Of a stretch of 64,000 bases of DNA, positions 1-64,000 are shown one piece after another. The notes beneath the pieces are model-generated. The model saw only the letters and a program-made list of their open reading frames with translations. It was not told the origin of the DNA and searched no databases. A program made the translations under genes and the position numbers. Origin of the DNA: Mytilinidion resinicola. Its lineage: Eukaryota > Ascomycota > Dothideomycetes > Mytilinidiales > Mytilinidiaceae. The stretch spans positions 254,615 through 318,614 of the forward strand of contig NW_022985468.1 in NCBI RefSeq assembly GCF_010093595.1, written 5' to 3'. Within the stretch, counting starts at the first letter, position 1; each line of letters begins with the position of its first letter.

Positions 1-661
1 TCCGACCGCGTGTTAGTCGGGGAAGCTGATCGCGTGCGTGAGTGATAGCCCTCGTAGCTCTCGCGTTTGCTGAAGGAATTGCCGTAGCGAAGGGTACCAA
101 ACTAACGAGATGGCTAATCAGGCTGACAGTACTGGCATCCCTGATAGTGGGCCGAGTCACAGCGTTGGTGTCCGTAGGGTCTAGTGCCCTGAGTGCCGTC
201 GTGGGATTCGTGACTGCGTCGTCGTTCATCACTTCGTCCTCGATCAGGATGGAGTTGGCAGGAGTGTCCTAGGACACATCAGAACGTCGGGGTACAGTAG
301 CCCTAGATGCTACGTCCCTCTTATCGGAGACTCGAGCTGCTTGGTGGGTTGTGCCTGCGATTTCCCCTGCTTCGCTTTCCTCAGATGCCTCGCTTTCGTC
401 GAGGGAGTGAACCCCACTAGTCGTAGCGTCGTTGATGCCCGTTTCTGCTATTGTGGGCACGGGCCCGGTCGATCTGGTGTGATATCGATGTTGTGCAGGG
501 CTTGTCAGGAGTCTCTCGTTATTGGACTTTGTAGGCTTTGGTGTTGGCATGGTACGGGCAGTTCCAGTTGCCTTTGTAGCTGGACTTGACGCAGTCGGGA
601 CTATCGTTGAAGAGACGGTTGGAGTGGGACCCTTTCGTTTCGTGGTTTTCTTTGGTGGCAT
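1..661 (-). pseudogene. Low-complexity Ser/Thr/Pro/Lys-rich ORF interrupted by TAG; possible retroelement gag-like N-terminus
   Basis: An ATG at 661 (minus strand) opens a 130-codon frame beginning MPPKKTTKRKG, basic and Ser/Thr/Pro-rich, then acidic (SEASEESEAGE). It stops at a TAG at 269-271. The same frame is open again from there to the window edge and keeps the same character (ILIEDEVMNDDAV follows the stop), so the TAG looks like a nonsense mutation within a longer protein rather than the true end. No conserved domain is recognisable. The basic start and disordered composition are compatible with a gag-like retroelement protein, but nothing proves this and no LTR pair was identified. 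It could also be a disordered fungal nuclear protein. The gene is partial because the window begins inside it. Confidence 0.4.
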
Positions 662-1139
662 CTTGGTGCAACCAACCTGGGCAGTGCTTGAAGGACTTTG
701 CCACTTTGATGTGAGAGTGCACTTCGACGATTAGGAGGTGGTGGGGGTAAGTGTGGTTAGAAGGTGGGAGGGCCTCTGATAGGGTGGTGGGAGGTATGGG
801 ATTAGGAAAGGGAACCAGTTGCTATGTCCTCACTGGGAACTTATGGACAAGGAGTGGTGCTGGTAGAGGTGAACAGGGAGGCCGTAGATAGTGAATGATA
901 AGTGACACTTCGTACACCCATCACATGATCTATTTATTAGCTGAATGTAAACACTGTTGGATCGAAGTGTCTACTTGGTAAATCTCTGAGGATTCTATCT
1001 TAACAGTACTGTGTTTTGTTCTAGTGGTCTTCAGACAGTGTCTGAGCAAGATTTCGAAATCTGCGGCTCCGGTTCCAGCTCCAGACGCGTATATACAAGG
1101 CCTCTTTTAGTGGCCGTATTACATTCGTTCGTTCGTTCG
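662..1139. other. Intergenic, 5' flank of the broken ORF and 3' flank of the M20 gene
   Basis: No coding potential seen. It contains a short (CGTT)n-like run at about 1127-1140 next to the stop of the M20 peptidase gene. No convincing LTR boundary was found. Confidence 0.5.
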
Positions 1140-2497
1140 TCATAGTTTATGTTCCGACTTCTCGTCAAAGAAAGCAAGAGCAGCAACACAGAAAGCGTGA
1201 ATTCCGGTACGCATCGTAGGTTGTATCACCGGCGCAAATCTCGCCGTATGGTTGGCGGGAATATCATCAATTCTTCCCTCCTTCAGCCTCTGATCAAACA
1301 GCCCCTCCTCTATTCCTCCCCAATGCCAAAACGCACAAGGCCGACTCTGCGAAGTTGCGAGGACCGAGAAATCCTCCGCAATAGTAGTAGTTGGTATATT
1401 TGCATCAAAGTCGCCTTGAAAATGTTCGCTGAAGCTCTTCGCCAGCGTTTTCATCATCGACTCGTCATTCACTGTGTTTGGCAGATGCCGAGTCATCTTG
1501 AAAACGGGCGCGACCGTCGAACCACTTGCTTCGCATTCGGCTTTGACGATTCGCCGGATGGAGGCTAGAAGCTTCTCGCGCGTTTCCGGTCGCACGCTGC
1601 GTATGTCGATGCCAATTTCTGCCGAGTCTGCGATGATATTCTCTGTCTGACCCGCTTGCAAGCTCCCGACGGTCAGAACGGAAACATCGCTTGGATTGAT
1701 CTCTCTACTGATGATAGTCTGGAGGCGTACTACAACGTGAGCCGCCATGACAGCAGGGTCAATTGTCCGATGTGGCTGCATATGTCAGCTCTTGAATGAA
1801 ATAGATAATGTGTAGAATAGTATCCACCCACCTGTGACCCATGACCACCAACCCCAAACAGTGTAATTTTCATACTGTCCGCCCCTGCCATAATCGTGCC
1901 CATCTTCGATCCTACACTGCCCGCTCTCATTGCCATTACGTGCTGGCCGAGTACAAAGTCGGGCACGGGGATCTTGTGCTTATCATATAGGCCATCATCT
2001 ACCATCGCCTTCGCTCCGCTGCCACGCTCCTCCGCAGGCTGGAACAGCACAATTAACGTACCGCTCCACATTTGCTTCAGGTTGAGAAGCGTTTCAGCTG
2101 CAGCGAGGAGACATGTCATGTGCATGTCATGACCGCACGCGTGCATCACAGGCCGCATGACGCCCCCGACGTCGAGCATGGTGACTGTGCTGGAGTAGGG
2201 GAGGCCGGTTGCCTCTAGGATTGGGAGAGCGTCCATGTCGGCGCGTAGGAGGATGGTTTTCCCAGGGCCATTCTTTAGCACGCCGACAAGGCCATGACCG
2301 CCAATGTTGGTGGTGACTTCGAAATCCTGGAGACTTGATAGTTGGACTGCAATCGTTTTGGCAGTTTCAGCCTCAAGATTCGAGAGCTCGGGGTGCTCAT
2401 GGAAGTGCTTATAGAGCGCCTCATATTTCTCGAAGTCTACCGGTACGGCGAGAAGCAGGTCAATCAGAGAACTGGTGACTCGACCTTTTGAATCCAT
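1140..2497 (-). CDS. M20D-family metallopeptidase / amidohydrolase
   Basis: Two exons, 2497-1832 and 1775-1140, joined across a 56-bp GTGGGT...CAG intron (1776-1831), give 433 residues, the usual size for the M20D group (hippurate, IAA-amino-acid and N-acyl-amino-acid hydrolases). Metal ligands are visible: HACGHD (about 119-124), AEE (about 154-156), the HGSQ loop at the exon junction, AEDFS, and the C-terminal NHTARF. By family knowledge the protein hydrolyses an N-acyl or amide bond on an amino-acid substrate with a di-zinc centre. No signal peptide is obvious, so it is probably cytosolic. The start at 2497 is the first ATG and directly precedes the conserved region. The substrate cannot be told from sequence. 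Confidence 0.9.
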
Positions 2498-4914
2498 AAT
2501 TAAAAATCGTAATGGCGGTGTAGAGTACGCCTAGTGAAAGGATTTATTAAAACAAGGCAAATTTGGGGCTTTCTGTGAACTGAGATCTTTACCGAGTTCT
2601 ACGACTTAAGATCCTAGGTGGGTTTTCATAAGGTAGCTGGCAGTACGATACAATTCGAGGGTTGCGACTATGCACGTTATCCGCTCTCGGGCATATTAGC
2701 GGCCCGGCTGACTAATGCCCGAAATGTCTACCATACCCCCTTCAAATTATATAGAATTTCTCTCAATACACATAATAGCTTGTTCCACCTACATCTTGCT
2801 CGTTGGCCCGTTTCTGTATACTGCCGCTCACCGTTACCGGCAAACCCGTCGTTGAATACCCCTCAGTGGATAGCTTAAAACGCGTTAATGGGTCATTCTG
2901 CCAGCTAAACCTTTAGCATCGAACGATGGACTACCGAAATCCACTTGTCGGCATCTGCTTCTGGTTGCGACAAAAGCTCTCTCCTACTTGGCGGAAGTCA
3001 TCAATCTGACGCTCTTAGGCACGTGACTTTCGGAGGTTTTACGGTCACGTCTGGGACTACCCCCATAGTACGTATGTGCTCTGCTTCTCGAATCGAACGC
3101 GATGAAGAATTTGACTCAACAGTACTCTGGCTCGCAGACCGTATTCTGCGACTAGCGAACTTGAACAGATGTTTTGACTCATTGTGTAGATTGGTTTTGT
3201 GAATTCTAATGTGGTAAAGACACTACATTTATGGGTGCCATGGGTGGCTGACCTCTCTCCGCGGCTACAAACTCTCTATATACGAGTCGAAGAAGGAAGC
3301 TTTCCAGATTCATAGCAATACTTCTCTACCAACCATGGCGAAAGATCTCATCGAGAAGGCCTCCAATAGTAAAACCAACCATTTCAATGATGATTCTTCG
3401 CAGTGGGTCTACTTGTATACCATTATGCTCAAGTAGAAAGAACATCCAGCCCAAGATAGCGGGAGTGACGATCATGCTACGAGGGAGCCGACTTCGTGGC
3501 TTTAACTAAGAACAGGGATAATGTTACGTCGTCATTCACCGAACAAAAGAGCAAAAGGTCAAAACCAATATTTCGCAAAAGAGCTTGATCGAGAGTCGAA
3601 CATTGCCCCCATTCCCGGACTGCCTCCGCTGCTGGGACGGAGGACTATAATGGGGTTCTTTGGTATTGCGGCGGGTGAGGACAGGACCCACCTGCACCGC
3701 GCCCAGTAATGGGAGCAATGTTACAGCCTGGGGAATACAGCGGATGAGGACAGGACCCATCTGCACTGCGCCCAGGGACCCGAGAATGAAGGGCAATGAA
3801 AAATTAATCAAACTATATACCTTAAGCAATGCTAAGCAGTGTTGTGATGTTACATCCACTATCTCGGCCTTTTAACCACGTGCACCATAATTCAGTCCCT
3901 TTGCCACTCTTATAGCGAAAGTCCACTGCCTGGAAAATGCCTTCGATCGACAAGAAACAGTCCGTATGCTTTACACGTGATGTAATGATCCTTAATATGT
4001 CGACGGGTAGAGTTGGGAGCCACGGTGTAATCAATCTAGAAGATACGGCGCACATATAGACGCCGCCTTCAATACTAATCATTTTTGTATTGGTATTAAG
4101 ATGGCGTTGGAGTAATTCTTATGAATCTGGTCCTTTAAGAGACATTTTGAACATATTGATCAGGCGTACCGGATCGCAATGTATCTCCAATACATTCTAA
4201 AAGTGGATGGAACGTAGAAAATTAGAGAAGTTGTCCAATACACTGCATAGATGCTACCGCGACGTAGTACTAGAGGGCCTAACAACATTCTTATATTTAT
4301 GTAGTTTGATGCTGGGGTTTCTGCATTGCTTTGGTGGTTGAGAAGGCAATCTTCGTTCGAAGTCGTTCGAAGGAGAGAAACATCGACATGCGATTCAAGC
4401 TCCATTGTATTATATTATGTACGAGGGCTGCAAACTTGTTTTTAGATTCGGAGTCGAAAGTACTCGACATTCTTGACTGAAAAGATACTTTTGACCTCTC
4501 GCTACTTTAAATTGGTTGTGTGGCTTGGTCAGTATGGCTTTCTTGTTGGAACCCACAAGCCGCAACCATGGATGAAAAGACTGACCCAGACTTCAGCTTG
4601 TGGGCCAGCCAGTCTAATTCCATGCATTTTTCTCACCCTCCATTTTGTTTCCGCCACCTGTCATTTTAAACACACTTCAACTACACTTGCCAATTCCCCG
4701 AGGGAGAACTACGAGCACATTGTCGCAACCTTCGTAGTCCTAACTCGTTGAAGTTATACACTACCATCCTTACCGAGATACTGCCCGTTTAAGCTTTCTC
4801 ACACATTACCGCAATTCATACACCTACTACCTCGACCGCTATTGAAGTGGCCACTCGAACATACACTTCAGCACTTCAAGGCTTTCCAGAGCACTCCGAG
4901 CTAGCGCTAGCACC
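2498..4914. other. 2.4-kb intergenic region
   Basis: No convincing gene. Short ORFs here lack conserved features. A small direct repeat with a period of about 69 bp lies at about 3610-3780 and is listed separately. The stretch just before 4915 is CT-rich and leads into the F-box-like gene with a good CACCATGG context. Confidence 0.5.
3610..3780. repeat. Short direct repeat, period about 69 bp, about 2.5 copies
   Basis: The block beginning TGAGGACAGGACCCA at 3676 recurs at 3745 with two substitutions in 30 bases (cctgcaccgcgcccag versus tctgcactgcgcccag). A more degenerate partial copy lies just upstream. On the minus strand the copies read as LGAVQVGPVLTR-like repeats, but no gene is evident. 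Confidence 0.6.
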
Positions 4915-5973
4915 ATGGATGCGCACCTAACACAAAAACTCGCCGCTCTTCACAATGCAACCGAGAGCCACCTTCTCCAACTACCCAATGAAGTTCTTTG
5001 TATGATCGGCAGCCACCTTTCGCCGGTATCTTCGCTCGCAGTCGGACAGACATCCAAGAAGCTACGATATGCTATTCCTTTTGTTTTCTTCCCCTTGAAC
5101 GAATTCGACCCAGAGACCTCGAGATTGGAGAAAAGGAACCTTTCGTCAGTACCGGGTAGCCCGGAATCTCTATCTTCGCGTCGTATCTGGTGTAGTGCGT
5201 GCGGAAGTCGACACTCAGCCAATGTGTTCTCGCCACAGCAACGAGCATCTGACCCACTTAAGCGTCGCTGTCTTGGGATGGAGAAGGAGTTCTACGCGTG
5301 TGCACACTTGAGCTTTACACACGCTGAGCTAGACGCAGCCATCCCTCGCGGATATAATGGCCTATTCTGTCTACATACCGATCACGTCGTCCCGCATTGG
5401 CCGAAACAGTGCTATCCAGAAGTCGAACGGTACATCAGAATGGGTCATCCTGATAACTTTGAAGTAGAGAGATACTGTCACCGCTGGTGGCTTCCAATCA
5501 TGCAGCATCCTCTCTCTACTACCGTCCCTGAGTTCATACCAAGACTCAAAGCAGCCTTGAGTACACTGGACGTGCCGCTATGCTCGCATTCACGTCTTAG
5601 CGACGATTATATCGTACAGCAGGTGCAGGCAATCCTAGAGAGGAATTGTTATGAGCACGACAGACCCTGGAACTCGCTTGCGGAGGCCTGGTCTACTTGT
5701 AGGCCGCCACATCCCTCCACGCATGGTATTAGTATGTCTAGTTGTCCGGGCTACTACAGTGGTTCCCACAGTTGCTGGAAGACAACAATTCCTGTCCGTT
5801 GCAAGGCCGTCAATTGCGGTTGCTATTTTCATATACATAGGACTTACTTTCCCACCACGAACCACAAAGATGTTTTTCTGGAGGTCAGACAGGATTTTAA
5901 AAGCTCGGCGCCAGCAGAGAGGGCATGGTTGGGACTCGTTTGCACCGAAGCTGAATGGTCTGGCATGGACTAA
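4915..5973 (+). CDS. F-box-like protein of unknown function (paralogue A)
   Basis: A single-exon 352-residue frame starts at an ATG in a CACCATGG context. Residues about 18-55 (LLQLPNEVLCMIGSHLSP...LAVGQTSKKLRYAI) resemble an F-box: hydrophobic LPNEVL, then a helical repeat with conserved Leu and Ser. The rest is Cys/His/Trp-rich (CSACGSRH, RWWLPIM, CKAVNCGCYF) and could bind metal, but I recognise no named domain. By family knowledge F-box proteins bind Skp1 and direct ubiquitination targets; that role is inferred here. A related but broken copy (B) lies on the minus strand at 34701-35914 and shares ALHNATxS, RCLGME and CKAxxCxC, which supports A as a real gene. B is about 50 residues longer at the C-terminus. 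Confidence 0.75.
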   Translation: MDAHLTQKLAALHNATESHLLQLPNEVLCMIGSHLSPVSSLAVGQTSKKLRYAIPFVFFPLNEFDPETSRLEKRNLSSVPGSPESLSSRRIWCSACGSRHSANVFSPQQRASDPLKRRCLGMEKEFYACAHLSFTHAELDAAIPRGYNGLFCLHTDHVVPHWPKQCYPEVERYIRMGHPDNFEVERYCHRWWLPIMQHPLSTTVPEFIPRLKAALSTLDVPLCSHSRLSDDYIVQQVQAILERNCYEHDRPWNSLAEAWSTCRPPHPSTHGISMSSCPGYYSGSHSCWKTTIPVRCKAVNCGCYFHIHRTYFPTTNHKDVFLEVRQDFKSSAPAERAWLGLVCTEAEWSGMD

Positions 5974-6486
5974 TATCGAAGACACTCATTTACACACAAA
6001 TTCTAGAGAGACATCATTAGTGCCACCCCTAGAAAACCTTCCGAATTGATCACTCGATACCTGACAACAATTTGCTTGACACTTGGCCTGCTGTGACCCG
6101 CCACAAATGCCCGTACACCATTCTGCCACCGCCTGTGGCGTCCCATGGTATTTACAGCCTCTCGATTTAGACGGAAGTCCCACGGTTTTAACAGCTAAAA
6201 ATCTCAAACAAACCTCCCTAAGCAGCGACAGAGAAGTGTACATAGATCAGAAGTGTAACCCGCAAAATATTGTCAAGAATTACAAGGGGTGGCAGAATAG
6301 TGTCCCAATATCTAGAACCATGTACTGTAAACTGCAATCGTAGCTCGTTACCGACGCCTCAATTTCTTCACTTCTATCGCGGCTTCATCAATTTAAAATA
6401 CCATGATCAACCTGCATCAAATCAATTTGATATCCATCAACCGACCTCCTGCTCTAATAACCACCTTCCACCGTTGACTACCCAGA
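5974..6486. other. Intergenic between convergent genes
   Basis: Nothing convincing. It holds the 3' flanks of the F-box-like gene A and of the small membrane-protein gene. Confidence 0.5.
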
Positions 6487-6885
6487 TCAGCGTCCCTCTT
6501 CCCTCCCACACCTTCTCTCGCACCCCTCTCGCAACCCCTGGCAAAAGGCATCCCACAGCCTATTGGAAGCATGTTCAACCTCCGCCAGCCATTCTCTATC
6601 ACTTCGATATAGAAGCACGCCATCACGATCTGTCAAGTGGAAGTAGAGCCAGAGAATCATTGCCGGAGTGAAGACCAGGAGGAAAGGTCTTCGCTGGATA
6701 AAGATAATGATGTATCTGAGGAGCCGGAAGGCGGCGCGGAAGAAGTTTCCCATGGCGTTGTAGCGGCCGAGGAAGTATGCAATCGTAAGGAATAGGATGC
6801 AGGTGGCGAGGTATTGGTGAGGTTCGGTGAAAGAGGATGTAGATGGCTCGGTAGACGTTGCTGTAGAGTTGGCGGAGGTCGGCAT
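6487..6885 (-). CDS. Small two-pass membrane protein, unknown
   Basis: Starting at the ATG at 6885 (context GTCACCATGCC) the frame gives 132 residues. The N-terminus is Ser/Thr-rich and disordered (residues 1-25). Two hydrophobic segments follow: YLATCILFLTIAYFLG (about 28-43) and FLLVFTPAMILWLYF (about 68-82), separated by a basic stretch. The C-terminus is charged (EGCERRCGREEGR). I do not recognise the family. The neighbour at 7636-8727 has the same arrangement of a disordered Ser/Thr-rich N-terminus followed by hydrophobic helices, but I see no clear sequence similarity. Confidence is limited by size. Confidence 0.5.
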   Translation of the reverse strand: MPTSANSTATSTEPSTSSFTEPHQYLATCILFLTIAYFLGRYNAMGNFFRAAFRLLRYIIIFIQRRPFLLVFTPAMILWLYFHLTDRDGVLLYRSDREWLAEVEHASNRLWDAFCQGLREGCERRCGREEGR

Positions 6886-7635
6886 GGTGACTAATTCGGA
6901 TTTCACTCCTTGTCGGAGAAGGGCTGGTTATGGTACTGACTTTTGGCTTCGTTGGCGGCCATTTGGTAGCTCAAAAATGTCCTATCTCGAAAGCAAGAAG
7001 GTCCTGGGTGTGTGTCTCGTTTCTTGAGTATGCCTTCCAGAACACGTTGAGTAGTTACTAGTGAAAATGTACAAAGTCAAGATGGAGCGAAAAATTGGGG
7101 TAGGCGAAGATGAGAAGTTGCGTTTATTTAATTAAGCAGATTCACATACTAGAAAGCGGTGGAAAAGGTGAGTTTGCGAATCTTAGTGTGTACTTCTTTT
7201 ACTCATTGCAATCAAACAAACTCACAGGCCACGTGTGCATCATATCAATGAATACTATTGAGGTTTGTCACAAACCCGTCTGAAAGAATGCTTTCATCTG
7301 GATAAGCAGAATGTTCCACATGCTCTAAACAGCCCGCTCATGGAACCCAGACTCAACACCAAGTCATCCTCGCTACCAGGCTCGAAAGTCGGAGAGGTCC
7401 CACGCACTCCGACAGTTCCCCCTAGAATGACGAAGGTCTCCATCAAATTTGCAGAGATGGAACTCCACTCACTACCAGAGCCACGCCTTCGGGTACTTGA
7501 CTAGTTGTCCAGGAATGCTTGGATATTGCTGTCAAAAAGTGAGAATCCCACAGACCAAGCACCATTCCATCGCCCGCTATAGGGCTTCTGTGACATCATA
7601 TGGCTCCCATCAGACATCACAACTCACACAATCGT
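6886..7635. other. Intergenic, 750 bp
   Basis: Open frames here (for example 7265-7504 on +) lack an ATG start and conserved features. No gene called. It includes an AT-rich stretch near 7100-7140. Confidence 0.5.
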
Positions 7636-8727
7636 CTAAGAGAACCAGCTCCACGAGCTCCCTTTCGCCGTATTCTTGTTAGGTTGCATTTTCGGAGAGA
7701 ATTGATCGTGGCCAGGGCTAAACACTTTGCAAGAACCGCTGTAGTAAGCGCAGCCAAGTTCCAGGAGGGAATCTCCTAAAACTCTCAGGACGCGTTGTGG
7801 GAATCGGAAACCAAGCATGTTCAGAAAAGTGAACCAGGGCCAGACGATGGCCCATGTCCCAACCCAGAGTATGAAGAGGAAAGCCAAGAAGCACAGAACC
7901 AGAGCGATTGGGACGAGGGGGTTCTGGGGAGCTTCGTAGAAAGCTTTGCAGAGTCCCTGGTAAAGAGAGGTTGTTAGGCTGGCAGGGCGGACGGTTGAGG
8001 GTAGAATGCCGTTGGTCATGACATTCGAGTTGGCAATGGGGACGGGGACTACGGCTCCGCTTAGAGCACCGCTCGGTGGAGCATTCAGGTTCGCAACGGC
8101 GACTGGGACTACGGCTCCGGATAGGGTACGGCTCGATTGGGTGTTCGCAATGGGACTGTTAAGGTGCTGCATTTCGGAGTTCGCGCGCTCTGCAATCTGG
8201 CGGACTCGCTTTGGGTCTGAGAAGATATCACAGTCAGTTAAATTGCCAGTGCTACTAAGAGTACAAGGTTTTACGATACCGGGACTAGGCCATGTAGTCT
8301 GGATAGCCCGACGTCTACTGTCGAAGCTAGACGGGCTTTCAGGATTGATCTCGCTCGAAGCCTCAGAGGACTCTAAGGCGGTAGCATGAGAACCCCCGGG
8401 TGCTGTGGAGGTGAAGGAAGAATCATTGGCCCGATCTCTAGCAGTATGTGCTGCTCCAAATCGGACGATGCGCTTGTCTTGGCTATCCACAGGCGTATGA
8501 AGACCTTCGGGGCTTGATGTGTCGGACGATCCGATGCCGGGCGACTGATTCTCGGCGGAAGGAGAGAAGATGGTCCCCTTGCGAAGGCGACCCGGACCAC
8601 GTCTCGTCGCAGGTGTGGGAGATTCCCCATCTACTGGAGACGGAGTGACTAGCAGCTTACGGGCCGACATTGTGGCAGGGCTGCTCGTGGCGGTCGAGCG
8701 AGCTTCTTTCTTGGTCATGTTTGGCAT
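7636..8727 (-). CDS. Disordered protein with C-terminal membrane helices, unknown
   Basis: A single-exon frame of 363 residues from the ATG at 8727. Residues 1-240 are Ser/Thr/Pro-rich and probably disordered, with a GRRxRK-like patch (RRGPGRLRKGT). An internal repeat is visible twice: LSGAVVPVAVANLN and LSGAVVPVPIANSN (about 205-245). A long hydrophobic stretch follows (LVPIALVLCFLAFLFILW, then WAIVWPWFTFLNMLGF), suggesting two membrane helices or a hairpin. The short polar tail has two Cys (CAYYSGSC). The layout could suit a nuclear-envelope or ER membrane protein with a long cytosolic tail, but that is inference. No family recognised. Confidence 0.6.
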   Translation of the reverse strand: MPNMTKKEARSTATSSPATMSARKLLVTPSPVDGESPTPATRRGPGRLRKGTIFSPSAENQSPGIGSSDTSSPEGLHTPVDSQDKRIVRFGAAHTARDRANDSSFTSTAPGGSHATALESSEASSEINPESPSSFDSRRRAIQTTWPSPGIVKPCTLSSTGNLTDCDIFSDPKRVRQIAERANSEMQHLNSPIANTQSSRTLSGAVVPVAVANLNAPPSGALSGAVVPVPIANSNVMTNGILPSTVRPASLTTSLYQGLCKAFYEAPQNPLVPIALVLCFLAFLFILWVGTWAIVWPWFTFLNMLGFRFPQRVLRVLGDSLLELGCAYYSGSCKVFSPGHDQFSPKMQPNKNTAKGSSWSWFS

Positions 8728-9726
8728 ACTCTCAGTGATCTGGGCAGATGATGGGGTGGATGTGTTAGGTAGGAGGTTCGGTAGCCTGGTGGTGAGGTTG
8801 CAGGTGTGTGATGTTGTTGATGGAGGGAACGTAGTTGAAAAAAATTAGAGCGGCTCAAATGCGCACCTAAACAGCCTGCCGACCCTTTTGATGGTGAATG
8901 ACTGCGTCGGGAGTTCCCACGGCATCTTCTTTTAAGACACCCCTGCTAGATTGATACAGTACCAAGACATACGTTTGGGCACCTCTTGCAACTGCCTGAG
9001 GTATCCCGATGAGCTTCAAAAACTCTAAATATGATGTAAAGGCCAACGTAGTGGAACTTAGACGACCTTTTGATGAAACTGATACCTGCTAGCTGGGGTA
9101 TCCCTTTACAGTAATGCCAAGCGAGCAAGAGCGAAGCCGGAGCAGCGATATATCCCTGTGCCCAAACTTGTGACCTAGTACTGTATCATTGAGTTAAACT
9201 GGTGGCGCTCCCAATGAATCAATCCATTTTACTTAGAGAAAATTGTATTGGGCATTTGAAGTCAGAACAAAGCGGAAGGACATCCATGTTGATGGTCTTC
9301 GTGAGCTTACAAACTTGCTACAATTTATGAAAAGCTTAAGCTCAAATGGCATGCCTAAGCGTAGCTCTAAGCAGACTAGAAGCGATTTGAAAGTGGGATC
9401 ACATAATTATTGAGCATATTCTACACACTTTGAAAGAACCACGAAACCAGTAGATACTGCTGTTCGGTGTCGCGTTAAAGCATGCTTACCAATGAGAAGC
9501 TTCTTCGTTCATTGTCGCCAATCGACAATGCTGATGAGGCGATGGTGGAAGAAAGGATAAAGGGAACAGGATTGAGGTTGAAAGAGGGTTTGAAGGGCAT
9601 TCCGAACAAACTCCGGCCCGAGCCTTCTCAACTCCACTTTTCCCCCAATCGTAGACCATAAACCATCATCGTTCCATCTACATACCTTTCGCAACTACTG
9701 ATACATCGTGAGCATAGAAGAAGCTA
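8728..9726. other. Intergenic, 1 kb, with one isolated copy of the dispersed ~130-bp repeat
   Basis: No gene seen. About 9055-9165 matches the repeat that is tandemly arrayed at 21.7-23.3 kb; see its own entry. Confidence 0.6.
9055..9165 (+). repeat. Dispersed copy of the ~130-bp tandem repeat family
   Basis: It shares in order: CCTTTTGA, CCTGCTAGCTGGG, a TCCCTTTACAG-type core, GAGCAAGAG and GATATATCC. These are the ordered blocks of the 21.7-23.3 kb array units. Confidence 0.6.
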
Positions 9727-11235
9727 CTACTTGAGGTAGGCCTCAACGACGCCATAGTTTGATCCTGTGGCCGTATACACCTTCTTTAGGTTGAACCCCG
9801 CGTCATCGAGGATCTTCGTCCAGTCGCCCTTGGTTCTCTCCCTTCCATTAAGAGTCATCATGGTCATATCATACCAAACAGCTTCTATGTCAGCTTTTTC
9901 TTCCGGGAGACACATCTCGGCAATCAGCAGCCTTGACTTTCCAGGCTCCATGGCGTCTGCGACGACCTTCAGAATACGGACACAATCCTCATCCGACCAG
10001 TCGTGCAGACAACGACGGATGTAGTATATGAGAGCTCCTGCCCATCGATAGCTTATTAGTAAGCTAATCACTAGAGGTCTCGCGTACGAACGTACCTTTC
10101 ACTGGCTGCGGCGTGAAGAAGTCGTACTTCATCTTCTCCACACCAAGCAAGGGTTCGCTGATATCATCAATGACAGCAGACCGATCTTGCAAGATAACTC
10201 GTCCTTTGATGGGTCCGCACAACTCTTTGATGCGGAAGGTGGTATGGCCTTTTCCTCCTCCAACGTCCACTACCAGCGGCGTATCGTCCTGGGTCTCGAA
10301 CTTGCCAAGCTCCGCCTCGAAGGGGAAGATAGCCACCGTCGGCATGGCTGCCTGAGTCTGTGACTGCATGGCAAAATTGAATGTCTGGGCCCGATCTGGA
10401 TACTGATCGATGTGCTCCCACATCGACTTCCCGCCCGTTTGGTGCGCGAACGTGTAGGGATTGTGGGTCTCCGACTCTGGGTTCTTCCAGCCATCCTCTT
10501 TCAGGAACTCACACATTCTCGCCATTGGAGGCCAATACTCGTCTAGCCTATAGTTACCAGTCAGCTTACCGAAGATCTGGGTTGTGGTGATGCAAAATCC
10601 CTCAAGTTGGCCACTCACATCAGCTTCACCAGCCCGCGTAATGCAGGAACGATGTACATCTGAGAGTAGGGCGTATGAGCGTAACTCTCCGGGCCAACTT
10701 CAGCAATTGGCCCCTTCACGGTAGCCATTCTCATGAGCCGGACTACACAGATCGTCAATCTTTACCTAATCTGAAGAAAGCATCGTCATCGACTTACTGA
10801 GGAGTGGCTTGTCGACTCCTAGGCTACCTGCTAGGTCGGTTGCTGTGATGCTCGAACCGTCCAGAGGAAGCTTATCGAAGACATCCATCTCGAGGAGTGT
10901 CCGGCAAGCGGCAGTATGCGACATCTAGTGTATCCATTTATCAGTACCCGGTCGGTTCATTGGTGAAATTATAATGACTCGGCAGCTTGTGGATTTATTA
11001 CGTTCTCGAAATGCTCGAAGAGCGTATCAACGGGCCCTCGAATAGCTGCCAATAGCTTCCAAGTATCCATGACCAGAGCATTTCGTGCCTCAGAAACCTC
11101 GCCGACCTCCTCGATTCCATCTTTGCCCGTGTTCTTCGTTGAGATACCCCTGTACGAATCTGCGAGGGAGCTAACCCCCTCCAACGCTGTTTGGATGGCC
11201 GCATTCTGCGCGGCGACGGCTTCGGCAGTGTTCAT
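9727..11235 (-). CDS. SAM-dependent O-methyltransferase (COMT-like, fungal secondary-metabolism type)
   Basis: Five exons, 11235-11002, 10924-10798, 10742-10619, 10547-10096 and 10037-9727, join in frame to give 415 residues. Motif I for SAM binding is VVDVGGGKGHTTFRI (about 254-268). The catalytic region RRCLHDWSDED carries the general-base His (about 324). An N-terminal dimerisation region precedes (ACRTLLEMDVFDKLP). By family knowledge it transfers a methyl group from SAM to a phenolic hydroxyl, often on polyketides. No polyketide synthase or other biosynthetic partner is visible within 10 kb, so this may be a stand-alone enzyme. Introns are 55-77 bp. The first donor was set at GTAATA (AAC|GTAATA) because that is the only choice that keeps the frame into MSHTAACRTLLEMD. 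The gene ends with TAG. Confidence 0.92.
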
Positions 11236-12568
11236 GTTTGCTTTCTGGGGGTCGACTGATCGAAATTGATTGATTGTGTGAGCGTCGACCAGCTCCTTGG
11301 GATTCCAAGCAACAAGTCACACGGCGGCAAGTGGGGGAGGGAAGGTGAACGGCCTGTGTTGTACTTGACCCTTTGCAAGGTTCCGGCGCTAGGATTAATT
11401 ATAGTGCTGTACTCCGGCACCGTGGAGCTGGCCAAGGTGCAGGTCGCCCAATCGAGCCCAGTCACTTCACCTGTCCCGAGCGCAAGCTCACCCGCTTTTC
11501 TCGGAGGCGATCTTCACGCCAAAACTCTACCCGAACTGCTGAAACGGCCGCTATCATTCTTCCCGGTAACTTTGCAAGGGCGGGGCGTCGTTCCTGGGAA
11601 CTTCCCCCACGACATTCTTCTGAGTATCACATCTCTGACGGCCTTAAGCTCACACACACAGCCAATGCCTGGGCCCAGTAGAGGATGCGCAACGACCGGC
11701 TTCAACCGCTATCATGGTACAAGACTGTGTTTGTCGTTACACCGGAGGTCACTCGTGTATCCTTCGGGTTTGATACGATCATGTTGCACCGCGATGAAAT
11801 CTGGATTCCCAGCGATTGAGACGACCCGTCCTCTCCTTTTCGGATCGGGCACAGGCCGCAGATCAGGCAGTAGGACGAAGAAACTCGGAAGTCAATGTTG
11901 TAGCATCTACTACCCAATAATAGACCCAGTCTGGCTCGTACAGGAAGCGTATCTCTCACCGCCAGATATCAACCCACGATCGACCCCGTCCACGGGTCCC
12001 TTGTTGCTCTAAGTATCAACGGGCTGTGAGGCTGCGGGCCGTCCCGTGGCGGAGAACCTCTATCGCTATACAAAGGTATCCTGTATATAAGAAGCCTTCA
12101 CGATCCCTTGAAGTTGCCTTCCGACCATCTCAGAGCCTCGAATCTTCCTTGCGGCCCTTAAGTACGACTAGACTGTCGCACTTCGGGAAGTGAGGACTTG
12201 AGTCTCTAACCCCATTTCGCAAACCCCGGCTGTTACCGAACGATATCCACCAATCCTCTGGCGCCCCGCACAAGCAGGGAGTGGATCTGCATTCTAGTCG
12301 ACAGAATGCATCGGCTCGCGGCAGTGGCCTCAAACACCAAAACCCATCGCACCTTGTACTGACGCGGCACCCTTGCGATTTGTACCTCTACTTGTTGAAT
12401 CTGTACGCTGTCTTACTACGATGTTGCGCTACACTACCATGAGCATAAGGTGCCGAAGTTGTCTCGTCTGACTCTCCCCTTCTCCGTTCCTGCTGGTTTC
12501 CATCTACTCATGCCATCTTCTTGAAGCCACTCAGCCGCTTGACTGTGCTCCTTGGAGTGCTCTTTGCG
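11236..12568. other. Divergent intergenic region, 1.3 kb
   Basis: It lies between the O-methyltransferase and the rhodopsin-domain gene. A 248-codon open frame on + (11266-12012) has no ATG start and no conserved features, and overlaps other frames of similar length, so no gene is called. Confidence 0.5.
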
Positions 12569-14245
12569 ATGGCGGTCGATATTTCGCATCTGCCGGCGAC
12601 CACGCCTCCGTCGGGCGTGAAGGCCAATTTCGATCACCCCGATTCAATCGCATATCAAGTGATCGCTCTCAGCCTCCCGTTCACGTGTACAGCAACTGTA
12701 GTTGTTCTCTTGCGAATGTACACTCGGATACTGATTGTGCGCTCGCCTGGACTCGATGATCGTAAGGACTTTTGCTGCTGAGGTTCACGGCTTTCCCACT
12801 GATTCTCGTCTAGTTACGATCGTGATTGGACTGGTACCACCACCGCACTCTGGCATCCTCAGGCCACATAGATTGACGACTTTTAATAGCTGATATCATG
12901 GATCTTCTGCGCTCTTGGGATTGCGAGTAGGCACTACCTGCCAGTCCTTAGCCAGCAACATCCCACTAATCCTGATCGTAGACATTCCATACGGCTACGG
13001 GATCCACCTATGGGACCTCTACATCCCCAAAATCAAACACTTCCTCATCGTACGGCCACTCCTAACTCCCACACATAGCCACTAACACCCCCAGATCGAC
13101 CTCCTCGGCCAAGACTTCTACTTCGTGGGCACCTGCTTCGTCAAAGTCTCCATCCTCCTCTTCTACCTGCGCCTCAACCCAGACAAGACCTTCCGCCGCG
13201 TCGCCTTCGCCATCATGACCTTCGACGTAGTGTACTCCTTCGTCAGCATCGTCGTCGCGACATTCGGCTGCACGCCGATCGCCGGCGGCTGGGACTTGCT
13301 GATCAAAAGCTCGTGCGTGAACAAGAAGGCGTATTATTATGTCGCGGCGGTGTGTAATATCGTCACGGATTTCGCGACGCTGGGGCTGCCGGTGCGGATG
13401 TGTTTGAGGCTGAATGTGAGTAGGAGGCAGAGGTGGTTGTTGTTGGGGTTGTTTGGGGTGGGGTCGTTGTCAGTATCATTACACCTGCTTCAACACCTCG
13501 CCTATTAGACTGACTCTTTAAGTGCCTGCATCATCTCCATCGTCCGCCTCGTAACAATGCTCCCCTCCCTCCACAGCATCGATTTCACGCGTTACAAGGT
13601 CCAAGTCGCTGGATGGGCGTACGTACTCCTTCTCATACTGCCCACTCGATTCCCCCTCCTTACATTCCTCATGCTCACCCCATCCACAGCGAAGTGGAAA
13701 TAAACACCGGCATAATCTGCGCCTGCCTACCCACGCTAAAACCCCTCCTAAACACCGTCTTCCCAACGCACTTCGCGCCCTCCTCCAATCGCACTCCCGC
13801 CTCCTCTTCGCCGTCCTCGAACCCCTCAAAACGCTCCCGGGACAAGCAGGTCGAGAACTTCTCGCTGTTCTCGCTGCGATCGCTGAACGCGGGGGCGCAT
13901 CAGCGGCTGGATGGGGAGGGAGAGGTAGAGGGCAGAGGGGCTGTGGCAGGGGTTGATGGGGAAGAAGGGGAGTTTGGGAGAGTGCCGAGTTATGTAGGGT
14001 GGGGACGGCAGACGGGGAGGAGGGTGCGGGTGCGGGGGCAGCAGGCGTGGGGGCAGGAGAGGGAGAAGAGAGGTGTAAAACGGAAGGCGCGGAAGAGGAC
14101 CGATAGAGAGACAGGACAGGGGCAGGGCGAGGGAGATGCGCAGTGGAGCGATAGCGTACAAAGGATCCTGAGAGGGGGCGGGGTGGCGAAGACGACGGAG
14201 TATGCGATTGAGATTGGGGAGGCTGGAGAGGGAGGGAAGAAGTAA
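12569..14245 (+). CDS. Rhodopsin-domain integral membrane protein (fungal PTH11-like class)
   Basis: Seven exons, 12569-12761, 12814-12833, 12890-12926, 12982-13049, 13095-13468, 13523-13618 and 13690-14245, join in frame to 447 residues. Exons 2 and 3 are only 20 and 37 bp, but the joined product restores the family pattern: SPGLDD, then a hydrophobic helix, YGYGIHLWDL, QDFYFVGTCFVKVSILLFYLR, and ACIISIVRLVTM. About seven membrane helices lie within the first ~300 residues. The tail is long, charged and Gly/Arg-rich. By family knowledge these proteins sit in the plasma membrane, and some (PTH11) act in surface sensing, but most have no known function. The first in-frame ATG is 12569; an earlier ATG at about 12510 is out of frame. 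No partner genes nearby. Confidence 0.85.
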
Positions 14246-14385
14246 GGATATGAGAAGTAGGAGGAAGGGGGAGAGGTGGATGTGAAAGTAGATATACCCT
14301 AGATAGAATATGAGTTAGAAGCATGCATATCTTCTGCGAATCAGTTTGAGAAATATGCATTAGGCGTGATGCTTTATCTTCTACC

Positions 14386-16320
14386 TCATTCATCCTTCTC
14401 CCCTTTCCCAAACCACCTAGCTTTGAGCTTATCGAGCCTAGTCCTCAACGCGCCTGTCAATCCGCCGGGCTGCCATCCCTCGATCTCATCTACAGCTACA
14501 AAGCGCCGCACAAGTAAATTAAAGATGTTCCCAAATCCGAGCGCCATGACGGTACTGGTGAGAATGATGACATTGTAAGGCATACTAAAGTCGGGTGTGG
14601 GAAGTGGGAGGAGCAGCGACGTGGTTCGTAAGAACACAGGCGGCGCGTTGGGATTCCCATCGGATGGTAACAGACGGATGACAGCTGGAGCGACGTCGAA
14701 TCCGCGGTTGGCGTCTGGCGGGTACTCGGTGTAGCGTAGGATTGCCTTCTCGAAGTCGTACGTTAAGATAAGTGATGAGTGCGCGGGGATCTCGAGGAGG
14801 AGCTCGAGGTGGGTACCACGGTGGCGGTCGACGGCGGGGCGGTAATATGTCTCTTTGATAGGGTTAGTAGACGCGGGGGCGCCAGGGATAGAGGCGCGTA
14901 ATGTGTGCAGATAGGGCTTCATGAACCAAGGAAGTGATTCGAGGTAGATGAGTGAAACGGGATAGTCTGAGGGGTTGGTGATGACAGCCTGTACACTGCC
15001 CCGTTCTTGACCATGACCGTTAATGGAGCGAGCAGCGGTAAGGGGTGGTTGGGGGAGGAGTAGAGGGGTTGGAAGAGTTTGTTCGGGGAGGGATATATCG
15101 AAGTCATCGCGGCCTAAAATTGGGTGGTCAGTCATTGTATACAATTTATGCGTGAAAGGCCACTTACTTGGAAGTTTGTAGCATCTTAATAGCCCCTCGC
15201 CTCTCGGTACTTCGGTGTATCCGCCATTAGTCTTGATGTCCACATTGCGCTCTGCGGGGACATTAAGGCACACTGTCTCAGCATTTTCACCTTCTTCACC
15301 TGTAATAGGGCAGGCTCCTTTAATGGGCCTTCCAAATATTTCAGAGAGGCTCCAAGATGGTTCTGATGTTTTAACCAGTGGAAAACAGCTATCCTGCGAG
15401 TTGTAGGATTTCGAGGTATCGCATTCGATATCCTCAATTGGAAGAGGGCGAGGGATTGGATTATCTAGACATGATTAGCACGAGTCTCGATGCGTGTAAG
15501 GGGACACGAAGTACCTCGTGGTCGTTTCGACCTGTCCAAATCCAGAACCATGTCCACAGTCTGCTCCATCTCGATAACGCAGTCCGAACCATCATTGTTG
15601 CAGACTGGCCTCACATCAATTGACATAGTCTGCCACGACGCATCAAACAGCTTGTGTCCATCCAGGAGGCTTGATATCCCAGCTTTTCCTTTGCATGGGA
15701 GTAGCTTGAGGAAAGGCGTCAAGTTCTCCGTACACACGACTTCGTGCGGTAGCGTCCCGTGAAGTAAGTGAAGATTCGGCGAGGACATATTGGGGTGGTT
15801 TCCTTCAGGCTTAAAGGTCATTACTGGCCGTATAGTCTTCGTAGAATCGATAAAGTTGAGAGAGGCGCAAAATAAGCCCGAGAGTGCATTCGTGAGGGTC
15901 AGCCATCTCGCAAAGGCACTATAATCTCTTAGCTAGGTCCAATTGAATTTAGAGTACGAAATCGTACTTTGCCTCACTCTCTGCATCTACCCAAGCCCAT
16001 AATTCGACTCCTGTGCCTCCTTCTCTAGCTCCATCCCACGGTCTTGCTCCCCAGCTCTCCGCATCCCACCGCCCTAGACTAAACCGCAAATGGAGCTCCT
16101 TTGTGTTTGCATGTTGTAATATCTGGCCTAGTGACCGGGGGAAATATCTGAAATTCTGGCGCTCGAAAGAGCTTGAGGATTCATTACTGCGGAAGTTGAA
16201 GGACGCGAGGAGGGCGTTTTGAGGGAGAGGTCGGAGAAGAAGGCGTTCGTGGTAGTCGGAACCAGCTCGAACAAACGATGTTAAAAGACAGAGAGAGACA
16301 GCAAGAAGAGAAGAAAGCAT
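14386..16320 (-). CDS. GPI16: GPI transamidase component PIG-T / Gpi16
   Basis: Four exons, 16320-15968, 15918-15515, 15464-15168 and 15113-14386, give 593 residues, the normal length for PIG-T/Gpi16. Recognisable family blocks are the signal peptide (MLSSLLAVSLCLLTSFVRAG), ERLLLRPLP, SLGQILQHANTKELHLRF, GLFCASLNFID, LHLLHGTLPHEVVCTENLTP, CKGKAGISSLLDGHKLFD, and a single C-terminal membrane helix (YNVIILTSTVMALGFGNIFN). By established knowledge it works in the ER membrane with Gpi8, Gaa1, Gpi17 and Gab1, attaching GPI anchors to proteins. Introns are 49-54 bp. It is divergent from the LUC7 gene with only 184 bp between the start codons. Confidence 0.95.
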
Positions 16321-16504
16321 GGCAGCCTTTCAGCCAAGGCAACGTTCACGATAGTTTCATGGTGTTGAGGCGGCGGGTGCGGAGGACGGGAGAAGCCGCC
16401 GATCGCGCCAAGACTTGTCAATTTGCCATCAATCTCCAACTCCAACCTCCACACCTCAACCTCCCATATCTCCTCTGATTTGACGTCGCAGAAGCTCACT
16501 CATC
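16321..16504. promoter_or_regulatory. Shared divergent promoter of GPI16 and LUC7 homologues
   Basis: Only 184 bp separate the two start codons (16320 on - and 16505 on +), so both transcripts must start here or overlap. No clear TATA box. A CT/AC-rich tract (about 16420-16480) leads to the LUC7 start. The co-regulation implied is inference. Confidence 0.5.
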
Positions 16505-17504
16505 ATGGCGGCTGAACAGAGGAAGCTGCTCGGTATGCCTTTTGGCCCCCAAATATACAAAACACCGCTAACAGCTCCCAGAGCAGCTCATGGGCGACAC
16601 CCTCTTGCTGGGCCCCGGCACACGCGCACCCCAAATCTCTATCACCGACCCCAAAGTCTGCCCCTCCTATCTCGCAGGCACCTGTCCGCACGACCTCTTC
16701 ACAAATACGAAACAGGACTTCGGTCTCTGCCCCAAAATCCACAACGAGGGCCTGAAGACCGAGTACGAGGCTGCCTCCGACGAGCAGAAGCGCCAATGGG
16801 GCTTCGATTTCGACTACATGAGGGACATGCAGAAGTACGTGGATGAGTGCAATAGGCGCATTGATTCGGCGCAGAGAAGGCTGGAGAAGACGCCGGATGA
16901 GATTCGGCAGACAAATGCGCTGGTATGTGCCTCCCTATGCTATCCTCCTGGCGCATTGCTAACGTGGACATGTCAATAGCTCAAACAAATCAACGACCTC
17001 TCCAAGACAATCCAAAACGGCCTCCTCGAAGTCGCTATCCTAGGTGAAGAGGGCCAAGTCAACACCGCCGTCACCGAGTTCTTCAAGATCAGGCAGGCGA
17101 AGCAAACTAAAGAGGATCGCGAAAAGGAGCTAAAAGCGCTCTCGGATACCTCTGGTCCGTCTGGTCACCAGAAACTCCAGGTATGCGATGTCTGCGGCGC
17201 ATACCTCAGCAGACTCGACAATGACAGGCGGCTGGCGGATCATTTCTACGGAAAGATGCATCTAGGGTACGCGCAGATGCGGAAGACGTACGAGCAACTG
17301 CGGAAGGAGCTGAAGGGACGGCAGCCTCCGCATCGGCCACCTCCAGAAGACGCGGCTCCGCCTAGAGGAGGAGGAGGCTACGATGAGGGTGGCTTTGGCG
17401 AACGGGGTGGGTACGGTGGGAGAGGGTTCCGCGGTGGAGGTGGCTTTGGTGGTCGCGGGGGGTTTAGAGGTAGGGGAAGCTTTGGTGGTGGGCAGCGGTG
17501 GTAA
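16505..17504 (+). CDS. LUC7: LUC7 family U1 snRNP-associated splicing factor
   Basis: Three exons, 16505-16532, 16582-16922 and 16980-17504, join to 297 residues. The N-terminus MAAEQRKLLEQLMG is followed by the CCCH-type finger (CPSYLAGTCPHDLF...GLCPKIH), a coiled region (MRDMQKYVDECNRRID), and the second finger (CDVCGAYLSRLDND...HFYGKMHLGY). By family knowledge Luc7 stabilises U1 snRNP at 5' splice sites. The tail is Gly/Arg-rich with RGG and GGYGGRGFRGGGG repeats rather than the RS repeats of animal LUC7L. The 28-bp first exon is supported by the restored conserved start. Confidence 0.95.
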
Positions 17505-17890
17505 AGAGCTCTGGATTCCACACCTTTGCATATGAGCGTGGCGTTTCAATGGGTTGGGGTTCAAAAATTGATTGGCAGGGGCCGGAGTCTGCGTAGGTTC
17601 TTTAGAAACTCTTTCTAAGCTCTCAAGATCAACCGTAATGTTTCATTAGATCACTATTTCCGCTTGCAAATCTGCTATCTCCGAGCAGTCTCTATGCATA
17701 TGTATTCCTCCTTAGCATCTGGCGATGGGTAAACCTTCTACATGCTTCACCAATCAAGCTTTCAGCTGAGAACTTCATAGTAGCATCGCTGGGCTCTACA
17801 GAGATCTGTAGCCCAACTGCCACCAGGCATTGCTACACCTCACGAGTGGGCGTCAGACTTGTGCTCGCTGCTACCAAGTCACGAGCATGC
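17505..17890. other. LUC7 3' flank
   Basis: No gene. Directly downstream begins the 852-bp tandem duplication. Confidence 0.5.
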
Positions 17891-17894
17891 TTAC

Positions 17895-18620
17895 CAATTA
17901 ATCACGTGATTTGCTCTAAGCTCTCAGGCTATAGTATAAAGGCGAAGCTTTGGTCAGTGATTCAGAGTCGGGCATGGTGATTACAGTGGAGAACGGTAGC
18001 AAAATTTAGTGCCACTCACGTAATGGCCAGTGAGACTGGTGGAGGAGCTTATAGATCAAACCAGATCTGACCGGTTTCCATGTCCAACAACTTTTGCATG
18101 GGATCTCGCAATGTGGTCCAGTCAACTCGAAGGACGGTAAAAATGATGGCGGCACTGTGTGGTGGTGCGCTGGCGCCGGTAAAATGATCATCTTCTATCT
18201 TCCATGCTACTGTTCTTCAGATATGAATACAGTTGAGTGTCATCTCCTAAGAGTATCGAATATTTCTTACTTTTCTGTCCAGTCATCTACTATCAATAGC
18301 CTTTCATGCGAATGAGCATCATCGCCTCCAGGTAGGCTCCTCCACGCCCACTACTTTCCCATGCGGCTGGCGAGAGGTGTCTTCGATCCTCTCCGCCTCC
18401 TATCCACAACACTGGTCCATGGCGTGAATGATTTGCACACCGCCTCAGCCATGAAGTGGTTCGCGATTCCTTTTTTGATCCACCGCTCCAATCCCATGCT
18501 GAATTAGTATCTTCTAGTGAGCGAGCGGTTTATATATCCCTCAGCGAATCTCCGGGAGCACTTTCCTCCTCTTTCCGTTCTGTCGGGGCCACTGGTTCCG
18601 GATCACGCTGAAAGTCGCAA
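17895..18620 (+). repeat. Tandem duplication, copy A (unit spacing 852-863 bp)
   Basis: Copy A holds CACGTG at 17903, TATAAA at 17935 and ATGGTG at 17974. The same three sites occur exactly 852 bp later in copy B. Further matches are a GGCGGC...GGTGTGCT-like block near 18150, AATGAGCATCATCG at 18311, and the block around CCGGGAG at 18552. The ATG is followed by only 11 codons before TAG. Another block reads CGPVNS...GGTVWWCAG and aligns with copy B. It may be a duplicated, decayed small gene or a non-coding transcription unit. Confidence 0.7.
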
Positions 18621-18746
18621 CTTGGCGAAAGAGACTACTCCTATGGTTACGCTGAAGTCATGTTTCTGGTGGCGGCTCACAACTTCTTGTCTTTCCGTTG
18701 GGTTATGGACTCTTCTATTGTTGATCTTAAGTCACGAGGATACTTA

Positions 18747-19450
18747 GCTCCAGGCACGTGAGAGCTGAAGTTCCGCTGCACTGCAGTATAAAAGTGAGAC
18801 TCCTAGTCAGTAACTTAGACTCAGCATGGTGTTTGTGGTGAGCAAGATGCATCAAAATCATGCAACAGGCTCATTCCATGGCCGGTAGTGGTTCTGTGGT
18901 GGATGGATTGCTGCATCGACACGGCTCTTGCTGCAATGTTATGTTCATATGCGCATTGCGGCATCCCTCATGTGGGCCGTCAAATGACACATTGAGAGAA
19001 TCCAATGGCGGCGGTGGCTGTTGGTGTGCTAGCGGAGATACAGTTGTCATCTCCTGTCTCTGACGATGCTCGTCATTAGCTATGCGTCTAATTGGATACC
19101 GTCTGCACTCATAGCTGATAGAGTATCATTCCATGCTCTATACCGTCATTTGTCAGCTTTCCTCTGCGGTAAGAATGAGCATCATCGTCTCAAAACCTTC
19201 TCCGCGCTCACCCACTCCCCATGAGGTCGGCCAAGCGTCTATTTCAACCTCTCCGCGTCCTCTCCAGACCATAAAAGCGGCTGCAATTGTGTTTCTGCAC
19301 CGCCCAGCCATTGGGCCGCGACTAACTCGGTGTTGATCCTCCCCTCCGCCTCTATGTCAAGCTCCAAACTTCCAGTGACGGGAAGGTTCATATACCCCAC
19401 GACGAATTTCCGGGAGAATGTTCCGCCTGCTTCCGAACCTAAGTATAGCC
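18747..19450 (+). repeat. Tandem duplication, copy B
   Basis: CACGTG at 18755, TATAAAA at 18787 and ATGGTG at 18826 keep the copy A spacing to the base. Then come CGPSND...GGGGCWCAS (near 18970-19030), AATGAGCATCATCG at 19174 and CCGGGAG at 19410. The first ATG opens only about 20 codons. The sequence between the shared blocks has diverged substantially, so the duplication is old. Confidence 0.7.
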
Positions 19451-19907
19451 AATGGGAACATTCGAGATCATAGGATTGTCACATGGCAGTGGGAAAGATC
19501 GGTTTGGTGATGACATTAGGGTGGCATGCTAGTGGGCAAGAAAGGGAAGAGACAAGATGCCGATGATGGTTATAGCAGGACCAGACTATTCGCGAAAGGA
19601 ATTTTACACGGCATCAATAATGCATTTACACTAGGACATTTCCTGGCATGGCAGAAAGACAACGAATCAGAAGACTGCTGCGAATTCGGCGCGCAAAGAG
19701 ATGTCAGCAAGAAAAGATAAATCTGTACCTTCCAAAACATATATTCAAGAACTGTTAGTTAATAAGATGACGGTGGAACTTGATGCATCTAAAGATCCCA
19801 GGTTTAAGATGCTGGCGACTCGTCTATAGTCCGAAGCGAAGGTAGATATAAATGGGTCACTGTCGTTTCAAAATTGTAGGAGTATATAGTCGACCAGAGA
19901 AACTAGG
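19451..19907. other. Intergenic, after the duplication
   Basis: Nothing convincing. Confidence 0.4.
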
Positions 19908-20890
19908 TCAAACGAGGACAACCTTTCGCTTCTCAATAGCTTCAAATCGGTCTGAGGCACTCAACCCTTGGAAATTCATGGTATCCCAGTGCATCGTGGC
20001 AACTCCAATCCTCCTGTGTGTTTCAGAGTCTTCTTTCCCAGTGTGCTCGACAATAAGCGCTTCCACATTCCCAAATCTTTCGAAACTGTGATCGGAAGTA
20101 AAGCCGCCCCACGCTGATTGCCTTGATAGTCTTCGTCGTTATCAAAGAGCGCATGACACTCAATATCGTAGCCAATCTCCGGAGCCGAGGTCTTCGTGAC
20201 CCATATTTTACTGATGTCCAAATCAGTCTCCCAATCACACCAATCATTCTAGCGTTGACCACGAGCTCGGCGTACCGCAGTTGGCCAAACGGATTGCTTG
20301 GGTCTACAAGATCGACCCTAACATTTGAAATGTCTAAACCTGCTCCTCCCAGTTTGAGAGAATTAGCGTTGATTAAGTTTGGGAAAGCTCCACCGGTTGT
20401 GTCAAGTGAGGCCCAGCTCCATGGTGGTGCTCTATACACACGCAGTAGGCTTCTGAGCAATAAGGCTGTCGTACCAATTTTCTACACGCCAGAGTAATGC
20501 CCAAGGCAGTTCGCCAGCGAAGAATCCTGCGAGGTAGTCTTCTTTGAAGATAGCCGCCATGTGCTCTGCGATGCCGGAGAATGCGGGGTACTTGTCTATA
20601 TCGAGGTGAGAAAGGAAACATCCAGAGTAGGCTTGGATCATTTGCCACCAAATCGTATATCTTCTGCTGGGCTCGTTTGGGACTGGAGTATCCTTGGGGG
20701 GTGACTGAGCTGAGAGATCCGGTGCCTTTGAAAAGCTACCAAGGCCCTCATTGAGTCCATTGGGAAACGTCTCAAAGCGATATGGGTTTTCCAAACACTC
20801 CCATGAGATCTATTTAGTCTCAAAATAGAGGACCCTTGGCGATAGGATGCGTTCTTGAAGGACCCAGGTTGGAGTGAGTGCCGGTGTTTG
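19908..20890 (-). pseudogene. HET-domain (heterokaryon incompatibility) protein, 3' fragment
   Basis: Only the C-terminal half of a HET-type protein can be read, over several frames. It begins with WVLQERILSPRVLYF (about 20870), runs into an in-frame TAG at 20810-20812, then ISWEC, then WWQMIQAYSGCFLSHLDID..FSGIAEHMAAI, LPWALLW, a one-base frameshift near 20450, then YRAPPWSWASLDT, and finally EALIVEHTG...RRIGVA in a third frame to a stop at 19908. These are the expected blocks, in order, of the region downstream of the HET domain. The HET domain itself is absent. By family knowledge intact HET proteins trigger cell death on non-self fusion; this copy cannot. Confidence 0.8.
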
Positions 20891-21372
20891 AAAGTCCGAA
20901 GCGAAAGCACGTGATTTACACATAAATCCATCGTCTCCCTTAAAACTTATAAATAAGACGTCTCAAATTGTTCAAAGGGGGCATAAAGTCTATTGAAAAT
21001 GGCTGGCCGACTGTATGTAACCAAAACAAATACAACTATTGATGGTATACGACGAAGTCTCGTGAGACCCCAATTCGGCTCACAATCCAACTCTCTCGAA
21101 TCGCGATGGAAAAGCCACTAAACTTCGCAGTACCCGATGATTAGATCTTGAAGAATATGGCACATGGGAATTGCAGATCAAAACCCATAGCGATGACGCG
21201 CGAAGAAGTTTCCCATGCATGACGTCAGAAAAGCTAATCCATAAAGCCGACGACCATTGTGCCATTACCACGGGAATCCCCAACAACCAAAATCCCACAA
21301 ATTAAAGCCCATTACATCGCTCATATCTTCTCTAACCACTTCGATTCCATACTTCCAACTCATACCACCAGA
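20891..21372. other. Intergenic, 5' region of the small mitochondrial-type gene
   Basis: No gene. An upstream ATG at 21259 is in frame with 21373, but the region between lacks protein-like composition, so the shorter form is preferred. Confidence 0.5.
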
Positions 21373-21693
21373 ATGCCACTATTCCGCCTTCCCCACCGCT
21401 TTCCCACCATCGCCCACCCATCTCTCCGCACCACTCCCATATCTCGCTCATTCGCAACTACACCATTCCGACAATTGAAAGAAGATGCCAACCGAAGCGG
21501 AGACGAAATCGAAGCGAAGAAGCAGGAGCAGCTGAAAAAGCAAGACAAGGGCGAAGGGCATTGGCATGAAGAGCTTGGAAGCCAGAGCGAAAGTCACGTG
21601 AAGGCAGATCAGCAGAAGGTGGACGATCACGACGAGCATATGGAGGATTTGCAAAAGGAGACGGCAAAGAAGGGGGAGGAAGGGAAGATATAG
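21373..21693 (+). CDS. Small conserved protein with mitochondrial presequence
   Basis: 106 residues from the ATG at 21373. The N-terminus is rich in Arg/Ser/Thr/Pro with no acidic residues (MPLFRLPHRFPT...RTTPISRSFATTPFRQ), typical of a mitochondrial targeting sequence with a cleavage site near RSFATT. The rest is highly charged and helical (SGDEIEAKKQEQLKKQDKGE, DQQKVDDHDEHMEDLQKE). I recall similar short charged proteins in many filamentous ascomycetes, but no function is known to me. An in-frame ATG at 21259 would add 38 residues. Confidence 0.65.
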   Translation: MPLFRLPHRFPTIAHPSLRTTPISRSFATTPFRQLKEDANRSGDEIEAKKQEQLKKQDKGEGHWHEELGSQSESHVKADQQKVDDHDEHMEDLQKETAKKGEEGKI

Positions 21694-23300
21694 GGGGGAA
21701 TGGGATGTGTGGAGCTAGAGAGCAGGTTTCTGGGCGTGGATATCAGGCTTCGTTTTGACTGACTAGTCATCTACTATCTGGGCTGCTCCTGACAGCGGTG
21801 TCGAATGAACAAGCCTGGAGCCCGAGTAGTCGTATATCTAGGCACTTGTACATACGTTATTGCAGTGGAAATCAGCCTGCTCTTGGCCGATCAGCCACCT
21901 ACTAGCTGGGCTGCTCTTGACGTTGGTATGAATTGAGGAATAGTACAGCCTAAATAGAGATATCCGCGCGTATCCATCTTTATGTTCATGCGTTGAATTT
22001 AGACTACCTCTTGACTGGTAAGTCACCTGCGAGCTGAGCTGCTCCTGACAGCGGTATCGAGAGAGCAAAACTAGAGTCTGAGCAACCATATATCCATGTA
22101 CCTTTACCTCTACTTGTATCAATGCAATAGAAATCAGACTGGCTTTGGCTGACCAGCCACCTGCTGGTTGGGCTGCTCCTGGCGGTGGTATCGATTGAAC
22201 AATAACACAGCCTGAAGAGGGATATATCCGAGTATCTATTCGTATGTCCACGCACAGAAAACCAGACTACCATTTGACTGCTTAGCCACTGCTACCTGGG
22301 CAGCCCTTGACAGTGGCACCTAGTAAGCAGCAGTACGTACGACTTGACTGGTGGTATATATGAGCATGTGGAGTTGTAGAGGATTGTGCGGGATTTGGAT
22401 TCTTAGGGGTTGAGATGAAGCTACCTTTTGACTGACTAATTAACTGCTGGCTGGGCTACTCCTGACGGCGGTATAGAATGAGCAGGAGTAGAGCATTGAT
22501 AGAAATATGTCCGACCCTTCATCGTCAGGTTCATGCATTGAAAATCAGACTACCCTTTGACTGACCAACTGCCCGCTAGTTGGGCCACTCCTGATGGTGG
22601 CATTAAATGAGCAAGAGTATGGTTTCGTCGGTGGTATACCTGAGTGTACGGATTTAGAGGGGATTATCCGGGATTAAGTTCTCGGTCATGGGAATTGGGC
22701 CCCCTATTGATATACCAGCTAACGGCTAGCAAGGCCACTCCTGACAGTGATATTGAGGGAGCAAGATTGAAGCTGAAACAACTAGATACCGTACGTTCAT
22801 CTTCTGCTTCGTGCAGTCGAAATCGGTGTACATTTTGGCTGGCTAGCAACCTACTCGCTGGGGCAGCCCTTACAGTGGCATCAATCAAGAAAAATTAAAC
22901 CCCGGCGTAGTACGGTATCCTTCATACAATAGAATCAAACTGCCTTTTAACCGACCGAGTGCCTCCCAGCTGGGCTATCCCTCACAGCGCATTTAAGCAT
23001 GCAAAGCTGTAAAACACGATGTAGAAGTTAATACACTACAGATCAGATGACTTTTTGACGGACTAGTAATCTGCTAGCTAAGCTCTTCCTCACGGCGCTA
23101 TTGAGCATGCAAAAGTGTAGAACACGATGTAGAAGTAAATACAGTGGAGATTAGAGAACCTCTTAGCTGACCAAGAATCTACTAGTCAGGCTCCTCTTCG
23201 CAGCGGTATCAAGCATGCAAGTCAAAATGAACGATATTAAGATCAATGCAATAGGAATCACACAACTTCCTAATAGTGTCAAGGACAGTTGGAAAGATCA
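21694..23300 (+). repeat. Degenerate tandem array, about 12 units of 107-157 bp
   Basis: Each unit contains a block like CTTTTGACTGACTAGCCACC, then GCTGGGCTGCTCCTGACAG, then GCGGTATCGAATGAGCAAG, then a GATATATCC-like block. Core positions (GGGCTGCTCC-type) are about 21779, 21905, 22035, 22167, 22296, 22453, 22580, 22727, 22858, 22969, 23076 and 23186. Units are diverged from one another and spacing varies. The last three have a shorter 3' part with AAGCATGCAA. Related copies lie at 9055-9165 (same strand) and 30230-30590 (opposite strand). No ORF spans the array. Confidence 0.8.
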
Positions 23301-23339
23301 TATATCCGTATGCCTAAGACTATAAGTCAGTGCTCTAGG

Positions 23340-23995
23340 TATATACATCGTCCTGCTAATCTGGTTCCTGGATTATGTCAAATATATGCACACCCGTCTA
23401 CCACCGCCAGAGGTGACTTGACAAGGTAGAAGACCCGTCAAAAGATAGGATTCAGGTTCGGAAAAGGATTGGGGTCACCTCAGACGGCGCTAGAATGATT
23501 GTAGTACTGTAGAAAAAGAGCTTAGAATTCTAAGCTGTCATTTCTAAGATCCTCAAAATCTGGAGTGACCAGTAATTCAGTTGTCTATGTACACCTATTT
23601 ACCACCGGCAGAGAAGGCCCGGCGAGGTATAAGGCCTAGCAAAACGATAGGTTTCAAAATCAAGAAACGGATTTGAGGCACTTCAGACGGTACTAGAACG
23701 TTAACAGTACTGTGGAAGAGGAACTGACATTCACGAGCTGGGACTTTCAAAACGTTCTAAATCAGGAGTACTAAGCTAAGCGGATGTCTATGTGCCCGTA
23801 TCTACCACCACAGGAAGTTAACCGGCGATGTATGCGGCCAGTCAAATCGATGAGTTCCGAATTGAAAAGAAGGATTCGAGGCACTTCAGATAGTGCTAAA
23901 ACGATCGCATTCCGCAGAAAATGAAGTCACATTTATGAGCTGTGATTCCCAGCATCCTAGAAATTTAGACCAACAAGTCCAGTGTCTGTCTATGT
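23340..23995 (+). repeat. Second tandem array, three ~215-bp units
   Basis: Three units share a TCTACCACCG block, GGCACTTCAGACGGTACTAG-type block, and a GAGCTG...TTC block. They begin at about 23345, 23575 and 23790. A partial fourth copy (CTTCAAACGGCACCAAGACGG) occurs at about 25045. Units differ by many substitutions. Confidence 0.7.
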
Positions 23996-25158
23996 GTACA
24001 TATCCGTAACATGGGACGTTGCTCGGCAATTTGTGAGGCTCGGTAAACTAATGGGTATCAATCAAACAGCGTGGGCAGTAATCCGTCCAATCCTCAATCC
24101 GTCCATCGGCCAGCCAGTTAATCCACACCTATTTAATCCAATCTACCGCCCCAGGTGTCTCCTGCTAATTGGGATTGGTTTTCACACGACTCTAGATTCC
24201 TGGCATTGCTCGACTCCTACAACTCGGCAATGGTTGCCTCCAATCGCCCGTGTGTGACGCCCGCTGACTTCGACGGGATGGATCACCGAGCGGGTGGACT
24301 GGGAGAATACACGAGCAGCACGATCTTGGAGTGCGTGAAAGACCGCGACATATTCAGAGTCGTACCCGCCAGTGTTAATGGCAACATCCTCTTTAACATG
24401 CACATGGCTGCGAACCATAACCAGTAGCCGGGAACTGACCAAATCTTGTCCATATGATTTGGCATCCGAGTTTGAGGACCATCTTAAAATCGAGTGGACA
24501 GTCTCCATGTCGAGACCACTGGGGCCTGAAGCACCACCCTACCACCCCTCCCAGATCTCCTGGCTAATGCCCAGACTGCTCGCAGTGGCGGCGATTGATA
24601 GAGTTTCGGATAAGGTCAGAACGGCCTTGTCGACGCTCTCGAAAACGATGCCGCTCTGGTGAAAAACCACAACATTACCAGCATATACTCTAGGCCTTTG
24701 AGGTTCCACTGGAACCCTAGTAACACCAGTCGGGTGTGGTGATGCCGAGCCAATCCCGCATAGCCCCGTACCAGCATATTATCATTTGGGGCTGTCTTCC
24801 GGGGCTTCAGGGAGAAGAATTTCCGTACATAGTACTCAATGTAGATGGGTGGAAAGATTGGCATCAAGTCGCCGACCGCATACCGCGCCATTAGTGGGTG
24901 TTGTTTCTTCAAATTGAGGGCAGGCAACTCGTCGATGTGTGCCTCAGGCCCACAATGCAGAGCGACCGCTTGAAGTTTCGCATAATACGAGAAAACCGCT
25001 TTTCACTCCGCCAAAACAGTAGCTGTCGAATCGATAAGGACAGTTCAAAGCGCTTCAAACGGCACCAAGACGGTAGCAAAGTAGTAGAAGAGCTCAAGAT
25101 CATGAAGTAGTGTTTGCTATTGCCTTTTTTTCCGCCATAGATATATACAATGAGTGGA
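23996..25158. other. Unresolved region with decayed coding-like frames on the minus strand
   Basis: Minus-strand frames at 24927-24616 (with LMPIFPPIYIEYYV) and 24660-24182 (with SILRWSSNSDAKSYGQDL) have reasonable protein composition and would join across a one-base shift near 24650 and an in-frame stop near 24535. I recognise no family. A broken gene or transposon relic is possible. Confidence 0.35.
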
Positions 25159-25378
25159 TTGACTTAGGGCGTTGATAATCTCACACCCCCTAATTCCTCC
25201 ACGCACACCCCCTTTTCGCTATTCGCACACCCCCTCCCCCCCTAGTCGTTTCACCGCCTTCCTATTGGCTCGGAGCAGCGCGGAGCTTTCTCCGGGCATT
25301 CACCTATACGTTTATATACACGTGATGCTATACGCGAGGCCGTATGTAAGGCTATACAAATTGGAAAGAATGCGCTAT

Positions 25379-25410
25379 AAAATGGAGAGGCTGTATAGCC
25401 TCTCCATTTT
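25379..25410. other. Perfect hairpin, 14-bp stem with 4-base loop, inside element 1
   Basis: AAAATGGAGAGGCT, loop GTAT, then the exact reverse complement AGCCTCTCCATTTT. It could be a transposase-binding or fold-back structure, or a transcript terminator hairpin. Confidence 0.7.
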
Positions 25411-25582
25411 ATACAGCCTTGCGTATAGCCTTATGTACAAGCTTATATATAGCCTTAGGTACAAGCTTACGTTTCTATTCTAGAAGTGCCTACGTGCCTA
25501 TAAGTATGCCAAATCCGTTAAACCCTTACTATATTACGGCTCCTTTGCATCGAGCCTGGCCCCCTAGCATCGCCGCCTACAC

Positions 25583-26125
25583 CTACTCTTTACCCTGATT
25601 AATATACCCCTTAATTTCCTTATTATACGCTGCAAGCTGACGTAGAAGCTCCTCTCGGCTAAGCCTCTGTGCTTGAGGATGAGGCTGAGGCTGAGGCATA
25701 GGCTGAGGCGTAGGCTGAGCGCTATCTTGCCTCTGAGCTCGTGCCTTTTTCCGTGGTACCTTATCCTTTGCATCAGGCGGCCGACCGCGCTTCTTAGTTG
25801 TAGGTGCAGCTGTAGGTGTAACCGTAGGCGCTGCTGTATGCGCTGCCGTAGGCGCTGCCGTAGGCGCTGCTGTATGCGCTGCCGTAGGCGCTGCCGTAGG
25901 CGCTGCTGTATGCGCTGCTGTATGCGCTGCCGTAGGTGCTGCCGTAGGTGCTGCCGTAGGTGCTGCCGTAGGTGCTGCCGTAGATGCAGCTGTAGGCCTA
26001 AGAAGGGCTGGATCAATACGAGAAAGATCAACCGGTGTAGCTGTCGACTGATAGGCATTCCGAGCGTCAGGAGCTGGACGAGGGACTACAGAAATAGGCG
26101 GTGCTGGCGGCGGAGCTGTCGGCAT
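25583..26125 (-). CDS. AT-hook protein with Ala/Pro/Thr repeat, encoded by element 1
   Basis: 180 residues from the ATG at 26125. The N-terminus is Pro/Ala-rich (MPTAPPPAPPISVVPRP). Residues about 45-110 are a tandem repeat of TAAP/TAAH four-residue units encoded by a 12-base DNA repeat (about 25800-25985). Then comes KKRGRPPDAKDK (about 113), a textbook AT-hook for the DNA minor groove, followed by a basic patch and a Gln/Pro-rich stretch, ending in a helix (REELLRQLAAYNKEIKGY). It is not a transposase; DNA binding is inferred. The opposite-strand frame, which reads as Cys/Arg repeats, is a shadow. Confidence 0.65.
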   Translation of the reverse strand: MPTAPPPAPPISVVPRPAPDARNAYQSTATPVDLSRIDPALLRPTAASTAAPTAAPTAAPTAAPTAAHTAAHTAAPTAAPTAAHTAAPTAAPTAAHTAAPTVTPTAAPTTKKRGRPPDAKDKVPRKKARAQRQDSAQPTPQPMPQPQPHPQAQRLSREELLRQLAAYNKEIKGYINQGKE

Positions 26126-26516
26126 GCGTCCTGGAGGTATGCTCGTATGTCCACTCTGTCTGGTTTACTACGGTATTTTGCTAGGCCGTAGCCCCGCGCT
26201 GATGCGTGCGCTTGTAAAGCAATATGCGCTTCCTCTGCTGTAGCGTAGTACGCCAGCCGTGGCGGCTAGAGGGCCATGGTGAGTGTATTGTAGAGGGAGA
26301 GGAAGAGGATGTAATTGATTGCGATCAAGGCCGCATTTGGAGAGAGCATTTGGAATTAGTGAGCAAGTTAAGCGAGCGAATCGGAGGCTCCGGAACACCC
26401 CTCCGAGCCAATAGTAAGGCGGTGAAACGACTAGGGGGGAGGGGGTGTGCGAATAGTGAAAAGGGGGTGTGCGTGGAGGAATTAGGGGGTGTGAGATTAT
26501 CAACGCCCTTGACTTA

Positions 26517-26689
26517 TAATGAAAGAACAATAACACAATGAAAAAGAACCAACTACCAAAGGCACATATTGACATAAGAAGTCTAACTAAAGGCCCTTAA
26601 GACCCTACCAAAAGGTCCCACAAGCCCGATAATCCAGATAAAGGCCCCGAATAAGGCACGCGCTGCACAAGCCCATTCGACCCACGTTT
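26517..26689. other. Spacer between element 1 and gene D
   Basis: 173 bp, AT- and A-rich. It forms the 3' flank of gene D, so element 1 landed very close to that gene's end. Confidence 0.5.
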
Positions 26690-29400
26690 TTAATCCTTCC
26701 AGAAGTCGTCATCGTCGTCGTCGGGGAGGGCATATTTAGACAGCTCCTGCGCCTCCGCGAGTATTTCCTCCGCAGAGAGGCTAGGGGGAGGCGTTACAGG
26801 AGAAGCGGCAGAGCTAGAAGCGGTCGCAGAGGGTGCAGCCTGCTTGGGCGGATGCGACACCGAACTCTTTGGTGTGGCTTTGAGCTTGGCCTCTGTACAA
26901 ACGCCTTCTCTCAGCATGGCGGCGTTTATCAAAGGGCCAAATGTTTCTAGCTCCTTGACCAATTCTTTGACCAAATCCTCCCGTGGCTCTGGGAAATTAT
27001 CCACCACGTTGTACAGTTCAAACAGAGCCGTTGGACTCCAACTCCAATGACTCCACTCGACTTCAGCTTTGTTCAACGGAATATTGTCCGTCTGTATCGC
27101 CTTGTTGGTCTCGCGGAGAATCGCTAGCAGGCTGCGGCCCGGGCTCTGGCAGTCCACGCTGTCGGCAATATTATTCAGAATGTCTTCGCAATACAATTCT
27201 GCGCGTCTGCCCTTGCGTCCGTAGTAGTCTAGATTCTCCCCGTGCAACTTGGCCTCGGCCGTGGTATAATGTGGAACTTCCGCGTCAGATGGTTGCGAAC
27301 CGCTCTGCGCCTGTGCCTGCACCTGCGATTCCGTTGACCGATCGACAGCTGGTGTATCACCAGCTTTGGACTGGAGCTGTTGACCAAATGGGAGGGAGAG
27401 TTGATGGAGTGTCGAAGGTTGCTGTTCTTCTTGGGTGGAAGTGGCTTGGGTGGGCGGTGGCTGCTGCTGTGGCGAGTTCTCTACCATGGCACATGTGCCT
27501 GTAGTGTTCAATGCTGTCTGGAGACGTCCCACAAGTGTCTCCAGCTCACGACCAACTTCTAGAAAAAGCTCCGACTGATAGACTTTGGCAGTTCCTGCCA
27601 TCTTTTGAAGCAAAACATTAAGCTTTTCCGGAGACCACTCAATCCACTCGACCTCGCTGTTATTCAGCGGCGTGACATCCTTGCCTAGACGGTCATTCGC
27701 TTCGCGGAAGAGTTCCTTGAGAGTATAGAGGCGATCATCATAGTCTTCGTTGGTATCCAATTTCTTGGATAGCTTCCTGCGATCAGTGCGCACAGCTTGG
27801 CGTTTGCCCTTCAGCCAAAACAAATTGTCTTTATGAATCTGATGTGATGTGTTCTGCGGGATATTTGGGAGGAAAGGCTGCGGTTCTGGTTGTTGATCGA
27901 TATCCATACAGTCGGAGTCCACGAACGAGTTTGGAATTGAACTTGTTCCAAGGCTATGTCCAACGCTCAGAGGCGCAGAAACTGGACGAGGAGGTACCGG
28001 AGTTGATGGAATGTTTTCTTCGATAGATGGCTGCGCGGTTGGCTGCTGCACAGAAAAGCCAGATCGCATCTGAAATTCCTGCGAGCCTAAAATCGGATTC
28101 CAGGTGCCGAAAACATGGTTCTCTTGCTTGATGTAGCATAGCCCAGGGGTCTGACGAGCCCTAATGCAGTGTTGGGCAAGGCGCTCCAGAGCTTGCGCCA
28201 GGTTTTGGGCGCGCGGGTCGTCCATGCTCGTGGCAATGGTCCGGAAGATGGTCTGGAGATGTTCCCAAGGCCAATTCAGCCACTCCAGCTCTGCAGCATT
28301 GAGGTCCGTCAAGTGGCTGTCCAACTTGGCGACCGCCGCTGTGATTGCAGTGGCAAGCATACACATCGGCCAAGTACAGTCTTGGCCACGATTGAAATTC
28401 TTCTCGAAATTGCCGATGTGTTCATTCACATGATGCCTCTTCGCAGCGACCCATTGTAACGCCTTCGTGCGGTCTTTCCTGGCTCGTGTCTCGCGAAGCT
28501 TCTCCCCGAGAGAGAGCAAGGCGGATGGAATAGGGTGCGACGAAATGCTATTGGATGCGACCCCTGGTAGTATTATGTTAAAATGATGAAAAGGTTGAAG
28601 ATATGCCAAGCCACTTACCAAGAGAATGGCCGAAGTGGCTGGTGTTGCTATCCTTTGTAACAGGGTACTTCCCCATTGAGCCAAAGTTCTGGCTTATCCC
28701 ATAATCCTGTGTAGCCGAGTACTTCCCCATAAAGCCGAAGCTCTGGCTGACGGGGGCCGAATAAGGGGGAGACGACGGACCAAATGAGAGACCAGTTGAT
28801 CCGACTGAGGGCAAACCAGAGAGAAACTGGGACGGTGGCGAGGGGGGAGGCGTTGGGGTTTGGATTGCCTGGCTCACGTTGGGGCTCTTGGGCGAGAAGC
28901 ATAGAATTCCTCCTAATATCACAAGTAAGTCAGCATGAATTAGGAACGACAAAGTGTAGGAGAGGAGAAAAGGGATGAGTGTACCTGCTACAAAGGGTTT
29001 GACGTAGGAATAGGCCTCCCAATCTATATATTGATTAGACGTTGCTGCACTATGTGGACAAGAATCTACGAAATACCTATAAGTCCCGCCTCATCGTGGT
29101 ATGTTAGCCATTTATTGACCTCTTCGCCGGTATGCCGAAGGATACTCTTCATAGTCGTAATTAGGTAAATTTGGAACGTCTGGCAAAAGCTAGAGGCATT
29201 CGGTAGATCCCTCATGGCGAGATGGAAGGCGTCCGCGAACGTAAGGTCGGCAGAGCGCATACCGAAGAGACCTCCGAACAAGGACATTTGCTGTAACATC
29301 GTATTAACATTGCGACAAATTGCACGTCGGCGAGGTTATAGCGCCGCGAAGGGAGCAGCATATGGCAGTTCACCCACGAGTAGGTAGCACTTACAGACAT
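26690..29400 (-). CDS. Large modular protein D (three copies of an unrecognised ~115-residue module)
   Basis: Five exons, 29400-29395, 29290-29077, 29023-28985, 28912-28619 and 28563-26690, give 808 residues. The first exon is only ATGTCT. Exon phases (0,1,1,1) match gene C. An N-terminal helical region (SADLTFADAFHLAMRDLP...DWEAYSYVKPFV) is followed by a Pro/Ser/Gly-rich linker with PTPPPSPPSQF. Three modules then follow. Each has about 50 residues of charged helix, a signature (DLNAAELEWLNW about 271; TPLNNSEVEWIEW about 482; IPLNKAEVEWSHW about 679), about 40 residues of helix, and a closing G-x-C (TPGLCYI, TTGTCAM, REGVCTE). Linkers are Gln/Pro-rich. The C-terminus is acidic (PDDDDDDFWKD). 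No known domain recognised. The composition suggests a nuclear scaffold or regulatory role, which is inference only. Confidence 0.8.
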
Positions 29401-29574
29401 AGTTGGAGACAGTGTATAATGTGTATCAGGGAGGAAGTGTTGTGATGGAGGAACCGGTGGTCTGCCGGAGTGACGTGGACGCGGAGGCTTGGTTGCGCAA
29501 GTAGCGATGCAAGAAGCAAGCGGTTTGAAGCTGTGTGGTATGCTGGAGTTGAAGGCGCTGGTTGGTGTCACGTC

Positions 29575-29770
29575 GATGTACCGGTGTGGTGGTGGGGAAA
29601 AGAAAGTTTTGATTGTCGGCGCGAGGCTGGCTTTAATTTATGGGGAGAGGCGGGCGTGGAGCTGCGCCGGCCGGGGTGCACGGCAGGAAGGGGACGTGAA
29701 CGGCTGGAGACGGATAGCAGACGGAGTTTTCCATTCACATTCACCACCTCGCGCTCCTGGGTGCTCGTGA
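29575..29770 (-). promoter_or_regulatory. Gene D upstream region, homologous to the gene C upstream region
   Basis: On the minus strand CTCCAGCCGTTCAC, GCTCCACGCC and CACACCGGTACA occur in the same order and similar spacing as at 37435-37580 before gene C. ACACCGGTACA lies about 185 bp before the D start and about 196 bp before the C start. Shared promoter or leader control is inferred. Confidence 0.6.
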
Positions 29771-30229
29771 TGTCACGATAGGGGGTGGAGGTTGAGACGT
29801 CACGTGCCCTCCAGAGCAGCCACGCTAGGTCCATAACTTTAACCCCTCCTGAATACTGTTGAGAGTGTATATAGATAGACATAAAAGGGGTAAATCGTTA
29901 CTGTACAATGACCTTATCTCTGCTGCGACCTACCTTAGTGGCTTCAACGACCGCCTGTGCGAAAAGCAGAGGAAGCGTTGTTGCTGAAGATAGTCCGATG
30001 CAAACAGGGGAGAAGAACGCATATCCTGCAAAACTTCACTGACAACACTTCAACAAACTAAATATGCGTTTAAGGGGACATGTGTCGTACGTCTTGTTTT
30101 GTTGGATATAAGATGTCTCAGAAGACTACACCTGGTGTGTACGGCGTACATTAATAAGTCATAAGTCTATGCACACAGATATGCCGCTGCATGGGCCGCA
30201 GTCCTGCTCTCTCGATAGCACTGTGGGAT

Positions 30230-30590
30230 GTGGCTAAGCTAGCGGGCAGCCGGTAGTCAAAAGGCAGTCTGATTCTTACTGTGTGAACCTTTGGATTGCG
30301 TTGGAGTCCTAATAAAGTCAGCTACACGGAAACGTCCCAACTTAAGCGATACTTCGAAAATTGATACCACTGTCAGGAATAGCCCCGTTGTTAGGTAGCC
30401 GGCTCGTCAAAAGATAGTCTAACTCTGGCTACATCGACTTTGACGTTGATTTTCTGTGTCCTGAGTTTCAGCACACGGAAATAGCAGTGCTGAAGGTAGA
30501 CTTTTGCTTACCTAATACAAGTGTCAGGGGGAGCCCAGCTGTTACGTAGCCGGTCGATCAAAATGCAACCTGATTTCCACTTTATGGACG
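30230..30590 (-). repeat. Three reverse-oriented copies of the ~130-bp repeat
   Basis: The reverse complements at about 30240, 30370 and 30520 contain AATCAGACTGCCTTTTGAC-type blocks and GGCTATTCCTGACAG or GGCTCCCCCTGACA-like cores, matching the 21.7-23.3 kb array in opposite orientation. Confidence 0.65.
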
Positions 30591-31166
30591 ACCCGGGGCG
30601 CAAGGTTTGCGACTATTACGAAGCCACCGCAAACAGCCTTTAAATGACACGCCAAGAACCGTTTCGCTGAGAACTAAAGGATGCTCCAGGGTGGAATGCG
30701 ATACTTCTAGAACTCGCACGTCGTTTGATTAGCATGACGGAGATTATATGAGAAAATACGGAGAGATGTGGAATCAGGGATAGTCTTTGGAAGCATGTCG
30801 TCGACAAAGGAAATAATGGGACATTAATGACATGAGCTCGGCCTGACTTTTCTATCTTGACTTATACACGATGCTATAAAGGGCTTCCGAATCGTTGCTC
30901 TGGATCCGAAACCCAATTTCAAGCCTGGGCTGGCGCGTCCCAACACGAACGCGCGTCTACCTTTATGTCCAAACGCTTGAGACGAAAGCAACCTTACGGT
31001 GAAGTGAATAGTATGTTTTGTCTCGGCGCGTGGTAAGTGACGTGGCCGGCTCCGTCACATAGTGTTTATGTACGACTTGCTGCTCCCTTAAGCTCCCAGC
31101 ATCGTCGCCACCACCATTGCCATTACCACAGTTCCGCACCCCCCGACCGTCCTTTCAATCGCAACA

Positions 31167-31875
31167 ATGAACTTACTTCGCGGAGGGTATCACCAGCCTC
31201 TTCATCTACAAGACCTTGAATGTGAACGAGAAGAACAATGCCGGCGTGCTGCAGACCGCAGCGTTTAGGGTTCTCCTGAACTGCCCAGAGCTCTTGGAGC
31301 AGATTCTCCTCTTCCTACCCCTTCCGAACCTGTTCGTCCTTCTCCGCGTGTGCAAGCTGTGGCACGAACTCATCGCAACATCGCTTGCCATCCTCCGCAA
31401 AATGTTCATCCTAGCGCCGAATACAGGTGTCCTGACTCCTCGAGATGTTGTCCAAACCACCATGAAGATTCAGTACAACCCCATCTTCACCCCCGAGGAC
31501 CTCTGGTACGAGGGCCATTCGCAGAGAGCGCTACTGCCAATCATGCACCGTGGAGCCTCTCTCTATCACCAGAGAGGTAACCACTGGGTTTTCAGTTGGC
31601 CAATCGACAAACTCGTCTTCCCTCGTTGGAAACATGGCCAGCCGCCATCTCTGATTGAAACTTGGCGCAAGATGTTCCTCACGCAGCCGCCTGTCTCTGT
31701 CGTGAATATATGGGTTTGGGGTCCGGCATGGCTCTGAAGAGGACGTCAGTGGCATCGTGTCGTGACGGTCAGAAACCAGAAGGGAGTTACAATTGGCAAC
31801 ATTCTAGAGGAAGCAATAGGCTGGCTGGACTCGTATTGGGGGGATAATAAAGAGAGACGAGGAAGGAGGTACTGA
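31167..31875 (+). CDS. Small F-box protein, possibly interrupted
   Basis: Exon 1 is 31167-31186 (MNLLRGG) and exon 2 starts at 31269 after a GTATCA...TTTAG intron. The join gives LLNCPELLEQILLFLPLPNL, FVLLRVCKLWHELIATS, a clear F-box at about residues 8-45. In frame the second exon meets TGA at 31735, but a family-like C-terminus (VTVRNQKGVTIGNIL) continues after it in the same frame. It can be reached by removing a 48-bp GTGAAT...GTCAG intron (31702-31749), phase 0, giving 192 residues ending at 31875. Either that intron is real, or TGA is a nonsense mutation (CGA to TGA). By family knowledge it is a Skp1-binding substrate receptor; target unknown. Confidence 0.55.
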
Positions 31876-33307
31876 AGGAGACTAGGAAGCTTTCTGAGTG
31901 GATCAACCTCAATCTCATCGGCCCGACGGAGCTGCTACAACTCGATGCTTACGGTTGGTCTTTGGTTGCGCCCGGGCAACCATCAGGGGTCGGGGAGGAT
32001 TGACCTCCATCGCCGACGAGCTCGCAAATTAGAGGTAGATACAGAATAAGCTGCTACCAACCACTCAATGTTGAGCAGCTCTCCAACGTCGTAAGGAGAG
32101 TCTTGGGACTATTAGAAGTTGGATTTCGATCAAACTAGACTCGAGGATATTGGATGAAGGTGGGTTCTTTGATGGAGGTTTATCCTTTGCAAAAATTCGA
32201 AACTTAAGTATCTGCGGAGATGTAATGTGGGGTTATTTGATAATTATGGGCCTTACGAAAGCCTTCAATAAAAGATCAGTCAGCTAATATGACCCTTGCG
32301 TTTGCCATCATTGTGTCTTTACGACCCTCCAGGCCGTTTTGAACTAGGGCCTTCGTAAGAGCAGGGGAGCTTCGACACCAATGCATTTGTCTGGATAGGC
32401 GCCATTTTGGTAGGTGACGCCGATGCACTTCCATAAGAAGTTCAGCAAAAATAAACCTTATTAGATGGATCTGCGAAGGCGATGGCGGATATCCACGAAA
32501 CCAACTCGGTTGCTGATAGAACTCCGCGTTAAGTCTCATGACATCTACTATAATCTTGTGGATTTTAATAATTGAAGACTCCACCTTGCTCGCAGTACCC
32601 TTTGAGTGATACCGCGGCATTTCTTCCGCAAAGTCGGCTGACATCTTGAGTTTTGGTAGAGCTGATTCGGAACACTTAGGTACAGGCACCTGACGGACTA
32701 GAAGAGGACGCGCGATGTCGGTTGCAAACGGGAATCACAAAGTAAGGTTTCTATCATGATAGCTATACGTTGTAAAGTTCCAAGGGAAGACATCAAAGTA
32801 GATGGAGAAAGGAGGCATGTCGTCTTGAGTGCCGAGGATTCGGCCCCACCTTTTTTGAGTCTAGTCTCAAAGCGGCCCAGTTAAACGAGGCCAGCGGTCA
32901 TATATCGGACTAGTCTACATTTGACGCAACGTGGGAGTACTGTTTCATACTCTATAATCAGTCACACTACTCTGCCTCTTGGGAACACATTCAGAGCTGT
33001 AGGATGTGTCCTCAAATGCGTTGAGATTGTCCTCTATAGCAGGTAGCCACGCGCCCACGTGTTCTAGCATGTTCAACGCTTGGCAAAATTACCCCGCTTG
33101 CATCACTCGATATCTACTCCTTCTTCTCAGCTCTGCTTCTAGGCACTAGACTCCTATGCACTAAACCTCTCCTTCAGATCTACTAAGAACCTTTTTCCCT
33201 TCAAAGTTCTTTTCTGAAGGCATTGTATTCCACCTACTTTACTAGACAGAGCGACGAGACTCGGCTGAGATACGATCCTCTAGGGAACTTCATCTAAGCC
33301 TAGAGAA
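31876..33307. other. Intergenic, 1.4 kb
   Basis: Apart from the weak candidate at 32276-32644 no gene is seen. About 33090-33300 is CT-rich and is the likely 5' UTR/promoter of the oxidoreductase. Confidence 0.5.
32276..32644 (-). CDS. Hypothetical 122-residue protein, weak candidate
   Basis: The first true ATG is 32644 (MSADFAEEMPRYHSKG). Composition is protein-like, with a helix-forming KIHKIIVDVMRLNAEFYQ and a basic stretch (RRHLPKWRLSRQMHW), but there is no known domain and no support from splice sites or neighbours. It could be a chance frame. Confidence 0.25.
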   Translation of the reverse strand: MSADFAEEMPRYHSKGTASKVESSIIKIHKIIVDVMRLNAEFYQQPSWFRGYPPSPSQIHLIRFIFAELLMEVHRRHLPKWRLSRQMHWCRSSPALTKALVQNGLEGRKDTMMANARVILAD

Positions 33308-34417
33308 ATGTCCGAACCGCAGAAGTTACGAGTTGGAATTATCGGAGCTGGAGAAGTCGCTCAAGTGATTCATCTTCCCGTCTTGTCTCTACTCTTCCAT
33401 CTCTACTCCGTCACAATTATCTGCGACATATCCGCAAAGAACGCCTCGCACTGTGCCGCAAAATTCCACATTCCAAAGTCCACCACCTCCGCCGCTGATG
33501 TCTATACCAGCCCAGACGTCGATATCGTCTTCATACTCACCTCGGACGAGTTCCATGCTGAGTATGCTATCGCGGCTCTGAAAGCTAGGAAGCACGTCAT
33601 GGTTGAGAAGCCGATATCGCTCTCCATGCAATCTGCGAAGAGGATCATTGAAGCAGAGAAAGAAGCAGGAGGGCCAAGGGTGTTTGTTGGGTATATGAGA
33701 CGCTATGCACCAAGCTTCGTACAAGCGTTTACAAGAGAGGTCGCAACGATACCGCGAGTGCTTTATGCTAGATCGCGAGACTTCAGCGGGCCAAACGCTC
33801 AATTTGTGTCGCAATCCGGCACTTTCCAGGTGCAAAGTACGGACTTCCCTCCCGGAGCAAGCGAGGAACGGACGAAACGGCTAGATGATCTTTTCGCAGA
33901 GGCTTTCGAGGGTCGAGAAGTCACGCTGGAGAAGAAGAGGTACTGCCGTTTCCTTGGAAGCTTAGGCTCGCATGACATCTCTCTCCTACGAGAAACTCTT
34001 GGATTTCCGGAGTCCGTTGCTGGCGTATCTGCAAATGAGCCGTTCTACTCGGCGATATTCAACTACAAGAATAAGTCAGGCGAGCCATTTGCAGTCACTT
34101 ACGAGAGCGGCATCGATGGCGTACCGAACTTCGACGCGCACCTTGCGGTCTATGGAGAGAACAAGCGCGTTCAGATACAATACCCATCACCCTACGTCAA
34201 AGGACTACCCATCATAGTCAAAGTTGACGAGTTGAATGAGAATGACGAGACACAGACGAGAGAGATATTATCATCATACGAAGACGCATACACTGCCGAA
34301 TTGAAAGAGCTTCACGCATGCATTACTCAGGGAAAGACGATCAAGACGTCTGCAGTGGACGCACTGGAGGACTTGACTATATACGACATGATGTACAAGA
34401 AGTATGAGGGGATTTGA
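33308..34417 (+). CDS. Gfo/Idh/MocA family NAD(P)-dependent oxidoreductase
   Basis: An uninterrupted 369-residue frame. The N-terminal Rossmann fold starts RVGIIGAGEVAQVIHLP (GxGxxx motif at residues 14-19). The family signature EKP is in KHVMVEKPISLSMQ (Lys about 99), and the C-terminal alpha/beta domain follows with HDISLLRETLG and YESGIDGVPNFDAHL. By family knowledge it oxidises or reduces a sugar, inositol or related hydroxyl/carbonyl substrate with NAD(P). The substrate is unknown. No signal peptide, so cytosolic. Neighbours are F-box genes and give no pathway hint. Length is typical. Confidence 0.93.
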   Translation: MSEPQKLRVGIIGAGEVAQVIHLPVLSLLFHLYSVTIICDISAKNASHCAAKFHIPKSTTSAADVYTSPDVDIVFILTSDEFHAEYAIAALKARKHVMVEKPISLSMQSAKRIIEAEKEAGGPRVFVGYMRRYAPSFVQAFTREVATIPRVLYARSRDFSGPNAQFVSQSGTFQVQSTDFPPGASEERTKRLDDLFAEAFEGREVTLEKKRYCRFLGSLGSHDISLLRETLGFPESVAGVSANEPFYSAIFNYKNKSGEPFAVTYESGIDGVPNFDAHLAVYGENKRVQIQYPSPYVKGLPIIVKVDELNENDETQTREILSSYEDAYTAELKELHACITQGKTIKTSAVDALEDLTIYDMMYKKYEGI

Positions 34418-34700
34418 TGATTGCTACTGGAGTTGTTCGCAAGCTAATAGAACGCCTTGATGCATCAAACTCTTCAAATCCAATCGCAGCCTCCTGCATT
34501 CTGGAGCGTATCAACGATCTTGAAGATCATCCAGATGTATCACCTTCGTTATCAGGCCCATATATTCGACAGGCACATGGCCCTTGTGAACATGTCGCTC
34601 TACGTATCACATACTAGCCTAAAACTGGCAATCATCGATGTTCAGATCGACTGTTTCTATCCATCTTCATGAACGATGTTCAGCATGGTGACTAAGCCTT

Positions 34701-35914
34701 TCATCTAATCTGCTTGAGCCAGTCTCGTCGATTATTGCGTTGTGCAGTATCGTAAATCAATCGCCTTTGTTGAATGGTCCAATCAGAATCTACAAGGTCA
34801 TGGTTCCAAAGTTCCTCCACTAGCATCCGAGACAGGTAGTGACGGCCGGGATATTCCTCCAACCCAAGCCAAACGAGGCACACTGTTCCCACCCAAGTAT
34901 GGTCTGTTGGTAATGAGCTTTTCCAGGACCTAGTGGCATGTAGCATAATCTGATCGAAAGTTTCGCACCCCACACGATACTTGTACATTTTTATCCTGCA
35001 ATGGCAGTCAATGGCCTTGCAGAGTAACTTCCCATACTCCGATACCTGCTACTGTTCATGGTCTCTCACCGAGCAAGGAAAATGCATGGTTTTCGGGTGT
35101 GTGTCTAGGCTTTGCTGTTGAAAGGCGTATTGTGGGCTTTGAAGCAACTTGATCAGGGCGCGTAGCACTTGGTCGTCCGTTGTACGAAGGTGCGGGCACG
35201 ACGGCTGGTCCAACCCAACAAGCGCTGCTGTAAGCTCCGCAACGGATTCTGAAGCCATGGTGCCACTGGGTATGCGCACTATCGGGAGCCACCATTTGCA
35301 ATAGAAGCTAGTTCCTCCGGCCTTCATGATGCTCTGACGGGGCAAAGGCGCACTTGACCAGATCCGCGGAGAAGATTCGTATTCGGTTCCAAAGAAGTGG
35401 TTGCGATGATCGGGACGATGACAAGAGAACATGTTGTCTGGCTCAAAAAACTCGCAAAGTTCAGCATACGTAAAGCTATGATGCTCGCAAAGCAAAACTT
35501 GTGTTCCATTCCTAGACAGCAGCGTTCAGAGGCAGAGGTTGACCTTTGTTGCACAGAGAAAAGATAGGCCGGATAGCGAGTACTGCACACACTGTACCAA
35601 ATGCGAAAACGAGGAGGCCGATTTCTGTAGGTCATTAGGAGTGGCCCTGGCAGCGCTAAGTCCTCTTTTGGTAAAGAGGAGAGGGGCTTTCCCTCTAATC
35701 TAGATATTTCCCAGTTAAATTCATTGAGTGGGAAAATTCCCAACTCCGGCAGAATAGTATATCGCAGCTTCCTGCGGCTTTGGCGTATCGCGAGCTTAGA
35801 TGTCGGCGAAAGGTGATTGGCGACCATGGAAAGGAGTTCAAAAGGCAGTACATAAAGAGCACTTTGCGTCGCGTTGTGGAGAGCTGCGGCCTTTCGGTCT
35901 GGGTATGATTCCAT
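34701..35914 (-). pseudogene. F-box-like paralogue B of gene A, inactivated
   Basis: Reading from an ATG at 35914 (MESYPDRKAAALHNATQSA) the product parallels gene A: VLPFELLSMVANHLSPTSKLAI, FPLNEF, IWYSVC, RCCLGMEHKF. A one-base frameshift in a TTTT run near 35492-35497 breaks it, and the next frame continues LCEHHSFTYAELC and YCKWWLPIV to a TAG at 35049-35051. After the TAG the same frame continues LLCKAIDCHCRIKMYKYRVGC and on to 34701, matching CKAVNCGCYF of gene A. Two independent lesions argue for a dead gene. An in-frame ATG at 36130 would add 72 Ser/Thr-rich residues. Confidence 0.8.
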
Positions 35915-37767
35915 AGTGCAAAAGGGAGCATAATTTTGCGGGCTGCCCTTGACATCCACTTTTCGGGAGTAGTCTCCATACTTTTGAGAAAGCGGCTTCT
36001 CGCGAGGGTACGGAGGCGTCTTGGCCGGCGTGGTCGACTCGATGAGTGTTGTAGCTGATGTTGTAGGAGTTGTAGTGTTCCACGAAGTCGCCAGAATCTG
36101 TGACGTGTCTAGACTAGACGATGGGAGCACTTATAACTTTGCTCGCGGAGGTGTTACAAAGATAGAAGGACGATTGAAGAAGAAACAGATCATATGGCGA
36201 GGAAGATGCCTGCCTCATCCGCGTCGCTCATTTCTCACAGCAAGGCGCGGTTGTCATCGAAGCCTTATCTCAAGCGAGAAAGGTGCTGTGGGTGCCTTGG
36301 ATTAGCTCGGGTAGTTCTATGATTCCACTTTTTCTGAACGCCAAACCACCCTGCCGCCGCCCCCTTCTTCTTTCCCTCAACACGGGTACATGGTCTGCAT
36401 CACTTCGACATCAGCATCACCTCGATCGGAGCATCCAAAATCTTCAGAATGCCAAAAAAAATGCCAAGGAGTTAACCCTCAGACACAAGCTGCAAAACAG
36501 CGTCCTACTCTAACGCCTTCATCGCATTTCGCCCTCTCGAACACGTCTACTTCGCCTGCCTCTAACTAACAAAGCTTCAACTCTATCGGTAAATATAAAA
36601 TTCACTAACAACGTTCAACAAACTCTAAAGAAACGCAACAGCGAATTGCCTCTTCTTTTTTTCAAATCTTGCTAAGACGCATTTTATGGCACAGACCTAC
36701 AGCCACCATTGACCATGCCGTTGAACACGCCATTGACCATCGCCCGTAGAGAGAGTTATGGGTGGGCAGAGTAAGGCCAGTGGTTCGAAAGTACAGTACT
36801 AGGTCAGCAACTTTGGCACAATGATGCCTTACGACTTGGGCTTTACTCACGCTCGCTCGACGACACCACTTCAAAGAGTATCCTAGCCAGCAGGTATGAG
36901 ATTGTCAAGAGTTAGTCTGATTTCCAATGCATCAGTCTCTGCATAGTACTTTGAGGCGACACCAATGTAAGTAATAGACCAACTATCAGGTCTACTGCAC
37001 GTCAAGAGCGGATATATTTTCTATAGAATCAATTATCACATGACGAGTGGATAACCCAAGCAGTCGTACGGAGTGCCCAGGTTTTCCGTCTTAGTACTGT
37101 AAGTCATAGAAACTCTAAATTCTCGTCATAATAATATACTCTCTTTGTATATGTGCTGTCAAGAAATCAAAAAGGAGTTGGAAAGATTGCAGGCGAGAAA
37201 TGCCCAGCACGTGACTCCCGACCTCAACCGCTATCAAATATACAAGGAGCTCGAACGATGCTTCACGACAGCTAGTATCAATCAAGTCCGAATTGTGAGT
37301 ACTGGCGTGATCTCGCGTATTACCCACCGTCTTTCACCGCGTGGCTCGAGGCTAGACCACCCTGCCCGTCCGTTCACATTCACCAACTGCTTCCCTCCTC
37401 ACGCCCGCTGCCTTCTCGCGCCGCCGTCTTTCATCCGACTCCAGCCGTTCACCTCTCCCGCGCGTCCGTGCACAGCGTCGTCGACTCCCGCAATCTAGCT
37501 CCACGCCGCCCTCCTGCCACGCATATAAAACCCAACCCACTCCCCGACAACCCAGACCTTCTTTCCACACCACACCGGTACAGCAAGATACGTTCACATC
37601 ACATTGTCAACTCCCAGTCTGCCATCTGCACTGTTCTCAGATGTCAGCTTAGCTCCAGCACAGATATTCTCTGCGCCACCACCATCGCGTCTCTCTGCAA
37701 CTCACCGGCTTCTCACACACCCAGAACTCTCCACTATCCTCCATCACCTTCATTCTACACATTCGAA
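35915..37767. other. 1.85-kb region upstream of pseudogene B and gene C
   Basis: No gene recognised; short frames lack features. It includes the gene C promoter (listed separately). Confidence 0.5.
37435..37767 (+). promoter_or_regulatory. Gene C promoter and leader, TATA at 37524-37529
   Basis: It contains CCAGCCGTTCAC (37441), GCTCCACGCC (about 37498), TATAAAA (37524), and CACACCGGTACA (about 37568), then a CT-rich leader. The first, second and fourth blocks recur in order upstream of gene D. Confidence 0.6.
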
Positions 37768-39924
37768 ATGCCAGTAAGTAATTCCCGCGTGCGCCTTGGT
37801 CGCCAAATTCTGTTATGCTCTCTTTCGCCTCGCGACATCTTGCGCAAGGAAATGAATACTGACACGACCTTTTAGCACTACTATGGTCTCCATACTGATA
37901 TTCGCGACATCTGCGCGCCTGTGCCGGACCTGATGGGCAAGCCCAGGATATCCTTCGAGCTGGCGCGTCAGGTCGTCAACCGTGGAGTCAGGAATTACAA
38001 CCTCTCCAACGACTTCATGTTGGCACGGGAGATGGCCGAGCTGCTGAAGTGCCGTCCTGAGGATATCTGGCGCGAACATGACTTGAGAAAGTCGATCGTT
38101 TGCCATCACATCATGGGATACGACCCGAGTGCCATCGCTGCGAATCATGACGGTACGTCGAAAACTCCTCTCCACGCCCATTGCATCTGTCTAATGAAGA
38201 AAAGTGAATGAGCAGGATGTCCGTAGCATCCTTCTATCCCCTGGAATTGCCTCGATCAATGGTATGCGCCACCCTCCTCTCTTATATTCTTATTCGGCTA
38301 TGAGCATTCATACTGACTCCCTTGCGACCTCAGGTGGCCTTGCCAACTCCCCAGTCGGCCATCGCCCAAATCCTTACGGATGTACTCTGTTCAACAGCAT
38401 GCCAGCTCTGCCTCTCACCCCACCCTCGTCCCCACAGTATGCTGAGCAGGATCTGGGAAGTATGGGACACCACAAAGTCACGAGAGAAGAGTCACCGCCA
38501 CTTGGCCCAACTGGGCAATCTCTCGGGCTCCAAGACTCGATGACTTCCGGTCTAGGTACGCTACATTCACCTGTAATTATGCTCCGTCTAACTCTATATG
38601 ATTAGGATACACCGCTTTACACGGCCAAGCGCTGAAGGAGAAGCAAAATCGAAAGGACCACAATACCCTCCTAGAATCTCTGAAAGAGAAGAAAGATTAT
38701 CTCGAACATCATCTTGCACTGTTTGTTCGCAAGTGGCTTGCTGGTAATGATTACAACACCGTCATGCACGACCTAGGTTCCTTTTTCGAGAGGGTCAACG
38801 GCTATCTGGACAAGGATCCAATTCCGCTTAATGACGATGATATTACTTGGCTTGATTGGCCTCTCGTGGATCTAGACGACTTCTTCAAGGTCCTTCTCAA
38901 CGAGGCGCATCCTGGGTGCCGCTGGATCGAAGCTACTAGTCTAGAGCTTCGAAAGCTCGGAGCACACATAGCCACGGCCAGGAATACTCCAGGTATATGT
39001 CTGCTCCGCGAGGGACCCTCATCCGCATCAGGTCATCCTGTCCAGGCACAGGCCCCGTTCACGCAGCCATATCCACCCCAGCACAGCTCGCAAACAGCAT
39101 CCATGTCAAATATCTTTGGGTATTTAGCTAAGCCCCAGACCACTCCCTTTTCTTCCGCAACCGAACAACAACCGGCACAGATTCATACCACGATGGAGGG
39201 CACTGAGGCCAATACGACTCCACAGTTGGCCGACTCCACGATAGAAGGCGGCCCGCTACCACAACCAGGCTTCCCTGGCACATTCGGACAGCCGCCACAG
39301 CAGTCGAAAGTTGCTCAGAACTCACCCTTCACCAACCCGATGCCAGGTCATCTAGGGTCTTCTCCATTTGGCCAACCCACAGCCCCGCAGCAGCCGAGCG
39401 GGTTCGAGCTCAACCCCCAGCAGAGTTCTCCGGACGCTATCCACGAGGCGTTCCTCACGTATGCGGAGCACAAATCCAAGGATCTCGTCAAAAGTAGCAA
39501 AGCGGTAATGAAGAGAATTGCCAACGGCAAAGCATACGAAGTTGAACTTCATGGCCTGTTGAGTGTTCTGAAGCAGAGCAGGAAAAAGCTCGTTGTTGAC
39601 AAGATACCATTGAATCAGGGGGACGTTGAATGGATTGGCTGGGATGTAGAGGCTCTCTTAGCCGTCGGTCAGGAACTCCACAACTTTGGTAGCCCTCGTG
39701 GCGATAACGAGGCCGGAAAGACCCTCGATGAGCTTACTGAGCTCATTCCGCGGTTACAGACCGCACTTCAGACACCAGGTGTTTGTGTTATGGTGTCCAA
39801 GCCCGCCCAGGATAGAGCTAGTGTTTCCACCAAGAGCCACCCCGCGCCTACACAGCCATTGCCAGCGAATACACGAGGTGGCCTTCCACGACGGAATGCT
39901 GGGCAGGCTTTCATGATGGTCTGA
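37768..39924 (+). CDS. Large modular protein C (two copies of the ~115-residue module; paralogue of D)
   Basis: Five exons, 37768-37773, 37876-38152, 38205-38261, 38334-38555 and 38606-39924, give 626 residues with the same phases as gene D, including a two-codon first exon (ATGCCA). The N-terminal helical region (ISFELARQVVNRGVRNYNL...CRPEDIWREHDLRKS..NEQDVRSILLS) could be a helix-turn-helix fold, but no known family is recognised. A Pro/Ser linker (PALPLTPPSSPQY) leads to module 1 (signature IPLNDDDITWLDW about 260, closing TPGICLL) and, after a Gln/Pro/Gly-rich linker with PFGQP-type repeats, module 2 (IPLNQGDVEWIGW about 521, closing TPGVCVM). Function unknown. Confidence 0.82.
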
Positions 39925-40183
39925 GATGGAGCGTCCACACGCGGAACCGAGGCTTTGAGTCAGGTTTCTTGATTTGAGTGAACTGACATTGTGGATCACG
40001 TGCGGGGCAAAAGTGAGAATGAAGAAGTCGGCACGCTGGGCTGAAAAAAGTGGTACACTCACCAAGTACTCTGCCCGTGTGCACACGCTAGGACGCCAAG
40101 AGGCTTGGTGCTACGTCGCTAGCAGGTGACTTATTTGACGCTTTTCCCGACGTACAAACTCCACTCTTCAGCCTAATGTAGCG

Positions 40184-41895
40184 ATGACGAGCGCCACAGA
40201 TACGATCGAATTGCAGAATCGTAATGGAGATACCGATGGCAGGAATCGGCGTACGTAGCTACTTTGAGTAGTGGATAATTTCCTGCGCTAACTGAAAGAT
40301 AGTAACGCCCGAGCTGTATGCTCGTCTAGTATTAGGCTTTGCGAAACATTCCAAACACCCTGTCTATCCCGGGAAACACTATACTGCCTTAGCACGGCTC
40401 CTCACCTCCCCATACCAACGGCTTTCAACAGACGCTGAAAATCCTACTGTCGAAGAGACAAATCCAAACGCGATCTACCTCTACGACTTAGCTGTCGACA
40501 GTGGTAAGCCGGAACGAATCCACACGTTCAATACCATAGACGAGATCGACCACTATGATGAAGAAAGTCGCAGAAAAGAGCAAGGAGGCCGCCTCATATT
40601 TCTTCAGGGATATCTCGCACCAAAATGGCTCAACCATAATGGATCCAAGTTCGAAATCGATCCTGAATTCTATTTGAGACACCTGGACTTCTCATCCTCA
40701 GTGGTTGCCCGAGCACTATCCAATGCTTTCTCTGCCGTCCTCCGCAGAGATTATTCGCGTCCGCATGACGTCGATGATGTCCTGGAATAATGTCCACCCA
40801 TCTGTACGTGAGACGACGGCATATTTACGCTCATCGTGCGAGAAACAGATGACAGAGTATCTGAAGAGTCTGGGCCAGGGCAAAAAGGTCGTACCCTCAG
40901 ACTTGATCGTCCGTCACTTCTCCGTATTTGACACTCACCATTTTGCTATCGAGCAGGCGGTGACCATGCACGTTAATTACGACAATCCTGGTTGGACAGG
41001 TACGTACGCATGAACCTCTCCAGTGGAACAAAACTAATGCACGACGATGTAGCACTCATCTGGCTCGACCAAGGCCGAGATCTACATTTATCCCGCCACG
41101 GCCCATGGAGGGATCTACAACGCGGAAATGCAAGTAGTCTAGCAACCCAGCCCATAATCCAATACCGCAAGCGCATCGCGCTTCAAGGCGGCGGAGCCCC
41201 ACGCCCACCTAACGGACAAGCTTCCTCCGGGCATCAGCTCGCTTCTACATATGGCAGCTCCCTCCGACCTGAGGTCATGGAGACAGACACCTTCTAGGCG
41301 CTCGACGAGATCTTCCGGCTCGCCATCGCCTCCGAGTCGCAATTCCTCACCTTCGTTTTGCACGAGATCAAGCGAGCCATTACCGATGACCAAATACAAG
41401 ATTTGCAACATGTCCTGGCCCTCGTCGAAGACCACTGCGATCATATCCGCGAAAACCTTTCCTCTGTGAAATCTGGCGGCCATGCCAAATGGCCCAAAGC
41501 ACCTAAGAAGCTGCGCGCAACAGCACTTGCCAATAAAGAGCAACTGCAAAAAGATCTCGAGTATCTCCTAGTATATTCTGAGCATCTGGTTGATCGGTGC
41601 ACGGGAGGAATATCTGTGATGATGAACGAAGCAATGTTCAAACAATCTCAGCGCGCGATTGAGCAGACGGAAGCGACAATCAAGCTGAGATTTGCTGGTT
41701 TTCTTTTTCGCGCCTCTTTCCGTTGCGACTTCTTTCTTTTCAATGTCGGTGAGGGAGGTGAGCGAGACGCATTTGAGCGTTTGGGTCTGGGCTGTCGCGT
41801 CTGTGGTGATGTTGGCGCTGTCATTTGTGCTGTGGAAGTGCGATCTGGGTAAGCTTGCAAAAAAGGCTTGGGCTAAAGTCAGACATCGTAAATGA
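40184..41895 (+). pseudogene. CorA-like magnesium transporter family protein, inactivated
   Basis: Exon 1, 40184-40250, and an intron to 40302 lead into a frame with SPYQRLS, FEIDPEFYLRHLDF. The frame shifts by one base near 40700 to LPEHYPMLSLPSSAEIIRVR. A clean intron (41000-41052) follows. An in-frame TAG is at 41295-41297 (ETDTF*ALDEIFRLAIASE), then SQRAIEQTEATIKL. A second one-base shift near 41695 leads to the membrane region LVFFFAPLSVATSFFSM, SETHLSVWVWAVASVVMLAL. That order (long cytosolic domain, coiled coil, two C-terminal helices) is the fungal CorA-like pattern; SMS replaces the GMN signature. Three lesions make this a pseudogene unless the assembly is faulty. Confidence 0.75.
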
Positions 41896-44601
41896 CTGTG
41901 TATTATCATATGGTAAGCAATATCCATTTCCCGTAATGGTGAGTTTCCCTTCCAATCTGTCGTTACGAACCAACGCCAATACCAAAATATTAATTGCAAT
42001 TTCTTTCCATTCTGCAAAAATTTTCCTCGAAACGCTTGGCGGGAGACGCTTCATCTCGAGTAGTAATAAACAACTTTGTCGAAATCTCCGTCACCTAATT
42101 GGTTCTAACTCCTGTGATCGTCTGGCACAATCTCCTTCCTCAGTGTCATTGCTCTCTGTAATTGTGCATCACCTTCAACGTCATTGCCCATACTCTTCAG
42201 AAGTTTGCCTTTCATGAACGCTGAACGAGATGCCTGGGGTTTATACCAAGGGGTATCCCCATAAATCTTAAGACTCGGTTCAAGGAGGCGACTGGAAAGC
42301 GTTAGCGCATGAACGCGAGGAGGCAAGTGAGCTGCATACTTTGCCTCATCTTTCTTTCCTGTTCTGATAAGCTGCTCTGCAAATCGGTAGCATGAATCGG
42401 CGGTGATGTAATGGTTATTACCGATGGTGGCGCGAAAGATTCCTAGAGCTCGCTGGAAAAGATCCAAGGCCTCGTTTAGGTTACCCTGCGAGCGCCGAAG
42501 GTCTCCAAGCACGTGCAAGACTTTGCCCGACCTTTCATAGTTTAGCAGTTTACAAGAACGAACGTTGAAGAGAAATTGAACACTTACACTATGGACAAGT
42601 TGGAATCCTTGCCGAATTTCTGCTCTCGCGCCTTCAATACTGGTAAGAGAATATCTTCCCCCTTTTGCCAATCAGCCGGATCCTTCCTCAGAGCGTAAAT
42701 CAATGCCAAATGCACGGCAGGCCACTCTTGTTCAATCAAGGTACTGCCAGGGATACCTCCAAACGCCTCATAAGATCTGGTCCAATCCGAAACTGCCTCC
42801 TCCTCTTTGCCAGGATCTCGCATTAGCGCCATCGCAGACTCGTTGCACGAATCAGCAAGCTAGAGCGCATCCTTCCTATTATTTCCATTTCTGCAGCCGT
42901 CCGACGATGAGATCGGTTATGATCTTGAAATGATCCAAAGCGCCTGGACTGGCAGTGTAAATGCGTGAGACGGCGATGTATTGGTAGGTCTGAGAGAGCA
43001 TGCGGTTGAGGCCTTCATCTTCTCTGAATGTCTCGGAGGGTACGTTATCTAGGACAGCAAGTGACAGGTCGGCATAAACTCCCATGACTGAATCGTGCGC
43101 TCTCTCGGTCATATACCTATGTATATTAGTATAATTCGACCTAGGTAGTAATATTTTCAGAATGAACTTGCCAGGCCACTTCGTTGAAAAGTGCTGCAGA
43201 GGCAGTTGATGGTTTGAACTTTCCAGATTTGATAGGCTCTTCAAATAGAGATGGGATCTTTTCAACATGTGGGAAAAGCTGTTCACACTTATGCAACCTT
43301 TCTAACTCGTTGCGTTCGTCAAATTGAATGAATGGCCATGAGTTCGAAATTAGGACAATAGTATTCTCATAGACTGCAAGAGTCTCCTCATCGGACAATC
43401 TTTCCCTTACAAGATCCTGGACTAGCCGGTGAATGCGTAGCTCGTTGTTCTTCATGTCCTTTGTTATTAGAGAACTGCTCAGGAGTTCAGTGCGACTATC
43501 AATATACGCGGAGCGGGACTTTGGATAGTCAGGAAGCTCAACACCATTCGTATCGCGAAACAGTAGACTTTCTTGGATTCTATCAGGATCAAGGAAAGAA
43601 AGAACTCGTAGAAGTGCGGTAGCTAACTTGGGAAGGGCTTCTAGCATCCAGACGGAAGAGACGGTTTGCATATAGGATCGCCTTTGGCCTGGAACTGCTG
43701 TATCATGTAATTCCCGGCATTTTCTTCATAGTAGGCGAGAAATTCTTCTAGAGACATGTGTCGACGCCGGGTGATACCGCCCATCTGCGTAATACCCGAG
43801 GGCAACCCTCCGAGAATCTCCACAATCTTTGTGCATGCCTCTAGACTGTTCTCCTCATATTCGCGATTGGAGAGAGATTGAAGAAACGGACCCGCTTCGT
43901 TGAGTTTGAAGGGAGCAAGATCGATGCTCAGGGAAGGTGAATAGACAGTGTCTTTCGAAAGAGGATTTCGACTCGTGACAATCACACAACCGGTGCCGGT
44001 GTCGGGCCAGAAATCGTAAAGGATGTTCGGATCGTCGGCGTTATCTAGAACGAGTAACCACGAAGCTTCGTCATTTGCCTTGGGTGTTCCTTGATTTGCC
44101 GTAATGATCGGGTTTGAGAGCCAACCTTTCACCCTTTCACGCCTCTCAATTTCGTCCTCTGGCGCTGACTCGTCTTCGAGACCAAGGGCCATTGACATTT
44201 CGGTGAATCCAAGGCTCAGCTTCTCCGTTGTATCTGCGTTGATCCAGAATACAGCATCAAATTTGGTTCTTCTAGAGAAGACGTACCACATAGCGACTTC
44301 GGTTTTGCCGATGCCGCCCATGCCGCAGATAACGCAGCTTCGAAGTCTTCTCAGTCCAGATTCCCCCGTGGACGGGCTTGCTGGGAAGAAAGTCTCATCA
44401 ATCTAACTCAAAATACCTTGCCTTCCATAAAACTCGTAGTTTTGAGCTTGCCCGCTGACCATACATACGGGTATCCAGCCACCTCTGACAGGTGAGTCAA
44501 AGTCGATGAGGTCCTTAAGTGCACTAGGAGGTAGCATGTTCGGCGACGGAGTTATTGGCGTCGCCGGTGTCTCGAGAATCACTTAGTGCTATTTAAACGG
44601 A

Positions 44602-45684
44602 ATTAGAATGGACGAGCTTATTTATCACCCCCCCTTTCTCTAATTATCACCCCCCTTTTCTCTATTCATCACCCCCCCTCGATTAGGCCTAGCTCCGGCC
44701 CGTATGAATATTGTTCCACCAATCAAACTCACTCGCTTGCCCGCTCGTGCTCAATACGGAATTTACATCACCTACGCACTCGGTTGTGATGCATCAACAC
44801 CACTTCCTCTACATCAACAGCCTCATCACCATGGCCCTCCGGGCCCCCCCTTGGAGCCGCTACGCGTCCGTAGAGGAGGGCATGAAGTCTATTAACACTT
44901 GGGCCAAGCGGGAAGGATACGCGATCATCAAATACAGCAAGAAAATGGACAAGCGCACGCCCCCTCAGGTGCGGAAAGTGCTTGTTCAATGTGATTATGC
45001 CGGCACCTATACGTCAGCCAGCAGGAAGCGGAACACCCATACAAAGAAGTCTAATTACCTTATGAAAGGAGCCTTCACGAGAGACCTACAAGTAGGTGAT
45101 TGGTTCTTTGAAGTTAATGTTTCTATTCACAATCACGAGCCGTATGATCCTGAGGATGGCACTCCAGCCGTGCATCGAGACGGTATGGATGAGGCTACAG
45201 TTCAGACAATACAGAATCAGCTCAACGGAGGCACGCCCGTAGGTGCTATCTTCAACAACCTTATCGCTGAGGGCCCTGAGGATGCCCCCCCTATGTCCAC
45301 GCCTGAGGAGGAGGCTGCTCGTAGTGAAGGAACCGGTGCAGCAGGAGGATATTCGGGTGTGAGGCCATGGTATACAGGCCTAGTCGGCGTTCCTTTCAGT
45401 CAGCAATTGGACGGTGGCCATCTAGGCACTTTCCGCTTCTAGACTAGCTAGAGTAGATAGAGCGAATAGACTCCTGTTGGCCTAGATAATGCATCCTTTC
45501 CCATTCGTGTATACATACTCTCCATTTTACGCAGCCTATACGGAGGCAAGCGAGTGAGTTTGATTGGTGGAACAATATTCATACGGGCCGGAGCTAGGCC
45601 TAATCGAGGGGGGGTGATGAATAGAGAAAAGGGGGGTGATAATTAGAGAAAGGGGGGGTGATAAATAAGCTCGTCCATTAGAAT
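44602..45684. mobile_element. TIR element 2 (1067 bp, MULE-like, 132-bp TIRs, 8-bp target duplication)
   Basis: ATTAGAAT flanks both ends (44602-44609 and 45677-45684). TIRs are 44610-44741 and 45545-45676, and by eye they are identical. They start GGACGAGCTTATTTATCAC and contain three TCACCCCCC motifs spaced about 21-22 bp apart. The single ORF encodes an isolated FAR1-like DNA-binding domain and no transposase catalytic domain, so the element is non-autonomous. Identity of the TIRs indicates a recent insertion. Confidence 0.9.
44831..45442 (+). CDS. FAR1-like DNA-binding domain protein of element 2 (MULE transposase N-terminus)
   Basis: 203 residues from the ATG at 44831 (ATCACCATGGCC context; an in-frame ATG at 44789 is an alternative). 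YASVEEGMKSINTWAKREGYAI begins a FAR1/WRKY-GCM1-type zinc domain with VLVQCDYAGTY, then HNHEPYDP, the His-rich end of this domain. The middle Cys expected in GCPF is replaced (YLMKGAF), so zinc binding may be lost. A VHRDGMDEATVQTIQNQL region follows, resembling the segment after the DNA-binding domain of fungal Hop/MULE transposases. The frame then ends in an unrelated Gly-rich tail at a TAG, without the DDE transposase core. It looks like a truncated transposase retained in a non-autonomous element. Confidence 0.75.
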   Translation: MALRAPPWSRYASVEEGMKSINTWAKREGYAIIKYSKKMDKRTPPQVRKVLVQCDYAGTYTSASRKRNTHTKKSNYLMKGAFTRDLQVGDWFFEVNVSIHNHEPYDPEDGTPAVHRDGMDEATVQTIQNQLNGGTPVGAIFNNLIAEGPEDAPPMSTPEEEAARSEGTGAAGGYSGVRPWYTGLVGVPFSQQLDGGHLGTFRF

Positions 45685-46927
45685 CTATGTCTCATCATAT
45701 AGATTTGGGCTAGTGTGCCTACTGTTTATGTTGTTCTCGGAAGAGCGGTTAATCGGCTCCGAGTGCAGCGTCAGAGAGTCGTTGAACACCGGCTTATTGC
45801 ACAATAAAGCGACATCTCCGGGCGCTTCTTCTGTAACAGACCGGAAGAGCTTCACGAGACGATTGTAAAAGTGACTGTCTACTTTGACGAGCCACATGCT
45901 GTTATGGTCTGCGTCGACCTCGAATGTTTCCTCGTATCGCGAACCTGTTTGGCACAATTGTTGATCGAAAAGCTACAACGAGGTCAGTAGAGGCTCTTCC
46001 ACTCTTTCTTGAAATGGTTTACAATTTGACGATTCGTGTCACTTCGAATGAACTTCAAGAGGCTATCCCGAACTTTGCTCTTGTTTGCTTCAAAGACTGA
46101 AATGACGCGTATGTGCAAATCTAGCTTTTCGAAATGCTGGCACACTTCGCCTATATGCCCAATATCTTCGTCCGTGAGCGATTGCTTCGGAACATCTTTT
46201 CGTGTAGACTTCAAGATCCATTTCCGATTCTCCCAATTCTTATCGTCTTTCGACGTGGTGTGTGGGCTGCCGAGGAATAGAATCCCAGAAGTTACATCTT
46301 CAAGAGTCGGGGTCTCGGCGTCTGGTGTATGTTGGTGCGCGATCCAGAGAGCCTTGATACCGTTTGTTAATGATACTTGACGTTGGTGGGGAAGAACAAT
46401 ACCTGTTTCAGGATCAAACCACCAAGGCTGTGACATATGAACAGCACGGGCCGTTGTTGGGTCTGATCGAATTTGTGAAAAAACAATCATCATTCATTTG
46501 TGCCGCTTTTACATACGTTGGTCTCTTGTTGAAGTTTCTTAATGTCACTGAGTAGTGAGTGGCTATGATTGATGAGCTGCTTCTAAACGGACGTGCCATC
46601 CAATTCTAGGTCGTATGCGAAGTACAGCACCCGAGTATCGTTCGTCGTAGCCGCAACAAGGGGCTTGAGCCACGAACATGTTTCGCGTCTCTCTGCAATT
46701 TTGAATTGAGAGAATGCGGCGGGCACGATGACAATACTGGGGCTTACAGTTAGACGGGCAACAGGCACTAGAATAATAGCTTACTCAATCCCTTCTTCCG
46801 ACACGACAGGCTCCTTCAAATGAAACACCAGCTTCAGATGAGAACCGGGTAGTGGCTTTCCTCTCATGTTGAAGCTATAGAATAAATCTGAGAGATGGAG
46901 AAGGCGGATACGCCCTGCTGATATCAT

Positions 46928-47717
46928 GCGGCTCCATGGTGGTGGCGATGACACATGTCGGCACTTGCTGCAGCACAATCGAATGTTTTCATAGAGAGAC
47001 GCTCGTTGTGCTTCCGATACGCAGGTATTCTCACCGTTCTGGGATCAGCTTAGAATGTTTGAAGTCTTTGTCTCCAAGCAGGTACAGTTTACCTACATTG
47101 AATGTAAAGCTGACAGACGGAGGTACCTCGGATGCTTTAGTATGATGCCTTGACTTCCAATATCCCCGTCGGGCTCTTCGAATACTGCGGCACAGCAGTC
47201 CCCACGTGTCTGCTGTAGAGCGGGTTGTTGAGAACACCTGACGAGGCTAGAATAGGTGCGGGTTCACTACGTTATCAATCGTTTGTAAATGGCATTATGC
47301 CTATTGACCAATGAAAGAGCAAGGCGAAGGATGGTGGCGCTCGACCTAATCTATGGAAAGTCGCCATTCACTCGTCGCAAAGCCTCGTCGACTGTGGCAG
47401 CTGATCTGTATGCTGCAAGTCATCATGCGGAGCATCCCTACAGGGAAACCGATCACCACCGTCGCTCAGCCTTACATATCGATAAGCAGGGATTGAAGGT
47501 GCTACGCCTACACTATCATACATCTGGAAGTTTTAGAGTAGGCAATTAGAGTACACTTAGCGATTAGCCTGCAAACGAGTCAATGTAGCTGCGGATGCTA
47601 CCAACCTTGACAGCCTTCTACATGTTTCACGGCATTGGGCCACGAATCCAGCTGTAACCATCGCGCGTCCCTCACAGTCAGAAACTCTTAGGGAGCACAA
47701 ATGCTAGGTTCCGCCTA
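46928..47717. other. Intergenic, 0.8 kb, 5' region of the NLR pseudogene
   Basis: An 86-codon frame at 47289-47549 (+) has no features. Nothing else seen. Confidence 0.45.
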
Positions 47718-50211
47718 TCAAGAACGAGGAATACTGGTGAGTCCCAGAAGCAACGTGATGATATTTACCAACGATTGCCCCAGGACAAGCCCAACAGCAA
47801 TGGTTATCACTGAAAGCTCTCCCGTGCGAAAGATCTTCTTGCACAAATAGTGTGCAAGACCTCCTAAGACTTGCGGAATAGTGTACATTGGGAGGATGTA
47901 GATTCCTGGATGCACTTTTAGCAATAGACCAGACCATGGCATAGGGGACCTTACCAATACCGATTGCAATGCCACTGGGAATTTGCTCGGTCCACTTTTT
48001 CCCTTCAGCTGCGATCCTTATGACCGCGAAAAGGGCTGAGATAATAAAACCGGTCAAGGCGAATACGAAGACACCAGGTGGAAGCCCGCGTCCGTACGCA
48101 AGATGCTGATGCAAGCCATAACTGGGCATGTGGAACCGTAAACGTCTCACTCGGAATCGTATAGGCGGATGTAAAAAGTTTATAGATGCAAATGCAGAGC
48201 ACAGCCCCAAAGGTCGATCCGATGACCTAGCCGTAGAAGAGGCTCTTCGGGGAGGCACCGACCAGATGACCTGTTTTTAGATGCTCCATCACGTCGCTGG
48301 ACTGATATGGACCCGCTTCGGCAATACCACCAACCAACAGGCTGATGATGGTAGCATTAGGGTTCGATTTCGGGATGAACACCGCGAAGAGAAACTGGGG
48401 AATCTTGCCTGCGGGGATAATGAGCCATCGTCAATCCTACAGGACAAAGTAGAGAAGCGCAAACCGAGGATAGATGCTAATGCATTATCCGTCTCTCCCA
48501 TTGAGCGGATGCTTGCAATTCCCAAAGGAAAAATCAGGATAATGGAAAGGCTGATTTCCCAGATGGGTAGTAGATCCCCGAATAGATACCACGCGATGAG
48601 AACGCACAATACCGTCACTCCCACAAGCCATAAGACGGCACTTATGTTAGACAGCGCGTCGTCCGCTGAGCTATTGCGATCATTGGCGTGCAGCTTGTGT
48701 AAGGAGTCTAAATCAGGTGGCAAAAGCAATGTTCGTTCGTCTGGTGTTGAATGCCGATTTCTAGCTCCGAAAAGCGAAAACGACGCAGCTTTGGCCTTCG
48801 AGTGTGCTTGTGTGAATCTAGATCGAAGCTGCTCAAATAGTCCCCCTCCATAGTCACCGTCTCTTAAGAGGCCAAAAATAACCCAGACGATACCAATGAG
48901 GGTGTCACCCAGTATCACTCCTAGCGCTACCCAGATATTCCATCCTTGACTACCATCGTCCCAGTCCTCAACGCGACCTGACGCCCAACCCTTGGATTTA
49001 GCAAGGGGAGACAGAAAGGCCCAGCCGATGACGGCGCCCAAAAGCATGTGAGCGGTTGTCAAGGGATGCATTATCATCCCAAAGCCCAAGTATGCAGGAG
49101 AAATATCGACAGACCAAGCCCACATTCGAGCTATCTTTGTTCCGAAAATGGGCAAGGTTTGAAGATCTGGAACAAAATACGTGAGTAACGCCTGTATTGC
49201 AATGTTACTGACAGAAAGCACCAAAAGATCCACAAGTGAGACATACTGTCAATCCTGAGATGATGAAAGACACAAGTCCAGAATACATCCTGGGATTTGA
49301 CCGATTATCGATATTCGAATTTTCTGATTCTTCCGAGCGCGTATTACCACTGTGGAGCACAGAGTCTCCAGAGTCCACGTTTACACCATTTGAACTTTCC
49401 GGTAGGAACGGTGGAAGGCTTCGCGAATCCGCGTCTTCTGTGCGTATAGAACCATGATGGCTGCTGTGCTGCTTCGAAATATTCTCCGTGATACTTGGCC
49501 TCGTGTGCAGCACGCCAATGACCGCAGCCACTACTTCACTAATTAGCTTGCAGAATGACAAAGTGAGAGACGTAACATCGATGAAAACTCGGGATGAATC
49601 TCATTTCAGTGACGAGGGTCAAGTGCTATGAATCAAATCTAGCTGTACGCAGATAAAGAAGGGGAAGACGTACTAGCCGTCCCTGTTGGAAACCGAAGAT
49701 AAGATCTTAGAACAAAATGATTGCGGAAGGGAACAGCGAACACGATTCCAAACACGCAGACGCCTAGACACTAAAGAGTCAATCGCCACAATGTGAACTT
49801 CAAGGGCCCATTGTCGTGAGTGGTGGTGAGGTACTCCAAAGCCGGTATTATGCCGCTGAGACCGGCGGTGTAAGGAATACCACCCATTGAGGCAGCAATC
49901 ATCATGACCAGCACATTTTCGCTGGGGTTGAATGGTCTATGCAAGTATCTTGCGAAAGGCTTAAACACGGCGTGAGCGAGAAGGACTGAAGGTAATGGCA
50001 TCGAGTTGGTCTGCCCAGCCTGAAGCCCATAGTACAGACTAGCAAAGCATATGAGGGTCCCAATGAAGAGTCCTGCGAGTATTCCTCTGAGTGAAAAGGT
50101 CTGTTCGTTGTGCCGTTCTGCCGTTGGTTGCGTCGGCGGTGAGTGGGTGCCGTTTTCTTCACAGCTTCGTTCGGATGGGGTCAGCCCAGCCTCATTCTCA
50201 GCATCAGGCAT
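47718..50211 (-). pseudogene. OPT family oligopeptide / metal-chelate transporter, inactivated
   Basis: From the ATG at 50211 (MPDAENEAG) the OPT pattern can be read: SLRGILAGLFIGTLICFASL, YYGLQAGQTNSMPLPSVLL, then LGVCVFGIVFAVPFR, FPTGTA, VPDLQTLPIFG, LGFGMIMHPLTTAHMLLG, FLFAVFIPKSNPNA, VGGIAEAGPYQSSDVMEHLK and a final membrane region ending LLLGLTSIPRS (47718). Lesions are TAG at 49771-49773 (in LTL*CLGV), TAG at 48227-48229 (in SLFYG*VIGSTFG) and a one-base frameshift near 48105. Several introns, including a 45-bp one ending at about 47910, are otherwise well formed. By family knowledge it is a plasma-membrane proton-coupled importer of small peptides or metal chelates. Confidence 0.8.
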
Positions 50212-51291
50212 AACCACGAGAGCGCTCTCAAAGAACGAAGCGACTATGCTGTGCTGCTCACAATGTAGTGATTGTCAGCTTGAGGAAGGTGGATTGACAG
50301 ATGGCGGTGACGCTAGGCAGAGCGGTGACGCTAGGCAGAAGGCCGACAAGCTCGTGTATGTGGAGGGTCCGTGCACGCATCACCGCTTAAAACGACTTGA
50401 GCTTTGCAACAAGACAAAACACGATCTACATAACATTTGGGCTAGGAGAAGAAGTAGTGTTAACTACTCTTTCATTCCACCACATGATTCGAGATATATC
50501 GTGATTCAAGCAAAAGTGGCTTGATGTGACGTTAAACATCACGTGCGGGGCGAAAGTGGCATGCAGGGCATGGAAAAGATGGCACTCTACACGAACGTGT
50601 GCATGTGTATGCCAATGCTTGAGGTGCTTCGATGCATTTTCGGAAATCTAAACGGGATAAGCTCTTCGCTCGGGGCTATGTGGAAACCTGTTGAAGCACT
50701 TCAACAGTGTTAGAAAGGTGCACCTATAAGATAGCGTGGTTAATGAGGGCCAGCAGAAATGGACAGTCTATGAATCCGGTGTTCTGACTTTACACTTCCT
50801 ATCCAGTATGTACTCACTATTTCTGTGCTTGCGTACACTTGTTTAGCACCGCTTGAGGTCCTCCAGTATGTTGTTCTTATTCATGAAGTACCAACTCTGG
50901 CGAGCCTGATAGCTCTCTGGGCCACCTCGGACGGTGCTGAACTGCTGAGTGTGCCACTTTTCTCATGCCCTGCTTGAGTGGGGATGAAGAAGTCGGATCT
51001 TCGGCACATCGCCATCGCTCAACGACATATGCGGCGCACACCAGCAATCCGGCGTGCGAAGCCACACCGGCATAGAAACCAATGAGAAGACGAGATGAAA
51101 GAGTCTAAACTACAAGGAAGATGGCGGCAATGCTCATCCCGCAATGTCTTTTTCTCAATCGCGTCAGCCATCCCACCTTCTCTCCATTCTCTCACTCCTG
51201 GTAGAATCGTGCGAGGAAAGACTACGTCAACAGCGTATTATATGAATTCAAACTGCTTTCCTAGGCGTTCTAAACTCTGGAATTTATTTGA
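50212..51291. other. 1.1-kb intergenic with imperfect inverted repeat
   Basis: About 50563-50586 (GCAGGGCATGGAAAAGATGG) is inversely repeated at about 50950-50972 (CTTTTCTCATGCCCTGC). CACGTGCGGGGC at about 50539 also occurs at about 39997. This could be a decayed inverted-repeat element. No gene seen. Confidence 0.4.
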
Positions 51292-53483
51292 ATGAAACGG
51301 AATCATGCGCCACACAACACTCCACAGAGTTCTTCGGTGGTTGAGAGAGCTGGTTTTGACTCCGAATCGATAACGACCACTCCGAGCTCTCCGGCTCCAA
51401 GCTTTAGGGAAATTGGAATCGAAGATGTGAAGAAAGATATCCTGGATTCTAGCAGCCGGTCGTCCTCTGAGGACGAAGCTGATAGCCATGCGCTGCTTGG
51501 CAACGGGAACGACCAAGAAAATGATCGCGACATTCACCAGCCTCGTAATGCCGCACCTGCTCGTGGCCAAAGGTCTCTAAGCCGACTGGTCACCTCTGTC
51601 TTCTCCTCTTCTACACCATCGTCGCAGCCAGCCTCAACACCCGCCGATGACCCCGCCAGGATGGCTTCCACGGACGTCCGTCATAGATTGGCGCCTATTG
51701 TCGAAGCCGGCACCGGACTACCTCATATCGATGAGGATGAAGGAGCAGGTGCCGCGAAGGAGAAACCTGTCACGTGGCGCTCACTCCCTAGGAAAGACCA
51801 ACTCCTTATTCTTACTCTAGCCAGACTCTCGGAACCTTTGACGCAGACCTCTCTGGGCTCCTATATCTACTATCAATTGAAGTCTTTCAACACTTCTCTT
51901 CCGGACTCAACCATTGCTTCCCAAGCCGGTATCATTCAAGCCGCTTTCCCGGCGTCTCAATTTCTTACGGCCATGCTGTGGGGTAGATTTGCAGACTCGG
52001 AATGGGGTGGACGGAAGAGAGTCTTGTTGATTGGGTTGCTGGGGACCATGTGTTCAGTCATTGGGTTTGGATTTTCTACGAATTTCACTGCTGCCGTCAT
52101 TTTCCGTTGTTTAGGGGGTGCTTTGAACGGCAATATAGGTGTTATGCGAACTATGATCGCGGAAATCATTAAGGAGAAGAGGTTTCAATCAAGGGCTTTC
52201 TTGATCTTGCCTATGACATTCAACATTGGAGTTATCATTGGACCAGTCCTCGGTAAGGCCCATATTTTCCCCATGTCTTAACTTTGACTAACATACTTCA
52301 AGGTGGTTTATTAGCGGACCCAGTTGGAAGCTATCCTTCCATATTTGGCCCGAAATCACTTTTCGGAGGCAAAGATGGAGTACAATGGATGATCAAGCAT
52401 CCGTACGCTCTTCCTAACCTCATGAGCGCTACGTTTCTCCTTGCTTCCGCCACAGGCGTCATTTTTTTTCTAGAGGAAACCGACGAAATTCTCAGACACA
52501 AAACAGACTACGGTCTCCGTATCGGCAACTGGCTAAAGCGTAAGCTCTGCGGCCGAAGGGCCACCTCAGAACAGGGCTACGCCGCCATTCCACTAGACGA
52601 TCCCCCGGATTCCGCCCGTTTTGCCGACTTGGAGCTACAACCCACACCGACGTCCGCGAATCCTCACGGATCAGCAATAGACTCTGACAAGCCTTTCCTC
52701 GCCCCCATCCGCCGCCGCAAACTTCCCTTCCGACGAATGTGGACCAGGAACGTCGTAACAACTCTGATTTGCCACGGCCTCCTCGCCATGCACGTCGGCA
52801 CTTTCAACAGTCTCTGGTTCATCTTCCTCTCCACTCCACGCTTCGACCCGGCGCACCCAGTTCCGGTCAAGTCGCCTCAAAGCTTCCCTATACACTTCAC
52901 AGGCGGTCTTGCTCTCCCACCAGCCCGTATCGGTGTTGCCCTCGCAATTCTCGGCTTCATTGGAATTACCCTACAATTGCTGCTCTACCCCCGCCTGAGT
53001 GCACGTCTAGGGACGGCGCTCTCCTACCGCATCAGCCTCGCTATCTTCCCAATCACCTACGCGCTGGTGCCGTACTTGTCGATTCTTCCCTCGAGCACCA
53101 AATCACCGCTCCCCGTCGCAGGTATCGTGGTATGGGCGGGAATCGTCGTGGTGCTATTCATCCAAGTCTCTGCGCGGACATTCGCGCTACCGGCAACCGC
53201 GATCCTGGTGAACAACTGCTGCCCGCACCCGAGTGTGCTGGGAACCATGCATGGCATAGGGCAGAGCGTGTCGAGCGCGACGAGGACCATTGGGCCGATT
53301 ATGGGCGGGTGGCTCTTTGGGAGGGGACTCCAGATGGGGATTGTTGGCTTGGCATGGTGGTGTCTTGGGTGTGCGGCAGTTGTGGGGTGGTTTGCGTCGA
53401 ATTTTGTGAGGGAGGGGGATGGGCATGAGGTTCTGATGGAGGGGGAAACGAGGGAGGGAGAGGAAGTCGAGGTGAGAAGGTGA
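51292..53483 (+). CDS. MFS transporter (12-helix, zinc-induced-facilitator-like/YCR023C type)
   Basis: Two exons, 51292-52252 and 52303-53483, give 713 residues. The first ~150 residues are Ser/Asp/Glu-rich and cytosolic. The membrane region starts near QLLILTLARLSEPL. The MFS motif between helices 2 and 3 is clear (LWGRFADSEWGGRKRVL). GCLGGALNGNIGVMRT-type and PVLGGLLADPVGSYP segments follow, then a long central loop and a second helix bundle (FALPATAILVNNCCPHP, GTMHGIGQSVSSATRTIGP). This subgroup includes plant ZIF1/ZIFL and yeast YCR023C, often vacuolar or plasma-membrane exporters; substrate unknown. The intron (52253-52302) is 50 bp with a TTGACTAAC branch. Confidence 0.92.
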
Positions 53484-53798
53484 TGTTTGATGGGCTCCAT
53501 GCGTTATGCGTAGGTAGGGTCATGATGAGTATAGGTCATGGGTTATGAGGAGTTATAAGGGTATGAATTTAGAGGCAGGCCTTCATGAGCACATACAAAG
53601 GACACCGGGACATGGAATACGGAAGCGAGTACTCAAGAAATATTTTATACAAAACCATACCATTATCGCTGCCGCGTGTGTATCATCGTAACATCATCTA
53701 TCCCTGCCAGTCCTCCGACGAAGCAATTCTTAGCCCAGTCGCCCCCTCAAACACTCCCCTCCTCAAACTTAGTATCCTACACATCCCACCGGCCCAAT
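53484..53798. other. 3' flanks of convergent MFS and MsrB genes
   Basis: No gene seen in these 315 bp. Confidence 0.5.
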
Positions 53799-54515
53799 CT
53801 ACACCTTCGGCTTCTCCGCCGCTGCCGCATCCCCCTCCTCCTTGGAGAAGTTTATACTGACGCTGTTAACGCAATGCCGCTCGTCCTTCGGATTCCCAAA
53901 CTTCTCCCCCTTGAAGATGTGCCCGAGATGCCCGCCGCAGTTCGCGCACAGGATCTCCGTCCGCGCCGACCACCCGTGGCCGTCCGGCTTCTCTTGAATA
54001 GCGCCGGGGACCGCGTCGAAGAAGGCGGGCCAGCCGCAGCCGGAGTCGAACTTGTGCGAGGCTTTGTAGAGGGGCGCGTCGCAGCCGACGCAGGTGTAGA
54101 CGCCGCTGGAGGGGTAGTGCTTGTCATACTTGCCGGTGCCGGCGAATTCGGTGCCTTTTTGGCGGAGGATGCGGAATTGTTCTGTTGAGGGGAGTATATT
54201 AGCATTTGGGATCCGAGATGGTGATAGGATGGAGGGTGGCGGGGTATAGAATGGGGATAGTGTTCTACCTTTATTCAACTGCGCCTGCCACTCTCCTTCG
54301 TTCTTCTGCACTGGGTATGAGTCCGACATCTTTGGTTTCGAGGACGAGCTGAATAGGGATCCGATGAAGGGGATAGTGGGCATAGACGACTTGAGGAGGG
54401 CGATGCGGGGGTTCGGGTTCAAGCCGCGGAGGTTCGAGACTGGTGTTGAGTGGAATGTGGTGTTGGAGAATGTGTTGAAGGCTCTGAGGATGGTTGGGAT
54501 GGATGGGAAGCGCAT
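53799..54515 (-). CDS. msrB: Peptide-methionine (R)-S-oxide reductase, MsrB
   Basis: Two exons, 54515-54269 and 54181-53799, give 209 residues. Two zinc-binding pairs are present (CVGCDAPLY and CANCGGHLGH), as are the GCGWPAF motif and the catalytic Cys in RHCVNSVSINF. By family knowledge it reduces R-methionine sulfoxide in proteins using thioredoxin. The first ~60 residues are rich in Ser/Pro/Arg/Asn without acidic residues (MRFPSIPTILRAFNTF), compatible with mitochondrial targeting. An internal ATG (MPTIPFIG, residue 45) could give a cytosolic form. The GTAGAA...CAACAG intron of 87 bp restores QLNKEQFRILRQKGTE. Confidence 0.95.
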   Translation of the reverse strand: MRFPSIPTILRAFNTFSNTTFHSTPVSNLRGLNPNPRIALLKSSMPTIPFIGSLFSSSSKPKMSDSYPVQKNEGEWQAQLNKGRTLSPFYTPPPSILSPSRIPNANILPSTEQFRILRQKGTEFAGTGKYDKHYPSSGVYTCVGCDAPLYKASHKFDSGCGWPAFFDAVPGAIQEKPDGHGWSARTEILCANCGGHLGHIFKGEKFGNPKDERHCVNSVSINFSKEEGDAAAAEKPKV

Positions 54516-55402
54516 TAGGATGGGAGGTTATATATCATAGAGGGAGGTTGTGATGTGGAATCAATGTCGCGGCTACGGTTCGTTTCGTTGGTGGCGGAGC
54601 TGGAAGCTCGGAATTTGTCAGTTGCGTCATGACCTCGGACGCGCTAAGGAGGTATATCAAATAAGAGATGCTCGAGATTTTGTGGCTATGATACCTTTGT
54701 CTGGACATAGTGATATGGAAGCATCTGAAAATAATAATGTTCAGGTACCGGCTTAAATTCCAAGATTCTACGCACATCAATTCCCCTGCCCCCAGTGCTC
54801 AGAATACTCCATTTGATTCCGGAATCCTGCCGCGTGAGTGGGTTTTGACAGATTTGTCGAATAGGACAGTTCCTTCAGGCTTTCCTACATTCTACCTTAT
54901 CGATCAGTCAAAATACCTTCTCTCTTCAGTACCTTTTAATTTAATTGGTATGCTGATAGGAGTATTCAAATAGCCCTTCAACTTTCGAGTTACGCCAAGA
55001 TGACTAATCACATTAGCTCCAATTTAACTATGTGGTTGGTGTCGTTTCACAGCGTTTCTACAATCCATTTTACTATCACAACAGCCTCATTTCAACCTCT
55101 GCCGATATAGATTGACATGTAACACTATCGAAATAATGTGCTCGAGATGAAACACTCATCAATCGGCCTTTAAATGATGCCGGCCCAGCAACAGCGGAAC
55201 AGGAGAGTCACATTTCCGCACGGGTCGAGACAGCATCCGGCGTACAATGCGAGCTATAAAGAAACGTTCAAGAAAGCTAACAGTTTCTTTTTATACCAAT
55301 TTTGCTTCTTCTCCTTCTCTAGTCGATCTACTTTCTTCTGCTTTGCCTTTAGTCATTCTCAATCAACCCCTTCAAAAACATAGAATACTCTAAACATTCA
55401 GA
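54516..55402. other. Intergenic between divergent MsrB and SDR genes
   Basis: No gene. The last ~140 bp are CT-rich, a typical fungal leader for the SDR. Confidence 0.5.
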
Positions 55403-56373
55403 ATGAAGACAATGCTCATTGTCGGCGTTGGGCCAGGCATAGGGTCAAGTCTCCAGATTGTATTTGACTAGCTTCGGCGAACTAACATACCTGAAGCATG
55501 TCGCTCGCACGACGATTCGGACGCGAGGGCTACCAGATTGGCCTCATCTCTCGGTCTCAGAAAAAGCTCGACGCTTATGTGAAGGAGCTCAGTGGGCTCA
55601 AGATCAAGAGCGTCGGTGTCCCTGCTGACGTTCTCGACCGTGATGGCCTGAAAGCAGCAATCGCAAGCGTTGTTACGCAGCTAGGCCCCATCGATGTCCT
55701 CGAGTACAGTCCATTACTAGACATGGGCAGTCTCGTGGACGTTCTCTTCATGGACGTTGAGCAAGCGCAACCGCAGCTGGATATGCAGATCCTCGGGGCC
55801 GTCACCTCTGTCCGGGCTGTTCTCGACGGAATGATCAAGAAGGGGGATGGCGCCTTGCTGTTTACGCTCGGCGCAAGCGCGTACTCCTCGTGTCCTAGTC
55901 ATTCGAACGGGTCACTTGGTGTGGTCGCCATGAAGCAGTATGCTTTGATGCTTAATACGGCGTTAAAGCCAAAGGGCGTCTACGCCGGATGTCTAGCGAT
56001 TGGACAGCCCCACGACTCGGACGAAATCGCCGATATCTACTGGGACAAGGTGCAGAAGAAGGGGCCGTGCGAAACCCTCTACGGTGACCCGCGTGTTCAA
56101 GCTTGCTACGAAATCTTGCTAGCCCAAGGTGTTGGACGAGTTTTTCCTCCTGGACTCGTAGGGAAGTTGCCTGTGCCGCGCGACGAAAATGAAAAGAACA
56201 TCTTCCTTATCGCACTCCAACATATCGCCAAATGTGCTGTCATATTAGGAGAAGGACAGGCCAAAGTTGACGAGATGGCGGAACTGGCGGAATCGATTGG
56301 GGGCGATAGGAATGCGCCGCATTTCGGAGGAGTCGTTGATAAGGCGTTTCCGCAGATTTCTACCTTCGCGTAA
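55403..56373 (+). CDS. SDR-family oxidoreductase lacking the catalytic Tyr
   Basis: Two exons, 55403-55443 and 55497-56373, give 305 residues. Splicing with donor GTCAAG and a GAACTAACAT branch restores the Rossmann motif VGVGPGIGMSLARRFG. SRSQKKLD and ADVLDRDGL (cofactor-binding Asp) and LLFTLGASAY follow. In the usual S...YxxxK position the sequence reads SLGVVAMKQYALM: Lys is present, but the Tyr position is Val/Gly. This is seen in a fungal subgroup annotated as NAD(P)-binding SDR of unknown activity. The reaction is not predictable. Neighbours offer no pathway clue. Confidence 0.85.
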
Positions 56374-56745
56374 AAGCGAATCTTTCTCATGGGACTTGCC
56401 GGTCGCTAGAGAAGATATGGTTTTCGAGAAGTGATGAAGAGGCCGGATATCACGTGCCCTTCAACTGGTCATCTCGGGAGCCGAAAAGCGAATAGTTCCA
56501 TACTGCTCTATGTGGTGGGGTGTTCAAATGGGCGTCCCGCAGAATATACTTAACTAAATTGCATGTGCTCTCTTCCCTCGTCAATTTCAAAAGTCAGCCT
56601 TAGGATTTTCAGCCTGACCCCGCTTCGCTTGTCTTCACCTATCTTGTGAATACCAAGACCTTTGGAAAGTGGCAGTGCAAGCGGCGACTTTAAGTGAAGA
56701 TGCTCAGTCTCCGGCCTTCCAGCTTCGTACCTTGCAAACTCAGAA
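56374..56745. other. Intergenic
   Basis: No gene seen in these 372 bp. The SDR 3' flank carries CACGTG at about 56452. Confidence 0.5.
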
Positions 56746-58983
56746 ATGGCGACGTTCGGATTCTCCGTTGGGGACTTCGTTAGCGCTCTCAATCTCACCC
56801 GGGAACTAATCCGCGCTCTTAAAGACTCAGTGGGCTCTTCGACTGATTATCGCGACCTAATCAGAGAGCTGCGCAGCCTAAAGCGAGTCTTGACGGAGGT
56901 AAAGCGGCTTGACTTGGACGAGAGTCTCAAGCGCCAGCGTGTAGCTGTTGAGCAGGCGGCCTCGCTATGTCAGAACACAATCACGGGCTTTCTACGGAAG
57001 ATACACAAGTTTGAGCCTTCGTTAGGGGAGAGTGGGTCGGCCGTAAGGCGTTCGAAATGGCGAGTGTCGCTAAGAAAGATGGAATGGGCACTGTATAAGA
57101 AAGAGGAGGTAGCGGCGTTCAGAGCGAGGATCACAGGCCATACGTCTGCCATCAATATGCTTCTGTTAACAACTCAGCTGTGAGTAATCTCTCATATTAC
57201 CTTATTACGGTAACAGAATTCCAAAGCAATGGCTAATTAAGCTTCTATAGAGCGGCTTCAAATCTGAATGGACGCCAACCTTGTGCCAATACAGACCACA
57301 GCGATCGCACTCCAGGCTCGAAGCAGCGAGATGACATACCCGAAGCTACTAACACGCTACTCTCAACACATACTGACCTGCTCCTATCGATCACGAGAAT
57401 AGCGACTGAAGGGGCGACAAGGGAGCAAAATGACGACCTTCGAGATCTAATGACTGAAGTCCTGAAGACCAACCTCCAAACCTACGAGCTGGTACTAAAA
57501 ATGCAGACAGCCATACCACCGCAGGTCGAGCGGCAACAACCAGTCTATTTTCTGGATGCTTGTGGCCAGCTCGCTCCGTTCCATCTTGAATTCATCTCCT
57601 CAACTGAGGCTTTTCTTGCGGTTTTGAAAGTAAAGTTTCGAGATCGTGGAGCTCGTAAGATCGAGAGGTCTGAGTTTGTTCTCGAGGATACTATCACTAA
57701 TCGGGAAATCGACCTCAGGAGGCCGTGGGATATTTGTTTCAGACCTGGGCAGCGAGTGTCCATGAGCATGTGCTTCAACGACTTCAATGCCAACATTGAA
57801 TGCCCTGCATGCCACACATCGATATCTGCTCAAACAGATCAAGCAATAGATTGGTGAGTACACTCTTCCCCGTTGTCAAAGATTGAAGCTCACCGTGTAA
57901 TCCTCTTTGCGGCGTTCATTTCCGCCGCGTAGAAAATGCGGATGGCCTTGAAGATGATGCCTATGGAAGAGCCCAGTATGCTAGCATACCGCACTCTGAA
58001 GAGTCGTCCAAGCCCGATGTTCCTTCTCAGCCTAGCTCAGCTGCTTCCGCAAACTCAACTACGGAGTCACCGCAAATAACGAGTCAGTCTATGGACGTCG
58101 ATCACGAGTCTGACAGTGATGACCCGTCTCTATTTCAGCGCATCCGTTTGCTTGAGCCCAAAGGAATAGCATGGACCGCACTGCATGGAATCGTCAACAT
58201 ACAAAAGAACGGAATCGAGGCTCTGAATATGTACCCAGTACACCTCGAAGTAGAAGGGCGATGTGGTGAGAACGTGTCGCCTCTTTTGTCGTGGGGAGCA
58301 GTGCAAACGAGCAATCCCTTGCCGCTCTTCTCTAACGATAGTATGTCGTACTTTGAGGTGCTCCTGGGTGCTTTGGATAAATGCGCATGCCATAACCAGG
58401 GCCAAACACTGGAAGACGTCAAAGTAGCTGTAGGATATTGCATCGACCTTCGAAATCCGGAATGTCTCATTCGTGCAATGGTCGAGGTCCTGGAACGCGT
58501 TCAGCTAGATGATGGGAAAGTTAATCCTATCATAAACAATTGGGGCCATCTTGAATTCGTGGACTCTCTTGGGTCTTGGGTTCCTGGAGACTTGATTGGA
58601 TGTCTTCTCGACCCAATCCGAGGCCAATGCATCTTCAGCCGGCAGACACCAGAAGCTCGACAACAACGCCATTTTGGACTACTCACAGCAGCTTCAAGTC
58701 ACACAAAGTACCGTCCGTTTTCCGCTGAAAGTTGGCGGCCTACGGTGTTCTTTGGCCCTGGCTCTAGTGTTGTAGCTAATTTTGGCCAACGACCCTTCCA
58801 GTTCAACTTGAATAACTACATCGAAGGTACCGAAAACTACGTTTGTCGCCATTGAACAAATCTAATGAATAAATAGGTATAGAGTTTGGGCCCAAGCGAG
58901 TACCTTCAAGACCCTTGATTGATCTTCATCGTCCTCTTGCTGGTGCCAAGATTGACATCCACAAGAATAGGCGAATGAGATGA
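56746..58983 (+). CDS. Fungal ubiquitin-like-domain (ULD) protein with NLR-type N-terminal domain
   Basis: Four exons, 56746-57179, 57251-57853, 57889-58826 and 58877-58983, give 693 residues. The N-terminus MATFGFSVGDFVSALNLTRELIRAL...DYRDLIRELRSLKRVL matches the N-terminal domain common in fungal STAND/NLR-related proteins. Residues about 240-320 (VYFLDACGQLAPFHLEFISS, KIERSEFVLEDTITNREIDL, PWDICFRPGQRVSMSM) match the fungal ubiquitin-like domain, followed by a Cys-rich knuckle (CPACHTS...CSPCNPLCGVHFRRV). The rest is unrecognised. The third junction requires a 35-bp intron (57854-57888), unusually short; it is the only choice I found that keeps the frame. Function unknown, perhaps signalling in self-recognition. 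Confidence 0.8.
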
Positions 58984-59264
58984 CGCTTCACTTGGTCTCA
59001 GAAAGCTATCAAAGAACTCTTCGAGCCAGATATAAAGGAAGTCAACTCAAGAACAGGTAAGTCTTTCCATTTTCGTTCTAAATAACTCTACCAAAATAGC
59101 TTAAAGCAAGATACACTCCGCCCCCAGAGCTATCCCCGATTCATCGAATAGCTCCGGCTACGAAGAGCTCACGGAAGAGGCACTCCAGCCTTTGGATCAC
59201 ACCCCTGATTCAATCAAGTATTCAAGAAGACATTCGTGTTCTCTCCACCTCCCTAGAGTCTCCG
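58984..59264. other. Intergenic
   Basis: No gene seen; 3' flanks of convergent genes. Confidence 0.4.
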
Positions 59265-61045
59265 TCAAATTTCCTTCAGCAAAATCTCCTTCGTCGGATC
59301 CGGCATAATGTGCGCCCCAAACTGCCAATTTCCCGGCCTTCCCGCTTGCTCGTCTACGAGCTTGGTATGGTACTTCAGCACCAGCGTCGCCAGGATAAGC
59401 TTAATCTCATTCTCTGCAAACCAACGCCCGGGCACGCATGCTTTCCATACCCCCACCCAAGCGAGTCCTTATTCGACGTCGTAAACAAGTACTTGGTTTG
59501 CTCGCTGGCGGACGCTGCTCTCCGCTGCTTACAAAAGCGTAGTGGATCGAAGGATTCGGGGTCTGGGTAGATGGCGGCGTGATAGATGCCGTAGAGGTTT
59601 GCTTGTAGGATGGTGCCCGTGGGGATGTGGGTGCCGTCGGAGAGGTTGAAGGGGTGCAGGGCTAGGCATTGAACGCCGACTGCGGGATATCAGCCTTCGA
59701 ACGGGCTACCGAGGAGGGAAACTTACGGACACTAGATGGGTTGAGGCGCATGACTTCGCGCATGAAACTATCTAGCTTTCATGCGTCGTTGAGCACGGTC
59801 TTGTTCCACTTCCCATTGTTGGCGTCCAGCAGACCTTGGAGCTCTTCACGCGGTAGAATGACTAGCTCTGGACGATCGGTGAGGTCGTACATCGAGTGCG
59901 TGAGCATCATGCTAGATGTGTGGATGCCGCCCAAGCTGAGCGCAAGTTGGATCTCGGCCTAACGCTACACGTCAGCGCAGCTTTACCTAACAATACTAAA
60001 AGAGAACGTACCTAGCGCTCCACTTTCCTATTCATCGTCTTTCCCTCTTGATCCAAGCACCACTGCAAGAAGTCATCCGGTCTCTCTCCATCATATTTTC
60101 CGTTCGCCATGGCCTCTCTCCTTGCCTTGATAATCGGGACCATGAAATCTTCCGCGCGTTGCTTGAACTTGTTAGTATTTTGAACCTCCTTGATAAAATA
60201 TTGCACGTAAGGACGCAGCCACGGCCGCCATTTCCCGATAGCATTAGCGCCCGCGAAGACCTTCAGGGTGTAGTCAATGGATATCGCAATCCAGTCTTCG
60301 TTCAACCAGAGCTCGGGACCGACGAATATGCGATTTGATACTTTCGCAATCACGCGGAGGAGCTTTTGGTTTACGTTTACGGGTGTCCATTCTGGAAGAT
60401 CATGAGAGGATATTCTATTTGTAAACTCAGAAAGCTTCACATACCTTTATACGAAGGGAAATCGGCGGCCAATGCCTCGTCCACCGTATCGAACAAAACA
60501 GGTACAAATCGTGCTGCAAGCCACACAAAGTTAGCTATCGCGTTCTCATATCATACCACACGAGTTCGCTTTCTTTCTTACCCAACCCTGGCGTCAAATT
60601 CGTCCTTATTAAATTCACCGTCTTCAAATCATCCCCTACTAGGAAAGCCCGTGTATTTCGCGGAGAACAGCTGGGTAGGTACGTTAGCGCTGAGTCAGTT
60701 TACGCCTCTAGCACGCTTGCGACACAGTCATCCACTCACAATCTCCAACGCCTTCGCGGAGCTAGAATGCTCCTTGTCCGTCTCCGTTTTCATTTGCTTG
60801 ATGGCGGCGCCGCTGACGACAACAACGTCGGCGCTTTGGGTTGATGGGTTGAAAGTTTGAAGGCTGCGTTTTTGAACTGTAGAGGTAGAAAAATATGTTA
60901 AAAAAGCGATCGCTTCTGGTGTGATTTCTGGAGCTTCTACCTTTTTATATCCGTCGCGGACAAGACTGGATGCATCTTTCGCGAACTGGGCGCGCCGTTT
61001 TTCTGCGTCGCCGTATTCAAGGCCGATCCATGGACTCGGGTTGCA
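59265..61045 (-). pseudogene. Cytochrome P450 (CYP68/ent-kaurene-oxidase-like), inactivated and 5'-truncated
   Basis: Readable blocks from the 5' side are NPSPWIGLEYGDAEKRR, KNAAFKLSTHQ, DDLKTVNLIRTNLTPGL, VGPELWLNEDWI, RPDDFLQWCLDQE, LALSLGGIHTSSMM (I helix), FMREVMRLNPSSV (ExxR), YPDPESFDPLRF, then the heme loop WGYGKHACPG, which jumps frame before RWFAENEIKLILATLVL. Lesions are frameshifts near 60815, near 60630 and at about 59430 inside the heme-binding loop, plus TGA at 59779-59781. The N-terminal membrane anchor is missing upstream of 61045, where repeat-like sequence begins. By family knowledge the group oxidises terpenoids or other secondary metabolites; this copy should be non-functional. 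Confidence 0.85.
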
Positions 61046-61320
61046 GCACTACAACCTAGGGTCAGCAACTCATATGCAGTAACGTATCAGGATAGCATGC
61101 TGATACAGGAGGAAGTAACAGGTAGTGCAACAGCAGTGCTGCAGCACGGTATCAGTACTGTATCAGGAAACAGCATGAATCAAGTAACGCGTCAGGAAGA
61201 GATACCACGTTATGCCCCCGGGGCTGGCCCCCCTCCTTCCCCTAGTATATAAACAACGAGCTAGACACCCATAGAAATCAGAGTTCACATCAATTTCAAC
61301 CTGAGTCATGGGGCGTTTGC
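61046..61320 (+). repeat. Possible solo-LTR-like sequence
   Basis: It abuts the truncated P450. Short repeated motifs (GTAACGTATCAGGA, GTACTGTATCAGGA, GTAACGCGTCAGGA), a TATATAAAC box at about 61241 and a downstream ACACCCATAGAAATCAGAG resemble an LTR promoter and R region. No second LTR or internal region seen, and the ends are unresolved. Confidence 0.35.
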
Positions 61321-61953
61321 GGAGCTTTTGAAGATGGGACTTAGGGCCCAAGTAAGTGCTATGACGGCGACGGAGGTGTATAACAGTAGCCCGCCTCTCT
61401 AGACGAAACTTGAAAGTGCCTCCATGATTACGAGTACAACTTCAGAACAAAGGTACGAAATTATAAGAGAATAAGATCCAAAGTCAACGAACGCAGGAAT
61501 ACATCCTCAAATTTATGGGAGCACAAGCAGGAATTCATAGTACCAAGGATTCCATATCAGCACTACACATCTCTTCTTGATAGTGAATAGAATGCTTATG
61601 TTGGTGCTTACTCGTTTGCGAAACGCACCCTATAGTGCTGCGAAGCTTCCGAAGCCAGTCTTACAAAGGTAGAGTTTCAAGTATCGGCCGTAACGGGCCG
61701 AGTGTATGAGCGTATGAGCGTATCATTAGCGACGGAATTTTCTGATATTGCGTCGTCTGGTTAGAGTGAGCATGAGAGGAGTATGGCAACTTGTTAAGAA
61801 TATATGTATCCTATCAGCTTCTGCGCCCATATGCATAATTGCGGCGCATACGACACTTCCTGGAAGTCTATGGTACCGTGTTGCTCGCGACTAACATCGG
61901 GTCAGGTCCTTTTTTATGTAGAGAACACCTCTCGGGCTCACTATACCTTTGAT
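61321..61953. other. Intergenic
   Basis: No gene seen. Confidence 0.4.
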
Positions 61954-64000
61954 TCATTCATAAAGACCTCCATGCCTCACTTCTCCCCTCTCTCCAACCC
62001 CCCGATCCCCAAAGACCAACTCTAGATGCCTCGCTCCCGTCTCCCTCACCACAACTATCCGCTGCCACGTCCGCTTATGCTCCATCCCCACCGCCGTATT
62101 CGTCAGCAACTCCGACGGCCTCGAATTCACAGCCAGCGTAACAAGATCACTGATGCCCGCCCACGCCTTCTAAACCAACCACTGCCAAAGCGTAACAGCC
62201 ACCTTACCCACCGCAAGCACAAACTGGATCCCCAGCACCACAAACGCAAACCACAGCGTTGGCGTCCTAGTCTCAAGGTTCCAAGCGTACCCAAAGCGAC
62301 GGACCCGCACCTGCAAACGCATCCAGCTGTTTTTCAGCGACTCGGCCTCTAACTGGCGCGGCGGGTGCTTGTGCCTGCTGCGGAACGTGATGTCGGTCGT
62401 GAACTCCTCCTTGACTCCCGGCCCAGCATGGACGATATATATATACCGGTGCCGCGGCCGATTAAGGTCGGTGCGTCGCTCAGAAACTTGCTCATCGACG
62501 TCGCTACCATGCGTGTAGGTAGCCGTTTGTAGCCACCCCGGGGCGCCATGACGCGGCTGTTGAAGTCGGAGGCGACGAGGAAGATGTCCGCGAGGTCGCC
62601 CATGAGGGTGTTATCAGTGCCGTCTGTGGGTACGTTGAGGGCGTCCGCCCAGTCTGTCCCCATCTCAATGCGACAAGAGGCTGTGGGGAAGGGGACAGCG
62701 GCGTTCAGTATAGCGGCTGCGTCAGCGGGTTTGTCCCAGGCTTGGTGGATGAAGAGGTCTTTGCGGGTTTCCAGCCACATTATTCCAGGAAGCCAGTAGG
62801 CCGTTATGGCGCATGAGATGATGCTGTAGCTTGAGTTGAGGTATTTGGGGTTCTTTGGGTCCGTGCGGTCGAATATGTCTACTGGGACGAAGAAGATGCC
62901 GCCCAGGGAAGCATTTCCTCTTTTGCTAAATGTGGTATGTTCGTCTATTGGTACTTAGGAGAACTGAGTCTGATTGCCGGTGAAGTTTTTCCCTACATCT
63001 AATGCCGACTGCGGAACATGCCAGAGCTCATCGCTTTCAATCCCAAGGTGTCCAAAAGGGAACGCCACTTTCGGGTCATCATTGTCATACCACGCACATT
63101 AAACTCTCACGAAAGGTTTCAGGATGTTCGCGAAAGTCTCTGGCCTCTTTGCATCCGCCGTCCTCACGGTAATGTCGAGCCGCAACGGCGTCGGGTCCCC
63201 ATCTTCTGCCCTCAACTTCGGATACGACGACTTCCACGCATGTCTCCAAAAGTTCGCCAGGTCAGTAGCAAGCAGGTGGGTAACCGACGTGCCAGAAGCC
63301 CACCCAAACCAGCTCATTTCAGAAGCGTAAGTAGTGTTCTCGACATCGACTCCGTCCCAAATATCAGTCGAGTACGGCGGCAGCATCTGCTGCGACCACA
63401 AATCGGAGCTGAGGTAGCGCATTGCACCACTTTCATTATCCACGATCGTGAGACTTGGCCACATTTGGCCTCGCACGTAGCCCTCCTGCCACCCTTTAAT
63501 AACGTCGATGTTAGTTGTGGGGCATAGGCGGCGAGATTTTGCTCCGCGCCGAAGACACCGGTCAGATGGTAGCAAACTCGCGTCCACCTTCGAAGGCCAA
63601 ATTTGCTCAGAAGTTGCGGCCAGATACAGGAGGTCGTCACTGCCGTTGAACGGGTCCACGACAGGCCAGTAAATCAGCTTCGGAAGCGCAACAATCGCAG
63701 AGACCGGATTCGCGATCGCTGCAAGCAGATACCCGACACAACGAGGAGTGGCCGTACTGGTAAGGTACTCCGAAACTCGTTGCTGAGCAAGTAATTGAGC
63801 TTTGTGAGCTGATATCCAGAGGTGAGGAGACTGAAAGGGACGCCTCTCGTTCTGCTGAGACGTCTGCGGATCTCATCCAGGACGATGTTGGATAAAGATG
63901 CGAGGAGAATCAGCTCGTGAGCCTTTGCAACAAATTGAAAGCCATTCAGGATTATTGCTTGATTCCTTCCGCCGTAGTCGGTCGGATAGATCTTTCGCGC
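61954..64000 (-). pseudogene. Large fungal multi-pass membrane protein of unknown function, partial and decaying
   Basis: It enters from the right edge with GFQFVAKAHELILLASLSNIV and SGYQLTKLNYLLSNEF, a pattern I associate with a widespread unnamed fungal membrane family. It shifts frame near 63765 to LLAAIANPVSAIVALPKLIYWP, WPSKVDASLLPSDRC, MRYLSSDLWSQQMLPPYS, then DIFLVASDFNSRVMAPRGGY. The frame shifts again in a TA-dinucleotide run near 62440 to EEFTTDITFRSRHKHPPRQ, the C-terminal helix LWFAFVVLGIQFVLAVGKVA, a TAG at 62170-62172, and HKRTWQRIVVVRE to a stop at 61954. The multiple lesions indicate decay, though it may have additional introns I could not place. Confidence 0.6.

Follow-up and report, generated by a model that had tools for sequence, protein, structure and literature searches.

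Proteins of the fungal Mp1p/HsbA kind consist of helical-bundle ligand domains strung on low-complexity linkers, and narrowly distributed fungal families are common. Such proteins, together with the FG nucleoporins, are the described systems with which we compared a pair of genes, C and D, in a window (the whole stretch of DNA that was analysed) of 64,000 nucleotides. The host is Mytilinidion resinicola (Dothideomycetes, Mytilinidiales), as identified by the identity of the products to NCBI records and by taxonomy. No literature was found under the names of the C and D records, of the related Lophium record described below or of the prefix BDZ99DRAFT, and none on the Lophium mytilinum genome.

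The spliced products of C and D are identical over their full length (100%) to the NCBI proteins BDZ99DRAFT_527504 and BDZ99DRAFT_551300, respectively, which confirms the coordinates and protein lengths proposed by an earlier sequence-only reading of this DNA (table 1). The two genes are divergently oriented, with 8.4 kb between their ATGs, and contain open frames of 440 and 667 codons. In both, the first coding exon consists of six bases, and the four introns have nearly equal lengths in the same order (102/104, 52/53, 72/72, and 50/55 nt in C/D). Alignment of the two proteins showed 24% identity (E-value = 5e-24). On the strength of this shared intron architecture and the alignment, C and D are true, long-diverged paralogous copies, as the sequence-only reading had suggested. 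When the N-terminal part of C was searched against the genome, it matched only itself and did not retrieve D; thus, this search does not demonstrate that the two proteins are homologous ahead of residue 150 or so in C.

Table 1. Location of genes, modules, conserved flanks and other features in the window.
Feature	Position	Strand	Extent or content	Basis or remark
Gene D	26690..29400	minus (29400-26690)	808 aa, three modules, acidic C-terminus	Splicing
Gene D exons (n = 5)	29400-29395, 29290-29077, 29023-28985, 28912-28619, 28563-26690	minus
Gene C	37768..39924	plus	626 aa, two modules	Splicing
Gene C exons (n = 5)	37768-37773, 37876-38152, 38205-38261, 38334-38555, 38606-39924	plus
Module D1	28121..28543	minus	Residues 192-332	64.3 bits to HMM of other six
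Module D2	27473..27850	minus	Residues 423-548	90.4 bits to HMM of other six
Module D3	26879..27265	minus	Residues 618-746	62.4 bits to HMM of other six
Module C1, fourth residue onward	38608..39018	plus	Residues 186-325 (whole C1)	76.2 bits to HMM of other six
Module C2	39424..39804	plus	Residues 461-587	118.9 bits to HMM of other six
D 5' flank	29577..29724	minus	177-324 bp before ATG	Conserved with C flank
C 5' flank	37424..37582	plus	186-344 bp before ATG	Stretch matching D flank
Direct repeat in exon 4 of D	28650-28748		45 nt, 54-nt spacing, 82%	Peptide pattern [SN]FGxMGKY
Inverted-arm element 1	44602-45684		Arms of 140 nt, 99% complementary	22-bp subrepeats
ORF of element 1	44708-45439			Mostly enclosed by the arms
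Inverted-arm element 2	25166-26509		Arms of 76 nt (99%) and 45 nt (93% complementary)	Roughly 180 bp away from 3' end of D coding part
ORF of element 2	25583-26164		12-bp tandem repeat	Enclosed by the arms; repeat encodes PTAA-type stretch
Degenerate direct repeats	21734-23178		60-nt piece, nine times, then 108-nt tandem pair	5 of 8 spacings 128-134 nt
F-box ORF	4846-5970			Pfam
F-box ORF	31171-31734			Pfam
ORF resembling ORF 4846-5970	35324-36130			By eye; no Pfam match at E 0.01
NB-ARC domain ORF	43641-44402	minus		Pfam; adjoins element 1

Several other features of the window were recorded (table 1). Element 1 resembles a non-autonomous DNA element of small size and recent origin. Its ORF has no Pfam match, and the product resembles the DNA-binding region of FAR1/MULE-type proteins. 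The ORF of element 2 has no Pfam match either, and presumably encodes an AT-hook-like motif.

The proteins are built around a repeated module of roughly 115-125 residues, which lies in the last exons of C and D in all five cases (C1 departs from this in its initial three residues, whose codons lie at and across the last intron of C). Using a leave-one-out HMM on seven modules (the five in the window and two from Lophium), we recovered all seven at 54.0-118.9 bits, the best scores among 2000 shuffles of each module being 6.0-11.5 bits. The five instances listed by the sequence-only reading, three in D and two in C, are thereby borne out. Although pairwise identity among them is only 18-28%, their homology lies far above chance and, judged by these profile scores, is not in doubt. 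Core residues are invariant over the six aligned module rows. The proposed signature [IT]PLNxx[ED][VIL][ET]WxxW is found in four of the five modules and fails in D1 (TDLN instead of TPLN), and the closing TPGxC is present in three, with TTGTC in D2 and REGVC in D3. A tree of the modules did not settle the order of duplication (two of its four inner branches are open, and long branches meet).

Structure prediction and a fold search, which the sequence-only reading had suggested for one module of D, were run on C2 and gave a confident bundle with no standout match. The C2 model, based on an alignment of six rows, is a helical bundle (pLDDT 91.4, pTM 0.82) in which a long helix 1 and a helix 2 are followed by a short helix, two further helices and the TPG turn. 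The invariant Asn of the PLN motif immediately precedes the short third helix; this helix bears a Trp, which is replaced by Tyr in one Lophium copy. In the full-length model of C, both modules have a C2-like order of helices, helix 1 of C1 being split in two. Residues 1-191, 323-459, and 585-626 fall below pLDDT 50, which in a model of pTM 0.29 from three rows does not amount to proof of disorder. Judging from this model of C, the linkers are probably disordered; their composition is rich in Gln, Pro, and Ser, in agreement with the Gln/Pro linkers noted earlier.

Comparison with Pfam, solved structures and a fold search revealed no convincing relative of the module, so the earlier description of the domain as unrecognised stands (for Pfam, across C, D, and the seven modules). 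C, D, and the Lophium protein each gave no Pfam family at E-values up to 10, in a scan that filters out the majority of matches above about 0.1. Single modules gave matches to DUF7188 (0.035), PP1_inhibitor (0.047), DUF4164 (0.13), and HisK_N (0.16), each in one of the seven modules, which we regard as chance. A module-profile search of PDB yielded 14 sequences, the best being 9ugr (E-value = 0.00021). This designed helical protein matched over about 38 residues with no stretch passing on its own, and another profile, diluted by linker columns, matched it at 0.11; we regard these matches as generic helix similarity. The C protein had seven PDB matches, all at 0.58 or worse, and the Lophium protein had none at E-values up to 10. 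In the fold search, the best Z score was 9.4, below the value of 13 stated by the tool as background for helical bundles; matches to flagellar chaperones, the ryanodine receptor, STAT, MukF, and glutathione transferases look like generic bundles.

Another reading is that C and D are lipid- or hydrophobe-binding repeat proteins of the Mp1p/HsbA kind. The HsbA profile (PF12296) was not listed for C, D, or any of the seven modules at E-values up to 10. HsbA was not found in the M. resinicola genome either. We consider this reading very unlikely.

We then analyzed the distribution of the family. A hypothetical protein of Lophium mytilinum, which belongs to the same family as M. resinicola (Mytilinidiaceae), contains two modules (BU16DRAFT_49729, 458 aa) and matches C (E-value = 7.6e-57), with 36% of residues identical in an alignment that spans 83% of the part of C used as query. 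Its record begins within the first module, truncating it, and the gene model may lack its 5' part. Protein searches covered 5.8 billion proteins, with scoring limited in each case to the 7990-7998 candidates that had the most words in common with the query. C retrieved itself and the Lophium protein, the module profile retrieved C alone, and D retrieved D alone. Thus, the profile missed the Lophium protein, although that protein is a row of the query and within the length range, and neither that protein nor C was retrieved with D at E-values up to 10. Because known relatives were overlooked at such divergence, confinement of the family to the two genera of Mytilinidiaceae is weakly supported.

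In six-frame searches of the genome (47.1 Mb), four of the five copies were recovered with C1, and all five with D2 and with D2+D3, the latter two queries giving the same additional chance match. No sixth copy was detected with these three queries. This weak sixth match (C33:117264-117467, E-value = 1.03; 117258-117467, E-value = 2.65 in another search) covers about half a module, and its frame presumably belongs to a multi-KH RNA-binding protein; it was rejected. The sequence-only reading had held that failure to recur outside the locus would count against a family. Recurrence was found, although narrowly, in one Lophium protein and in no other genomic copy.

C and D were also compared at the nucleotide level. 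The single strong blastn match between them lies in the 5' flanks (68.7% identity over 163 columns, E-value about 1e-8), and its distance from the ATG is similar in the two genes; nothing else matched at an E-value of 1. Global alignment of the 400 bp upstream of each gene scored 237, against 139 +/- 12.3 in 200 shuffles (maximum 184), whereas the next 400 bp (81 vs. 96 in shuffles) and the 300 bp downstream (71 vs. 62) were at background. Introns 1-3 also exceeded all 200 shuffles (55 vs. a maximum of 43, 41 vs. 23, and 54 vs. 33), and intron 4 did not (21 vs. 29); part of this similarity may be due to common splice signals. On the other hand, agreement between modules is 24-35% at codon third positions and 22-50% for codons of residues that are identical (9 of 32 in C1-D1), so that third positions look saturated. 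Conservation of the flanks under these conditions suggests that the promoter region or 5' leader is more strongly constrained than the coding sequence, or else that gene conversion has homogenised it. That the shared flank is a dispersed repeat was not supported, as each flank matched only itself in the genome, in searches whose limited sensitivity is evident in that neither retrieved the flank of the other gene.

The low identity among copies and the small number of relatives retrieved could also suggest that C and D are fast-decaying orphan genes or annotation artefacts without function. However, the long open frames, the matching introns, core residues that are invariant in six rows while third positions look saturated, a relative in a second genus and the conserved flank are difficult to account for without selection. 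We give this explanation very little probability.

To investigate the parts outside the modules, we counted FG dipeptides against shuffled sequences, a control for composition only. The non-module parts of D contain 8 FG (1.30 expected, P-value = 0.0002) and those of the Lophium protein 9 (1.77 expected, reached in 0 of 5000 shuffles); C has 3 (0.98 expected, P-value = 0.06). Six of the eight in D fall in its N-terminal part (1.36 expected, P-value = 0.0002), two of these six stemming from a short internal repeat, and each of its two linkers has one (P-value = 0.25 and 0.055). In the Lophium protein, the linker holds 8 (1.29 expected) and the tail one (P-value = 0.38). The linker of C holds all three (0.76 expected, P-value = 0.027), and no FG occurs in the N-terminal part of C or in the tails of C and D. 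A control set of 23 mechanical ORFs of at least 200 aa in the window, many of which are probably not genes, had 24 FG vs. 18.6 expected. C also carries a QDLGSMGHHKVT stretch related to the repeat in exon 4 of D.

This enrichment raises the possibility that C and D are FG-nucleoporin-like proteins or nuclear-transport accessories, in which the bundles would serve as anchors and the FG stretches would join the FG phase of the nuclear pore or associate with transport receptors. The density in the Lophium protein (3.33 FG per 100 aa) is similar to that in the FG part of the partial Nsp1 frame of the M. resinicola genome (3.43), and FG in both D (1.94) and the Lophium protein exceeds the number expected from composition. 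However, C reaches only 0.84, the FG of D are mostly N-terminal, and the Nup98-type frame is far denser in its FG part (6.37). The module profile showed no relation to the Nsp1_C and Nup54 stretches of the same genome (probability 0.1 and 0.3%). No nucleoporin anchor domain was found in C, D, or the Lophium protein by Pfam (E-values up to 10) or by this profile comparison, anchor domains other than Nsp1_C and Nup54 being covered via Pfam only. For each of the three nucleoporin domains looked for, Nsp1_C, Nup54, and Nucleoporin2, a separate match exists at another place in the genome, implying that C and D are not substitutes for these three. We consider such a role unlikely, and its pore version a lead and not a finding. 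The nuclear location suggested by the sequence-only reading is likewise a weak lead, which comes from FG in the Lophium protein and in D, where the dipeptides lie mostly towards the N-terminus and not in the inter-module linkers.

In the explanation that we favour, C and D are old duplicates within a gene family that has so far been seen in two genera of Mytilinidiaceae. Their proteins resemble beads on a string: an N-terminal part that lacks a confident model is followed by two or three predicted helical-bundle domains, connected through Gln/Pro/Ser-rich, probably disordered linkers. Each bundle is most likely a docking domain for a putative partner, and a protein with several of them on flexible linkers would most likely act inside the cell as a multivalent scaffold or form condensates. 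To us, this reading as a whole is about evenly balanced. The multivalent scaffold of the sequence-only reading fits the anatomy; binding role and multivalence are what we infer, as is the intracellular location, with no clear signal peptide seen by eye. Against this reading, helical bundles serve many functions and no match stood out in the fold search, the FG excess of C over all its non-module parts is not significant, and the models derive from few rows, with low pTM for full-length C.

Most likely, the module represents a new domain family with an ordinary fold and a putative scaffold function. It seems unlikely that a domain family born in Mytilinidiaceae gave rise to an FG-type scaffold, nuclear or condensate-forming, that is particular to this lineage and is encoded by a divergent pair with flanks alike and proteins about 25% identical. 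What the analysis contributes is a helical domain family not described before, its fold confidently predicted from only six sequences. New observations are a 5' flank that has outlived the coding similarity of the paralogues and the enrichment of FG outside the modules in D and the Lophium protein, less clear in C. Should the FG lead prove right, nuclear transport or condensate biology would gain a component specific to this lineage; for now, the family joins the other fungal families of narrow known range.

Compared with proteins of the Mp1p/HsbA kind, C and D share helical bundles that are repeated and joined by low-complexity linkers, but they differ in lacking a profile match and in having structural similarity inside the background of the fold search. 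With the FG nucleoporins, represented by the Nsp1 and Nup98-type frames of the same genome, D and the Lophium protein share FG-enriched low-complexity stretches combined with helical domains, whereas the FG density of D and C is lower and the module showed no sequence relation to the Nsp1_C or Nup54 stretches. The Lophium protein is similar to C and D in its modules and in a linker rich in FG, Gln, and Pro, and differs from C in its higher FG content.
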